From positions 1,116,001-1,180,000 of the forward strand of contig BSYQ01000011.1 of NCBI GenBank assembly GCA_030272585.1: 64,000 nt of DNA, read 5' to 3'. Below are positions 1 to 64,000 of the stretch, piece after piece; position 1 is the stretch's first letter; each line of letters starts with the position of its first letter. The DNA comes from Bryopsis sp. KO-2023. Taxonomy: Eukaryota; Chlorophyta; Ulvophyceae; Bryopsidales; Bryopsidaceae. The notes beneath the pieces are model-generated. The model made no database searches, was not told the origin of the DNA, and saw only the letters and a list, made by a program, of their open reading frames with translations. Made by a program: the position numbers and the translations under genes.

Positions 1-1535
1 CTACAGCAGTGGATGAAACCACCACAGCTATTGAGGACAAGTATAACAATGCTGAAGGACAGAAAGCAGATCTAGAAGAGACTAGATGGGCTTTAACTGA
101 TCCAGAATATCAGAAAGCAGTTGATGGCTGGATGAAAGATGGAATCCTGAGAACACCTATTCCTCCACAAGTGATGCAAGTGCATATGATGCAAGCAACA
201 CAAACAGTACAGAATACAGAGGAAGGAGAAACTGAGGGACAAACTCAGGATATCCCAACATCTGGTCAGCCACCAGTACAGCAAGTTATACCTGCCACAA
301 GTACTGGAGCAGTACCTCCAGGACCCTCTTCTTTAGGTCTAATAGACCTCACTTCAGGACAACAACTGTCCATGGGTTTACCACCCCCTATACTGCAACC
401 ACCAGCAGTAACTATAGCACCTCCAGCTACCTTTACTGTAGGTACTACCCCAGCACCATCAGGAATGGGAATTAGACCACCAAATCCCTTTGAACAGTTA
501 ACAAGTCAAAGAGCATCCAGTGGTGGTGCACCTGGAGGAAATCCAGGGGATCCAAATGGATCAAATGGACCAAATGGCCCAGACAGACCAGGCATGCCTA
601 GAGCATCTGGTTCTGGACATCCAGGGCCAGGGAATGGTGGTGATGGTGGTGGAGGTGATGGAGGAGGTCCCCCAGGAGGAGGACCACCTGATAGAGATCC
701 TAGTGGCACATCAGGAGGTTCAGGACAAGGTCCTGATAGACCTTACAGCAAACAGATTAAGCTCACTCCCCCAGAGAAGTTCACAGGAGATGAAAGGATG
801 TCTGCAACAGAATGGATACTAGGAATGAAGAGATGGTTGCAGAATCAACACATCTTAGAGAGAGACTGGTTATCCTGTTTTCAGTCACATCTCCAGGGAG
901 ATGCACTTAGCTGGTTGAACCTAATGGACATACAGATCATGAATCAGGAAAAAGCAGAGTATGCTAGCTGGCAAGAGTTCACTCAAGAGCTCAGGAATGT
1001 TTTTGAGCCAGTTTCCTTAATAGAGACTGCCAGAAAGCAGTTAAGAACTCTAAGGCAGACAGGAACTGCCTTAGGCTACATCAGACTCTTCAGAAAGCTG
1101 ATGTTTAGACTCCCCAACCTACCTCAAGAAGAAAGATATGCAGCCTTTGTGGATGGGCTCTCAGATAGAAATATGCAAGCACAGGTTATGACCCTGTGTG
1201 ATGGAGATCTGGATAAGGCCATCCTCACAGTCCAAAGACTCTCTGCAACTATAGGCAGTAGAGGTGGCACTACTAGCAGTTTTAGAGGCAGAGGTAGAGG
1301 GAGGGGAAGATTTGGACAAAGAAATACACAGATGTCAGCAATGATGTCTGCTGCAACATCACAACTGCCTCCTGCAGCAAATTCAGTTAAGGCTGTGCAG
1401 CAGAGAGGTCAGATGAAATCTAGGCCCTCAAGGGGAGGATCCTTCAAGTGTTTTCTATGTGGAAGCACAGAGCATGGGGTAAGACAGTGTCCCAAACTGT
1501 CCCAAGCTCAGAAAGCCCTGAAGAAGGGAAACTAA
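1..1535 (+). CDS. gag: LTR-1 Gag (5' end cut by window edge)
   Basis: Structural Gag of a Ty3/gypsy element, expected to form the virus-like particle. The frame is open at the left edge; the first in-window candidate start (base 9) is GTG, so the true start is probably outside. A Pro/Gln-rich region is followed by a Gly/Pro/Asp-rich, collagen-like stretch (about 520-740), a retrotransposon-gag capsid-type domain (about 770-1240, with FTGDERMSATEWILGMKRWL), an RG-rich patch (GRGRGRGRF, about 1290) and one CCHC zinc knuckle, CFLCGSTEHGVRQC, at about 1448-1490. Pol begins in another frame over the knuckle, overlapping by about 88 bp, a common gag-pol arrangement. The reading frame is otherwise clean. 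Confidence 0.88.
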   Translation, partial: TAVDETTTAIEDKYNNAEGQKADLEETRWALTDPEYQKAVDGWMKDGILRTPIPPQVMQVHMMQATQTVQNTEEGETEGQTQDIPTSGQPPVQQVIPATSTGAVPPGPSSLGLIDLTSGQQLSMGLPPPILQPPAVTIAPPATFTVGTTPAPSGMGIRPPNPFEQLTSQRASSGGAPGGNPGDPNGSNGPNGPDRPGMPRASGSGHPGPGNGGDGGGGDGGGPPGGGPPDRDPSGTSGGSGQGPDRPYSKQIKLTPPEKFTGDERMSATEWILGMKRWLQNQHILERDWLSCFQSHLQGDALSWLNLMDIQIMNQEKAEYASWQEFTQELRNVFEPVSLIETARKQLRTLRQTGTALGYIRLFRKLMFRLPNLPQEERYAAFVDGLSDRNMQAQVMTLCDGDLDKAILTVQRLSATIGSRGGTTSSFRGRGRGRGRFGQRNTQMSAMMSAATSQLPPAANSVKAVQQRGQMKSRPSRGGSFKCFLCGSTEHGVRQCPKLSQAQKALKKGN

Positions 1536-4500
1536 AAGAGGAGGCTAGTGTTGGGTCAGCTAAGCCTCCAGATGATATTGAAATGAAAGAACCCACTACA
1601 AAAACACCAGCCTCACTAAATGATGGTGTTCAAGAGACACCTGTGGTTGCAGCCCCTATTGCAACAGAACAGGAAGCATACACACTGGATGGGGTCACTC
1701 CAGGAGTGTTAATTCAAAAGAAAAAGCAGTCTCAAAAGAGAGTGGATAAACAAACAGAGGCCACTGTGAGTTTACCCACTAGAGTGGAAAGAAATGTTGA
1801 GGGAAAGGAACCAGTTCAGACTGCAGTAGCTCAGGCTACAGCAGCATATAGAGGATATGAACTGGCAGGATTTATTGGTGCAAAGAAAGCTACAGCATAC
1901 ATTGATACAGGATCCACTGCTAACTATATTAGCATGGATGCAGTCAAGGAACTGGGACTGCAATACAAACCACAAGAAACTCCTGTTAAGTTTCTAGATG
2001 GTACAGAAAGGAAATCAGTGGGGAGATGTTTTGGCATCCCATTTGTCTGTGGAAAGATCCAGCTCTCATTTGATGCTGATGTCTTTCCAGACAGTAATCA
2101 CCCAATTCTACTGGGATTGCCCTGGCTTATACACTACAATCCCAAAGTGGATTTTAAGTCAGGAATAATCACAGTCAACAAGGGCAGAAAAAGTGTAAAA
2201 TTACCACTCTCAGTGATGCCTGAATATCAGCTCAAACCCACTGGAGCTACAGAACTTTCCTTTTGTTCTAGTGGCAGAATCAAAAGACAGATAGAAAAAG
2301 GGGAAATTAAACACATCATCATGGTGGTGATCAGGCCAGAGGATGAATCAAAGACTGGAGTAGAAACAATCCCAGAACAAAGGGAAGGGGATGATCTACA
2401 GAAAATCCTGCAGGAGGATATGGATCCCAGGATTAAGGAAGTACTGACTCAGTACAGAAAAGTATTTGCAAAAGATTTGCCTAAAGGTGTACCTCCTACC
2501 AGACTGGGTCATGAATTCAGGATTGATCTGGAGGAGGGTACTGAACCCATGTACAGGCCACTGTATAAACTGTCTCCTCTTGAGTTAGATGAGGTTAAAA
2601 GACAGTTAGATTACCTTTTGGAGATGGATTTCATTGAACCATCACAATCACCATTTGGGGCACCCATCCTGTTTGTCCCTAAGAAAGATGGAGGGCTCAG
2701 GATGTGCCTGGATTACAGATGGCTCAATAAGAAAACCATCAAAAATAGATACCCTCTGCCCTTACCAGAGGAGATGATAGACAGGGTACATGGGGCAAAA
2801 TATTTTACTAAGATTGATCTGAGATCAGGCTACTGGCAGATGCCTCTAAGGGAAGAGGACAGGCCTAAGACTGCCTTTAGAAGCAGATTTGGACACTATC
2901 AGTTCAAAGTGCTTTCCTTTGGACTTACTAATGCTCCAGCACAATACATGAACATGGTTAATGATATCTTCAAGGATATGCTGGATATCTTTGTGCTGAT
3001 CTTCATTGATGATCTCTTAATCTATTCTAAGAGCATCTCTGAGCATGTAGAGCATCTGGCAGCAGTCTTAGCCAGGCTACAGAAGTATAGTCTATTTGCA
3101 AAGGCCACCAAAAGTGAAATCTGTGTAAGGGAAACAGATTTCTGTGGATTTTGGTTGAGTGAAAAAGGGATCTCAGCAATGGATGTGAAAGTTAAGGCAA
3201 TCAGGGATTGGAAGCCCTTAAAGACAGTTACAGATGTCAGGAGTTTTCTGGGGATGGTTTCCTTCTATAGAAGATTCATCCCAGACTTTGCAAAGATAGC
3301 AGGCCCTCTGCATGACTTAACTAAGAAGGATGTCATGTGGGAGTGGGGATCTGCTCAGGAACAGGCTTTTCAAACACTCAAAACTGCATTGATGGGGAAA
3401 CCAGTGCTGATCCATCCTAATCCAGTGAAAGATTACACTGTGATTAGTGATGCATCTGGGGAAGCAACTGGAGGAGTCCTCTGTCAGGATCATGGCTCTG
3501 GATTACAGCCCATAGCCTTTTGCAGTAGAAGATTATCCAAATCAGAACAGAATTACTCAGTGTATGAAAGGGAACTCCTGGGAATAGCCTACTGCTTGAT
3601 GCAGTGGAGGCACTATTTAGAGGGCTGCCCAGGAGAAGTCACAGTCTTTACAGACCACCAGCCACTAACAAACTTTATGGATCAAAAAATGATGTCAAGG
3701 CCTCAGGCCAGGTGGCTGAGAGCAGGACATTTCCTCAGCATCAAACCAAAGATTCAGTACATCCAGGGGAAAATGAATCTAGTGGCTGATGCACTATCAA
3801 GAAGTCTACCAGCAGAGAATCAAGTGAATGTAGTGAGCTCCTTACAACCTAGTATGGAGGAGATTACACTCTGGGAACAAGCAACACTAGCAGATGTTGA
3901 GATCAAGGACATCTACACTCAAATACTGGATGGGGAGAGAATTCCAGGCTATGGAATTAATGAATCAGGATTGTTGATTTATCAAACTCAAGATGGACTC
4001 ATGAAGTTATGGGTACCTCAGGAACTGAGGATGAAAGTCCTTACAGAAGGACATGATAATCAAATCTCTGGACATCTAGGGATAGAGAGAACTCTGGAGC
4101 TGATGTCCAGGAAATACTACTGGAATGATATGAAAAAGGATGTCCAGGAATATGTCAGGACATGTGAGGTTTGCCAGCAAATGAAGCCTGAGTTGAGAGC
4201 TCAGAAAGGCTTGCTGCAACCTATTCCAGTAGCTGATAAGAAATGGGATCAGATCACTACTGATTTAGTGACTGATTTACCCCCTGTTGATGGATTTGAT
4301 TCCATTGCAGTCTTTGTTGATAGATTGACCAAAATGGTGAAGTTCATACCCTGTAGTAAAACAATAGATGCACCAGGGTATGCAAGGATATTCTTTGATC
4401 ACATCTTCAGGAATCATGGGATTCCTAGTGTGATAATCAGTGATAGAGACACTAGGTTTGCTAGTAAATTTTGGCAGGAGCTAATGAGATGTGTGGGCAC

Positions 4501-4542
4501 TAAAGTGAGAATGTCCACAGCCTTCCATCCTCAAACAGATGG
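1448..4542 (+). pseudogene. pol: LTR-1 Pol, first part: protease, RT, RNase H, integrase N-terminal part
   Basis: Polyprotein of a Ty3/gypsy element, interrupted by LTR-2 inside the integrase core. Seen in order: aspartic protease with DTGS at about 1904; reverse transcriptase with FIDD at about 3002-3013; RNase H with SDAS (about 3448) and HQPLTNF; integrase HHCC zinc domain (GHLGIERT ... CEVC, about 4068-4175); and the first two catalytic Asp regions (TTDLVTD about 4258, ISDRDTRF about 4438). The open frame continues past 4542 only by chance into inserted LTR-2/LTR-3 sequence, and that extension is not part of the protein. Order PR-RT-RH-IN is typical of Ty3/gypsy. Confidence 0.9.
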
Positions 4543-4605
4543 TGTAGTGAATCCGCCTGCAGACCGCTATTGTGGGCTGCTGGCTGTGAACTGCAAGCCT
4601 GAAAC

Positions 4606-4816
4606 TGATAGTGATTTGAGACGAAATGACTGGTCTGGGAGCGTTGAGGTGACTTGTATCATTAGTGTGACTCGTGATAGCCCTAGGGTACTATTTAAGG
4701 GACACGTAGTTAGACACTGGTTGGGTTGTTGTTGTTTGGTTGGATTCGCTGTTGTAGGGGAACGCTCCCAGGGGGAGTATGTAGAAAATTTATTTCCACC
4801 ACACACCCCACTATCA
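4606..4816 (+). repeat. LTR-3 5' LTR with TATA-like box and adjacent PBS
   Basis: A 211-bp LTR, TG...CA with the inverted ends TGATAGTG/CACTATCA. A TATA-like TATTTAA lies at about 4692-4698, leaving about 100 bp of R-U5. The PBS TGGTTTCGGAGC starts at 4819, two bases after the LTR, and is shared in its first 12 bases with the other elements here. Confidence 0.9.
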
Positions 4817-5449
4817 ATTGGTTTCGGAGCTGGGGTCGATCGACGTCGCTCCTCAAGAGGTCGTGGTGGTCGGAAACGAAACGGGAACGAAAAGGAAAAA
4901 GAAAAAAAATTGGATAGAAAGATCGATTTTGAAAAGATCTGGACGAAAAGATCTGTCGACAGGGAGGAGGTTGTTTTTCCAGGGGTATTCCTGAAGTAGG
5001 CCAGGCGAAACCAAGGCGAGAGGGTTCCCAACGGGTTCCCAACGTCGCGGAAAGAAGAGGGCCGAAAATTTTCGACGTGAAAAGTTGGGCGATAGAGATC
5101 CCAGGTCGATGAAAAGATCGACAGGTCGAAAAACCCTCGATCTCGAAACGGAAAGAGTCGACAAGGGGAGGAAAAGAGACAGAAAGAGAAAAGAGGACCT
5201 CTGTCTGTTTTCTTGAGGAGAGTAGACCTGGAAATTTAAGCCCCTGGAGCTAGATTTCACAGGAACCTCCAGAAAGGCTTTTTAAGGGTTCTTAAAAGCC
5301 CAAAACTAAGCCTTACCTCCACCTAAGTCTGAGGACTTGCTAGGCGAAAAAGCCTAAGCTTTGTCGACCAAATTCGCCTAAGTCGCCAAGTTCTGCGCCA
5401 ACTATAGAAGACTATAGAAAACTGCGCCAGGAACTGTCGACATGACTCA

Positions 5450-5870
5450 TTTGGTCACTCCAGAAAGTGTGACCCACAGAAAAACGCGCTGCAAGTCGAA
5501 AAATCTAACTGCCAGAGCGCGCGGCACGTTAACTTTAGCGTGAAAACGACCAAGGCAATGGCTGCCGCAATTGTGAAAAGGTCGGCGTGAAAACGACTAA
5601 GGGAACGGCTGGCGCAATTGTGAAAAGTTCGTCCACAGAAATGTGGTAAAAGCCGAACTGCGCCAACCTGTTGTTTTAAAGGTTGTCTCCACAGAAGTGT
5701 GGAAGGACAACTGCGCCAACCTATGGTTGAAGAAAACGTTGTTCCCACAGAGATGTGGAAAAAGAACTGCGCCAACCAAATTTCAAAGGGTTCCACAGAA
5801 ATGTGGTTGAAGAGAATTGCGCCACCCTATGGTTGCAGCAGCAAAGGTCGTCTTCACAGAAATTTGTGAT
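5450..5870 (+). repeat. LTR-3 leader: tandem hairpin repeats, candidate packaging signal
   Basis: First, a 47-bp unit occurs twice (5538-5584, 5585-5631). Four units spaced 56, 56 and 48 bp follow, each with a perfect 5-bp stem CCACA/TGTGG closing a tetraloop: GAAA (5633-5646), GAAG (5689-5702), GAGA (5745-5758), GAAA (5793-5806). A looser fifth is at 5854-5869. Each of the four is followed by A(C/T)TGCGCCA(A/C)CC or a close variant. Three of four loops fit GNRA. Stems are constant while spacers and loops vary, which looks like selection on RNA structure. Position near the 5' end of the RNA suits a packaging or dimer signal (inference). Confidence 0.7.
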
Positions 5871-8589
5871 AGGCGAAACTCGCAACTCCTAAGGCAGAGA
5901 GGTATATATAAATGCGCTACTCTCATTTATGTCTCGCGCAACGAAGACGAAACGCGCCAGGACATTCAGGGAAACGTGGAAAAAAGCGTTCAAGTCGATA
6001 AACTTGCTTGGGATAACGCAAGCGCCAGGAAGCAAGAAGGTATAGGAGGTGTTCCTGGTGACGATAAGCCAGATGGTGATGGAGGTGATGACCACTGCGA
6101 TAGGCGAACCCGTCCTTAGTTACACCCCCGCATTCCAGGTGCGCCTGATGGCGGAGGTGATGGTGGCGGTGGCGAATATCATCCCAAGAGGCTGGGAGAG
6201 CGTTGTGTTCAAGTGTTCTCAAGTAGGATAGTAGAGAACATGTGTGGCTGACGCGAAAACCAAGAGAACGTATGCGGTTGACGCGAAAAAGGATGAAGGC
6301 TGGCGAAACAAGGAAAATGCGCCAAGCTAGCCACCAAGGTTAAAAGACAAATGAACGCAACAGCTGACGACAGTATCGTGCCTGCAAAAAGCTGTATTGC
6401 ATCAGCAGGATATGAGAATAGCGAAGCTAACGCTGTTATCGACTGGAAAAACTTAGATTTTGGATATTAGGCCTAAAGGGAAAAGGAGAGTTCGTAAAAG
6501 GGGGTAAAGTTGCGATATAAAGGTTGAACTTTTAACCTAAGTTCGAGTCTGATGAGGCCATGGAAGTTGAGAGTGAGATGGCGCCTCTGACCCAAGAGGT
6601 TGTAACGAGAGGTGAAAGGGTGCGAACCATGACTAGAGGTGGGCGAGGTCAGAAGGTCACTAGATCATGGAGGCGACCAGAGGAGGGTGAGGGCAGAAGT
6701 TCACTGGATCGCCAGGAAAAACCGCACCGCCGCAGAACAAGGCAAAGACCATAAGCTCAAGAGACTAGACGGATCAAAAGGATAAGAACAAAGGATTCTT
6801 TCTTCAGAATATCACAAGAAAGATCTTGGAGAACCCCCAAATAGACCCGCGAGAGAACGGTAACCCGGTAATCGCAGAGGGGTCAAGGCGAATGGAGTAA
6901 TGGAGTAAGGTGGAGAAGATTTTTAAGGGTGATGGTTTTGGCTTTGAAGGCAATTCTAAGGTTTTTCGTTTCTTCTTCTGTGGACCAAGTCCAAAGGTGA
7001 ACCTAAAAGTATGAAAAGAAGTCAAGCATGTTGGACGCGACAGACCTTTGGTCTGTAAAGACAAACTGCGCCATTCTGCTAGAATTCGTGAAGTTAGTCA
7101 GAGACCCAACATTAAGAGTGAAGCATGTTTGCTTTTTGCGCCAACCAGAGAGTGTTGCAGTAAGCTCAGGTTGATGAAAGAAACAGAGCGACCCCAGGTG
7201 GTTAGTTGTGTGAGACAATCACCACCAAGCGTTAAGTTGTCATCTCTAGGAAACTATGGGATGTACACTTCGTTGGTGAGAAGAAAAAGACGAGGCTATG
7301 GGAGTCGAACCCATATTAGGGCCAACGCCTCGATCTAACTTCCAGCAAAAGAGATCATGACGAAGCAACTGTGAGCTTCGTATTTTCTGGGTGATGCGTG
7401 TGTTGCTGCCCAATGAGCCACTGTGTTGTGTGCGACGTTGCTGGAAGAAGCGACCGCCTGGTGGGAGTATTGTTGATGAAACGTTGGCAAAAGGCGTGGA
7501 GAGAACTGGGTTGATGCTGGCTGACGCAAGTGACACTGAAGGTGCCAAAAGGAGATGGAGATGGAGTTATGTGATTGAAAACTTCGAGGGGAAAAATTGA
7601 ATTCTCCCTATACAAGCGTGGAAGGCTATTATAACTGAGCCTCAATTGGAGTCAAGTGTGGAGGCAGTTGTGAAGCGCCCCACCTAGAGAAATACTTATA
7701 CGCTGCAAAAGAGCTGGGAGTATAAAGAGGAAGTTTCCAAGAGGATCTGAACGACCACAACCTTGCGTTCTAAACAAAAGTGACGAACAGCAAGAAGAGA
7801 AGTGGTAAACACGAGTCGCTATATTATGCGAAATGCACTCGCGTTTATATGGAGCACCTAAGTAGGAGCACGCCTCTAATAAGGGGAAGCGACCAACGCT
7901 GTGGTGTTACTACGTTCAGTAGCAGAAGGAAAACGGGGAAGTGTAAGTGAGTAGAAGCGAGACGCTCCTCCAACACTCCCGAAGATTCCTCTGCATGGAA
8001 AGTGCGTTAACTACAGAGATAGCACTAAAACGTTCAACATGAGAAGTTAAAGAACGTTCACTTGGAAACTCCGTCGTGAAGGTATGAGTCGAAGTTTGGG
8101 AGAGTATGAAAGATGGAAAAGTAAGAAAAAGTGGGAAGGAAAGCTAAAGAAGACATGTGGAAAATGTGCTAAGTGAAGAGCACCTGTGGAGTTATTCATT
8201 GTGGAAATAACATGATATTTTGGAGAAGGGCCGGAAGTTTTTCTACCTTGTGAGAGCAAGAAGATCCAACGACTGAAAGGCTATGGAGTGTAATGTTAAC
8301 CAAGTGTGGATGGCGAAATTATAACGAGGGAAAGACAATGTGTTAAAGAGAGAAAGTGATAGGAGCTTAAAGCGCCACGTTGACACGCGCAAAACGATGT
8401 GTTGTTGAGAACTTCAAACATCGATCGCTCTATTGTTCTTTCCACCCTAGAACTTTGTTCTATGGGGATACCATGCTTGTGTTAAGCACAAGGAGATGTG
8501 CACCCAGTGCGCTGGTTGATGCACTTCCACGAGAGAGTCGTCGTTGCAAGGGAAAACTTCAAACTTATATAAATTTCGATCTATAAGAG
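5871..8589 (+). other. LTR-3 interior, non-coding
   Basis: No recognised protein domain. A 64-codon frame from an ATG in good context at 6560 encodes an Arg/Gly-rich basic peptide (RGERVRTMTRGGRGQK), but nothing supports it as a gene. A tRNA-like T-arm and acceptor helix sits on the minus strand at 7291-7330 (separate entry). Otherwise I see no gene. Confidence 0.6.
7285..7330 (-). other. tRNA-like T-arm plus acceptor-type helix followed by a T run
   Basis: Read on the minus strand, CGAGGCG, an 11-nt linker, a perfect T-arm ATGGG-TTCGACT-CCCAT and then AGCCTCG form a 6-bp acceptor-like stem over a 5-bp T stem. The T-loop gives a Pol III B-box (GGTTCGACTCC), and TCTTTTT follows immediately. 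D and anticodon arms are missing, so it is not a tRNA gene. It may be a tRNA-derived fragment or a chance fold. Confidence 0.4.
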
Positions 8590-8595
8590 AGAGAG

Positions 8596-8680
8596 GATGC
8601 GTGAAGCAAGAAGTCTATACCACGTGAGATGCGTGAAGAAGGATCTATACCACGTGAGATGCGTGAAGCAAGAAGGATCT
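8596..8680 (+). repeat. LTR-3 short tandem repeat with G-box motifs
   Basis: Three copies (8596-8627, 8628-8657, 8658-8680, the last partial) of a 30-32-bp unit beginning GATGCGTGAAG. The first two end CCACGTGA, giving G-box (CACGTG) cores at about 8621 and 8651. No function is evident. Confidence 0.6.
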
Positions 8681-11600
8681 CCAAGAGAAAACTGCGTGGA
8701 GTTGTTGCCTTATATTATGCGGCAACAAAGAGTATGAAAGAACCTTGAAGTCCATGCGAGGGAATTTGTGTTAACTATCACAAAACCTTGTGCAAAGGCT
8801 AAGGGATACCTCCTAAGGGAGAGGATGTTTATTCGCCACCTGAGAAATTCGAGAGCTAGGTGACGCACTATGTGGATGATAGCCTTGTGCATAACGGGGT
8901 TCAGAGGATGACAATGGTTGCCAACCCCAGGAGAATGAGATGCAAGTGGCAACCGCAAAAGGTTTGCTGATGGTGGTGGAGCGAAGAGGAAGGAGTTTAT
9001 CTCCTAGAATTCATAACACCCTTGAGCATCATGGATTGAGATTTGGGATATCCACCAAGGGACTTGGTGAGAGGCGTTCGTGAACGCATTGCCCTGTTTA
9101 GGGACCCCCAATGATGCGTCATCCATGTGTTAATGGTTGATTCCAGGCTGGTCGAGCCGTGGTTGCTCCCAGTGTCTGACAAGTGTGTGGTGAGGCTGAT
9201 GGGAAAACAGAAGCCACACCTTCATCATTGGCCTGTAGTGTCAGGACTAACTCCGTGGATGAACTCGACCATATTTCGCTTCAGAGTGTCCGCATTCGCG
9301 AGATCTTCGCCACATCATCCATGTGGATATGTTGTGATGTGTGGTGCATCTTTTTCTCAAGGTTTTATGGAGGTTGACGCATTTTTATGCGATACGGCTG
9401 GAGATATGTGCAACCTTGCAATATTTGCGCATAGCGACTTGCTGTGTTTGTGGGGAGGCTACCCACTCTATGTTTTTCTACCCTTTTGGGACGTGGACGA
9501 GGGCGTTCCACTGGCCCCAGGGGGGACAGGAGTGCTCACGAGCGACGAATGAGGTTACCGACGAAGGAGGTCACGAAGTAGTCGTGAGTGAGGTAAATCG
9601 AACAAACGAACGAAGTGAGTCTCTTCAGCAACGGAGTGCGCAGTGAGATTTACTGGCCGCCAGGCCACACTCAAAATTTTGAATCAAACCCGGTGTATAC
9701 ATTGGATGCACTGGAAATGCGACATGGAGGACGAGTTGAGGGTGGTACTCTCTAGCACAAGTTGCTAAAGTATGTGATGGAGTTGTTTCAAAGAAGTTGT
9801 TTTCGAACGTGATAAAAGAGAATACCCACGAGAGGGACAGCCACAAGTGGCTGAGACGTGATCGATGAATGTGGAGAAAAGGAATTGGAGTGTTGTGGGA
9901 TGGTTGAGACACCTTGCTGTCTCCCATGACGGTAAAACCACTATTACAGGGCGTGTGATAGTTGGTGATCTCGAAGTCCTGAGAAACCGTGGCGAAAATA
10001 TAGGAGACTCCATAGAATCACACATTAGTCGGGATAAGAATCCTTGCAGGGAACTCGAGGAGCTGAAACTCAATACCTCATTAGAGTATGAGTTAAAGGA
10101 TTCGTCAGCTTCAAGACGGCCTTGGTGATGGTCGCCTAGTGTGAAGTCCACCTTAGTTTCGGTAGTACTAAGGGGGAGGAGACGTGATTCTACCCTAAGT
10201 GTTCAAAGAGAGGAACACAGGAGCGAAAAGAGACGTAGCAGCTGGAACCCTGTGCGCCAGCTACCGCGTACGCGCGTGTGAAGACTTCCTAAGGGAAATG
10301 TGGCTACGTTAATATGATGGCGAAACAGTTTACTTAATCCAATACTCGAAGTGGATGGTGCTCTGTGTATCATTTTATTGAGAAGAGAGCGCAACACTTG
10401 GAGTTCGTTTGTTATCGACGAGTGTGAAGACAATTCCAGCGACACATGTCAACGCGACTAAGGTGTTAAGGTGATGCATGGCGTGGAATATGTCTATTTC
10501 TGAGGGTGAAGCATATGGACCGACCAAAAGACAAGTCTGTCGTTCTGAAAAGGAGAAGGCAAATATTAGCCTCGCGACAGAGGTTCCATGAAGGATAAAG
10601 CAAGAGTAACTTCGTGGAAGGGATTGAGCAGTAGCTTGATCAATTGACGTCGAGGATCGGTGTGTGCTATCACATGAAGAGCTTAGCTCTGGAGGAGATG
10701 AAGTTCACAAGAGTTTAATGGACTCTGGCGCAAGTATTTGACAATCCGCCAAGTGCTACGAGTAGTGACTGAACCAGAGCAGCAATCGGCGAAAGATAAA
10801 CGAGCAGCGGAGAAAACTCTTGAACGACAAGAGGTGTGATATCTTCAACGACAACAAGTGCGTTTAACCAACGTGTTGGTTGGAGAAAGAGAGAGACTAT
10901 CGAGTGCCACAACCAGATTGAGAAACACCACTCTGTTTAAGGTTGATGGTAAAAGGAACTGCATTGGATTACACTTGAGAGTTGAAGAAACACAAGTGGA
11001 AAAAGAAGAAGCAATAGCAACAGTGGACGTCGACTATAAAGGAACCGTGGTGAGCATCTCGGAAGATTTGCAGACGGAGGAGGAGAAGACGAGCAGAATA
11101 CGCGATAAATCCTTGTACAGCGGTTGTAAGTCGCCAAAGAGCGCAGTAAAGACTATTCCCATCAAGGTAATAAGTCGGAATGCCGTGCATGGTTTATAGC
11201 CGATCCATCAAAGGCAAGAGGAGTCGCAGATATTACTTCTGTTGGCGAAGAACACGAGAATGCCTAACGCATCCTTGTTTATCTTTGTGAGAAAATACTT
11301 GAAGAATGAGGAGATTATCCACACTACCTTCGGGACTTGCATGATGTATGGGTGCAAACACATGTGAGTGTGGGATACGTTCTAAGTCTTCAACGTGGAG
11401 CTTGCATATGGTGACTGCCTACAATGGGTAGTGCAGAAAGGAGTTGCATCTTCAAACGTCAGTGAACTGGAAGGAGGAGAAGCGTTAGCTGGATAGGCAA
11501 CCGGTAACGCAAGGATCAACAAGTGGAAGAATTTATCGAGGAAATAAGAAGAGAAGCACGAGGAAGAATAAGCAAGAGATGAATGGCGGTCAGAGGCATA

Positions 11601-12619
11601 GGTTCCCTAAAGTGGAATACAAACTCAATAGGTCTTTTTGGGGATGGCAATGGTGGAAGATCCTAGTGTGGGATCACGTGTTGGTACCATTGACCCAAAG
11701 CCAGCCTATGTAACTCGTCTTCATATGCTACTCTGACTTAGCTGATTTGATTGAGGATTCGATAATGTTGGAGGTGGAGCACTTGGTTGATCACAACAGT
11801 AACAAAGAATACAAGCGGATGTATTCTGACTTGCCTCCCGACGTGGTAGCCTACCCTCAGGTCAAGGTCAATAGACTATGAGAGGATGGTGCGTTTATAT
11901 CAAACAAGAGAAAGAGAACCCAAAGCGGAAGAGGAAGAGCAAGAGTCAAGGACTACTAAGGAGAGCGAGAGAGCGAAACCTGAGACAGAGAGGTCTAAGG
12001 AAGAGAGAAGTGCGGAAAAGAGCGACTACAGGACGGAGAAATGGCTGGAGGTGCTAAAAGGGAAAGCACCGAGTGAGTTCGCTGAAAAGCTGGAGCTCCA
12101 CCTGTCAATGTGCGGCCCACATGAGTTGGTGTGCATGTGTATTGGCCACGCACAAGGGTGAAAGTGCGTTATGCTAAGGCCATGGGACAACTGGTAAGAG
12201 CATAGCCTTGGCAGTGGATGGAACGTTAAGCAAGGCTACGTTTCCCAAGCTATTTGTTCTGAGGAGCTCAGAGTTGTTGCCAAATGACGCTCACAGCTGA
12301 AGGTTGTAAAGGAAGTACGCCAACCTCGAGTGTTCAAGACTTTGCCGCAGGAGAGCTGACCAAGACACGAGCAAGAGATGTCCAAGATGTCCAAGATGTC
12401 CAAGACAGTGGTGGTTCGTGGGTCAGAAGAAAAAGGTTGAGTTAAAAAGGTTAAGTTGAGTTGAGTAATGCGTTTGAGAATCTTTGCATGGTATGGGACG
12501 TGCATTGTACTTAGAGGATTAAGTGTGTTAGCTTATGGGTTATGAAGTATTTGTTTGATCGTGGCAGAGAGAAAGAATGTTAGTGTCGCGGACGCCACTT
12601 ATTATGGGGCGGGGCAAGT
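8681..12619 (+). other. LTR-3 interior, 3' half, non-coding apart from one small ORF
   Basis: About 3.9 kb with no recognised domain. The only ATG frame with protein-like composition is 11886-12161. A short run of GATGTCCAA repeats lies at about 12376-12404. The segment ends with a purine tract (GGGGCGGGG) directly before the 3' LTR, which marks the plus-strand primer site. Confidence 0.6.
11886..12161 (+). CDS. Small Glu/Lys/Arg-rich ORF in LTR-3, unknown
   Basis: A 91-codon frame from an ATG (context GAGGATGGT). The first 50 residues are highly charged and could form a coiled coil (KAEEEEQESRTTKESERAK); the rest reads WLEVLKGKAPSEFAEKLELH. I recognise no family. The position near the 3' end of a non-coding element could mark a remnant of a lost gag/pol region or a chance frame. 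There is no zinc knuckle and no catalytic motif. Confidence 0.25.
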   Translation: MVRLYQTREREPKAEEEEQESRTTKESERAKPETERSKEERSAEKSDYRTEKWLEVLKGKAPSEFAEKLELHLSMCGPHELVCMCIGHAQG

Positions 12620-12830
12620 TGATAGTGATTTGAGACGAAATGACTGGTCTGGGAGCGTTGAGGTGACTTGTATCATTAGTGTGACTCGTGATAGCCCTAG
12701 GGTACTATTTAAGGGACACGTAGTTAGACACTGGTTGGGTTGTTGTTGTTTGGTTGGATTCGCTGTTGTAGGGGAACGCTCCCAGGGGGAGTATGTAGAA
12801 AATTTATTTCCACCACACACCCCACTATCA
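12620..12830 (+). repeat. LTR-3 3' LTR
   Basis: 211 bp, apparently identical to 4606-4816, preceded by purine tract GGGGCGGGGCAAG and followed by the TSD GAAAC (12831-12835). The LTR starts at the tract and both outer ends match the inner ones, so integration was of the ordinary kind. Confidence 0.93.
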
Positions 12831-13245
12831 GAAACGGCTTGGAGGGAAAGAATAGACGACTTGGAAGCGAGACAAAGGGAGTTCAATCCCAAAGTAAGGT
12901 TACAAGAACGTTCAAACCCCAAGAACTTATAGAATACCCTAGCAGCCTTGATCCTAACTGATCATAGGCTGTAACATCAGTCTGCATCACTGCTGCAAGG
13001 CATCAGACCTTGCAGTCCTTTCAATCAGAGCCCAGCTCAGCCCCACGGCCATTCCTGTGGTGCTGAGCGACCTTCTAGAACATTCTAGCTGCCAGCTCAG
13101 TAGTCCACGTACTACTTCACTGCCAGCACACCCTGACTGACTGTATGCTGCCTCAGGGCAGCCAGCCTCCTACTTAAAGTACTGCAGGACTGTCAGCAAG
13201 CCTGCTGACGTACTGCAGGGCTGTCAGAAACCCTGATTCGCTACA

Positions 13246-13923
13246 TTCCTCCCCATCTGAACTGCAGTAGCCCCTTACTGCACTTTGACTGAAATAAATC
13301 AACCTTTTAGGGAAATTCCATAGCTCAATAAAGATCTGAAAACTCATCATCAAATCAAACCCTACTCCCTTGTAGGTCTAATAAAACATCAACAACCAAA
13401 GAACCCTGCTGCACCCTTGAACTGTTTTCTGCAGCTTCTCACTTCCTTGGCATATAAAACATAACTAGAAACAGTGTTATTCTCAAGGTCTCAACCCTTG
13501 CAAATATAAAAACCTCAATCAGTAGAAAACAAGTCAAATGACTGATCAGCAGTTTTCCAAAATAAACACTGCTTATCAGCCCACAAAATCCTAGCAATCA
13601 GTAAAAATGTCCCATATCAGAATATACTATTAAGCTGCAGCAATAAACCACATTCTGTTGCAGCTATCAAAAATGTATCTAGTTGGCAGGTTTATTAAGA
13701 ATCTCTGAAAAATACTCTGCCTGTCCCATAAGCACTTAAGAAAAGGAACAAAATGATATCACTCCCTCAGAAAATTGTTCTTTTCCAAATTCCACCAAAT
13801 CAAGAAATACACCAAGTTTCATTCAATCAGCCTAATATGTTCTGCCTGAACTGGCAGCTCCCACTGCAAATCACATTTCAATAAAAACCAAACATTCCTT
13901 CAAGTGACCTGCAGCAAACTGCA
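13246..13923 (-). other. LTR-2 3' untranslated region between ORF3 and 3' LTR
   Basis: About 680 bp, A+T-rich, with no gene. It holds the purine tract next to the LTR (plus strand TTCCTCCCCATC, 13246-13257). Scattered CTGCAG/TGCAGC words occur, but there is no clear repeat unit. Confidence 0.6.
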
Positions 13924-14760
13924 CTAGTCACCTGCACCCTGAGAGATCACCTCATCTAGACTTCTCTTTTTTGCTGACCCAGATTTCTTAGAAGGTATAA
14001 CCTCCCACTCAACAATCCGGTGTGGTGCTGCATCACGGTTTGTCTGATTTCTTCCTGCAGTGCTCTTAGGCAACTCCAATCCTGCAATCCGAAGTGTTGT
14101 CATGACTCTTGCTGGAGGGACTGTCAAGCCTGGATGTCTCCTTATCATCCTGCACAATCCACATTCTCCAAACTGAGCAGGTCCTGGACTTGCTACCTTC
14201 AGAGAAATTGGACAGTTCGCCTGCATCCTTCCCTCGGCATCGAGCTGAATAGTGGTATCATAGGCATACCACATCCTCATCCAACAAACAGATCTGCAGC
14301 AGACCCTATGCTGACCACAAGGGAATGTGTGCACTGGCCTGTTGCAGGTCTTGAAACACAGAGTGCATCCCATGCTTGACTCTGTCAGCCCTTCCACAGG
14401 GTTTAGCTGCACTTCTGGCAGTAGCAGTGTCTGATTTGGAAGTATTCTGTCAACAGAATTGCTGTTCCACCTTGCTTCTTCTTCCTTAACATCAGCCACC
14501 TTTTCCTTTCCTGCAACTGACTTTCCTTCACATTCCATTACTCTTCCTGAGATCGCATCTGCATCTCTGAGCTGTGTCCCTTGCACCACTTCTGGTATAT
14601 TCGCTGCCCACTCGCGCCAACGATAATTTTCAGCACGGGCGGCCTGCAACTCAGTTCTTGCTTTCTGTGCGGACAGATTTGCTGCTGATGCTGCCCTGGA
14701 GCTCAACAACTTGAAAGCTTGTTCCACCTGATCCTCGGTCTCTTGAGCGTGGTCTACCAT
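13924..14760 (-). CDS. LTR-2 ORF3: coiled coil plus RING-like Cys/His domain
   Basis: A 278-residue protein encoded after integrase, from an ATG at 14760 (GCAGGAATGG). The N-terminal 60 residues are Ala/Glu/Gln-rich and probably helical. The middle (14152-14367) has C-x2-C-x12-C-x2-H-x2-C-x4-C and a later C-x2-C (GCTLC ... CGQHRVCCRSVC ... ECGLC), an order close to the RING consensus C3HC4. The C-terminus is basic (KKSGSAKKR), possibly a nuclear signal. Similar proteins occur in LTR-1 (61406-62794) and fused to integrase in LTR-6/7. The sequence before the ATG ends GCGTGAGCAG, a possible 3' splice site, so a spliced RNA may express it. Function is unknown; RING-type zinc binding is an inference from spacing. 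Confidence 0.7.
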   Translation of the reverse strand: MVDHAQETEDQVEQAFKLLSSRAASAANLSAQKARTELQAARAENYRWREWAANIPEVVQGTQLRDADAISGRVMECEGKSVAGKEKVADVKEEEARWNSNSVDRILPNQTLLLPEVQLNPVEGLTESSMGCTLCFKTCNRPVHTFPCGQHRVCCRSVCWMRMWYAYDTTIQLDAEGRMQANCPISLKVASPGPAQFGECGLCRMIRRHPGLTVPPARVMTTLRIAGLELPKSTAGRNQTNRDAAPHRIVEWEVIPSKKSGSAKKRSLDEVISQGAGD

Positions 14761-14817
14761 TCCTGCTCACGCGAACGATAAAGAGAAAATAACACTCTCC
14801 CTTTTCTTCTTCAGTTT

Positions 14818-17800
14818 TTACTGTGCTTTCCGACTAGGACGTCGCCTCATTGCGGTCCCTTCACTCCTTTGCTGATAGTCACGTAGTATATCTCGAGCAT
14901 TCTGCAAATGTTCTGCAGGTTCCCATGTGTCCTCAGATTGATCATATCCCTGCCATCGAACAAGGTACTGCTTCCTGCCTCTGACAGTCCTGTCTGCCAG
15001 AATTCTGTCCACCTGATATTCCTCTTGACCATCCACAAGTTCAGGTTCAGGTTGCCACCTGGGTGCCTCCCTTGCTGGAAAGCTGCCCACCTGATCTTCA
15101 AATGCAGGTTTGAGCTTGGACACATGAAACACATCATGTATCCTCCAATGACCTGGCAGTCTCAACCTGACTGCAACTTCAGAGAGCTTCTCAGTGACTT
15201 CAAATGGTCCACAGTACTTTGCTGACAACTTTCTGCTCAACACTGCAGGTAGGGGTAAGTCTTTTGTGGCCAGAAAAACTTTTTCGCCTGGCTCAAAGCC
15301 CCCTCCCCGCCTGGTTTCGTCCGCCACCTGGCGTTGACGTGCCTGAGCAGCAGCAATATTGTGTCTGCATTTTTCCAGATCAGATTGCCAAGTAGTCCAC
15401 CAATCATCCACTGCAGGGCAGGCTGACACAGCCACAGCACTTGCAGGAGTCCTTGGGTTCTGCCCATTCATCAAATAGAAGGGGGAGAATCCAGTAGTAG
15501 CATTGACACTGGAGTTGTAAGCAAACTCAGCAGCTGCCAAGTGCTGATCCCAATCTGTTCCTGCAGGTTCAACATAACTGCGCAGAATTTCCTGCACGGT
15601 TCTGTTAGCCCTTTCAGTCTGACCATCTGTCTCAGGATGATAACTGCTTGACATTGCCAATCTTGTTCCAGCCTTCTTCCAAAGAGACCTCCAAAAATTG
15701 CTAGTGAAACGAGTATCCCGATCAGAAACAATTTCTTGAGGTAACCCAAAGAAACGAACCACATTCTGGAAAAATAAATCTGCTACCCCTGCAGCAGTAA
15801 CTGTCTGCTTAGTAGGAATAAGTCTGATCATTTTTGTGAACCTATCCACAACTACCAACAAATAATCTGACCCAGTTCGAGTTCTAGGTAAAGGCCCTAC
15901 AAAGTCAAGTGAAACACTGGTCCACCTGCCATCAGGAATAGGCAGGGGCTGCAGCTTACCCAAAGGCCTCTGATTAGAAGCCTTATTCCTTTGACATGAA
16001 ATGCAATTCCGGACATACTTGTGCACTGACTCGGAGATGTGAGGCCAGAAATAATGCAACTGCACCCTGACAAGGGTCTTCCTTCTGCCCAAATGTCCTG
16101 CCAATGGGGACTCATGGCAGTCATGCAGTATTTTCTCCCTGAGCCCATCTGCTTCAGGAATCCACCATTTCCAAGCATTTCCAATTCTTCTCCAGAGCCT
16201 TTGGCCATCCCATTTCACATGTCCAGGTCTGTGTCTTGCAGTGATCAACTGCTGACACAGTGGATCCTTCGAATAAGCTGTCTGCACCTGTTGCAGGAAT
16301 CCTTCTGCAACTTCCAGCCTAGCTTGAGCATTCATTTCATACTTTGTTTCCTCCACTTGATGTGTGGCCCTGCTCAGAGCATCTGCCACCACATTGTCTC
16401 TGCCTGGTCTGTACTTGATCTCGAACTTGAAAGATTGCAGAGTCTCCATCCATCTTGCTTGCCTCTGCGACAGGTGAGGCTGAGTATGCAAAAACTTGAG
16501 GGGTGCATGATCGGTGTGCACCACAAACTCTTGTGCATCCAAATAGTGTCTCCAGACCTTCAGAGCATGCACAACTGCTAGCAACTCCTTTTCATGAGTA
16601 GCATAGTTGAGTTCTGCAGGTTGCAGCTTCCTGCTTTCAAATGCCACTGGCTGCTGACCCTGTCCCTTGTCCTGAGTTAGGACTGCTCCTATTGCATAGT
16701 CCGAAGCATCGGTGGTGACTTCAAACTTCAGACTTGGGTCAGGCACCAATAGTACTGGTGCAGACATCAATGCCTCCTTGATATCCTGCATGGCTGCAGC
16801 TTCTGTCTCAGTCCATTTCCACTCTGCATCCTTTTTGAGTAATGCAGTCAAAGGCTTGGCTCTGGCAGAGAAGTCCTTTATGAACCTCCTGTAGTAGTTT
16901 GCCAATCCCAGAAAGGACCTGAGATCCTTCACTGATGTCAAGGGTGGCCAATCTCTGATAACCTGCACCTTGCTCTGCAACACCTGTACTCCTGCAGCAC
17001 TTAACTCATGCCCCAGAAACTTGATCTCTGCAGATCTCACACTTTGAAGCTGATGCATACAACTTCTGTTCCCTCAACCTCTGCATCACTTTCCGCAAAT
17101 GAACTTTGTGTTCTGCCCAATCTTTGCTAAAAATCAAAATATCATCCAAGTAAACGATGCAAAAGACGTCCAGAAAATCATGCAGCACATGATTCATTGT
17201 GTTCATAAAAGTGGCAGGGGCATTTGTCAGCCCAAAAGGAAGAACAACATACTCATAAAGGCCATACCTGGTGCGGAAGGCCGTTTTCTCACAATCTGCA
17301 GGATCCAACCGCACCTGATGGTAGCCTGAGCAGAGGTCAATCTTGCTGAAGCAGCGTGCTCCCTGAATCTGATCCAGCAACTCCTCTATCCTTGGGATAG
17401 GATACCTATTTTTCACCGTTAGTTTGTTAAGTGCCCGAAAATCCACACACATCCTAAGTTTCCCATTTTTCTTAGGAACAAACAAAACCGGCGAACCCCA
17501 TGGAGACTTGCTAGGTCTGATAAATCCCTGCTTCAGCAGCTCTGCTAACTGCTTTTTCAGTTCTTCTCTTTCTGCAAAACTGGCCCTATAAAGCCCCTTT
17601 TTTACTGGTTCTGCACCTTCCACCAACTCAATCTTATGATTCACACCCCTGTCAGGAGGTAACTCCTGCGGCAGTTCCTCTTTAAACAAATCCTGAAACT
17701 CCTTTCTGATCTGTTTTTCTAACTCAGCTGCCTCTTTTCCTTCCTCTGACAAGGTTTCTGCCACACTGCCTTTTACTGCATCAGTACTTTCCACATTATT

Positions 17801-18361
17801 AATCAAATGTTCCTCCTGAACTTCCCGAAGATTTACCAAATACATCGGCATACCCTTGCGGGCTGCCCGAGCAAACTCTTTGGCGGACATCATATCCAAA
17901 TCTTCAGTACTGCAATCCTCTACTCTACCAGTCTGCATTCTGAGTTTGACTACTCCCTGAGGTGTCTGCAAAACCAATTTCTTCTTCTGCCAATCTATCA
18001 TAGGGTTGTGTTTACTCAGCCAAGACATACCTAACACCAGATCATACCTGCCTAGTGTCACTGCATACATCTTTTCCTCTGAAACAAACCTCCCCATCTT
18101 GACACTGGCCTGCAGTTCTTTTTCTACCTTCTCTGAAGTCTTGCCATCTGCTAGCTGCACTTCAGTAACCACCTCAGAAGTCTTTGCCTGAATGTCATTT
18201 TCTAACAACCAATCTTTCGAAACAAAATTGTCGGTTGCACCACTATCTAACAAAATTCTTGCAAAACAACCTGCCACAGCCCCTGTGGTCTTCAACAATC
18301 CTTGAGTCCCCACTTGGACTCCTCTCAACTTCAAAACTGGGGGTACACTTGAACAAACACT
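14818..18361 (-). pseudogene. pol: LTR-2 Pol: protease, RT, RNase H, integrase, chromodomain
   Basis: Main part of a chromovirus polyprotein, with about one break in the frame. In element sense: aspartic protease (LLDSGATDNFV, about 18250); RT with VYLDD (about 17150) and RMCVDFRALNK; RNase H ([10 protein letters not shown] about 16700, VADALSR about 16380); integrase HHCC zinc domain (GHLGRRK ... CISCQ, about 16000-16110); catalytic Asp/Asp/Glu regions ([28 protein letters not shown]); a GPF/Y-type module ([12 protein letters not shown]); and a C-terminal chromodomain ([17 protein letters not shown], about 14870-15020). Chromodomains bias integration toward marked chromatin in known chromoviruses. 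The N-terminal end abuts the LTR-4 insertion. Confidence 0.92.
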
Positions 18362-18367
18362 CTTAAG

Positions 18368-18870
18368 TGTAACCATCCTTTGGGTGCGCCTTGCAGGCGA
18401 TGGGTCAGGTGTTTCTTAGCAGGAAACGCTGCAAATCGAAAACCTTATACCCTTTATCGTTTCAACTAGGAGGGCTCGGTGAGAGGTCGGAATACAAGAG
18501 CTTTGGACGACCAAAAGCGTGGAGACTGAGGCACAAGTCGAACATGAACAAAAAGTGGTTACAAGGAAGAATAAAAACCCCCTTCTCTTATAGGGTAAAA
18601 AGAGCCACTTCTTAGCTACTCATTTGTACAAAGTAGCTACCCCGTAGCTACCCATTTCTAATACCCTAGCTTCACCCAACTACCCTTTATTAACTATTAC
18701 CAACCCTTACAAATTGGAGGTACTCAGTGAGAAATACTGAGTACTGTTTCCTAAGTTTCACTGTTTCTGATAACATAAGCAGGACTTCTGAACGTCCTTC
18801 CCAGTACTGCAAGAGGAGCTGGACCCTTCTCCTGCCACAGACCCTTAAAATGCAGGTCACAGCTGTAACC
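18368..18870 (-). repeat. LTR-4 3' LTR with palindromic U3 start and 7-base terminal extension
   Basis: 18375-18861 (487 bp) matches the 5' LTR 44042-44528. Outside it, at the outer end, is TGTAACC (18368-18374; GGTTACA in element sense), absent at the 5' LTR/PBS boundary. Inside, the U3 edge is the near-palindrome GGTCACAGCTGTAACC (plus strand 18855-18870). The 7 extra outer bases equal the first 7 bases of U3. Confidence 0.9.
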
Positions 18871-19927
18871 CACTTCGTTTCCACTGTGAAGTACTCCGAA
18901 TTTCATACCATCTACTCAGATGGTCTGCAACAAAATTGGCTTTCCCATCTATGTGTCTTACGGAGATACTTGAACAACCGCTGAACTGCAAAGTTTCTTT
19001 GATTCCCGTTACTGCTCGCAAAGTTCTCAAATCGTTAATCGGTGCTGCCTCTTTCCCCTCTTGGGTAAGGTGTGCCCATAAACTTTTCACTGCTGCCCAA
19101 TTATCGGAAAAAATCTGAACAGCAGTTCCTCTCCACAAATCTGCGGGTATTTCCTTAACGGCGCTCATGGCTGCCAATACTTCCCCCAAAAAACTTGAAT
19201 GTTGTCCACTTATTTTTCCATGTCCGAGGTATAAAATCCTTCCCGAACCATCGGTCAAAATATACCCGAAATACTCTGAGGTGTCAATAGAAGCCCAATC
19301 AACGAACAACTTCCTTTGATTATCACCGGCAGAAAATGCTCGGCAATAGCAACGACTCAACCAACGTGATACCTTACTTTTCAGTTCTTCCTTTACCTCT
19401 TGTGGCGATACTTGATTGGCTTCCATCTTAGCCAAGAAATGCTGCATGTCCCATTCCAGAGTCGAGTTCTTGAAAGCATTCAGCAAACCGCGGAGCTGCT
19501 GAATCTCCCGCAGTTCTGCCGATCCCACCAGCTTGGCGATAGTTTCGTTCACTTTTTCCCACGGTATATCCGGGTGGAATTTTCCTTCTTGGATATGGAA
19601 TCCGAGAAACTTTACCTCAGTTCCGCTGACGATTTTCCTCTGGTTGATCTGAAGTCCATACTCCTTGCATCGAGAAACGACCTTTTCGAAATTCTGGAAG
19701 CACTCCTCCACAGTAGCGCCGCCAATGAGCAGATCATCCATGTAACGGCGGAACTCTTCCAAACCTTCGAATACACGGCACATCTTGTCGTTGAATACTC
19801 TAACGGACCAAGAAGTACCGTGGGGGATGGTGCTATTGACGAACTCTTTGCTCCCCACTTTGAACGCCGTTAGTGCCTTGACCTCCTTCTTTATCGGCAC
19901 TTTATTGTATGCCTTGGCTACATCCAC
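18862..19927 (-). pseudogene. pol: LTR-4 Pol, C-terminal part: RT palm/thumb and RNase H
   Basis: The frame contains the RT catalytic box RRYMDDLLIGG (about 19732-19750), downstream RT text (LQINQRKIVSGTEVKFLGFHI), then an RNase H domain with acidic positions in VDWAS, FLGEVLAAM, FSDNWAAVKS and VADHLSR. YMDD with this context differs from the YLDD/FIDD boxes of the other elements, so this RT belongs to a more distant LTR lineage. The frame ends inside the LTR palindrome (stop in GGTTACAGCTGTGA), so coding and LTR overlap. There is no integrase zinc domain or DDE motif. The other end abuts LTR-5. Confidence 0.85.
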
Positions 19928-19933
19928 GACGAT

Positions 19934-20531
19934 TGTAACCACAAATGCGGTCGTCCTGGGGTCACCCCTGCAGCTGGACTTAACGGTTGTGGAGGTGTTT
20001 TTGCAGAACTGGAACGGCAGAAGTGGGGACAGCCCCTCTTTAACTTGATCACACGGCCTTGCAAGGCACTTTTCACTCAGGTCTCTTCTCAAAAGCTTTC
20101 TTACAACAGTCCAAAGGTCCAAACTCGAACAAAACACAAGAAGATCCACACCAAGAAGAAGTACAATACCCTAAGATCAGCCGTTTAAATAGGCTGCAGC
20201 CTGACTCACCCTTGTCCCATTGATCGCCTAGGATCCCACCTACCGATTAAGACAACCTAACCCATCAAGCCTAACTGATCTTTCTAACCACCCTAAGTCC
20301 ACTCCCTCAGTACCAATCCCTAGGACTGTCCAACCTAGTCAACCCTGTAGCTGAACTGCTACCTCTAAACTGTGGCGGAACTGCTATGGCAGAACTGTTC
20401 CGGGGTGACTGCTAGCCCTACGTAATCCGTCTGGGACTGCCTCAAGCAGCATTCCCTCCCCTAATATCACTCTAGCCCTGGAGGTGACAAAATTGGTCGA
20501 GGCGACGTGGTTTGGGGTTACAGCTGTAACC
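19934..20531 (-). repeat. LTR-5 3' LTR with palindromic U3 start
   Basis: 19941-20522 matches the 5' LTR. The outer 7 bases 19934-19940 (TGTAACC) are extra relative to the 5' LTR/PBS junction. The inner U3 edge is the perfect 16-bp palindrome at 20516-20531, followed (plus strand) by ACTCCCCTCCTCCC, the complement of the polypurine tract. Confidence 0.9.
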
Positions 20532-22005
20532 ACTCCCCTCCTCCCTTGACTTTTGTCCCCAAAAGTTAAACTCAACCTCCCCCACTGAACTTCTTCTGTC
20601 CCTGGTCTTTTAGTTGTTAGCTAGTTGTTCCCAAAACTTTTCCAAAAAGTATCAACAAGAAAATGTTTCGCTTAACTGCCTGACTGGCTACTATGTCTGT
20701 AGACGTAGTGCTCAGAAACACAAAACAAGTGCCCATTGTTACTGCAGATCCATTTTATTTTTAATTTCCACAGCAAAACTGTTCAAGGACGTCAAAATGT
20801 GAACTAACAATGTTGTTCCTCAAACAGGTCCCCCCTTTTTTTTTTTTTTTTTAAATCACAGCCATCAGCTGTTCTTTAAACCCAGCAGGACTGTTCAAAG
20901 AGCACTCGAATGTAAACCAGTGGTGCTGCACTTCAATCAGTTCCCCCCCTTTTTTTTCCTCATAGCTAACAGCTGTTCTTTCACCCCTATAGGTCAAAGT
21001 GACCAGTTTGTCCTTGTTTGTCCCTTGTTTACCCCCCTTTTCTTCCCCAGTTCTCTATTGAGCTCAAAAAGTATCAAAAGAAAAGTTCTTTTCTTTATCA
21101 ACTGACTGAATACTACTCCTGCAGAAATAGTACCCAAGAACAAAATAGAACCAAAAACAAAATAAAAACCCACCCACTGCTGCTGCAGAAATACAGCAAT
21201 ACCAAACATAACAACAATACAAAACAAAACAAAACCAGAAAATACCATATTGTATTTCGCGATCCATCCGTACCACTAGTCAATCGGTCTCCGAATGGCA
21301 TGGTCGTCCTTTCCTTAGTTGAACGCCTGGCTTCTGTAGAAGTTCTGCCACTTCATTTCTTTCTCCTCTCTCCGCTGTAAGCAAGGTGATGAGGTCCACT
21401 CCCAATCTCTCCCAAGCTCTCAACGGTATATGCTGCCGTAATGGATGAAGTCCATTAGGCGCTTTCTCTCTCTCATGCTGCCGTAGCGGATATAGTTCCT
21501 TAGGCGCTTTTTAACTCTCTCTGCAGTTATGGCACGTCTGCCACACTTGCTCTTCCTCTTTTGATATACAACTCTTGCTGCAGTGCAGCTGCTGCACTCC
21601 TCTGGCTCAATCCTCTCCCGCCGATGTGCGCATTCTGTCTGTGGATATCTCGAACCACAGACTATCGTTGTTCCTCATTTGGCACCTGTCGCCATTCTCT
21701 TTCTCTGCTCAAGTACTTGAGTGGGTGAGCATCTCCTGCTACCCTTCAATATCGTCGACTTCTTCTGTGCACTTTTGCCTCAGCTTGTCTCCCAGCAGGC
21801 AAATCCTTTCTTTCCAAATATTTCATTTGATCCTTATCCATCCATTGATCCACTTTTTCCCCCTTGATCTCTTGCAACAACAATAGTAGGCAAGAAATAT
21901 GCAAAAACCTCACAAAATTCAAGTGTCCCCTACCACTGTTGAGTACTTCCATTGGGACAACAATGGTTGCACCTTGTCAGCTCTGATCTGGGGTTCCATA
22001 GTAAA
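20532..22005 (-). pseudogene. LTR-5 3' region with degraded integrase traces
   Basis: About 1.5 kb where LTR-6 has about 4.7 kb of integrase, accessory domain and 3' region. Between about 21390 and 21890 the DNA resembles the integrase N-terminal part of LTR-6/7 (plus-strand words such as CGGTATATGCTGCC and CACGTCTGCCACACTTG), but no integrase ORF remains. Pyrimidine-rich tracts (20825-20855, 20940-20960) lie near the LTR. It looks dead for integrase. Confidence 0.75.
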
Positions 22006-24021
22006 TCATGGACGAAGCGCTGTGGAACCACTGACTATTGGATGGTCCAGCGGAACTGGAAGCCTTGTCAGTGCATCCGCATTTGCGTTACTCTTCCCAG
22101 CGCGGAACTCAATCGTAAAATCAAACTCTTGTAGGCGGAGTGCCCACCTCATCAGTTTCCCCGTCAGTTTGGTACCCGTCATCAACCATTGTAAGGCTCT
22201 TTGATCAGTCTGCAGCACAAATTCCGTTCCGTAGATGTATGGCCGAAATAAGGTGCAAGCCCACACCACTGCTAGGCACTCCCCTTCCACTGCAGAATAA
22301 TTCCTCTCAGCAGGATTGAGTCTTTTGCTGGCATAAGCCACCACATGCTCTCTCCCTTGCTCATCCTTTTGACAGAGTACTGCCCCCACAGCCTGGCTGC
22401 TCCAGTCTGTTTGCAGAATGTATGGTAGGTGTGGCTGTGGTGGAGCCAGGACTGGTTGATCGGTAATGCTTTTCTTCAGCCTCTCAAATGCTTGTTGGTG
22501 GCGTTCCCTCCATTCAAATGGCACATCCTTCTTCAACAACTCCGTCAGAGGTGCAGCGATCCTTGCATAGTCGCGCACAAATCTCCTGTAGTAAGAAGTA
22601 AGGCCCAGGAAGGACCGCAGAGTAGACACATCCACCGGTGGCTCCTGCATCTCCACTGTGGCTATTTTCCCCGGATTCATTTTTATCTCTCCTTTCCCCA
22701 CGATGTGGCCCAAGTACAGCAGCTCCTCAAACCCGAAGTCCGATTTCCTTGGGCTGATCCTCAGGTTGGCCTCCTTCAACCGCTGCAGCACCTCTGCCAG
22801 GATCTCCTGATGCTTTTCCCAGGTCTCCGCATAGATGATGATATCATCCAGGTATACGATCACCCCCTTCCACAGCATAGGTCCCAGTACCTCGTTCATC
22901 ATCCTTTGGAAGGTCGCTGGGGCGTTACTGAGCCCGAAGGGCATCACTACGAACTCATACAGCCCCTCCTGGGTAATGAAAGCCGTTTTCTCCGCGGAGG
23001 CGGTGCTCATCCGGACCTGCCAATACCCCGACCTCAGATCCAGTGCGGTAAAGTATTTGGCCTCCGAAAACTGGTTGATCGCGTCCTCTATCCTTGGGAG
23101 GGGAAAGCTATCCCGGGTGGTCACCTTGTTAAGCTTGCGGTAATCGACGCAGAACCGCACCGACCCATCTGGCTTTGGGACTAGGACGATCGGTGAGGCC
23201 CATGGGGACTTCGACTTCCGCACCACTCCGTCCAGGAGCATCCTCGCCACCTCCGATTTCACCACCTGGTTCTCCGCAAAGCTGAACCGGTAGGGATTCT
23301 GCCTGATGGGGGGATGATCTCCGGTGGGGATCTCGTGGTATAGGATGTTGGTTTGCCCGACTTGATCCGAGGACCAAGCACAGGCATCCGGGTAGTGCTG
23401 CAGAAGATCCAGCAGCTCTTTTTTTTGGTGGGGGGTAAGATGGGGACTAATTTTCAGTTCTTCCAGTTTTTCTCTAAGTGACACCTTTTCCTCTTTTCTT
23501 TCCTTTTCTGTGGCAAACGTTTTATCTTCTACATCAGAAGTCCCAAGGGGAACCACCCCTGCCCAAATCTGGTTTTCCTGCAGCTGAACTGCTGTCTGTC
23601 CCATTTCTTTCAACCCAAACTTTTCTTTTCTTTTTCCTTTTTCTTTCTTTTCTCTTCCCAATTCTTTTTCAGCTGCTTCCCCTTCCCTTGAATTTTCCCT
23701 TCTTTTCTTTTCTTCTTCTCCTTTTATCTCTTGTCTCACCAGAATTTCTGCTTCCACTGTTTTACTATGGTTCAAACACTGCATGGCCCATGAGTCTGGC
23801 CACAGACTTCTGGCCCTTTCTACCTCTTGTGTTTGGCGTTGCATTCTCTCTTCCTGCTCCTTGATCCTCCTGCCTGCTCGACGCCACTGTTCTTGCCTAC
23901 CCGCACGTTTGCCCCTCCTCCTTCTCCTCTTTCCCCTTTTATTTCTCCTCTCAGGACCGACCCACTCTCGCCACCCCTTCAGGTGTCGCCGAAGGAGGAC
24001 GTCGGTGGCCGGCCCACTCAA
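22006..24021 (-). CDS. pol: LTR-5 reverse transcriptase-RNase H ORF
   Basis: A frame of about 671 codons. A long Arg/Lys/Glu-rich, probably coiled-coil N-terminus (about 200 residues) precedes RT with VPKPDGSVRFCVDYRKLN and YLDDIIIYAE (about 22840) and RNase H (LQTDWSSQAVGAVL, YSAVEGECLAVV, NADALTRLP). It ends with ...STALRP at the same place as in LTR-6 and LTR-7, so RT-RNase H without integrase in the same ORF is the family layout. It overlaps the end of gag-PR by 4 bp in the -1 frame, as expected if produced by ribosomal frameshifting. Confidence 0.88.
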   Translation of the reverse strand: MSGPATDVLLRRHLKGWREWVGPERRNKRGKRRRRRGKRAGRQEQWRRAGRRIKEQEERMQRQTQEVERARSLWPDSWAMQCLNHSKTVEAEILVRQEIKGEEEKKRRENSREGEAAEKELGREKKEKGKRKEKFGLKEMGQTAVQLQENQIWAGVVPLGTSDVEDKTFATEKERKEEKVSLREKLEELKISPHLTPHQKKELLDLLQHYPDACAWSSDQVGQTNILYHEIPTGDHPPIRQNPYRFSFAENQVVKSEVARMLLDGVVRKSKSPWASPIVLVPKPDGSVRFCVDYRKLNKVTTRDSFPLPRIEDAINQFSEAKYFTALDLRSGYWQVRMSTASAEKTAFITQEGLYEFVVMPFGLSNAPATFQRMMNEVLGPMLWKGVIVYLDDIIIYAETWEKHQEILAEVLQRLKEANLRISPRKSDFGFEELLYLGHIVGKGEIKMNPGKIATVEMQEPPVDVSTLRSFLGLTSYYRRFVRDYARIAAPLTELLKKDVPFEWRERHQQAFERLKKSITDQPVLAPPQPHLPYILQTDWSSQAVGAVLCQKDEQGREHVVAYASKRLNPAERNYSAVEGECLAVVWACTLFRPYIYGTEFVLQTDQRALQWLMTGTKLTGKLMRWALRLQEFDFTIEFRAGKSNANADALTRLPVPLDHPIVSGSTALRP

Positions 24022-27000
24022 AAATCCGAAGTGGTATAGCTTATCACCTCACTCCCTCCTTTCCCTCCGGTTGCGGCCGTTGCTGCTGGCACTCCTGCTG
24101 CAGGCACTCCTTTCGGTCTCCATGCTTGTGCACTCTCCCGGAAGTAATCCAAAAGCTTTTTGAGCTCCTCCTTTTCTTGTTGTTTTAGTGCCTCCCGCCT
24201 CCGCATGTATTCCTCTGTTGCAGCATTTCTTCTCCCCTGTTTTCCTTCCCTTTGCAGTGTTTCCTCCAAACTCCTTTCATCCTCTTTTTGTATTTTCAAA
24301 TGGTGCCCTCTTCTTGCATCAAGTAACTCCATCTCTTGCTGGTGGAGGTGTGAGGCTGCTGCCTCACTCATCCCGTTCTCCCGACGCCTGGTGTAGCACT
24401 CTTGCAGCACCCTTGCTTGGTAGTATGTAAGCCGGAGGGTCGGTGGATGTCGACTGGCGGCGTTGGGCTGGTTCAGATCATCATGAGTCGTCCTTGAGTT
24501 TGGCTGCAAAAGTTCCCCGGTAGAAGGGGGTGGTTGTGCTGGTGCAGGACTGGATTCTTCGATGTGGCGGAGGGTCTGGTAGACAGAGACGACTGCAGCA
24601 GTTGCAGGCGTTACAGAGTGGATGAACTCGATCGGCACGCCACCCATGCGTTGTCCCGCCATGTACGGAGTGAGCTTTTTGCGCCCGTAGTCGATTTCCG
24701 CCCCCGCTTCCCCTAGCCACGGAGTCCCAATGATCAAGGAGAAGTGGCTGTTCTCCACCACATGGCACGGTACCATTTGTTTGCTCTGCCCAAGGGCGAT
24801 AGGTAGGGCGGGGATGTATCCTACTGCCTGCCGAGTCTCTCCATTGCAGTCCCGGTACCTTCCCTTTGGTGCCTCCATCAGATGTGTTAACCCCGTTTGT
24901 GCTAGGAGTTTTGCTGATATAACGCATGCACTCGCTCCGGTGTCAATGATTGCTCCTGGCACTTTGGTTTCCATCACTTTGGCTGTGGCTGTAGTGACTG
25001 CATATGAGCTTGTCTTGTCCACTTCTGCCATGGTGGTAACTGCTGGGACTTTCGCCATGGGCACCCTTAATGCCTTCAGCCAAGCATCAATCAGCTCCGG
25101 ATGATGTTGACAGAGTTTGGCCACGGATACTTCCGCCGTCAATCCCTCCACAAACTTCTTGGCCTCCGCCTTAGTAAACATGCGCTTCTCCTTTGGCTCC
25201 ACTGTTGATTTCTTGACCATCTTCTTTTTCTTTGCCATGGTATTCCTCGGCGATGGTACTTGCATCGGTCTATGCATCAATGGCAACATCACAACTGATT
25301 TGGATCCTTGTGGCACATCTTCTGGTTTTGGCACACCTTCTGGTTTCGGCACATCTTCCGGTTCAAGCACTTGCTTTGGAATCTCTTTTGGCTCTTTCTT
25401 GGTTTCAGGGTCTGGCTCCTCTTTCGGTTCCTCCATTTCAACATCCTCTGTAGCATTTGGTTGAGGATCTGCGGGTATGGGACTGGTATCCATAGGAGTC
25501 CCTCCATTGCTTCCTTGGGCACTGTCCATTGCTCCATTGTCGACATCCATAGCAGAGTACAAGATTGATGCCATGACTTCCTCTGGTTCCTCCATGGCTG
25601 CTGTCACTGGGTCGGTCTGCTCGAAATCCATAATCAACTGATCTTCCAGTTCTGCTTGGAAACTCTGCATTCGGTTGGGACAATTTCTTCTGTAATGTCC
25701 AAGGTCTAAGCAATGCCAACACGTGACTTCGCTCATGTTTATCCGTCCACTCCTTCTCCTCCATTCACTTCCTCTGTGGTTTCCCCGGCCTCTTTCCCCA
25801 TTGGTAGGTATTCGATCCACTCCAGTGTCGCCAGTAATGCCATGGCTCACCCCTGCCAGCTCGGGTTCTTCCGATTGTCGCATATCTGCTACCCTTTCCG
25901 TCAAGGCAGAGATCATCCTCCTGAGTTCGCTATACTGCCGCCCAGATATTCTCACTTGCTGCTCCACTCCTCGAAGTCTTGAGTCCGTCACAATTTTGTG
26001 ATCACGCATTTCCTTCCTTAGGCTGTCAATTTGCCCATTTACTCTCCGATCCATAACGCTCACTTCTGCCAGAACAGGCTCCAATGCTGCATGCTCTTGC
26101 AGTTCTCCCATCAGTTCGGTTGCTGGGACCGTCACTTCCTTCTGGGTGGAACTGGGGTCCACTTGTCTCTTCTCAACTTGTTTGGCTTTGGCACTGACTC
26201 CCTCCAAAGTATCCTCCGTGGGTGCATGAAGTATGGGTGTCAACTCCCCCTGAGCTCCATCCTTGAACGATCGATGTAATATCTCATCTGCCACGGCTGG
26301 ATTGCCTGGTACTCTGTTCGCTTCCACTTGTTGTTGCCCTTGGGATGGCAAGGATGTATACTCGTCCACTGTTTCATCACCCTTCCGGCTTTGCTCCAAG
26401 GTATGGGCTACTAGTGTTGCTGGGGCATCTCCAAACCAGGCCAGCATGTCCGTTTGCAACTTCTGCCACGTCCTCAATGGGTTTGGCACTCCTTCCACAA
26501 GGGCTGGATGTCTGGCTACCCAATTGTCAACCCATGATCGAGCTTGACCGGCTGTATAGCGGACCAGTCTCTCTATCCTCTGATCTTCGTGTGGCTGCAC
26601 TGTTGGGGGTACGTTCCAGCCTGAACCCGCAGCGAGAATCCCATAGGAGCGTAACCAGGTGGCCACATCTTCTGCCTCTGCACCCGTAAATGCGGGTAAA
26701 TGACTGTTAGTCAACCGATTAGGAAGTCCTTCTGCAGGATGTATCATGGCGCCGCCACTGCCTGGAGTCGGTGGACAAACTGGTGGTGGAACAGGAGGTC
26801 TTGGTGGAACGGGTGGAACAACTGGACCAGGTGGCACAATTGGAGGAATATGGGGGAGACTGGCAGCAAAGGCAAATGGGTTCAGTGGTGGATGTACTGG
26901 GGGCACAGGCTCTTCCTCGGGACTAGAGGATGTCTCCCTCTTGTCTCTTTCCCCTTCAGGTTTGTCTTCGTCGGAACTGGAACTCGAGGGCTCCGATGGG

Positions 27001-27680
27001 TCAACAGGAAAACCTGGCTCAATACGCACAACACTCCCTTCAGGCCGGCTGACTGCATTAGGATAATCAGTTCCTCCGGGGCCTGCCCTGTCGGTAGCGC
27101 CTCCATTTCCTCCGTTCCTTGCAGCAACACTGCTCTCTTCTTCCTCTTCTTGTCTGACTTCTTCCTTAACCACAACTTCTGGCTCAACAAAGGCTTCCTC
27201 CTCTTCTTTGATCACTCGTCTTGCTTCGTCTTCTTCTTTTACTTCTTCCGCAAGCACTTCTTCCTCCTCTTGGACAACCTCGGCTTCTCCTTGGTCAGTA
27301 ACGCCAACGAGGTTTCCTTCTTGTACTTCCCCTCCAGTAGGGTCAACACTTGCTTGCTCTTCTTCTTCTTTAACGACAGCACCCACTTCGTCGTCTACCT
27401 CTACCCTCGTAACCTCGTCTTCAGCAGCTCTGTCTTCTCGTCTTGCTTCACGTTCTTCACGAACACTCTCGACCATCACAACCTCTTCCTCGTCAACCTC
27501 GTTCACTTCCTCGTTGTCCCAGCCGCCAAGAAAGTCTTCCCTCAACACCCCTTCGTCGTCAACAAGACCAGCCTCAGAAAAAGCACCAACAGCCTCAGAA
27601 ACCTCAACGTCCACTCCTTCTGCACCACCAAGGCTTCCTTCCTCGTTTGGTTCTTCTTCCTCGTTCACTTTTTCCGTCAA
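24018..27680 (-). CDS. gag: LTR-5 Gag-protease ORF with acidic N-terminal region
   Basis: An open frame of 1220 codons. The N-terminal third is Glu/Asp/Val-rich and holds one copy of the unit (EGNLVGVTDQGEAEVV) that is expanded to 9-10 copies in LTR-6/7. A Pro-rich linker follows (about 26760-26860), then a capsid-type Gag region from MIHPAEGLPNRL (ATG at 26747), a CCHC knuckle CWHCLDLGHYRRNC (about 25680-25725) and an aspartic protease with IDTGASACVIS (about 24940). The frame upstream of 26747 has only one in-frame ATG, and only three ATGs occur in any frame over about 1.4 kb. The true start is uncertain. Confidence 0.85.
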   Translation of the reverse strand: MTEKVNEEEEPNEEGSLGGAEGVDVEVSEAVGAFSEAGLVDDEGVLREDFLGGWDNEEVNEVDEEEVVMVESVREEREARREDRAAEDEVTRVEVDDEVGAVVKEEEEQASVDPTGGEVQEGNLVGVTDQGEAEVVQEEEEVLAEEVKEEDEARRVIKEEEEAFVEPEVVVKEEVRQEEEEESSVAARNGGNGGATDRAGPGGTDYPNAVSRPEGSVVRIEPGFPVDPSEPSSSSSDEDKPEGERDKRETSSSPEEEPVPPVHPPLNPFAFAASLPHIPPIVPPGPVVPPVPPRPPVPPPVCPPTPGSGGAMIHPAEGLPNRLTNSHLPAFTGAEAEDVATWLRSYGILAAGSGWNVPPTVQPHEDQRIERLVRYTAGQARSWVDNWVARHPALVEGVPNPLRTWQKLQTDMLAWFGDAPATLVAHTLEQSRKGDETVDEYTSLPSQGQQQVEANRVPGNPAVADEILHRSFKDGAQGELTPILHAPTEDTLEGVSAKAKQVEKRQVDPSSTQKEVTVPATELMGELQEHAALEPVLAEVSVMDRRVNGQIDSLRKEMRDHKIVTDSRLRGVEQQVRISGRQYSELRRMISALTERVADMRQSEEPELAGVSHGITGDTGVDRIPTNGERGRGNHRGSEWRRRSGRINMSEVTCWHCLDLGHYRRNCPNRMQSFQAELEDQLIMDFEQTDPVTAAMEEPEEVMASILYSAMDVDNGAMDSAQGSNGGTPMDTSPIPADPQPNATEDVEMEEPKEEPDPETKKEPKEIPKQVLEPEDVPKPEGVPKPEDVPQGSKSVVMLPLMHRPMQVPSPRNTMAKKKKMVKKSTVEPKEKRMFTKAEAKKFVEGLTAEVSVAKLCQHHPELIDAWLKALRVPMAKVPAVTTMAEVDKTSSYAVTTATAKVMETKVPGAIIDTGASACVISAKLLAQTGLTHLMEAPKGRYRDCNGETRQAVGYIPALPIALGQSKQMVPCHVVENSHFSLIIGTPWLGEAGAEIDYGRKKLTPYMAGQRMGGVPIEFIHSVTPATAAVVSVYQTLRHIEESSPAPAQPPPSTGELLQPNSRTTHDDLNQPNAASRHPPTLRLTYYQARVLQECYTRRRENGMSEAAASHLHQQEMELLDARRGHHLKIQKEDERSLEETLQREGKQGRRNAATEEYMRRREALKQQEKEELKKLLDYFRESAQAWRPKGVPAAGVPAATAATGGKGGSEVISYTTSDF

Positions 27681-28157
27681 GATCTTCTTTTTCCTTCAGC
27701 GCCGCCACAGATCTGAGTGGCAAGTCTCCCTTCTGGTCGTGATCCTTCTCTTTTACCCTCTGTTCTCCTCCAAACCTCGGATAAGTACTGCCCTTGCTTC
27801 TTTTTCCACCTTATGCAGTTCGTCACTCTTTCTTGTATTTGTTCTCGACCTTGCTGCAGCCCAAACAAGACAAAAGCGACCCAACAGCAGTTCTGACCTA
27901 ACCTTAGGTTAAGATCCCACAAGATCCCGAAACCCACAAAGCTTTTTCGCCTTCTCTTCACCCTTGTGAGCGACCCAAGCTCGACCTTGTACCCTTTTGA
28001 AACGTATCCACCCCTGTGGGTCCTTCTCTTCACTCTTGCAAGAGCTTACTCCGCTTCTTTTCTCACTCTCAGGTCTTGCTCGTCCAGACTGCCCACTTAT
28101 AACGACTGCCAGAGCCGTAGTGCACGTCTGCTGCAGCACAGCTAAAAAGTGTGCGCG

Positions 28158-28763
28158 CCTGGGCTCCGAAACCAACAAATGCGGTCGTCCTGACCGCTGG
28201 GGTCACCCCTGCAGCTGGACTTAACGGTTGTGGAGGTGTTTTTGCAGAACTGGAACGGCAGAAGTGGGGACAGCCCCTCTTTAACTTGATCACACGGCCT
28301 TGCAAGGCACTTTTCACTCAGGTCTCTTCTCAAAAGCTTTCTTACAACAGTCCAAAGGTCCAAACTCGAACAAAACACAAGAAGATCCACACCAAGAAGA
28401 AGTACAATACCCTAAGATCAGCTGTTTAAATAGGCTGCAGCCTGACTCACCCTTGTCCCATTGATCGCCTAGGATCCCACCTACCGATTAAGACAACCTA
28501 ACCCATCAAGCCTAACTGATCTTTCTAACCACCCTAAGTCCACTCCCTCAGTACCAATCCCTAGGACTGTCCAACCTAGTCAACCCTGTAGCTGAACTGC
28601 TACCTCTAAACTGTGGCGGAACTGCTATGGCAGAACTGTTCCGGGGTGACTGCTAGCCCTACGTAATCCGTCTGGGACTGCCTCAAGCAGCATTCCCTCC
28701 CCTAATATCACTCTAGCCCTGGAGGTGACAAAATTGGTCGAGGCGACGTGGTTTGGGGTTACA
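28158..28763 (-). repeat. LTR-5 5' LTR and PBS
   Basis: LTR 28175-28763 (589 bp), beginning TGTAACCCCAAACCACGTCGCC in element sense and ending ATTTGT, directly followed by PBS TGGTTTCGGAGCCCAGG (28158-28174, minus). Plus-strand TTTAAATAGG gives a TATA-like box in element sense at about 28425. The 7-base GGTTACA seen at the 3' outer end is absent here. Confidence 0.9.
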
Positions 28764-29195
28764 GACGATGAAGTATTTCCATTTCCTTGGAATCGATCTC
28801 ACGAGTCTTCTTGCGTCCTGAATGCCCGGTTGATGCTCATCGCTGCCGTAGGTGTTGAGCTTCCTGAAGTCTATGATCGGTCTTGGCCCCTTTCTCCTTT
28901 CGCAGTAGCTTATCTGGGATGGATTCCAGTATACGCCTTGAGGGTAGTCCTTCCTATGCAGCGGTTCAATGAACCCGAGCTCCACTTGTTCCTTTAGCCA
29001 TTTCTGCACTTGTTCTTCGGATAATCGCTGGTCTTGAATACTCCTTTGAGGGACGTTTGACTTCGGCGGCTCTCTCCTATAGCCGCATTCCTCCAGCGAT
29101 ACTGCCATTTCCGCCATTTTAGTCTTCTGCGGAGGTACTAGAGTCCCGAAGACCTCCGGGTGTTTCCTCACCATTTCTTTCAGCGCTTCCGCCAT
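28764..29195 (-). pseudogene. pol: LTR-4 Pol, N-terminal part of RT
   Basis: The frame leading into RT: a start-like MAEALKEMVRKHPEVFG segment, then EEQVQKWLKEQVELGFIEP and GPRPIIDFRKLN, typical of the RT fingers region. It is cut by LTR-5 at 28763. The frame stays open upstream to the protease stop, in the -1 frame relative to protease, with a stem-loop between (29224-29255). Confidence 0.8.
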
Positions 29196-29223
29196 GGACT
29201 CTTTTTCTTGTTCGGATCTAGTC

Positions 29224-29260
29224 AGGCCCGCCCGAAGTCCCCTTTCGACGGGCCTTTTTA
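29224..29260 (-). promoter_or_regulatory. Stem-loop just after the LTR-4 protease stop, candidate recoding signal
   Basis: The protease frame stops at 29258-29260 (TAA, minus). Three bases on, AGGCCCG (29249-29255, minus sense) can pair with CGGGCCT (29224-29230), a perfect GC-rich 7-bp stem whose 18-nt loop can fold further (CGAA/TTCG). The RT frame is open across the stop in the -1 phase. Stop-proximal stem-loops stimulate frameshifting or read-through in many LTR elements, so I read this as the Gag-Pol recoding site (inference). Confidence 0.5.
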
Positions 29261-29875
29261 GTTTGATACCTCTCGGTCATTGAACTTGACCACCCCTTCG
29301 TGAGCAAAGGTTGCAACCTTGTAATTGCTCGGCAACTGCACTGGTAAGTCGTTCCAGTTCCCTATCTGCACGCGGAGATACTGCCCGCGATAATTAAGTC
29401 CGGCATGGATGGCGATACTGCTCCCAGTTGGCACTACTGGCTTCAACTCGATTTCCTTGGAAGCCTTGATAGGGATCCACACGGTTGACAACGAGTGAGG
29501 TCGAAGGACGAGATTTCGCCCCAGCGGCACTGAATAGTAGTTCTCGGCAACGTTGATTATCTTCAAGTGACGCTTGGCAGAAGTGAGATCCAGGCTTTCT
29601 CCTTCCACTGGTTCTCTTTCTGGAAGAACCACTTCTTCTGGCAACCGTGTTACCATGCACTGCAGCGTTTTTCCGGATCCGATACTGATCCTCTTCCTCC
29701 GTACATCAATAACCGCGTTCAAGGAGTTGAGTATCGGCATTCCAACCAATAACTCATAGCCGGGCTCCTTCATCACATAAAAATCTGCAGAAACCTTCTT
29801 CCCCTCGGTGCCTATCTTGATGGAAGAAATGCTGCCTTCGGTTTCCACAGTCCTGCCATCAGCAGTTTTTATCTT
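29258..29875 (-). pseudogene. LTR-4 protease region, cut by LTR-6
   Basis: C-terminal part of the retropepsin-like region (EPGYELLVGMPILNSLNAVIDV, with the ILG-like LVGMP core) and a following domain (VPLGRNLVLRPHSLSTVWIPI). It ends at the LTR-6 insertion (TSD GCCGGG 29876-29881 and 42612-42617). The catalytic DTGA half is on the other side of LTR-6. Confidence 0.8.
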
Positions 29876-29881
29876 GCCGGG

Positions 29882-30427
29882 TGTAACCCCAAACCACGTC
29901 GCCTCCACCGATTTCGTCACATTGGCCAAGGCCAGAGTGCTATCGGGTAGAGGAGGGGTAGTTAGGACAGTCCAGCCACAGTCTGGAAGTAGCAGTCCAG
30001 CTGCGGAAATGGCTAGGTTGGACGGTCCTAGGGGTAGACTAAGGGAAGGGATTGAGGGAGGTTAGGAAGATCAGCTAGGTTTGATAGGTTAGGTAGTCCC
30101 CATCAGTAGGTGGGATCCTAGGTGATCAGTGGGACTAGGGTGAGTCAGGCGGCAGCCTATTTAATGGCTGATCTTAGGTTATTGGACATTCTGGGTGGGG
30201 CTTTTGTGTTTATTCGGGTTTGGACCCTTTATTGATTGTTGTAAGAAAGCTTGTGTGAAGAGTCCTGAGTAAGGTGCCTTGCAAAGGCCGTGTGATCAAG
30301 TACAAGAGGGGCTGTCCCCACTTCCGCCGTTCCCGTTCTGCAGAAACGCCATCACAACCGTTAAGTACGGCTGCAGGGGTGACCCCAGCGGTCAAGGGTA
30401 CCCTATTTGTTGGTTTCGGAGCCAGGG
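29882..30427 (+). repeat. LTR-6 5' LTR, TATA-like box and PBS
   Basis: 529 bp from TGTAACCCC to ACCCTATTTGT, then PBS TGGTTTCGGAGCCAGG from 30411. A TATA-like TATTTAA is at 30158-30164, so transcription would start near 30190 (inference). After the ATG that overlaps this box (30164) no further ATG occurs on this strand until 32579. Confidence 0.92.
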
Positions 30428-30442
30428 TGCGCACACTTTTGA

Positions 30443-32578
30443 GCTGTGCTGCAGCAGGCGTGCTACACATTCTGGGAAAACGTGCAGGAAGGCAGTCTGG
30501 ACGATCAGGAGTTAAAGGCGGCTGGCTTTCGCCTGCGCCTATACCATTGGCAGGAACGGGAACAGGTTGCAGAGGAAGTAGCTTATAGACCACCCCTGAC
30601 AATACACCCTGAGTTTATCGGACCCATACCTGCCATATTTGAGGACGAGTGGGTTGCTGTGTGGTGCCATCGTTTCCGCGCGAAGAGTTTTTGGTGGATA
30701 TATCAGAGTGTACTCACAGGCCTGTTAACCAAGGAAGAGGGGGACTCACAAACTCGTGAGCTGTTCAGTAACGACTTATCTGGTCTTTTCAAGCTAGCCC
30801 GAGACAGAGCGCGTGATCACGAGGTCTCACGGCTGTTCTGGGGAGAGCACGAGGCAGCACGGCTGGGTACAGAGCGAGTGGAAGAACGAGTATCGGAGGA
30901 ACTGCAAAAAGCCGAGCAGCAGTGGAAAACGAAGTTCCTCAAGGGTCTTGAAGACGAGTACCACCAAAGAACGGAGGGAGACGCCGAGGGATCACGCCCG
31001 GCAAGCAGAAATTCCCCAGATCTGAGTGGCGGCGCAGGAGAAGTTGGAGGAGTTGGAGAACCTGAGGAAAAACCGGACAGCGAGATCAGTGAAGAGAGCC
31101 TTGGTGGCAGCGCGGAGACAGTGCACGACGAGACTGAGCAAGGCAGCGCGAGAGAGTGGGTCAGGGTTGAGTCTGAGGACGAGGAAAGAGAGAGCCACGA
31201 AGACTCTCCCCGTGATTGGGAAGCCGAGGTTGTTGTAGAAGAAGTCGGAGTCGAACCTAGTGAAGAAGGAGCCCCTGAAGGAGATCTTGTTGGAGCCACT
31301 GACCAAGAGGAAGCCGAGGTTGTTGTGGAAGAAGTCGGAGTCGAACCTGTTGAAGAAGGGGCCTCTGAAGGAGATCTTGTTGGAGCCACTGACCAAGAGG
31401 AAGCCGAGGTTGTTGTGGAAGAAGTCGGAGTCGAACCTGTTGAAGAAGGAGCCTCTGAAGGAGATCTTGTTGGAGCCGCTGACCAAGAGGAAGCCGAGGT
31501 TGTTGTGGAAGAAGTCGGAGTCGAACCTGTTGAAGAAGGGGCCTCTGAAGGAGATCTTGTTGGAGCCACTGACCAAGAGGAAGCCGAGGTTGTTGTGGAA
31601 GAAGTCGGAGTCGAACCTGTTGAAGAAGGAGCCTCTGAAGGAGATCTTGTTGGAACCACTGACCAAGAGGAAGCCGAGGTTGTTGTGGAAGAAGTCGGAG
31701 TCGAACCTGTTGAAGAAGGAGCCTCTGACGGAGATCTTGTTGGAACCACTGACCAAGAGGAAGCCGAGGTTGTTGTGGAAGAAGTCGGAGTCGAACCTGT
31801 TGAAGAAGGAGCCTCTGAAGGAGATCTTGTTGGAACCACTGACCAAGAGGAAGCCGAGGTTGTTGTAGAAGAAGTCGGAGTCGAACCTGTTGAAGAAGGA
31901 GCCTCTGAAGGAGATCTTGTTGGAACCACTGACCAAGAGGAAGCCGAGGTTGTTGTGGAAGAAGTCGGAGTCGAACCTGTTGAAGAAGGAGCCTCTGAAG
32001 GAGATCTTGTTGGAACCACTGACCACGAGGAGGCTGAGGTTGTTGAAGAGGAAATCAGTGTTGAGCCAGACGAGGAAGGAGGAAGTGCGGCCGTTCCAGG
32101 GAGTAGCGGAGAGACCAACGGAGTGGGATCAGGCGGAGGAACTGAGTACCACAGCGCCGCTAGTTGGGCGGAAGGAAGAGCCTATCGTATCGAGCCAGGG
32201 TTTCCAGAGGACCCTTCTGAGCCATCGAGTACCACTTCAGACGAGGAAGAGTCCCACGAAGGAGAAGGCGAAAGAGAGTCGACCTCCAGTTCTGAGGAAG
32301 GATCGTTACCCCCAGATCAGCCCCCGCTGAACCCATTTTTTGCCTTTGACGACGAAGGAGAAGGCGAGAGTGGATCATCCTCCAGTGCTGAGGAAGAACC
32401 GTTGCCGGACCAGCCCCCGCTGAACCCATTTGCCTTTGAGGTTGGACTTCCCTATCTCCAACCACCAGTCCCACCTGTTCCTCCACCCGTTCCACCGGTA
32501 CCACCTGGTCCACCACCAGTCCCTCCACCACCTCCTCCACCACCTCCTCCACCACACCCACCAGGCGGAGTCGGTGCC
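30443..32578 (+). CDS. LTR-6 AUG-free open frame with acidic 30-residue repeats, N-terminal to Gag
   Basis: This frame is open for about 710 codons in phase with Gag but has no in-frame ATG, and no ATG in either other forward frame. It begins just after a stop at 30440-30442; near-cognate GTG (30446) and CTG (30449) codons open it. Content: a Trp-rich segment with no Met (WCHRFRAKSFWWIYQSVL), a charged helical region, nine units of a 30-residue acidic repeat (31220-32029, core EEGASEGDLVG), Glu/Ser-rich tracts and a poly-Pro stretch (32500-32565). Either Gag has a non-AUG-initiated extension, or the RNA is a scanned leader or is spliced. I lean to translation because the 90-bp unit keeps the frame. 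Confidence 0.6.
31220..32029 (+). repeat. 90-bp tandem repeat (9 units) in LTR-6
   Basis: Nine 90-bp units with a few substitutions each, encoding a 30-residue Glu/Val-rich unit. Units vary at GATDQE/GTTDQE and one reads ASDGD. LTR-7 has ten, with mostly EVEVEP where LTR-6 has EVGVEP; LTR-5 has one unit. Because 90 is divisible by 3, other frames on both strands are also open here; those are artefacts. Confidence 0.93.
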
Positions 32579-35356
32579 ATGGCCCACCCCAGAGGACCTC
32601 CAAACAGGCTGATCAACAGTCAGTTAACCGCCTTCACTGGGGCAGAGAAGGAAGATGTGGCCACCTGGATACGGTCATACGAGATTCTCGCCACAGGCTC
32701 AGGGTGGAGTGTACCACCAGCGGTGCCGGACCATGAGGATCAGAGAATTGAGAGACTCGTCCTGTATACGACGGGGAAAGCGCGATCATGGGTGGACAAT
32801 TGGACGGCCAGACACCCTACACATGTGGGAGGGCTGCCGAACCCAGAAAGGACATGGCAGGAGTTACAAATGGGCATGTTGGCAAGGTTTGGAGTGGCGC
32901 CAGCGACGTTGGTGGCCCGTATCTTGGAACGGAAACAAAAGAATGACGAAACTGTGGGAGAATACGCTTCGGCACTCTCCCAGATGCAGCAACAACTCAA
33001 TGCGAGTCGAGCCCCAGGCAGTCCCGCCGTGGCCGACGAACTTCTACTGCAATTGTTTAAGAACGGAGTGCGGGAGGATCTTGCCCCCATCCTGCTGGGT
33101 TTTACAGGAGATACCCTGGATGAAGCAGTGGCAAGAGCCAGACAGATCGAAGAGAGACAAGTGCGGCCGGGGCCAAAGCGAAAGACAACGATCAACACAC
33201 TGGAGGAACTGCAGGACCAAGCAGTGATGGAGCCAGTCCTGGCGGAAGTAAATATTATGGATCAGCGGGTGAACGAACAAATCGAGAATTTGAGGAAGGA
33301 GGTGCGCGAACACCAAACCACCACGGACTCGCGACTCAGAGGAGTGGAGCAGCATGTGAGAACCTCTGGGCAGCAGTTTGGCGAACTCAAAAGTATGATC
33401 TCCACTCTATCAGGAATGGTGGCGGATGTGAGACAGCCTAATGTGCCAGAGCCAGGAGGAGGGAACTATGGAAACACTGGGGGTACCGGAGCAAACCAAG
33501 TGCCAATCAATGGAGGCAGAGGGCAAGGGGCCTACAGAGGCAATGGCTGGGGAAATGGAGGAGGCAGAGGACGGGGAACTCGGAACAATGGCAATGGAGG
33601 AAGAGGCTGGGGAGGAGGGCGTTATGATGTGAACAAAGTCAGATGTTGGCACTGCTCGCGCCTTGGCCATTATGCCAGCCAGTGTCCTGAACATTTAAAC
33701 TTCTTCCAGGCGGAAATGGGGGACCACCTGGTGATGGACTTTGAGCAAACGGACCCTGGGGCAACCACCACAGAAGGACCCGAGGAGGTTCTGGCACCAA
33801 TCTGGTACTCTGAAATGGATATTGACCACGGGGGCTTGGACAGGGACCAGGGAGGCAGTGGAGGAACCCCCATGGACACGAGCCCAATACCTTCGGAACC
33901 TCGAGCAGATGCTGGGGAGGAAGTTGTGATGGAGGAACCAAAGGAGGAACCAGAACCCCCACAGCAGGAGGAGAAGACAAAGTCTGTGCCTGAACCAGAA
34001 GGTGTGCCGAAGCCACAAGATGAGCCACAAGGATCGAGACCAGTTATGTTACCACCGATGTTCCCACCACCCATGCGGCCACCGTCCCCACGGAATACCA
34101 TGACCAAGAAAAAGAAAATGGGGAAAAAGACGGCGGGAGAGCCAAAGGAGAAGAAAATGTTTACCGCGACAGAAGCCAAAAAGTTTGTGGAGGGCCTGAT
34201 GACGGAGGTTCCAGTGGCGAGTCTGTGCCAGCACCACCCAGAGTTGATCGATGCATGGTTGAAGGCACTGAGGGTGCCCATGGCTAAAGTACCTGCAATC
34301 ACTACTGTGGAGGGAGTGGGCAAGCCCAGCCCATATGCAGTCACTACCGCCACAGCTAAGATCATGGAGACCAAGGTACCAGGGGCCATCATTGATACGG
34401 GGGCGAGTGCTTGTGTGATATCGGCCCAACTCCTAGCACGGACAGGGTTGACCCACCTGATGGAGGCACCGAAGGGGAGGTACAGGGATTGCAATGGCGA
34501 GACTAGGCAAGCTCTGGGGTACATCCCTGCCCTGCCCATCGCCCTTGGACAATGCAAACAGATCGTACCGTGCCATGTAGTGGAGAACGAACATCTATCC
34601 CTGATCATTGGGACCCCGTGGTTGGTGGATACCGGTACAGAGATCCACTTTGGTTTCAAGCGGCTCACTCCGTGTGTGGCAGGACGGCGAGTAGGTCACG
34701 TACCCATCGAGTTCCTTCACACAACGACGCCTGAGAGTGCTGCAGTCGTCGCAGTTTACCAAACCCTCCGATCGATCGAAGAAACGAGCGCCGCCCCAGA
34801 ACCGCCAGCAGCCCCCACTGGAAAGCAGCCACAGCAGGATTCAATGACGAGCCAAACGCCACCAGGGGAACGCCGACCAGATGGGTTCATCCAGCCCTAC
34901 CTCTACGTTCCTCAACCCCCTCCTCTGTGGATCACCAAGCGCCAGAAGGCAGTGCTGCAGGAGTGCTGCGCTATTCGGCGGGGAAAGGGGATGAGTGAGG
35001 CGGCGGCCACACATCTGTATCACCAAGAGGCAGAAATACTGGACACCAGGGGGAGGCACCACGGAGGGACAAAGAGGGAGTTCAAAAAGATCCACGACGA
35101 AAGGTTGAGATGCGAGGGAGAACCGAGAAAAAGGGATGCTATCACAAGGGAGTATTTCCGAAGGTGCGACGCTGTGACGAGCGCACAGAGGGAGGAGTCG
35201 GAGGAGATGTTGGGGCACTTCCGCAGGGAGGCCCAGAGGTGGAGGCCAGTGGAGGGTGGCGAGACTGGAGGGGGGACCTCCACAGCAGCCGCAGCTGGCG
35301 GGGAGGGGAGGAGTGAGCCACCAAGGGTGGTGAGCTACGACTCCTCGGATTTTTAA
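32579..35356 (+). CDS. gag: LTR-6 Gag-protease (from first ATG)
   Basis: The first ATG of the predicted transcript (GTGCCATGG, strong Kozak context) starts MAHPRGPPNRL. Capsid-type Gag follows (LTAFTGAEKEDVATWIRSYE, about 32625 onward; ERTWQELQMGMLARFG), then a heptad-like region (MDQRVNEQIENLRKEVREH), a Gly/Arg/Asn-rich RNA-binding-like stretch (about 33460-33630), a CCHC knuckle CWHCSRLGHYASQC (33644-33685), a linker with a Pro/Glu-rich part and a Lys cluster (TKKKKMGKK), and aspartic protease with IDTGASACVIS (GAT at 34394). The C-terminus (about 34900-35340) is charged. Pol follows in the -1 frame; a T run precedes the stop and a short GC-rich inverted repeat follows, consistent with frameshifting used by the family. 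Confidence 0.92.
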   Translation: MAHPRGPPNRLINSQLTAFTGAEKEDVATWIRSYEILATGSGWSVPPAVPDHEDQRIERLVLYTTGKARSWVDNWTARHPTHVGGLPNPERTWQELQMGMLARFGVAPATLVARILERKQKNDETVGEYASALSQMQQQLNASRAPGSPAVADELLLQLFKNGVREDLAPILLGFTGDTLDEAVARARQIEERQVRPGPKRKTTINTLEELQDQAVMEPVLAEVNIMDQRVNEQIENLRKEVREHQTTTDSRLRGVEQHVRTSGQQFGELKSMISTLSGMVADVRQPNVPEPGGGNYGNTGGTGANQVPINGGRGQGAYRGNGWGNGGGRGRGTRNNGNGGRGWGGGRYDVNKVRCWHCSRLGHYASQCPEHLNFFQAEMGDHLVMDFEQTDPGATTTEGPEEVLAPIWYSEMDIDHGGLDRDQGGSGGTPMDTSPIPSEPRADAGEEVVMEEPKEEPEPPQQEEKTKSVPEPEGVPKPQDEPQGSRPVMLPPMFPPPMRPPSPRNTMTKKKKMGKKTAGEPKEKKMFTATEAKKFVEGLMTEVPVASLCQHHPELIDAWLKALRVPMAKVPAITTVEGVGKPSPYAVTTATAKIMETKVPGAIIDTGASACVISAQLLARTGLTHLMEAPKGRYRDCNGETRQALGYIPALPIALGQCKQIVPCHVVENEHLSLIIGTPWLVDTGTEIHFGFKRLTPCVAGRRVGHVPIEFLHTTTPESAAVVAVYQTLRSIEETSAAPEPPAAPTGKQPQQDSMTSQTPPGERRPDGFIQPYLYVPQPPPLWITKRQKAVLQECCAIRRGKGMSEAAATHLYHQEAEILDTRGRHHGGTKREFKKIHDERLRCEGEPRKRDAITREYFRRCDAVTSAQREESEEMLGHFRREAQRWRPVEGGETGGGTSTAAAAGGEGRSEPPRVVSYDSSDF

Positions 35357-35529
35357 GTGGGCCGGCCACCGACGTCCTTCTTCGGCGACACCTGAAGGAG
35401 TGGCGGAGGTGGTTCGGTCCCACAAAGGGGAATAAAGGGAAAAGGGGAAGAGGGCGGCGTGGCAAGCGTGCGGGTAAACGAGAACAATGGCGTCGAGCAG
35501 GCAGGAGGATCAAGGAGCAGGAAGCGAGA

Positions 35530-37368
35530 ATGCAACGCCAAACGGAAGAAGTAGAAAGGGCCAGGAGTCTGTGGCCGGACTCATGGGCCATGCAATGCTT
35601 AAACCATAGCAGAACAGTGGAGGCAGAAATCCTTATGAGGGAGGGAATGGGAGAAGAAAAAGAAAAAAAGGGAAAAGAAAATTCAAGGGAAAGGAAAGCC
35701 AAAGAAACAGAAAAAGAAGAGGAAAGAAAAGAAAAAGGAGAAAGGAAAGAAAGGTTTGGGTTGAGGGAAATGGGACAGGCAGCAGTTCAGCTGCAGGAAA
35801 ATCAGATTTGGGCAGGGGTGGTTCCCCTTGGGACTTCTGATGTAGAAAATAAAACGTTTGCCACAGAAAAGGAAAGGGAAGAGAAAAAGGTGTCACTTAG
35901 AGAAAAACTGGAAGAACTGAAAATTAGTCCCCATCTTACCCCCCACCAAAGAAAAGAGCTGCTGGAGCTTCTGCAGCAGTACCCCGATGCCTGTGCTTGG
36001 TCCTCGGATCAAGTCGGGCAAACCAACATATTATACCACGAGATCCCCACCGGAGATCATCCCCCCATCAGGCAGAATCCCTACCGGTTCAGTTTTGCGG
36101 AGAACCAGGTAGTCAAATCGGAGGTGGCGAGGATGCTCCTGGATGGAGTGGTGCGGAAGTCAAAGTCCCCGTGGGCCTCACCGATCGTCTTGGTTCCAAA
36201 GCCAGATGGGTCGGTGCGGTTCTGTGTTGATTACCGCAAGCTCAACAAGGTGACCACCCGAGATAGCTTTCCTCTCCCGAGGATAGAGGATGCGATCAAC
36301 CAGTTCTCGGAGGCCAAGTTCTTCACCGCTTTGGATTTGAGATCAGGGTATTGGCAGGTCAGGATGAGCACTGCCTCCGCGGAGAAAACGGCCTTCATCA
36401 CACAGGAGGGGCTGTATGAGTTCGTGGTGATGCCCTTCGGGCTCAGTAACGCCCCAGCGACATTCCAAAGGATGATGAACGAGGTACTGGGACCTATGCT
36501 GTGGAAGGGGGTGATCGTGTATTTGGATGATATCATCATCTATGCGGAGACTTGGGAAAAGCATCAGGAGATCTTGGCAGAGGTGCTGCAGCGGCTGAAG
36601 GAGGCCAACCTGAGGATCAGCCCGAGGAAATCGGACTTCGGGTTTGAGGAGCTACTCTACTTGGGCCACATCGTGGGAAAAGGGGAAATCAAGATGAATC
36701 CGAAGAAGGTAGCCACAGTGGAGCTGCAGGAGCCACCGGTGGATGTGTCTACTCTGAGGTCCTTCCTTGGCCTTACTTCTTACTACAGGAGATTTGTGCG
36801 CGACTATGCAAGGATCGCTGCACCTCTGACGGAGTTGTTGAAGAAGGATGTGCCATTTGAATGGAGGGAACGACAACAACAAGCATTTGAGAGGCTGAAG
36901 AAAAGCATAACCGATCAACCAGTCCTGGCTCCACCACAGCCACACCTACCATACACTCTGCAGACAGACTGGAGCAGCCAGGCTGTGGGGGCAGTACTCT
37001 GCCAGAAGGATGAGCAAGGGAGAGAGCATGTGGTAGCCTATGCCAGCAAAAGACTCAACCCAGCGGAGAAGAACTATTCGGTAGTGGAGGGGGAGTGCCT
37101 GGCAGTGGTATGGGCTTGCACCCTATTCAGGCCATACATCTATGGCACAGAATTTGTGCTGCAGACAGACCAGCGGGCATTACAGTGGTTGATGACAGGT
37201 ACTAAACTGACGGGAAAACTGATGAGGTGGGCACTCCGCCTACAGGAGTTTGATTTCAGGATTGAGTTCCGCGCTGGAAAAAGCAATGCGAATGCGGATG
37301 CACTGACCAGGCTTCCAGTTCCACTGGATCATCCGATAGTCAGTGGATCCACAGCACTTCGTCCATAA
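35530..37368 (+). CDS. pol: LTR-6 reverse transcriptase-RNase H
   Basis: 612 codons from the first ATG (35530); the frame is open back to the end of Gag-PR, so it may be made as a Gag-Pol fusion. A Glu/Lys-rich coiled-coil N-terminus is followed by RT with VPKPDGSVRFCVDYRKLN, FTALDLRSGYWQV, YLDDIIIYAE (about 36520-36545), then RNase H (LQTDWSSQAVG, VVEGECLAVVWA, NADALTRLP). It ends at ...STALRP, exactly as in LTR-5 and LTR-7; integrase is in the next ORF. Confidence 0.93.
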   Translation: MQRQTEEVERARSLWPDSWAMQCLNHSRTVEAEILMREGMGEEKEKKGKENSRERKAKETEKEEERKEKGERKERFGLREMGQAAVQLQENQIWAGVVPLGTSDVENKTFATEKEREEKKVSLREKLEELKISPHLTPHQRKELLELLQQYPDACAWSSDQVGQTNILYHEIPTGDHPPIRQNPYRFSFAENQVVKSEVARMLLDGVVRKSKSPWASPIVLVPKPDGSVRFCVDYRKLNKVTTRDSFPLPRIEDAINQFSEAKFFTALDLRSGYWQVRMSTASAEKTAFITQEGLYEFVVMPFGLSNAPATFQRMMNEVLGPMLWKGVIVYLDDIIIYAETWEKHQEILAEVLQRLKEANLRISPRKSDFGFEELLYLGHIVGKGEIKMNPKKVATVELQEPPVDVSTLRSFLGLTSYYRRFVRDYARIAAPLTELLKKDVPFEWRERQQQAFERLKKSITDQPVLAPPQPHLPYTLQTDWSSQAVGAVLCQKDEQGREHVVAYASKRLNPAEKNYSVVEGECLAVVWACTLFRPYIYGTEFVLQTDQRALQWLMTGTKLTGKLMRWALRLQEFDFRIEFRAGKSNANADALTRLPVPLDHPIVSGSTALRP

Positions 37369-37527
37369 GGATCTTCCGGGGATCTCAAGATCATGGCTGG
37401 AAAAAGAGGAACCATTGTTGGTCCAATGGGGGTACTTCTAGACTGAAGGCAAGGCCACACGAACCCCGAAAAAGTAGCGTGGAACACCGTGACCGTTCGG
37501 ACTTCGTGATTTGCCACAGTTGCTGCC

Positions 37528-40500
37528 GTGATCAAAGGAGGAGGTCAAAGGAGAATGGATCCATGGGCGGATGCGGAACTGATGGAATTCTTGAAAACAA
37601 CGGCATTACCCGCTGAGAAACAAGCAAAAGCGAGGGTGCGAAAAAGGGGTCAGAGATATCGATGGGTGGGAGGAGATCTACACCCACTCAAGTGCTTGAG
37701 TAAACAAGGAGAATGGCTAGAGGTGCCAAAAGAGGAGCAAAGGCCAACTGTGGTCCGAAAAGTCCACAGAGAAAATGCGCACATCGGCGGCAGAGGATTG
37801 TGCCAGAAAGTGCAGCAGAGATACTGGTGGCCATATATAAGGAAAGAGGTAGAACAAGTGTGGCAGACGTGCCACAGCTGCAGAAGAAGTCAGAAAGCGC
37901 CTAAGGAACGACACCCATTAAGGCAGCATATACCGTTAAGAGCCTGGGAGAGACTGGGTATGGACTTGATCACCCTGCCCACCACCGGAACGGGAGAAAA
38001 ATATGTGATAGTCATGGTAGACTACTTCACCAAGTGGACGATCGCCGGGGCATTAACGAGTAAGAGGAGTTCTGCGGTGGCGGCGTGGCTGAAGGCCTCG
38101 GTGTTCCATCCATATGGACCGCCCGCCTCCATCATCACAGACAACGGGAGTGAATTCGAAGGAGAGGTGGCAGAACTTCTACAGCAGTGGGGAGTCCAGT
38201 TGAGGAAAGGACGCCCATACCACCCGGAGACCAATGGGCTGGTCGAAAGAATGAACCGGGAGATACAACAACTATTGCGGAGGGAGTGTGGCGGCGGGAT
38301 CACGCCCCAATGGCCGGAGAAACTGCAGGAGGTGATTTATGCTATCAACACCAGGGAACACACCTCCACCGGACTCAGCCCCGCCAAGGCATTGTTTTTC
38401 CGGGAGTTTTCCACCAAAACCAAACGAAATGAACGCTTAGCAGAATTGCGAGGGGAGTTACGCCGGGCAGATGCAGTGGAGCTGCAGCGCCAGGTCACCC
38501 TGAGGTTTATGAATGAGGAGAGGAAAGCTCAGGAGGGGAGTCTTGCCAGAGCCTTGCAGAAAGCAAGGGTCAAACAGCAGCTGGGGCACCTCTGGGAGAC
38601 GATCAGGCGGGGTAAAGCTCCAGCAGAACTGCAAGTAGGGGACATGGTGATGTTGTGCTCAACTCGGTTCCCCTACCACCCCAATGAGATGGAATTTAAT
38701 CAGGGGCCATGGATGGTCCAGGAATTACGTGGGGATTTGGTAAAGGTGGGTCAGACCCCAAGGGATGCATGGACTGTGGACAGGGTACAGTGTCGCCTCA
38801 TTGAGAGGACGGACGTGGAGGAGTCTCGTGGCGGAAGTGCAGAAAACCCCAACAGCGGCGGCGAATTGTTAGACGAATTTGCACTTTTCGAGAGCCCAGC
38901 GACCATGTTCCGAATCGTATGTTTCCTGGCCATTATATGTGGCGTGTTGAGTAGTGGCGGAGGCGGAGTAGGGCCAATCGGTGGCGCACGTGAGGGTAGC
39001 GGCGATCAGCCAGAGCGAGGGGGCAGTGGATCATCGCAAAGGGGTGGCGGAAATCAACCAGGGCAAGGAAATGACGACACACCCATGGCTGAATCCGGCA
39101 GCCTCGATACAGCAGATTTGGAGGCGGAATATGGATTGCAGGAGGAGGAGACAGTGGAGGAGTTGGTCAGCGAGCCCATGGAGGAGATCGCCTTTCCAGC
39201 AGCCGGGCCATCCCAACCTCCACCAGTAGAACTCCCGGCCACCTTCCGAAATCTGCCGGTAGAGCAGCAAATTGACGCCGTGGCGGCATACTTTGCGGCG
39301 ATCCTTGCGAGCCATATGACCCAGCCGGAAACCCAGAACGTGGCCACCCAAACCGACGGAAAAGAGCAACGGGATCAGGTGTCGCAGGCTACCTGCGACA
39401 TGGTGCCGTGGAAGCAATGGGAGCAACAACGGAGGCGGATGCAGAAGATGGCGGACCTTTTGGATCGCCAGAAGAATCGGATTGCGGAACTGACGGGAAA
39501 GGAAAAAGAACCGCTACACCCCCGAAGCAGCCACCCACGAAAGAAAACGGTGCGAAGCCTCAAGGTTGGGGACATTGGGGAAGGAGGAAAGCCACCTCCT
39601 CAGCTGGGTCCAGAAGACTTGGAAGAAGCTACAGCAACATTAACAGGAGAACAGCCATTTCATCAGCCTGGACAAGGGGGGCTGGAAGGATCAACAGCAG
39701 CAACAGCAGCCACAGGAGAGGGGCAGCATGAGGAAACCACAGTGGGGGAAGGATTGGTTGGGGGTGAATCAGGGGCTGGGGAGAAAGTGGGGGAGGAGCA
39801 GCCAGGAACACCAGAGGATGAACCCCCAGCTCCAGCTGATGTGATCCCAGGAAGCCCACCACATCCACAGCCACTGTCGGCTCAGGAATGGGCGGAGGTG
39901 CAGAGGGAGGAAAGAGATCGATCGTTGGCGGGACATCAGCCGCTGCCTGGGATGCACTACCGGAGAGGATGGGAGGAGACGGTGTCACAGCCTCGTGTGG
40001 AGGAACCTGATCCAGTTCCATTTGCCCACCAAGCGGAGCAAGTAGGATCCCAGGATCCACCAGCTGAACCCCCAACGACGGAGGAAGTGCCTCCAGCCTC
40101 CCAACTCGTCTTGCTGCCACCAGGGCCAATCAGACCACCAGCTCCACCCCTGGCGGGACCTCGGCCACCACGCCCCTTCCAAATGTTCCAGAATGTCCAA
40201 GCCCCATTTGCGTTCGGAGCAGGAACTCCCACAGGAACTACCCCGGGATTAAGCCAAAGCGGGACTCCAGCATCGAAGGGAGGAGCGCCAAGGAAGGGCC
40301 CAACCACTAGACTCGCCTCAGGAAAAGGGAAGCTCAAGAAGGTCGTCTTGGATTTTTCAGGAACGGATACGGAGACTGGCGAGGACGAAGGGCCCCCAGA
40401 CGGAACAGCACCGGGTGATGGAAAGGGACAGCACGGCCAGAGCAGCGGCGGCGGCACCCCAGGGATGGGTACGCGTTGCAGCCGTTGTTCAAAACCGCCC

Positions 40501-41019
40501 GGCTCCAACGCGTACATCCCAACCGCCTGTAAGTTTGCCAATACACCCGGGCATCACAGACACTGCTCGAGGGATCGCTTTGGGAAATCCTGGAAAGCTT
40601 GTGCGAAGGATGTGTTGGCCATCCTCGTGGCCTTGCGGCGCCCCGACCTCTTCTGCCGCGGACGCGAACTCACGCTGGGGGACATCCCGGCGGCGGACCT
40701 TTCATGGATCCCGGAGTATCGCCCTGGCATCACCGCCGACGAGGTTTTCCAAAATCGCTGCTGGCGATGCGAAGCAGAAGCCCGAAACTTCCCGACGACG
40801 GCATACTGGCGCACGCTGACGGCGGAGATGTGGGGGCGATACCCCGAGCTCCGTCGGCCGTTCCCTGACGAGATCCCCCTGGAGAGAGGCAACGCAGCCA
40901 AGCGGCCCCGAGAAGACGAAGGTCCAGACGATCCAGCAGCGGGAGGAGAGCCGCCGGAGCACTGTCGCGGAGGTCAGGGAGGACCGCCACCACCACCACC
41001 GCCGCCGCCGACAGCCTAA
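37528..41019 (+). CDS. LTR-6 integrase fused to a long accessory region with RING-like domain
   Basis: 1163 codons (first ATG 37555, MDPWADAEL). Integrase: HHCC zinc domain (AHIGGRGLC ... CHSCRR, about 37775-37890), catalytic Asp/Asp/Glu (GMDLITL about 37966, IITDNGSEFE about 38137, NGLVERMNRE about 38235) and a GPW module (about 38700). Then an ATG-preceded hydrophobic segment MFRIVCFLAIICGVL (38905-38950), Gly/Ser/Glu- and Pro-rich linkers, a helical segment (WEQQRRRMQKMADLLDRQ), and at 40477-40782 a Cys/His domain: C-x2-C-x13-C ... H-x2-C ... C ... C-x2-C. A nuclear-signal-like KRPRED and poly-Pro end follow. The same domain type is a separate ORF in LTR-1 and LTR-2. A possible 3' splice site (TTTGCCACAG) lies at about 37510-37519. 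Confidence 0.88.
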   Translation: MIKGGGQRRMDPWADAELMEFLKTTALPAEKQAKARVRKRGQRYRWVGGDLHPLKCLSKQGEWLEVPKEEQRPTVVRKVHRENAHIGGRGLCQKVQQRYWWPYIRKEVEQVWQTCHSCRRSQKAPKERHPLRQHIPLRAWERLGMDLITLPTTGTGEKYVIVMVDYFTKWTIAGALTSKRSSAVAAWLKASVFHPYGPPASIITDNGSEFEGEVAELLQQWGVQLRKGRPYHPETNGLVERMNREIQQLLRRECGGGITPQWPEKLQEVIYAINTREHTSTGLSPAKALFFREFSTKTKRNERLAELRGELRRADAVELQRQVTLRFMNEERKAQEGSLARALQKARVKQQLGHLWETIRRGKAPAELQVGDMVMLCSTRFPYHPNEMEFNQGPWMVQELRGDLVKVGQTPRDAWTVDRVQCRLIERTDVEESRGGSAENPNSGGELLDEFALFESPATMFRIVCFLAIICGVLSSGGGGVGPIGGAREGSGDQPERGGSGSSQRGGGNQPGQGNDDTPMAESGSLDTADLEAEYGLQEEETVEELVSEPMEEIAFPAAGPSQPPPVELPATFRNLPVEQQIDAVAAYFAAILASHMTQPETQNVATQTDGKEQRDQVSQATCDMVPWKQWEQQRRRMQKMADLLDRQKNRIAELTGKEKEPLHPRSSHPRKKTVRSLKVGDIGEGGKPPPQLGPEDLEEATATLTGEQPFHQPGQGGLEGSTAATAATGEGQHEETTVGEGLVGGESGAGEKVGEEQPGTPEDEPPAPADVIPGSPPHPQPLSAQEWAEVQREERDRSLAGHQPLPGMHYRRGWEETVSQPRVEEPDPVPFAHQAEQVGSQDPPAEPPTTEEVPPASQLVLLPPGPIRPPAPPLAGPRPPRPFQMFQNVQAPFAFGAGTPTGTTPGLSQSGTPASKGGAPRKGPTTRLASGKGKLKKVVLDFSGTDTETGEDEGPPDGTAPGDGKGQHGQSSGGGTPGMGTRCSRCSKPPGSNAYIPTACKFANTPGHHRHCSRDRFGKSWKACAKDVLAILVALRRPDLFCRGRELTLGDIPAADLSWIPEYRPGITADEVFQNRCWRCEAEARNFPTTAYWRTLTAEMWGRYPELRRPFPDEIPLERGNAAKRPREDEGPDDPAAGGEPPEHCRGGQGGPPPPPPPPPTA

Positions 41020-41801
41020 AAAGGGGGAAGGTGAAAAAAAAAAAGGGAAGGAAAATGGGGGGGGGGGGGGCGACTGTTTGTTTTTGTTTTATTGTTTTAT
41101 TTGTTTTTGTTTTATTGGTTTTCATGAGAATGGCTATGGAGACAGCCTTCTCAAAGAAAAGTAGTAGCTGAACTGGGTTGGACCAGTAAGAATGGAAAAG
41201 AAAAGGAAGTGAGAGAGAGAGAGAGTAAGAGTCCAGAGTTCAGGGCTCTCTTTTTGATGACTTTTTGTTTTTGCTTTTATTGTTTTTGTTTTTGTTTTAT
41301 TGGTTTTCATGAGAATGGCTATAGAGACAGCCTTCTCAAAGAAAAGTAGTAGCTGAACTGGATTGGACCAGTAAGAATGGAAAAGAAAAGGAAGTGAGGA
41401 AGAGAGAGTAAGAGTTCCGAGTTCAGGGTTCTCTCTTAAATCTTTTTGATACATGATTTCAAGTTGCTATGAGGGTTAGAGAACAGACTGTCTGCTGCTG
41501 AAGTGGGCAGGCAGTAAAACACTGTGGCAGGAGTGGGTGTCTGATGGGTTAGATATCTTTTTGGGGGAAGGCATGAAAAAGGGGGGGGGGGGGGGGGGAA
41601 ATAAACAAACAGAAACCTCTGGTTATTGGACCTGAAAAAGAAAAAAAAAAAAAGAGAACAAGCCTACTGGTTGAGAAGGCAGGTTGCTCAGTATTTCTAG
41701 GGATGAAGTGAACAAGCTGACAGAACAGCTGTGGATTGTGTTGTGCTTGTGTTATCAAGGTTAACAGACATTTTTCCTATTGTGTAGAAAGTAATAATCA
41801 G

Positions 41802-41838
<37 letters not shown>

Positions 41839-42066
41839 TTTTGGATCCCAACATACTGACCCTTAGCATTTGTTCTATAGTACTGGGGACACTGCATCTG
41901 TGGACTTAGTGGTTGAATAGGCAGTTAGGTCTTTCTATTCACCACTTCTCCAACAGTTCTGACCCCAGCTATCTTGAAAATGGAAGTCTAGACACAGAAA
42001 CAGTTCAGAAAAGAGGGGAGGGGATGTTAAAACTTTTGGGGACAAAAGTTCAGGGAGGAGGGGAGT
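41020..42066 (+). other. LTR-6 3' region with duplicated segment and homopolymer tracts
   Basis: No gene. Holds G14 (41057-41070), two copies of a 185-bp segment (about 41083-41450, each with CATGAGAATGGCTAT and AGTAGTAGCTGAACTG), G18 (41581-41598), A32 (41802-41833) and the polypurine tract GGGAGGAGGGGAG just before the LTR (42053-42065). LTR-7 has one copy of the 185-bp segment. Confidence 0.8.
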
Positions 42067-42611
42067 GGTTACAGCTGTAACCCCAAACCACGTCGCCTCC
42101 ACCGATTTCGTCACATTGGCCAAGGCCAGAGTGCTATCGGGTAGAGGAGGGGTAGTTAGGACAGTCCAGCCACAGTCTGGAAGTAGCAGTCCAGCTGCGG
42201 AAATGGCTAGGTTGGACGGTCCTAGGGGTAGACTAAGGGAAGGGATTGAGGGAGGTTAGGAAGATCAGCTAGGTTTGATAGGTTAGGTAGTCCCCATCAG
42301 TAGGTGGGATCCTAGGTGATCAGTGGGACTAGGGTGAGTCAGGCGGCAGCCTATTTAATGGCTGATCTTAGGTTATTGGACATTCTGGGTGGGGCTTTTG
42401 TGTTTATTCGGGTTTGGACCCTTTATTGATTGTTGTAAGAAAGCTTGTGTGAAGAGTCCTGAGTAAGGTGCCTTGCAAAGGCCGTGTGATCAAGTACAAG
42501 AGGGGCTGTCCCCACTTCCGCCGTTCCCGTTCTGCAGAAACGCCATCACAACCGTTAAGTACGGCTGCAGGGGTGACCCCAGCGGTCAAGGGTACCCTAT
42601 TTGTGGTTACA
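42067..42611 (+). repeat. LTR-6 3' LTR with palindrome and 7-base terminal extension
   Basis: U3 begins at the polypurine tract with the perfect palindrome GGTTACAGCTGTAACC (42067-42082). 42076-42604 equals the 5' LTR. The last 7 bases, GGTTACA (42605-42611), are followed by the TSD GCCGGG and do not occur at the 5' LTR/PBS junction, where ATTTGT runs straight into TGGTTTCGG. They equal the first 7 bases of the palindrome. Confidence 0.93.
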
Positions 42612-42617
42612 GCCGGG

Positions 42618-43964
42618 TCCTCCCTCTTGTGTCGGCGAGACTCCCAATCTCTTTGCCAATCCGGAAGACATCACATTCACCGCGGCTCCCGTGTCGATGA
42701 TTGCAAATTCCTCCACGCTCTCGGCAGCAGTGGATACAAGGGACATTTTGGTGGTAAGCAGTCCTGCTGATCTCCCCACGGTCAATACTTCTTTGTAAGT
42801 TTTGCTTGTCGTGATTCCTCCACATCCGGTGGATTTGGGAATCTTCTTTTGTTTGGGTCCTGTAGCAGTTTTGCTCTGGCGGTACTGCGTTCTTTCAGAC
42901 TTCCTCCACTTCTTCGTTGGCACTTTCTCCACAGGTGCAACCGAGATAGTCCCGACATAGTTTGTCTCGGGTTGGTAGAGGTCTTCTTCTTCCAATCCCT
43001 CAAAATCATTGTGATCTTCGAAATAGGGTTCCTCGAATTGGACCGTTCTTGTGGCCATTCCACGATATGGTGTACCACTTCTCCTGTATCCTCCAGTGTT
43101 TCTGGAACCACTGTTGCCTGCATTTCCGCTGCTTCCGTTTCTGGCCAACCAGCTCAAAAATCCACGAAATCTTCTGTCTCTCTTGCTCAATTGAGTGATG
43201 AAAAACTTGAGCGAGCCGAATGGTACCTCTTTTAGCTTCTGCTGCCAATCAGTTGGCAGCATATCTCCCTGTCTCACAGGTGTTTCCGTTTCTGCTGTTG
43301 CAGTACTGCCCATCGCTTCTCCTACGGCTCCAATGTCCATCGCGTCCCCTTGGAGTTTCGCTGTTGTATCTTCGAGGCGAAACACGTTGATGATCCATTC
43401 CTTTGCGTTTGCGATAGCGTCTACGTATGTGGCGGTCACCATTGCTGCCGTTCCGACTCTGCAATCCTTTGGAAGTAGTTTGAAGAAAATTTCTTTTATT
43501 TTCGCATCATCCACATCCTGTTCCACTGCCATTGCTTCTTGGCGAAACTGCTCGATCCACTGCAGCCACGTTTGCCCCTTTTTCTTGACACATTTGCGAA
43601 GGACTGCTTCCTTTTCTGAAGGACTCTCCAAGATAGCTCTTTCCGTTACGAGAAATCCTGCCACGTTCATCTTTAACGCATCAATATTTCCAGCCACTGC
43701 TGCTGGAGAAGCTGCGGGCCTCCCGTGTGATCCTGGAGGATACGCTGCGTCGAAGTCGGCCATCAGAACATTGTTAACTTCGTACAGTATTGCCAAAATA
43801 TTCTCTCCGGGTCCTTCTGGGACATAGTGGTCCACCACTGATGCGCAGAACTGCTGATATGTCGCGTAGATCCTTGAGCGCTGAAACGCATACCGGAAAT
43901 TTCTGGAAGTGATAGTCTCATATCGACATATCTTATCCAGAGATGGTGATGGTATCCCCGCCAT
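42618..43964 (-). pseudogene. gag: LTR-4 Gag and protease N-terminal part, cut by LTR-6
   Basis: The frame from a first ATG at 43964 (MAGIPSPSLDKICRYE, context GAAGAATGG). A helical Gag region (YVPEGPGENILAILYEVNN, QTWLQWIEQFRQEAM) is followed by a Gly/Ser/Asn-rich stretch and an aspartic protease start with IIDTGAAVNVMS. I see no CCHC zinc knuckle, unlike the other elements. The reading frame is open further up through the PBS, but without ATG. The element's protease is interrupted at the LTR-6 TSD (42612-42617). Confidence 0.82.
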
Positions 43965-44025
43965 TCTTCCTTGTAGTCTTTGGAGTAGTCTCCCACGAAA
44001 ACTTAAGTTCTCCAGAACGCTGTAA

Positions 44026-44528
44026 CCTGGCTCCGAAACCAATCCTTTGGGTGCGCCTTGCAGGCGATGGGTCAGGTGTTTCTTAGCAGGAAACGCTGCA
44101 AATCGAAAACCTTATACCCTTTATCGTTTCAACTAGGAGGGCTCGGTGAGAGGTCGGAATACAAGAGCTTTGGACGACCAAAAGCGTGGAGACTGAGGCA
44201 CAAGTCGAACATGAACAAAAAGTGGTTACAAGGAAGAATAAAAACCCCCTTCTCTTATAGGGTAAAAAGAGCCACTTCTTAGCTACTCATTTGTACAAAG
44301 TAGCTACCCCGTAGCTACCCATTTCTAATACCCTAGCTTCACCCAACTACCCTTTATTAACTATTACCAACCCTTACAAATTGGAGGTACTCAGTGAGAA
44401 ATACTGAGTACTGTTTCCTAAGTTTCACTGTTTCTGATAACATAAGCAGGACTTCTGAACGTCCTTCCCAGTACTGCAAGAGGAGCTGGACCCTTCTCCT
44501 GCCACAGACCCTTAAAATGCAGGTCACA
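44026..44528 (-). repeat. LTR-4 5' LTR and PBS
   Basis: 487 bp (44042-44528), beginning TGTGACCTGCATT and ending CCAAAGGAT in element sense, then PBS TGGTTTCGGAGCCAGG (44026-44041, minus). A TATA-like CTATAAGAG (element sense) is at about 44253-44261. It looks identical to 18375-18861. Confidence 0.9.
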
Positions 44529-44534
44529 CTTAAG

Positions 44535-45167
44535 GGAATCTGCACTAAGTTTCCCCTGTTCAAGCTCCTCTCTCACTGAAAAATCTGATGTGTCTGCCCT
44601 CAGATCACCATCAGTACTTTTACACTCAGTAACATTGTGCAGCTCAGGTTCAGGCTGTACACCTCCCAAACCTGCACTGCCCGACATCACCTGCAGGCTG
44701 GGTGTGGCTTCACTTGGCTCATCACCTCCTGCCTCAGAGACCAGAGTGGTTGTGGCTTCACTCAGCCCACAACCCTCCTTCGTTGTCTCTATATCCTTCA
44801 CCAGACATTCTGCAAATGTGGCTACACAAGGCCCTCCACCTGCAAAATTCAACACTGACACTGCAGGATCCCCTTCAGGTATGGCTACCCATGGCTCTGT
44901 ACCTGCAAGGTTCTCCATCTTCTTCTTCTTCTTCTTCTCCTTGGCTGAGGCTACACGTGGCTCTCCAACCTTGGAGTTCTGCTTTAAAATTCCTGCTACC
45001 CCCCAATTGGTAGCCTCTCTGTGTGGTGGGCTGCACCGGCCATCCCACACTCCACTTCTATCCTCCTCCGCCAGGATTTCTCGGCCAGCAGCCTCTCCAG
45101 ACTCTGGCCTCCTCAGTTTTCCTGACAGTCTGCAGCAAAATGTCCTTTCTTGCCGCAGTTGTAACAA
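44535..45167 (-). pseudogene. pol: LTR-2 Pol N-terminal linker, cut by LTR-4
   Basis: The frame overlapping the end of gag by about 55 bp. It begins at the zinc-knuckle region in another frame (RQERTFCCRLSGKLRRPES), as in LTR-1, and contains a Lys run (KEKKKKKKMENL) and Glu/Thr-rich sequence but no catalytic motif; protease lies beyond the LTR-4 insertion. It is the spacer between Gag knuckle and protease. Confidence 0.75.
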
Positions 45168-46180
45168 TCAACATTCGCTGCAGAGTGACCTGCATCCATT
45201 CTGCTCCTTCTGGCAGAGATACTCTCTCCAGATCTTCTGTTCTGCCTCTGTCTGCGAGGACTACCACTGCGTCCTCTGCTTTCACTGCGACTGTCGCTTC
45301 GGTTTCTACCAACATCAAAACCCACGCGGTTACGCTGGAGGCCATCAACCTCCATGCGGTCCCCTAATTGTGGTGTATATTGGTGTGGTGTATACCTATC
45401 ACGATCTGCGTCAGTTCTGCCACGACCAGCACTGCGACCTCGACTCTGCGATCTTCCTCTGCTGTAGGATCGGCCTCTGCTGTAAGATCGGCCTCTGCTC
45501 TTTGATCTGTCTCTGCGTGATCCTTCACGCCTGCCTCTGGGACTGTGACCTCTGCGTCCCTCTCTGCGGTACGCCTCAAGTGGACCTTCCCAAGTGGCGG
45601 CGAGTGCTATCGCACGCTCCAGATCTGCAGGATCTTCCATTTCAACCTTAGTTCGCAGACGGTCATTCAGGCCCTCTACAAAACGAAACAGCTGCTCTCC
45701 AGCGTTGCTGTCATTGATCTGCAGCATAAGTCTTCTGAACTGATGCACATACTCAGCAACGGTAGATCGTCCCTGCCTCAGACGAGACCATTCTCGCCTG
45801 AAGTCTTTGTTCTCATTCGTTTTACCAAACTGCTGTCTCAGTGCTGTTACCAAAGCTGGAACGTCCTGTGGCAGATTCAACTGTCCCGCCATCGCAGCTT
45901 CATACCGACCTCTCCACCAAGTGCCTGCTGCATCTCTCAAGCATCCTGCAGCCACTAGTACCTGCTGTTCCCTGTCCCTGGTTGCAGTAACATCAAAGTA
46001 TGTCTGCAACTGGACTTGCCACTCATTGAGGGGAACATCATGTGGATCACCATACCACATGTCAGGGCCTTTCGCCCTAGCTCTGCCCAGAGCTGCGGGA
46101 GGTTGCTGCTGTGCCATCCTGTTGTGCACTGCGTTCCGAGCTGCGTCGTCCATCTGCACGTTCACGTTGGCTGCTACGTG
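45113..46180 (-). pseudogene. gag: LTR-2 Gag, main part: capsid-type domain, Arg/Ser repeats, zinc knuckle
   Basis: A capsid-type Gag domain (GDPHDVPLNEWQVQLQTYFD, LRQQFGKTNENKDFRREWSRLRQG, about 45600-46070), then an SR-like region with repeated RGRSYS/RGRSQS (about 45440-45560), more Arg/Ser text, and CCHC knuckle CYNCGKKGHFAADC (about 45120-45165). The Arg/Ser block looks like an SR-protein RS domain, unusual in Gag, where RG or basic tracts are usual. LTR-7 (TSD TACGTG 46175-46180 and 58808-58813) separates it from the N-terminal part. Confidence 0.88.
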
Positions 46181-46726
46181 TGTAACCACAAATAGGGTAA
46201 CCTTGACCGCTGGGGTCACCCCTGCAGCCGTACTTAACGGTGGTGATGGCGTTTCTGCAGAACGGGAACGGCGGAAGTGGGGACAGCCCCTCTTGAAGTT
46301 GATCACACGGCCTTTGCAAGGCACCTTACTCAGGACTCTTCACACAAGCTTTCTTACAACAATCAATAAAGGTCCAAACTCGAATAAACACAAAAGCCTC
46401 ACCCAGAATATCCAATAACCTAAGATCAGCCATTAAATAGGCTGCCGCCTGACTCACCCTAGTCCCACTGATCACCTAGGATCCCACCTACTGATGGGGA
46501 CTACCTAACCTATCAAGCCTAGCTGATCTTCCTAACCTCCCTCAATCCCTTCCCTTAGTCTCTACCCCTAGGACCGTCCAACCTCGTCATTTCCGCAGCT
46601 GGACTGCTACTTCCAGACTGTGGCTGGACTGTCCTAACTACCCCTCCTCTACCCGATAGCACTCTGGCCTTGACCAGTGTGACGAAAACGGTGGAGGCGA
46701 CGTGGTTTGGGGTTACAGCTGTAACC
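46181..46726 (-). repeat. LTR-7 3' LTR with palindrome and 7-base extension
   Basis: The outer end TGTAACC (46181-46187; GGTTACA in element sense) is extra relative to the 5' LTR. 46188-46717 equals 58278-58807. The palindrome GGTTACAGCTGTAACC is at 46711-46726, followed by plus-strand ACTCCCCTCCTCCC (purine tract complement). Confidence 0.92.
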
Positions 46727-47584
46727 ACTCCCCTCCTCCCTGAACTTTTGTCCCCAAAAGTTTTAACATCCCCTCCCCTCTTTTCTGAACTGTTTCTGTG
46801 TCTAGACTTCCATTTTCAAGATAACTGGGGTCAGAACTGTTGGAGAAGTGGTGAATAGAAAGACCTAACTGCCTATTCAACCACTAAGTCCACAGATGCA
46901 GTGTCCCCAGTACTATAGAACAAGTGCTAAGTGTCAGTATGTTGGGATCCAAAATAAAAGTTTTTTTTTTTTTTTTTCAATTATCACTTTCTGCACAACA
47001 GGAAAAATGTCTGTTAACCTTGATAACACAAGCACAACACAATCCACAGCTGTTCTGTCAGCTTGTTCACTTCATCCCTAGAAATACTGAGCAACCTGCC
47101 TTCTCAACCAGTAGGCTTGTTCTCTTTTTTTTTTTTTTTTTCTCAGGTCCAATAACCAGAGGTTTCTGTTTGTTTATTCCCCCCCCCCCCCCCTTTTTTT
47201 CATGCCTTCCCCCAAAAAGATACCTAACCCATCAGACACCCACTCCTGCCACAGTGTTTTACTGCCTGCCCACTTCAGCAGCAGACAGTCTGATCTCTAA
47301 CCCTCATAGCAACTTGAAATCATGTATCAAAAAGATTTAAGAAAGAACCCTGACCTCTGAACTCTTATTCCCTCTTCCTCACTTCCTTTTCTTTTCCATT
47401 CTTACTGGTCCAATCCAGTTCAGCTACTACTTTTCTTTGAGAAGGCTGTCTCTATAGCCATTCTCATGAAAACCAATAAAACAAAAACAAATAAAAACAA
47501 TAAAAACAAAAACAAACAGTCACCCCTCCCCCATTTTCCTTCCTTTTCCTTTTTTTTTTTTTTCCTTTTCACCTTCCCCCCTTT
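46727..47584 (-). other. LTR-7 3' region
   Basis: No gene. Contains the purine tract next to the LTR, a T run (about 46963-46977), a second T run (about 47127-47141), C15 (about 47179-47193) and one copy of the 185-bp segment duplicated in LTR-6 (about 47380-47520). Confidence 0.75.
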
Positions 47585-50500
47585 TTAGGCTGTCGGCGGC
47601 GGCGGTGGTGGTGGTGGTGGCGGTCCTCCCTGACCTCCGCGACAGTGCTCCGGCGGCTCTCCTCCTGCTGCTGGATCGTCTGGACCTTCGTCTTCTCGGG
47701 GCCGCTTGGTTGCGCTGCCTCTCTCCAGGGGGATCTCGTCAGGGAACGGCCGACGGAGCTCGGGGTATCGCCCCCACATCTCCGCCGTCAGCGTGCGCCA
47801 GTATGCCGTCGTTGGGAAGTTTCTGGCTTCCGCTTCGCATCGCCAGCAGCGATTTTGGAAGACCTCGTCGGCGGTGATGCCAGGGCGATACTCCGGGATC
47901 CATGAAAGGTCCGCCGCCGGGATGTCCCCCAGCGTGAGTTCGCGTCCGCGGCAGAAGAGGTCGGGGCGCCGCAAGGCCACGAGGATGGCCAACACATCCT
48001 TGGCACACGCTTTCCAGGATTTTCCAAAGCGGTCTCGCGAGCAGTGTCGGTGGTGCCCGGGTGTGTTAGCAAACTTACAGGCGGTTGGGATGTACGCGTT
48101 GGAGCCGGGCGGTTTTGAACAACGGCTGCAACGCGTACCCATCCCTGGAGTGCCGCCGCCGCTGCTCTGGCCGTGCTGTCCCTTTCCATCACCCGGTGCT
48201 GTTCCGTCTGGGGGCCCTTCGTCCTCGCCAGTCTCCGTATCCGTTCCTGAAAAATCCATGACGATCTTCTTGAGCTTCCCTTTTCCTGAGGCGAGTCTAG
48301 TGGTTGGGCCCTTCCTTGGCGCTCCTCCCTTCGATGCTGGAGTCCCGCTTTGGCTTAATCCCGGGGTAGTTCCTGTGGGAGTTCCTGCTCCGAACGCGAA
48401 TGGGGCTTGGACATTCTGGAACATCTGGAAGGGGCGTGGTGGCCGAGGTCCCGCCATGGGTGGAGCTGGTGGTCTGATTGGCCCTGGTGGCAGCAAGACG
48501 AGTTGGGAGGCTGGAGGCACTTCCTCCGTCGTTGGGAGTTCAGCTGGTGGATCCTGGGGTCCTGCTTGCTCCGCTTGGTGGGCAAACGGAACTGGATCAG
48601 GTTCCTCCACACGAGGCTGTGACACCCTCTCCTCCCATCCTCTCCGGTAATGCATCCCAGGCAGCGGCTGGTGTCCCGCCAACGACCGATCTCTTTCCTC
48701 CCTCTGCAACTCCGCCCATTCCTGAGCCGACAGTGGCTGTGGATGTGGTGGGCTTCCTGGGATCACATCAGCTGGAGCTGGGAGTTCATCTTCTGGTGTT
48801 GTTGGCTGCTCCTCCCCCACTTTCTCCCCAGTCCCTGCTTCACTCCCAACCAATCCTGAGCCTTCCCCCACTGTGGTTTCCTCATGCTGCCCTCCTCCTG
48901 TGGCTGCTGTTGCTGCTGTAGCTGCTGTTGCTGCTGTTGATCCCTCCAGACCTCCTTGTCCAGGCTGATAGAGTGGCTGTTCTCCTGTTAATGTTGCTGT
49001 AGCTTCCTCCAAGTCTTCTGGACCCAACTGAGGAGGTGGCTTTCCTCCTTCCCCAATGTCCCCAGCCTTGAGGTTTTTCACCGTTTTCTTTCGTGGGTGG
49101 CTGCTTCGGGGGTGTAGCGATCCTTTTTCCTTCCCCGTCAGTTCCGCGATTCGATCCTTCTGGCGATCCAAGAGGTCCGCCATCTTCTTCATCCGCCTCC
49201 GTTGTTGCTCCCATTGATTCCACGGCACCATGTCGCAGGTAGCCTGCGACCCCTGATCCCGCTGCTCTTCTTCGTCGGTTTGGGTGGCAACATTCTGGGT
49301 TTCCGGCTGGGTCATATGGCTCGCAAGGATCGCCGCAAAGTACGCGGCCACTGCATCAATTTGCAGCTCCACCGGCAGATTTCGGAAGGTGGCCGGGAGT
49401 TCTACTGGTGGAGGTTGTGATGGCCCGGCTGCTGGTAAGGCGATCTCCACCATGGGCTCGCTGACCAACTCCTCCACTGTCTCCTCCTCCTGCAATCCAT
49501 ATTCCGCCTCCAAATCTGCTGTATCGAGGCTGCCGGATTCAGCCATGGGTGTGTCGTCATTTCCTTGCCCTGGTTGATTTCCGCCACCCCCTTGCGATGA
49601 CCCACTGCCCCCTCGCTCTGGCTGATCGCCGCCACCCTCACGTGCGCCACCGATTGGCCCTACTCCGCCTCCGCCACTACTCAACACGCCGCATATGATG
49701 GCCAGGAAACATACGAATCGGAACATGGTCGCTGGGCTCTCGAAAAGTGCAAATTCGTCTAACAATTCGCCGCCGCTGTCGGGTTTTTCTGCACTTCCGC
49801 CACGAGACTCCTCCACGTCCGTCCTCTCAATGAGGCGACACTGTACCCTGTCCACAGTCCATGCATCCCTTGGGGTCTGACCCACCTTTACCAAATCCCC
49901 ACGTAATTCCTGGACCATCCATGGCCCCTGATTGAATTCCATCTCCTTGGGGTGGTAGGGGAACCGAGTTGAGCACAACATCACCATGTCCCCTACTTTC
50001 AGTTCTGCTGGAGCTTTACCCCGCCTGATCGTCTCCCAGAGGTGCCCTAGCTGCTGTTTGACCCTTGCTTTCTGCAAGGCTCTGGCAATACTCCCCTCCT
50101 GAGCTTTCCTCTCCTCATTCATAAACCTCAGGGTGACCTGGCGCTGCAGCTCCACTGCATCTGCCCGGCGTAACTCCCCTCGCAATTCTGCTAAGCGTTC
50201 ATTTCGTTTGGTTTTGGTGGAAAACTCCCGGAAAAACAATGCCTTGGCGGGGCTGAGTCCGGTGGAGGTGTGTTCCCTGGTGTTGATAGCATAAATCACC
50301 TCCTGCAGTTTCTCCGGCCATTGGGGCGTGATCCCGCCGCCACACTCCCTCCGCAATAGTTGTTGTATCTCCCGGTTCATTCTTTCGACCAGCCCATTGG
50401 TCTCCGGGTGGTATGGGCGTCCTTTCCTCAACTGGACTCCCCACTGCTGTAGAAGTTCTGCCACCTCTCCTTCGAATTCACTCCCGTTGTCTGTGATGAT

Positions 50501-51103
50501 GGAGGCGGGCGGTCCATATGGATGGAACACCGAGGCCTTCAGCCACGCCGCCACCGCAGAACTCCTCTTACTCGTTAATGCCCCGGCGATCGTCCACTTG
50601 GTGAAGTAGTCTACCATGACTATCACATATTTTTCTCCCGTTCCGGTGGTGGGCAGGGTGATCAAGTCCATACCCAGTCTCTCCCAGGCTCTTAACGGTA
50701 TATGCTGCCTTAATGGGTGTCGTTCCTTAGGCGCTTTCTGACTTCTTCTGCAGCTGTGGCACGTCTGCCACACTTGTTCTACCTCTTTCCTTATATATGG
50801 CCACCAGTATCTCTGCTGCACTTTCTGGCACAATCCTCTGCCGCCGATGTGCGCATTTTCTCTGTGGACTTTTCGGACCACAGTTGGCCTTTGCTCCTCT
50901 TTTGGCACCTCTAGCCATTCTCCTTGTTTACTCAAGCACTTGAGTGGGTGTAGATCTCCTCCCACCCATCGATATCTCTGACCCCTTTTTCGCACCCTCG
51001 CTTTTGCTCGTTTCTCAGCGGGTAATGCCGTTGTTTTCAAGAATTCCATCAGTTCCGCATCCGCCCATGGATCCATTCTCCTTTGACCTCCTCCTTTGAT
51101 CAC
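47585..51103 (-). CDS. LTR-7 integrase fused to accessory region with RING-like domain
   Basis: 1172 codons, collinear with LTR-6 37528-41019: HHCC domain (AHIGGRGLC ... CHSCRR), Asp/Asp/Glu core (GMDLITL, IITDNGSEFE, NGLVERMNRE), hydrophobic MFRFVCFLAIICGVL, Gln/Glu-rich helix, and the Cys/His domain at 47837-48130 with every Cys and His kept (RCSRC ... HHRHC ... CWRC). Small in-frame length differences lie only in the low-complexity linkers (Ala/Thr run near 48900-48930), which suggests the ordered parts are constrained. Confidence 0.88.
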   Translation of the reverse strand: MIKGGGQRRMDPWADAELMEFLKTTALPAEKRAKARVRKRGQRYRWVGGDLHPLKCLSKQGEWLEVPKEEQRPTVVRKVHRENAHIGGRGLCQKVQQRYWWPYIRKEVEQVWQTCHSCRRSQKAPKERHPLRQHIPLRAWERLGMDLITLPTTGTGEKYVIVMVDYFTKWTIAGALTSKRSSAVAAWLKASVFHPYGPPASIITDNGSEFEGEVAELLQQWGVQLRKGRPYHPETNGLVERMNREIQQLLRRECGGGITPQWPEKLQEVIYAINTREHTSTGLSPAKALFFREFSTKTKRNERLAELRGELRRADAVELQRQVTLRFMNEERKAQEGSIARALQKARVKQQLGHLWETIRRGKAPAELKVGDMVMLCSTRFPYHPKEMEFNQGPWMVQELRGDLVKVGQTPRDAWTVDRVQCRLIERTDVEESRGGSAEKPDSGGELLDEFALFESPATMFRFVCFLAIICGVLSSGGGGVGPIGGAREGGGDQPERGGSGSSQGGGGNQPGQGNDDTPMAESGSLDTADLEAEYGLQEEETVEELVSEPMVEIALPAAGPSQPPPVELPATFRNLPVELQIDAVAAYFAAILASHMTQPETQNVATQTDEEEQRDQGSQATCDMVPWNQWEQQRRRMKKMADLLDRQKDRIAELTGKEKGSLHPRSSHPRKKTVKNLKAGDIGEGGKPPPQLGPEDLEEATATLTGEQPLYQPGQGGLEGSTAATAATAATAATGGGQHEETTVGEGSGLVGSEAGTGEKVGEEQPTTPEDELPAPADVIPGSPPHPQPLSAQEWAELQREERDRSLAGHQPLPGMHYRRGWEERVSQPRVEEPDPVPFAHQAEQAGPQDPPAELPTTEEVPPASQLVLLPPGPIRPPAPPMAGPRPPRPFQMFQNVQAPFAFGAGTPTGTTPGLSQSGTPASKGGAPRKGPTTRLASGKGKLKKIVMDFSGTDTETGEDEGPPDGTAPGDGKGQHGQSSGGGTPGMGTRCSRCSKPPGSNAYIPTACKFANTPGHHRHCSRDRFGKSWKACAKDVLAILVALRRPDLFCRGRELTLGDIPAADLSWIPEYRPGITADEVFQNRCWRCEAEARNFPTTAYWRTLTAEMWGRYPELRRPFPDEIPLERGSATKRPREDEGPDDPAAGGEPPEHCRGGQGGPPPPPPPPPPTA

Positions 51104-51262
51104 GGCAGCAACTGTGGCAAATCACGAAGTCCGAACGGTCACGGTGTTCCACGCTACTTTTTCGGGGTTCGTGTGGCCTTGCCTTCAGTCTAGAAGTACC
51201 CCCATTGGACCAACAATGGTTCCTCTTTTTCCAGCCATGATCTTGAGATCCCCGGAAGATCC

Positions 51263-53101
51263 TTATGGACGAAGTGCTGTGGATCCACTGACTATCGGAT
51301 GATCCAGTGGAACTGGAAGCCTGGTCAGTGCATCCGCATTCGCATTGCTTTTTCCAGCGCGGAACTCAATCCTGAAATCAAACTCCTGTAGGCGGAGTGC
51401 CCACCTCATCAGTTTTCCCGTCAGTTTAGTACCTGTCATCAACCACTGTAATGCCCGCTGGTCTGTCTGCAGCACAAATTCCGTGCCATAGATGTATGGC
51501 CTGAATAGGGTGCAAGCCCATACCACTGCCAGGCACTCCCCCTCCACTACCGAATAGTTCTTCTCCGCTGGGTTGAGTCTTTTGCTGGCATAGGCTACCA
51601 CATGCTCTCTCCCTTGCTCATCCTTCTGGCAGAGTACTGCCCCCACAGCCTGGCTGCTCCAGTCTGTCTGCAGAGTGTATGGTAGGTGTGGCTGTGGTGG
51701 AGCCAGGACTGGTTGATCGGTTATGCTTTTCTTCAGCCTCTCAAATGCTTGTTGTTGTCGTTCCCTCCATTCAAATGGCACATCCTTCTTCAACAACTCC
51801 GTCAGAGGTGCAGCGATCCTTGCATAGTCGCGCACAAATCTCCTGTAGTAAGAAGTAAGGCCAAGGAAGGACCTCAGAGTAGACACATCCACCGGTGGCT
51901 CCTGCAGCTCCACTGTGGCTACCTTCTTCGGATTCATCTTGATTTCCCCTTTTCCCACGATGTGGCCCAAGTAGAGTAGCTCCTCAAACCCGAAGTCCGA
52001 TTTCCTCGGGCTGATCCTCAGGTTGGCCTCCTTCAGCCGCTGCAGCACCTCTGCCAAGATCTCCTGATGCTTTTCCCAAGTCTCCGCATAGATGATGATA
52101 TCATCCAAGTACACGATCACCCCCTTCCACAGCATAGGTCCCAGTACCTCGTTCATCATCCTTTGGAATGTCGCTGGGGCGTTACTGAGCCCGAAGGGCA
52201 TCACCACAAACTCATATAGCCCCTCCTGAGTGATGAAGGCCGTTTTCTCCGCGGAGGCAGTGCTCATCCTGACCTGCCAATACCCTGACCTCAAATCCAG
52301 AGCGGTGAAGAACTTGGCCTCCGAGAACTGGTTGATCGCATCCTCGATCCTCGGGAGAGGAAAGCTATCCCGGGTGGTCACCTTGTTAAGCTTGCGGTAA
52401 TCAACACAGAACCGCACCGACCCATCTGGCTTTGGAACCAAGACGATCGGTGAGGCCCACGGGGACTTTGACTTCCGCACCACTCCATCCAGGAGCATCC
52501 TCGCCACCTCCGATTTGACTACCTGGTTCTCCGCAAAACTGAACCGGTAGGGATTCTGCCTGATAGGGGGATGATCTCCGGTAGGGATCTCGTGGTATAA
52601 TATGTTGGTTTGCCCGACTTGATCCGAGGACCAAGCACAGGCATCGGGGTACTGCTGCAGAAGCTCCAGCAGCTCTTTTCTTTGGTGGGGGGTAAGATGG
52701 GGACTAATTTTCAGTTCTTCCAGTTTTTCTCTAAGTGACACCTTTTTCTCTTCCCTTTCCTTTTCTGTGGCAAACGTTTTATTTTCTACATCAGAAGTCC
52801 CAAGGGGAACCACCCCTGCCCAAATCTGATTTTCCTGCAGCTGAACTGCTGCCTGTCCCATTTCCCTCAACCCAAACCTTTCTTTTCTTTCTCCTTTTTC
52901 TTTTCTTTCCTTTTCTTTTTCTGTTTCTTTGGCTTTCCTTTCCCCTGAATTTTCTTTTCCCTTTTTTTCTTTTTCTTCTCCCATTCCCTCCCTCATAAGG
53001 ATTTCTGCCTCCACTGTTCTGCTATGGTTTAAGCATTGCATGGCCCATGAGTCCGGCCACAGACTCCTGGCCCTTTCCACTTCTTCCGTTTGGCGTTGCA
53101 T
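51263..53101 (-). CDS. pol: LTR-7 reverse transcriptase-RNase H
   Basis: 612 codons, almost identical to the LTR-6 protein: charged helical N-terminus, RT with YLDDIIIYAE (about 52090-52120), RNase H ending NADALTRLP. It ends at ...STALRP like the other two copies, with integrase in the next ORF. Confidence 0.92.
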   Translation of the reverse strand: MQRQTEEVERARSLWPDSWAMQCLNHSRTVEAEILMREGMGEEKEKKGKENSGERKAKETEKEKERKEKGERKERFGLREMGQAAVQLQENQIWAGVVPLGTSDVENKTFATEKEREEKKVSLREKLEELKISPHLTPHQRKELLELLQQYPDACAWSSDQVGQTNILYHEIPTGDHPPIRQNPYRFSFAENQVVKSEVARMLLDGVVRKSKSPWASPIVLVPKPDGSVRFCVDYRKLNKVTTRDSFPLPRIEDAINQFSEAKFFTALDLRSGYWQVRMSTASAEKTAFITQEGLYEFVVMPFGLSNAPATFQRMMNEVLGPMLWKGVIVYLDDIIIYAETWEKHQEILAEVLQRLKEANLRISPRKSDFGFEELLYLGHIVGKGEIKMNPKKVATVELQEPPVDVSTLRSFLGLTSYYRRFVRDYARIAAPLTELLKKDVPFEWRERQQQAFERLKKSITDQPVLAPPQPHLPYTLQTDWSSQAVGAVLCQKDEQGREHVVAYASKRLNPAEKNYSVVEGECLAVVWACTLFRPYIYGTEFVLQTDQRALQWLMTGTKLTGKLMRWALRLQEFDFRIEFRAGKSNANADALTRLPVPLDHPIVSGSTALRP

Positions 53102-53274
53102 TCTCGCTTCCTGCTCCTTGATCCTCCTGCCTGCTCGACGCCACTGTTCTCGTTTACCCGCACGCTTGCCACGCCGCCCTCTTCCCCTTTTCCCTTTATT
53201 CCCTTTTGTGGGACCGAACCACCTCCGCCACCCCTTCAGGTGTCGCCGAAGAAGGACGTCGGTGGCCGGCCCAC

Positions 53275-56055
53275 TTAAAAATCCGAGGAGTCGTAGCTCA
53301 CCACCCTTGGTGGCTCACTCCTCCCCTCCCCGCCAGCTGCGGCTGCTGTGGAGGTCCCCCCTCCAGTCTCGCCACCCTCCACTGGCCTCCACCTCTGGGC
53401 CTCCCTGCGGAAGTGCCCCAACATCTCCTCCGACTCCTCCCTCTGTGCGCTCGTCACAGCGTCGCACCTTCGGAAATACTCCCTTGTGATAGCATCCCTT
53501 TTTCTCGGTTCTCCCTCGCATCTCAACCTTTCGTCGTGGATCTTTTTGAACTCCCTCTTTGTCCCTCCGTGGTGCCTCCCCCTGGTGTCCAGTATTTCTG
53601 CCTCTTGGTGATACAGATGTGTGGCCGCCGCCTCACTCATCCCCTTTCCCCGCCGAATAGCGCAGCACTCCTGCAGCACTGCCTTCTGGCGCTTGGTGAC
53701 CCACAGAGGAGGGGGTTGAGGAACGTAGAGGTAGGGCTGGATAAACCCATCTGGTCGGCGTTCCCCCGGTGGCGTCTGGCTCGTCATTGAATCCTGCTGT
53801 GGCTGCTTTTCAGTGGGGGCTGCTGGCGGTTCTGGGGCGGCGCTCGTTTCTTCGATCGATCGGAGGGTTTGGTAAACTGCGACGACTGCAGCACTCTCAG
53901 GCGTCGTTGTGTGAAGGAACTCGATGGGTACGTGACCTACTCGCCGTCCAGCCACACACGGAGTGAGCCGCTTGAAACCAAAGTGGATCTCTGTACCGGT
54001 ATCCACCAACCACGGGGTCCCAATGATCAGGGATAGATGTTCGTTCTCCACTACATGGCACGGTACGATCTGTTTGCATTGTCCAAGGGCGATGGGCAGG
54101 GCAGGGATGTACCCCAGAGCTTGCCTAGTCTCGCCATTGCAATCCCTGTACCTCCCCTTCGGTGCCTCCATCAGGTGGGTCAACCCTGTCCGTGCTAGGA
54201 GTTGGGCCGATATCACACAAGCACTCGCCCCCGTATCAATGATGGCCCCTGGTACCTTGGTCTCCATGATCTTGGCTGTGGCGGTAGTGACTGCATATGG
54301 GCTGGGCTTGCCCACTCCCTCCACAGTAGTGATTGCAGGTACTTTAGCCATGGGCACCCTCAGTGCCTTCAACCATGCATCGATCAACTCCGGGTGGTGC
54401 TGGCACAGACTCGCTACTGGAACCTCCGTCATCAGACCCTCCACAAACTTTTTGGCCTCTGCCGCCGTAAACATTCTCTTCTCTTTTGGCTCCCCCGCCG
54501 TCTTTTTCCCCATTTTCTTTTTCTTGGTCATGGTATTCCGTGGGGACGGTGGCCGCATGGGTGGAGATAACATAGGTGGTAACATAACCGGTCTCGATCC
54601 TTGTGGCTCATCTCGTGGCCTCGGCACATCTTCTGGTTCAGGCACAGACTTTGTCTTCTCCTCCGGCTCCCGTGGGGGTTCTGGTTCCTTCTTTGGTTCC
54701 TCCATCACAATTTCCTCCCCAGCATCTGCTCGAGGTTCTGAAGGTATTGGGCTCGTGTCCATGGGGGTTCCTCCACTGCCTCCCTGGTCCCCGTCCAAGC
54801 CTCCGTGGTCAATATCCATTTCAGAGTACCAGATTGGTGCCAGAACCTCCTCGGGTCCTTCTGTGGTGGTTGCCCCAGGGTCCGTTTGCTCAAAGTCCAT
54901 CACCAGGTGGTCCCCCATTTCCGCCTGGAAGAAGTTTAAATGTTCAGGACACTGGCTGGCATAATGGCCAAGGCGCGAGCAGTGCCAACATCTGACTTTG
55001 TTCACATCATAACGCCCTCCTCCCCAGCCTCTTCCTCCATTGCCATTGTTCCGAGTTCCCCGTCCTCTGCCTCCTCCATTTCCCCAGCCATTGCCTCTGT
55101 AGGCCCCTTGCCCTCTGCCTCCATTGATTGGCACTTGGTTTGCTCCGGTACCCCCAGTATTTCCATAGTTCCCTCCTCCTGGCTCTGGCACATTAGGCTG
55201 TCTCACATCCGCCACCATTCCTGATAGAGTGGAGATCATACTTTTGAGTTCGCCAAACTGCTGCCCAGAGGTTCTCACATGCTGCTCCACTCCTCTGAGT
55301 CGCGAGTCCGTGGTGGTTTGGTGTTCGCGCACCTCCTTCCTCAAATTCTCGATTTGTTCGTTCACCCGCTGATCCATAATATTTACTTCCGCCAGGACTG
55401 GCTCCATCACTGCTTGGTCCTGCAGTTCCTCCAGTGTGTTGATCGTTGTCTTTCGCTTTGGCCCCGGCCGCACTTGTCTCTCTTCGATCTGTCTGGCTCT
55501 TGCCACTGCTTCATCCAGGGTATCTCCTGTAAAACCCAGCAGGATGGGGGCAAGATCCTCCCGCACTCCGTTCTTAAACAATTGCAGTAGAAGTTCGTCG
55601 GCCACGGCGGGACTGCCTGGGGCTCGACTCGCATTGAGTTGTTGCTGCATCTGGGAGAGTGCAGAAGCGTATTCCCCCACAGTTTCGTCATTCTTTTGTT
55701 TCCGTTCCAAGATACGGGCCACCAACGTCGCTGGCGCCACTCCAAACCTTGCCAACATGCCCATTTGTAACTCCTGCCATGTCCTTTCTGGGTTCGGCAG
55801 CCCTCCCACATGTGTAGGGTGTCTGGCCGTCCAATTGTCCACCCATGATCGCGCTTTCCCCGTCGTATACAGGACGAGTCTCTCAATTCTCTGATCCTCA
55901 TGGTCCGGCACCGCTGGTGGTACACTCCACCCTGAGCCTGTGGCGAGAATCTCGTATGACCGTATCCAGGTGGCCACATCTTCCTTCTCTGCCCCAGTGA
56001 AGGCGGTTAACTGACTGTTGATCAGCCTGTTTGGAGGTCCTCTGGGGTGGGCCAT
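53275..56055 (-). CDS. gag: LTR-7 Gag-protease (from first ATG)
   Basis: Starts at the first ATG after the promoter (56055, GTGCCATGG), MAHPRGPPNRL. Same order as LTR-6: capsid-type Gag, heptad region, Gly/Arg/Asn-rich stretch, CCHC knuckle CWHCSRLGHYASQC (about 54950-54992), Lys cluster, aspartic protease IDTGASACVIS (about 54210-54243), charged C-terminus. Differences from LTR-6 cluster in the Glu/Pro-rich linker before the Lys cluster. Confidence 0.92.
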   Translation of the reverse strand: MAHPRGPPNRLINSQLTAFTGAEKEDVATWIRSYEILATGSGWSVPPAVPDHEDQRIERLVLYTTGKARSWVDNWTARHPTHVGGLPNPERTWQELQMGMLARFGVAPATLVARILERKQKNDETVGEYASALSQMQQQLNASRAPGSPAVADELLLQLFKNGVREDLAPILLGFTGDTLDEAVARARQIEERQVRPGPKRKTTINTLEELQDQAVMEPVLAEVNIMDQRVNEQIENLRKEVREHQTTTDSRLRGVEQHVRTSGQQFGELKSMISTLSGMVADVRQPNVPEPGGGNYGNTGGTGANQVPINGGRGQGAYRGNGWGNGGGRGRGTRNNGNGGRGWGGGRYDVNKVRCWHCSRLGHYASQCPEHLNFFQAEMGDHLVMDFEQTDPGATTTEGPEEVLAPIWYSEMDIDHGGLDGDQGGSGGTPMDTSPIPSEPRADAGEEIVMEEPKKEPEPPREPEEKTKSVPEPEDVPRPRDEPQGSRPVMLPPMLSPPMRPPSPRNTMTKKKKMGKKTAGEPKEKRMFTAAEAKKFVEGLMTEVPVASLCQHHPELIDAWLKALRVPMAKVPAITTVEGVGKPSPYAVTTATAKIMETKVPGAIIDTGASACVISAQLLARTGLTHLMEAPKGRYRDCNGETRQALGYIPALPIALGQCKQIVPCHVVENEHLSLIIGTPWLVDTGTEIHFGFKRLTPCVAGRRVGHVPIEFLHTTTPESAAVVAVYQTLRSIEETSAAPEPPAAPTEKQPQQDSMTSQTPPGERRPDGFIQPYLYVPQPPPLWVTKRQKAVLQECCAIRRGKGMSEAAATHLYHQEAEILDTRGRHHGGTKREFKKIHDERLRCEGEPRKRDAITREYFRRCDAVTSAQREESEEMLGHFRREAQRWRPVEGGETGGGTSTAAAAGGEGRSEPPRVVSYDSSDF

Positions 56056-58242
56056 GGCACCGACTCCGCCTGGTGGGTGTGGTGGAGGAGGTGGTGGAGG
56101 GACTGGTGGTGGACCAGGTGGTACAGGTGGAACGGGTGGAGGAACAGGTGGGACTGGTGGTTGGAGATAGGGAAGTCCAACCTCAAAGGCAAATGGGTTC
56201 AGCGGGGGCTGGTCCGGTAACGGTTCTTCTTCAGCACTGGAGGATGATCCACTCTCGCCTTCTTCTTCGTCAAAGGCAAAAAATGGGTTCAGCGGGGGCT
56301 GATCTGGGGGTAACGATCCTTCCCCAGAACTGGAGGTCGACTCTCTTTCGCCTTCTCCTTCGTGGGACTCTTCCTCGTCTGAAGTGGTACTCGATGGCTC
56401 AGAAGGGTCCTCTGGAAACCCTGGCTCGATACGATAGGCTCTTCCTTCCGCCCAACTAGCGGCGCTGTGGTACTCAGTTCCTCCGCCTGATCCCGCTCCG
56501 TTGGTCTCTCCGCTACTCCCTGGAACGGCCGCACTTCCTCCTTCCTCAACTGGTTCAACACCGGCTTCCTCGTGGTCAGTGGTTCCAACAAGATCTCCTT
56601 CAGAGGCTCCTTCTTCAACAGGTTCGACTCCGACTTCTTCCACAACAACCTCGGCTTCCTCTTGGTCAGTGGCTCCAACAAGATCTCCTTCGGAGGCTCC
56701 TTCTTCAACAGGTTCGACTTCGACTTCTTCCACAACAACCTCGGCTTCCTCTTGGTCAGTGGCTCCAACAAGATCTCCTTCGGAGGCTCCTTCTTCAACA
56801 GGTTCGACTTCGACTTCTTCCACAACAACCTCGGCTTCCTCTTGGTCAGTGGCTCCAACAAGATCTCCTTCGGAGGCTCCTTCTTCAACAGGTTCGACTT
56901 CGACTTCTTCCACAACAACCTCGGCTTCCTCTTGGTCAGTGGCTCCAACAAGATCTCCTTCGGAGGCTCCTTCTTCAACAGGTTCGACTTCGACTTCTTC
57001 CACAACAACCTCGGCTTCCTCTTGGTCAGTGGCTCCAACAAGATCTCCTTCGGAGGCTCCTTCTTCAACAGGTTCGACTTCGACTTCTTCCACAACAACC
57101 TCGGCTTCCTCTTGGTCAGTGGCTCCAACAAGATCTCCTTCAGAGGCTCCTTCTTCAACAGGTTCGTCTCCGACTTCTTCCACAACAACCTCGGCTTCCT
57201 CTTGGTCAGTGGTTCCAACAAGATCTCCTTCGGAGGCTCCTTCTTCAACAGGTTCGACTTCGACTTCTTCCACAACAACCTCGGCTTCCTCTTGGTCAGT
57301 GGCTCCAACAAGATCTCCTTCGGAGGCTCCTTCTTCAACAGGTTCGACTCCGACTTCTTCCACAACAACCTCGGCTTCCTCTTGGTCAGTGGCTCCAACA
57401 AGATCTCCTTCGGAGGCTCCTTCTTCAACAGGTTCGACTTCGACTTCTTCTACAACAACCTCGGCTTCCCAATCACGGGGAAAGTCTTCGTGGCTCTCTC
57501 TTTCCTCGTCCTCCGACTCAACCCTGGGCTGCTCGCTCGCGCTGCCTTGCTCAGTCTCGTCGTGCACTGTCTCCGCGCTGCCACCAAGGCTCTCTTCACT
57601 GATCTCGCTGTCCGGTTTTTCCTCAGGTTCTCCAACTCCTCCAACTTCGCCTGCGCCGCCACTCAGATCTGGGGAATTTCTGCTTGCCGGGCGTGATCCC
57701 TCGGCGTCTCCCTCCGTTCTTTGGTGATACTCGTCTTCAAGACCCTTGAGGAACTTCGTTTTCCACTGCTGCTCGGCTTTTTGCAGTTCCTCCGATACTC
57801 GTTCTTCCACTCGCTCTGTACCCAGCCGTGCTGCCTCGTGCTCTCCCCAGAACAGCCGTGAGACCTCGTGATCACGCGCTCTGTCTCGGGCTAGCTTGAA
57901 AAGACCAGATAAGTCGTTACTGAACAGCTCACGAGTTTGTGAGTCCCCCTCTTCCTTGGTTAACAGGCCTGTGAGTACACTCTGATATATCCACCAAAAA
58001 CTCTTCGCGCGGAAACGATGGCACCACACAGCAACCCACTCGTCCTCAAATATGGCAGGTATGGGTCCGATAAACTCAGGGTGTATTGTCAGGGGTGGTC
58101 TATAAGCTACTTCCTCTGCAACCTGTTCCCGTTCCTGCCAATGGTATAGGCGCAGGCGAAAGCCAGCCGCCTTTAACTCCTGATCGTCCAGACTGCCTTC
58201 CTGCACGTTTTCCCAGAATGTGTAGCACGCCTGCTGCAGCAC
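56056..58242 (-). CDS. LTR-7 AUG-free open frame with ten acidic repeats
   Basis: Counterpart of LTR-6 30443-32578. The frame is open for about 730 codons in phase with Gag, and I find no ATG in any minus-strand frame between the TATA-like box (about 58520) and 56055. It holds ten 30-residue units (56565-57470), a poly-Pro stretch and Glu/Ser tracts. A second copy with different repeat content yet still no ATG argues against chance. Confidence 0.6.
56565..57470 (-). repeat. 90-bp tandem repeat (10 units) in LTR-7
   Basis: Ten 90-bp units; seven carry EVEVEP, three EVGVEP or EVGDEP. Most end GATDQE, two GTT. Units 5-9 look identical, a sign of recent unequal exchange or template slippage. Open shadow frames on the plus strand are artefacts. 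Confidence 0.93.
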
Positions 58243-58260
58243 AGCTCAAAAGTGTGCGCA

Positions 58261-58807
58261 ACCTGGCTCCGAAACCAACAAATAGGGTAACCTTGACCGC
58301 TGGGGTCACCCCTGCAGCCGTACTTAACGGTGGTGATGGCGTTTCTGCAGAACGGGAACGGCGGAAGTGGGGACAGCCCCTCTTGAAGTTGATCACACGG
58401 CCTTTGCAAGGCACCTTACTCAGGACTCTTCACACAAGCTTTCTTACAACAATCAATAAAGGTCCAAACTCGAATAAACACAAAAGCCTCACCCAGAATA
58501 TCCAATAACCTAAGATCAGCCATTAAATAGGCTGCCGCCTGACTCACCCTAGTCCCACTGATCACCTAGGATCCCACCTACTGATGGGGACTACCTAACC
58601 TATCAAGCCTAGCTGATCTTCCTAACCTCCCTCAATCCCTTCCCTTAGTCTCTACCCCTAGGACCGTCCAACCTCGTCATTTCCGCAGCTGGACTGCTAC
58701 TTCCAGACTGTGGCTGGACTGTCCTAACTACCCCTCCTCTACCCGATAGCACTCTGGCCTTGACCAGTGTGACGAAAACGGTGGAGGCGACGTGGTTTGG
58801 GGTTACA
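58261..58807 (-). repeat. LTR-7 5' LTR and PBS
   Basis: 530 bp (58278-58807) from TGTAACCCC to CCCTATTTGT in element sense, then PBS TGGTTTCGGAGCCAGG (58262-58277). A TATA-like TATTTAATGG is at about 58519-58528 (plus CCATTAAATA). Confidence 0.92.
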
Positions 58808-58813
58808 TACGTG

Positions 58814-59306
58814 TCTCAGGTGCTGGACCTCTTCCTGCATGTCCAAAATCATCTGCCTCAATCCCTGCACGTCGAAGGGATCTGGGGCCGGCATTCCTAT
58901 CTGCGGTTGCTCGTCCTGTCCGGCCATCTCTGCGCTGCTCTCTGCGTTCTCTTTCCTGCTGTCCTCTCAAGCGATTCCTGTATATATTGCAGTTGGGATC
59001 AGTACACTCTGTGTATCTGAAGTACCCTGGACCCTGTTCTGCTCTGCGGTGACCGTGAGGGGGTGCTCTCAGAGCGCCTGGCTCCAACACTGCCAAAGGG
59101 TGTCTGACAGGTCCAAGTATATGTACAGGCTGAGCAAAACGAAGAGGAGAAGGTAAACGAACCACTGTATCAGGAAAACGCAGTGTGTGTGGCAGCACCC
59201 TTTCTGGGTGGTTCTCTCCTGAGTCCTCTGAATAAATACTCGTCTCAGAGTCAGAAACCACTTCAATAACTCTGTCACTACCACCAGAAGGTCTGCCGAA
59301 ACTCAT
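58814..59306 (-). pseudogene. gag: LTR-2 Gag, N-terminal part, cut by LTR-7
   Basis: From the first ATG of the frame (59306, MSFGRPSGGSDRVIEVV): a Ser/Asp/Glu segment, a Pro/Arg/His-rich middle and an Arg/Gln/Glu-rich stretch (GQQERERREQRRDGR). The frame is open upstream without ATG. No catalytic motif. It ends at the LTR-7 insertion. Confidence 0.75.
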
Positions 59307-59520
59307 ACAATCAAACTCGACGAAACAACAGCTGCGTCTGTGACTTTTCAAGTCTGCTTCCCTGAACAGCGCAAAAACTGCGTCTGTGTGCTGCGCCTGT
59401 GCGCTGCTTCTGTGTGCTGCTCACAGCACTCTCCAGTTCTATCTCTCCCAAGGCTGTGGGGCCTTCCAAGGTCCTCCAGCGACCCTGCACAGTCTTGCTG
59501 CGCCCCTGCTCCGAAACCAA
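59307..59520 (-). promoter_or_regulatory. LTR-2 leader with PBS
   Basis: The leader of about 200 bp between 5' LTR and gag. PBS TGGTTTCGGAGCAGGGG starts one base after the LTR (59519 downward). The first 12 bases are shared with all the other PBSs here. Confidence 0.8.
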
Positions 59521-59993
59521 TGTAGTGAATCCGCCTGCAGACCGCTATTGTGGGCTGCTGGCTGTGAACTGCAAGCCTGAAACGGCTTGGAGGGAAAGAA
59601 TAGACGACTTGGAAGCGAGACAAAGGGAGTTCAATCCCAAAGTAAGGTTACAAGAACGTTCAAACCCCAAGAACTTATAGAATACCCTAGCAGCCTTGAT
59701 CCTAACTGATCATAGGCTGTAACATCAGTCTGCATCACTGCTGCAAGGCATCAGACCTTGCAGTCCTTTCAATCAGAGCCCAGCTCAGCCCCACGGCCAT
59801 TCTTGTGGTGCTGAGCGACCTTCTAGAACATTCTAGCTGCCAGCTCAGTAGTCCACGTACTACTTCACTGCCAGCACACCCTGACTGACTGTATGCTGCC
59901 TCAGGGCAGCCAGCCTCCTACTTAAAGTACTGCAGGACTGTCAGCAAGCCTGCTGACGTACTGCAGGGCTGTCAGAAACCCTGATTCGCTACA
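59521..59993 (-). repeat. LTR-2 5' LTR
   Basis: 473 bp, plus-strand ends TGTAGTGAATC and GATTCGCTACA, followed by TSD GATGG (59994-59998). Compared with the 3' LTR I see one base change (CATTCCTG versus CATTCTTG). Both ends agree with the inner ends of the 3' LTR, so there is no terminal extension. Confidence 0.93.
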
Positions 59994-59998
59994 GATGG

Positions 59999-60773
59999 AC
60001 AAAGTGAAGTCAGCATCAGAACATTAGAGAATTTCCTAAGACCCTATGTGGAAGAGCATCCAGAGACATGGATGCAGGGATTAGGGATGGCTGAATTTGC
60101 AGCCAACAATGCTGTACACACATCTACAGGATACAGCCCCTTTTACTTAATGTATGGGGTGCATCCTCAGCTGCCAGGGGATCTACTGGCTGGAAAAGCT
60201 CAAGCAGAAGCAGAGTCAGTACAAGAGATGATATCTCATATGCAGGAAGTCATCAATGATGCCAAGGACAGATATAAAACAGCCCAAGAGAAGATGAGGC
60301 AGCAAGCAAATAAAAGGAGAAGGGATGTACAGTTTCAAGTGGGAGAAAAGGTGTTGCTCTCCACAAAGACATTGAATTTATCAGTCTTGAAACATATTCC
60401 AGTGAAAATCAGAAGAAGATATATAGGGCCTTTTGTTATTGCTGCTGCAGTGGGATCTGTGGCATATAGATTGGTGTTACCAGATGGATGGAAATTACAT
60501 CCTGTATTTCATGTATCAAAGTTGAGAAAACTTCAAGAGAGTTCTAAGTTTCCTAGGGAGGTAATGGCACCTCCAGCAGAATTAGATTCTGAGGGAGAAG
60601 AAGAATTTGAAGTTGAGGCTGTAGTAAGACATAAGTTTTCAGGAAGGAAAAGAAGATTTTTAGTAGTCTGGAAGGGGTATCCACTTAGTGAAGCAACCTG
60701 GGAACCCCAAGACAATTTATTGAATGCATCAGAGATCCTGGCTGATTATAAGAGGAGAGCTGGGATCAGGTAG
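59999..60773 (+). pseudogene. pol: LTR-1 Pol, last part: integrase C-terminus and chromodomain
   Basis: Continues beyond the LTR-2 insertion. Integrase C-terminal region (LMYGVHPQLPGDLL), a helical linker, the GPF/Y module (RRYIGPFVIAAAVG, about 60415) and a chromodomain (FLVVWKGYPLSEATWEP, about 60655-60705) up to the stop at 60771-60773. The layout matches LTR-2 Pol, so both are chromoviruses of related but distinct lineages. Confidence 0.9.
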
Positions 60774-61405
60774 AAGTTAGATGCACTTTTGATTCTGTGG
60801 CTGAAGGATCGGGAATCCCAGAGACTAGGGGATGGGTTGCATAAGGGCAGTGAAGTGTTTTCTGAACTTCTGTGGGTTAAGGATTTTATGGGGATCTAAT
60901 TATCCTTTCAGAAGTGCAGGGAGCTTGGGATTTGCATCACCCTAGTTCAGAGTTACTTTTACAGAATCAGAAGGATGCATTTGATGGATACTTGGTGAGG
61001 GCACCAACTGCCCCCAGGGGGGAGGCAATTGATACCAGCTGCTGACGTCCAGGGACGTCAGACGTCAAAGGCGTCATGCATCTGACGTCTGTGAAGCGTC
61101 AGATGCATCCCCGGTGAATGACAGCATCCTCCCAAGGAGGTACTACTGACCTACAGCGAGGAAACCACCGTAAGAGCACAGAGTCAAGACAGTGGTTCGA
61201 TCATCCAGATTAGGACTTGCGAGACTGAGGTCTTGGGTTCGAGTCTGAGCGGAAACGTGCTTTGGTCTGGGCCTGTGTGTGAGAGTGTGAGTGAGTCAGG
61301 AGTAGAACTGGCGGCTGTGAGTCAGGGTAGTGGGAGTGTTACGGGTGGTTAGTCACCCTCGGGAAAGTCGAACTGGGAGTTAAAATGATGGGACGCTTGA
61401 TGTAA
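60774..61405 (+). other. LTR-1 pol-ORF3 intergenic region
   Basis: About 630 bp without a gene, holding an ACGTC-rich inverted-repeat cluster (61042-61108). Its right end, CCTTGCTTTTCAG (61406-61418), looks like a 3' splice acceptor for ORF3. Confidence 0.6.
61042..61108. promoter_or_regulatory. ACGTC inverted-repeat cluster
   Basis: Two dyads: CTGACGTCC and GGACGTCAG with a 2-bp gap (61042-61061), and ATGCATCTGACG with CGTCAGATGCAT around a 9-bp loop (61076-61087, 61097-61108). A further GACGTC lies between. The ACGT cores resemble bZIP (CRE/C-box) sites; alternatively these are RNA hairpins. The role is unknown. Confidence 0.6.
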
Positions 61406-62794
61406 CCTTGCTTTTCAGTGATCTGTTGGTGTGACCCCGAGTCTGTGACCCGTGCGATTTTGTGTGACCGTTCCGCCGCCGCCTCACTCTTTTCCGAGAT
61501 AGGAGACGTCGCTCGCGGACGTCAGTCCTCCCGAGCGATAACAGCTAGAGCACTGGAGGATTTATTTAGGGGAGAAGAGTCGTTGGCGGAGGAATATACT
61601 CGGAACCAGCTGAAATGGCAGGAGGAGCGACAAAAGCTCATCCAGGAAAACTCCGCCCTTCGACAGGCTGCAAGCGAGGGCGATGCGGGTTCATCTAGTT
61701 CTGCTGCTCAGGTGATCCTCCTGCAGCGTGAACGGGATCAGCTGCTCTTACGAGTGGTTGAACTGGAGGAGTCGCTTCAGGCGGCTCAAGCCAGTATCGC
61801 CTCGGAGGACTTGGAAACGGTGAGGTTGCGACAGGAAGTCGTGGATCTCGAGGGGCAGCTGAGGCAGACGGATGCAGGAAAACGGCAGATGGAGGAACGG
61901 AGAACCGCGAGAGGATTCAGAGTCGACGACAGCGATGACGATCACAACAGCGGCGGGGATGGAGAAGAGCATGGAAGGAAAAGAGGAGAAAGGGATGACA
62001 TCGATCATGGTGGAGACAGAGAAGGAGGAGAATTTGGCAGAGTGGGAATCAGTGGAGGTGCTGCTAGAGAGGAACAAGAAAGGGATGAAAGAGTGGAGGA
62101 CCAGGACAGGATTGATCCCACGGGAGGACGAGAGGGAGGTAGTCAAGGTGGCAGCGGAATCAGAGAGAGGGCGGATCACAGTGATGGAGGTGGAGGAACG
62201 GATGCAGGGATCGATCAAGCACAGATCAAAGAGGAGGAGGACAATCCCGGCGGGGACTGGGTTGAGGGGAACTGCTTTTTCTGCAGGTCGCGAAATGCAG
62301 TGAAACCCATCGGCGGGGCATGTTCTCGGCACCAAGCCTGTCACCGGATTGGTTGTCGAGACCGTGCTTGGTTGGCGGGGAGCTTGGAGCTGGACATGAA
62401 TGAAGGGGGCATGGGAACCTTTCGCAGGATATACGCTCCCGAATCGTCAATCGCACCGCCGGCAAACTTCTCCGATCAGACATGTTCTCTATGTCGATTG
62501 ATCGGAGGAGCAAATCATTTCCGCTCCATCTACCCGGCGACCTCTCGACCCCGTTTGGAAATCAACCGCGCCACACATCGGGCTCGGAGTCATGTGCAAG
62601 CGGATCAGTTCCCAGGAGCATGGGTCGACAATGAGCAGCAGAGCCATCCAGTGGAGACCCTCCTGGATGAGAGATTGATCGAAATCCATGGAGCGACCAC
62701 TCCTCCACTCTCCCGAAAGAGGACTGCCCGAAAAGGAGCAACATCAGCAGCTGCAGCATCCAGCAAACGACAAAGGGGACCCAGTGGCAGCTAG
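61406..62794 (+). CDS. LTR-1 ORF3: coiled-coil protein with RING-like domain
   Basis: The frame opens right after a stop, exactly at a splice-acceptor-like CCTTGCTTTTCAG, and has no ATG for about 155 codons, so the start may come from an upstream exon. Predicted: N-terminal segment; two helical coiled-coil stretches (EEYTRNQLKWQEERQKLIQ; LLLRVVELEESLQAAQ); an acidic Gly/Asp/Glu-rich part; at 62273-62494 a Cys/His domain C-x2-C-x10-C-x2-H-x2-C-x4-C ... C-x2-C (GNCFFC ... CSRHQACHRIGC ... TCSLC); and a basic end (SRKRTARKG, SKRQRG). Cys/His spacing and the C-terminal basic patch match LTR-2 ORF3. Not recognised as a named family; RING-like by spacing only. Confidence 0.7.
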   Translation, partial: PCFSVICWCDPESVTRAILCDRSAAASLFSEIGDVARGRQSSRAITARALEDLFRGEESLAEEYTRNQLKWQEERQKLIQENSALRQAASEGDAGSSSSAAQVILLQRERDQLLLRVVELEESLQAAQASIASEDLETVRLRQEVVDLEGQLRQTDAGKRQMEERRTARGFRVDDSDDDHNSGGDGEEHGRKRGERDDIDHGGDREGGEFGRVGISGGAAREEQERDERVEDQDRIDPTGGREGGSQGGSGIRERADHSDGGGGTDAGIDQAQIKEEEDNPGGDWVEGNCFFCRSRNAVKPIGGACSRHQACHRIGCRDRAWLAGSLELDMNEGGMGTFRRIYAPESSIAPPANFSDQTCSLCRLIGGANHFRSIYPATSRPRLEINRATHRARSHVQADQFPGAWVDNEQQSHPVETLLDERLIEIHGATTPPLSRKRTARKGATSAAAASSKRQRGPSGS

Positions 62795-63334
62795 AGAGAG
62801 GGTAAATTTCTGGGAGAGTAGAAATTAAAAAAAAAAATAATAATAATAATAAATAAAAATTGGATAACAGTGAAGAGGGGGATTCCCTTTGTGAAAGGGT
62901 GTTATTCCTGGGTTATCAAAGGGGTGTGGATTTTTGCCAAAATTTTATAAGGTTTTCTTTCTCATATCATTTTCTTGACTTGAGAAAATAAGAGGGGGAT
63001 TCTAAAAAAAAAAAAAAGGGGAACAGACAAATCCTGTGGATTTTCTGGTAGACAAAAAGGGAGAGACAAATCCTGTGGATTTTCTGGTAGACAATAAGGG
63101 AGAGACAAATTCTGTGGATTTTCTGGTAGAATAAGGGAGGACTTAGAAGTGTTGAATACACTTAATAGGGGGTTTGATGTGGGTGTTGAATACACTCAAT
63201 GGAGTTTTGATGTGGGTGCAAGAGGTGAAATGAACAGTATGGTTGAAAGGAAGAAAGACTGCATGAGATGCAGTGGGTTTTTGATTAGGTTTTGGGTACG
63301 CATAGAGTGATTTCTATGCGGGTGTAAGGGGGAG
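62795..63334 (+). repeat. LTR-1 3' untranslated region with tandem repeats
   Basis: A+T-rich. A-run and AAT repeats (62828-62858), three 39-bp units from 63025 (GACAAATCCTGTGGATTTTC), then two copies of a unit of about 40 bp with GTTGAATACACT. It ends at the purine tract AAGGGGGAG (63326-63334) beside the LTR. Confidence 0.8.
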
Positions 63335-64000
63335 CGTCACAGCTGTGACGGAGCTAGAAAGAACATGGCAGATGTACTGCCACCAGATGTAATGATTATT
63401 CCGATGATAATTCGGAAGAATGGAATTGCCAACTCACACTGATAAACAGTCGTATTTTACGCTGCTCTATGTGAGACCTGGTGGTTCGTACGTCGGGTTC
63501 AATTCCTGACGAGGTCGATGACGTAGGAAAAGTTGTATATTGATACGCTGGAAGATATCGAATAGCTGGCACGCCAACCCATGGCTAGCGCAGAGTACTA
63601 GGAGTCTTACTGCCGGCACTGTCGTTTTATGACATCCGAGGTATGACTTCTACGAAACGTGCGGCTGGGAACACAAGGAGCCAGCGAAAACACTATGGAT
63701 TCCAGCGAAACGGATACAACTCCCTACGAAAAGCGATCTTTTAGGCGATACGCACGACTGGCAGTCGGGTCGCTAGTCGACCCCTGTCGTGACGCCGAAC
63801 TCGCGGCCAGCACACATGCGCTAGCGCTAGAACCGGCCGCGAGTATAAATATCCCACAGAATTCTGATAGAGAACAGACAGAACTCGGTGAATACCTCGT
63901 TTACTTCTTACTTCGGACATCTATCTATAGGAGGACTCTCTTATCGTGACGGACTTAAGGAAAGCTTCGCGACTTACCTTAAACGGGAATCCCGACCGGA
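63335..64000 (+). repeat. LTR-1 3' LTR (right end outside window)
   Basis: Begins at the purine tract with the perfect palindrome CGTCACAGCTGTGACG (63335-63350), the same architecture as the U3 start of LTR-4 to LTR-7. TATAAATA lies at 63844-63851, a good core promoter, so U3 is about 530 bp. A tRNA T-arm-like hairpin occurs at about 63500-63520 (TCGGGTTCAATTCCTGA). Confidence 0.75.
63844..63851 (+). promoter_or_regulatory. TATA box of LTR-1 3' LTR
   Basis: TATAAATA in a GC-rich context (CCGCGAGTATAAATATCCC). It is the best TATA match among the LTRs here; start of transcription would be near 63875 (inference). Confidence 0.7.

Follow-up and report, generated by a model that had tools for sequence, protein, structure and literature searches.

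In the circles of IS elements, abutted inverted ends lying a few bases apart constitute the active donor. For reverse-transcribing elements, a model of integration via the joined LTR-LTR junction was put forward by Panganiban and Temin in 1984 (PMC11054761, PMC3148978). This circle model is described as having been dropped for retroviruses, partly since the extensions it called for were of 4 bases and those observed were of 2 (PMC11054761), and the linear form is given as the accepted retroviral precursor (PMC3148978, PMC11054761), which counts against a joined-end reading such as the one proposed below. According to later reports, the two strands of a palindromic 2-LTR junction are each cut after CA by foamy virus integrase, so that 5′ overhangs of 2 bases result (Delelis 2005, PMC1180852), the HIV-1 integrase tetramer cleaves its LTR-LTR palindrome in the manner of a restriction enzyme (Delelis 2007, PMC1905944), and 2-LTR circles are claimed to serve as a store from which integration can draw (Thierry 2015, PMC4372172). 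Among the open-licence papers listed in our literature search, in part the top of longer lists and mostly judged by their title and the start of their abstract, none dealt with joined-end integration of an LTR retrotransposon.

Here we analyse a 64,000-nt stretch of DNA from the green alga Bryopsis sp. KO-2023 (the window; C11:1116001-1180000 of the 91.09-Mb, 28-contig genome) together with related copies genome-wide. From integrated genomic DNA of this one genome, we propose, at a probability of about 80%, Ty3/gypsy-type elements to integrate from a joined U5-U3 end that is cut two bases apart within a palindrome.

Asymmetric elements in the window

The window holds several Ty3/gypsy-type elements, part of them nested. 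Four are asymmetric (A to D), with A and C sitting inside D. Every boundary of the four was read. In element A (29882-42611, plus strand, as are all its features), a left target site duplication (TSD) GCCGGG (29876-29881) precedes the 5′ LTR (29882..30410), which runs from TGTAACC to ATTTGT without a terminal GGTTACA and is abutted at the end of U5 by a putative primer-binding site (PBS), TGGTTTCGGAGCC (30411..30423; the assignment does not draw on a tRNA match). A domain search placed a reverse transcriptase (RT) and RNase H ORF of the Ty3/gypsy type at 35530..37368, and Pfam found integrase zinc-binding and core domains close to the start of the ORF at 37528..41019, in the translation of which a D...D...E arrangement is seen by eye. 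The boundary reading further indicates a polypurine tract (PPT), TCAGGGAGGAGGGGAGT (42050..42066), presumably acting as such, and a PPT-to-U3 stretch, GGTTACAGC (42067..42075), as the likely template of the outer 3′ end; together with the LTR start, this stretch forms the perfect palindrome GGTTACA-GC-TGTAACC (42067..42082). Up to the reach of the 5′ LTR, the 3′ LTR (42076..42604) shows 0 differences over 529 bases, and it is followed by the extra GGTTACA (42605..42611) and the right TSD GCCGGG (42612-42617).

The other three elements lie on the minus strand. Element B belongs to A's family (46181..58807; extra GGTTACA 46187-46181, PPT flank 46726-46718, PBS 58277-58265, TSD CACGTA), element C to a second family (19934..28763; extra GGTTACA 19940-19934, PPT flank 20531-20523, PBS 28174-28162, TSD ATCGTC) and element D, the host of the A and C insertions, to a third (18368..44528; extra GGTTACA 18374-18368, PPT flank GGTTACAGC 18870-18862, TSD CTTAAG). 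The LTR pairs of A, B and D have 0 differences each, and the LTRs of C measure 589 and 582 bases.

Three boundaries recur in all four elements (4/4 each): U5, ending ATTTGT in A, B and C and AAAGGAT in D, runs directly into TGGTTTCGGAGCC; the inner boundary reads PPT, GGTTACAGC, LTR start; and at the outer 3′ end U5 is followed by GGTTACA and the target duplication. This confirms what the initial annotation had reported, namely that the outer 3′ end carries bases missing from the 5′ LTR, that U5 abuts the PBS, and that the additional bases match the flank on the PPT side of U3. Its description of the U5/U3 junction as palindromic holds for A, B and C, where the palindrome is perfect, but not fully for D, whose LTR starts with TGTGACC; because of this imperfect palindrome, D is the more informative element. 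The "two LTR families" of the same annotation become three, if D was the fourth element meant. Because the 6-bp duplications of A, B, C and D match in 6/6 positions, the extra bases are the element's own and not the target's. The 16-bp palindrome occurs three times in the window compared with 0 in 100 shuffles, by which a chance origin was rejected; genome-wide (91 Mb) it has 123 occurrences and its reversed pattern 0.

Element A and an element of a divergent family (locus L109) carry gag, aspartic protease, RT and RNase H, followed by an H2C2 zinc finger and an rve integrase. They share with Ty3/gypsy elements (Metaviridae) this domain set, TG...CA outer ends, a PBS past U5, a PPT before U3 and, around the two, near-identical LTRs. 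They differ in that U5 lacks a terminal CA and that the outer 3′ end extends 7-11 bases beyond the 5′ LTR, these bases equalling the PPT flank; whereas textbook linear cDNA gives 5′ and 3′ LTRs ending at the same base, those of the asymmetric families end at different bases. DIRS/Ngaro-type elements have a tyrosine recombinase in place of the rve integrase and no target duplication; this identity was ruled out by the rve integrase and the 6-bp target duplications. Among the best 120 of 6372 RT relatives were amphibian, arthropod, fish and charophyte entries, and a scan of viral contigs confirmed no relative of the element RT.

Symmetric ends were found in two conventional elements that share this PBS. 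The one in the window (4606..12830, plus strand) has TGATAG...CTATCA at either end, reads CTATCA-AT-TGG where it meets the PBS and is flanked by the 5-bp TSD GAAAC; the other (L068) likewise has symmetric ends and a 5-bp duplication. Therefore, the asymmetry belongs to these families and not to the genome or the assembly. Target duplications are 6 bp long in the asymmetric elements checked as opposed to 5 bp in the two symmetric ones. A paralogous stretch with a single GAAAC (59560-59620) resembles the empty site of the conventional window element. As further observations on coding regions, 90-bp tandem repeats lie within the gag- and protease-coding first long ORF of A and B (31129-32148 and 56466-57575), the long C-terminal ORF part past the integrase of A (38900-41019) has no Pfam match, and neither has an ORF at 61418-62794, upstream of the PPT of the divergent family.

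The asymmetry across genomic copies

A pattern search for U5 ends of family 1 (that of A and B) gave 61 matches, 60 of which could be classified (27 as outer ends, 33 as U5/PBS boundaries); the remaining one, L084, also meets a PBS. GGTTACA was present at 27/27 outer ends and at 0/33 U5/PBS boundaries, nor was it found at L084. Nineteen of the outer ends belong to pairs and three to solo LTRs with TSDs matching 6/6, one belongs to a pair matching 5/6, and four are partnerless in the set. For family-2 types, 100 of 105 U5-end matches were sampled, with GGTTACA at 43/43 outer ends compared with 0/52 U5/PBS boundaries; by eye, four of the five remaining matches look like chance matches and one is a rearranged locus, L080. 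There, the U5 end at C9:4152106, the sole exception, is followed by neither a PBS nor the extra bases. A comparison of boundaries over genomic copies had been named by the initial annotation as one check of its proposal. Neither of the outcomes that it gave as refuting, GGTTACA at the U5/PBS boundary of most other copies or outer 3′ ends lacking it, is seen in the copies examined, and the proposal is supported.

Both U5-end patterns demanded an intact U5 end. A further pattern, tolerating absence of the last 8 U5 bases, returned 14 outer ends (10 of them already in the family 1 list); all 14 carry GGTTACA and retain the U5 end, in one case with a substituted base. All three patterns skip sites at which the final pattern letter is G, so these sets are samples and not a census. 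Among the 33 PBS-type LTRs of family 1, two (L012, L032) belong to tandem elements with one common LTR, having the PPT and GGTTACAGC on their left. Likewise, the LTR at L074:8043-8340 has a PPT on the left and a PBS on the right; since it runs into a PBS, its family has a single outer end, that of L075.

Template of the additional bases

Families differing in PPT flank or U3 start were compared for the bases added at their outer ends. In family (i), the PPT flank GGTCACAGC lies before a U3 starting TGTAACC, and the outer ends read GGTCACA (4/4), which is missing from all 3 PBS boundaries. Family (ii), that of D, has the flank GGTTACAGC before TGTGACC and carries GGTTACA at 3/3 outer ends (D included) and in L078, the bases being absent at 5 PBS boundaries. 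The PPT flank ATGGGTTACAGC of family (iii) corresponds to an outer end ATGGGTTACA (2/2; L076, L077), and in the one case of family (iv), L075, the flank A-GGTTACAGC corresponds to A-GGTTACA past a U5 ending TTTTGGG. The added bases thus appear to copy the PPT-to-U3 stretch and not the complement of U3, with the reservation that agreement of flank and outer end at the level of families is partly due to common descent. Three loci assigned to another family (L066, L067, L083) were set aside, as another element interrupts and leaves no usable LTR pair, and so were L069, L070 and L071, which have no resolved LTR pair beside their PBS-like sites.

A divergent family (v) with 1.4-kb LTRs has 35 PPT copies in the genome, one of them in the window, where PPT flank and 3′ LTR start read CGTCACA-GC-TGTGACG (63335..63350, plus strand; the LTR extends beyond the window). 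At the PBS its 5′ LTR closes with GCGTTTTC, as read in a single case (L109); for the copy on C2, a PBS lying 10.9 kb further upstream had been considered but does not belong to its 5′ LTR. All 28 outer ends fetched read GCGTTTTC followed by GGAGCGTCACA or GGATCGTCACA (pattern GCGTTTTC|GGA[G/T]CGTCACA), an asymmetry of 11 bases, where 3/28 were found via the PPT and 25/28 via a pattern that already holds the first GG of the flank. The last pattern used for this family leaves out PBS and +1 joints through its final letter. The G/T variant of the flank equals that of the outer end in 11/11 paired elements (5 T, 6 G; Fisher p 0.002). The pairs of PPT and outer end were formed by proximity, at distances of about 1.4-1.5 kb and in one case of 3.5 kb, and part of the agreement is due to descent within subfamilies. 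Six PPT copies carry the T variant; one of these has no U5 match and stands outside the pairing.

Variation of the joint between insertions

Across the 70 outer ends of families 1 and 2, U5 meets the added bases directly in 52 cases, with an additional T in 14, an A in 2, and a C or a G in 1 each; the 4 further outer ends from the tolerant search comprise 3 direct joints and 1 with an additional G. No deletions at joints were seen in either set. Within elements, LTRs differ at 3 positions in total over 18 pairs, as compared with a median of 8 between elements (153 comparisons). The LTRs are therefore renewed in each cycle as is usual, which makes inheritance of the outer U5 end unlikely. Indeed, L047, with an additional A, has an LTR identical to those of L004 and L038, which have direct joints and lie at different sites. 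Joint types did not cluster on nearest neighbours (216/1000 shuffles were as high; 25 ends, low power). From one insertion to the next the joint has 0 or 1 added base, even among elements with identical LTRs, which indicates that it is made anew each time.

In a post hoc comparison, with families assigned from sampled copies, the additional T occurs at 14/58 ends where a T precedes the flank as opposed to 0/16 where a G does (p 0.03), which fits a one-base variation of the plus-strand start. Although an A precedes the flank in family (i), 2/4 of its ends have the additional T, so the T probably has a second source as well, for example a base retained from the primer. An uncut U5-GGTTACAGC-TGTAACC junction, which might be expected as a relic, was absent from the sites listed (61/61; the first 100 of 136; the first 100 of 105), which speaks against the joined-end reading. 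Separately, three outer ends (C5:2897014, C12:2194055, C8:4791695) continue with GCTG, like an uncut joint over four bases.

Proposed route of integration

Integrase would need a CA, which U5 does not supply at its end; the missing site would be kept upstream of U3, beside the PPT. Plus-strand synthesis would begin a few bases before U3 and give rise to a left cDNA end GGTTACAGC-U3 (in other families GGAGCGTCACAGC-U3, ATGGGTTACAGC-U3 or GGTCACAGC-U3), while the right cDNA end would stop at U5. With the left end set by the PPT and the right end stopping at U5, RNA and cDNA should carry no GGTTACA past U5. A precise joint of this right end with a left end, in the simplest case that of the same molecule, would yield U5-GGTTACA-GC-TGTAACC-U3. 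Integrase would then cut both strands of the palindrome or near-palindrome after CA, the two cuts lying two bases apart. Such cutting would leave 2-base GC 5′ overhangs, like those of ordinary processed ends; with loss of the central GC both proviral ends would result, and insertion would take place with a 6-bp target duplication. The two outer ends of an element would accordingly add up to a U5-U3 joint holding bases absent at the U5/PBS boundary. That cuts at CA and TG around the central GC of joined U5 and U3 would reproduce both outer ends was already a claim of the initial annotation, and it gains support from the tracking of the flank and from joints with 0 or 1 extra base.

The joint may be that of a circle, of a concatemer or of a polymerase jump between ends. 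The sequence itself displays the asymmetry, the internal stretch that it matches, the target duplications, the joints with 0 or 1 extra base and the near-identical LTR pairs; from these we infer the joint as a DNA molecule, its circular form and its cutting by integrase, while the plus-strand start position and tRNA priming at the PBS are inferences too. Family (i) accounts for 5 of the first 100 palindromes listed, yet its own GGTCACA stands at 4/4 of its outer ends; this speaks for joining in cis or inside a single particle. Circles of plant LTR elements made by non-homologous end joining (NHEJ) are reported to have small indels (PMC9324142); as the joints here show no deletions, a plain NHEJ circle is an imperfect fit. 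The plus-strand route of Ty3 is described as unusual, with repeated PPT priming (PMC5371799); repeated priming of this kind would still end the right side at U5.

At 7126-8621 of the rearranged locus L080 (C9:4143500-4153499), LTR pieces have two exact joints at GGTTACAGC, one to a U3 that breaks off after ~135 bases and one, in inverted orientation, to other DNA. In addition, an inverted LTR start is fused via GGTGACC, and a U5 ending exactly ATTTGT is followed by an 11-base match to inverted LTR sequence. The composite looks as if raw cDNA ends had been inserted without integrase and possibly lends fossil support to the ends postulated above.

Alternative explanations

Reverse transcriptases are capable of jumping end to end, and the ends could be joined by polymerisation instead of ligation: at the U5 end, RT would add 0-1 base and continue onto the other cDNA end, and a linear U5-GGTTACAGC... 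product would be trimmed after CA. The precision of the joints, their 0-1 extra base and the lack of observed deletions speak for this unlikely route, as do the additional A, C and G in families with a GAGT flank, which the PPT flank does not predict; however, both ends would have to lie side by side and the switch would be required at every successful insertion. The route stays within the joined-end idea, of which it is a variant. Far less probable is inheritance of the outer end, whereby a longer RNA or conversion would copy the parental end and the asymmetry would be fixed and old. All examined members of a family do have the same added bases, and agreement with the flank at family level could in principle reflect common descent. 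Yet the 3 differences in 18 LTR pairs against a median of 8 between elements, the differing extra base of elements with identical LTRs, and the absence of any observed grouping of extra bases among nearest neighbours (216/1000 shuffles as high, n=25, low power) stand against it.

The source of the added bases might also lie elsewhere than in the PPT flank. An alternative tRNA primer ending TGTAACCA could have been copied, in which case TGGTTACA would begin like a PBS, and joints with an additional T do read TTGGTTACA (14/70). The commonest joint (52/70), however, is one T short, and GGTCACA, ATGGGTTACA and GGAGCGTCACA in other families match their own PPT flanks, so that we regard a tRNA origin as highly improbable. 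In most families seen, GGTTACA equally complements the LTR start TGTAACC, as it would if U5 were extended by copying an inverted U3 start, through a hairpin or pairing of ends. Families (i) and (ii) combine flank and U3 in mismatches of opposite direction, GGTCACA occurring with a U3 of TGTAACC (4/4) and GGTTACA with TGTGACC (D, two more and L078); copying of an inverted U3 is therefore excluded for practical purposes. Integration from a joined U5-U3 end is well supported and is the reading that we prefer.

Discussion

The linear cDNA of HIV already has an integrase site at each end, whereas the right end of the elements described here appears to lack one. The two systems would be alike in having a joined palindrome cut by integrase, and HIV-1 circles are claimed to be able to feed integration (PMC1905944, PMC4372172). 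With foamy virus, the elements would share a junction cut like processed ends, which was proposed there to explain an apparent asymmetry of ends (PMC1180852). The foamy proviral sequence alone demands no joint, whereas here the outer 3′ end holds bases that the U5 end lacks and that only the other end would supply. Given the 2-base core in these elements, the 4-base objection to the circle model does not arise. The abutted ends would be a donor as in IS-element circles; the latter, in contrast, belong to DNA transposons that move without reverse transcription.

It is likely, in our view, that joining is obligatory in these families: with a linear right end devoid of an integrase site and a ready-made CA-GC-TG joint beside the PPT, the two-LTR joint would be the true donor, and the elements would represent a natural, genome-recorded case of integration from a circle junction. 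The LTR-LTR joint as donor was proposed in 1984, rejected for retroviruses and, as the cited reports have it, reopened by work on foamy virus and HIV integrases. In Bryopsis sp. KO-2023, the insertions themselves hold bases that are explained by a joined end and not by a plain linear one, and conventional elements with the same PBS are at hand in the same genome as controls. The system would thus allow the question of the joint as donor to be tested directly, and it illustrates how a retroelement could shift its integrase site from U5 to the flank of the polypurine tract.
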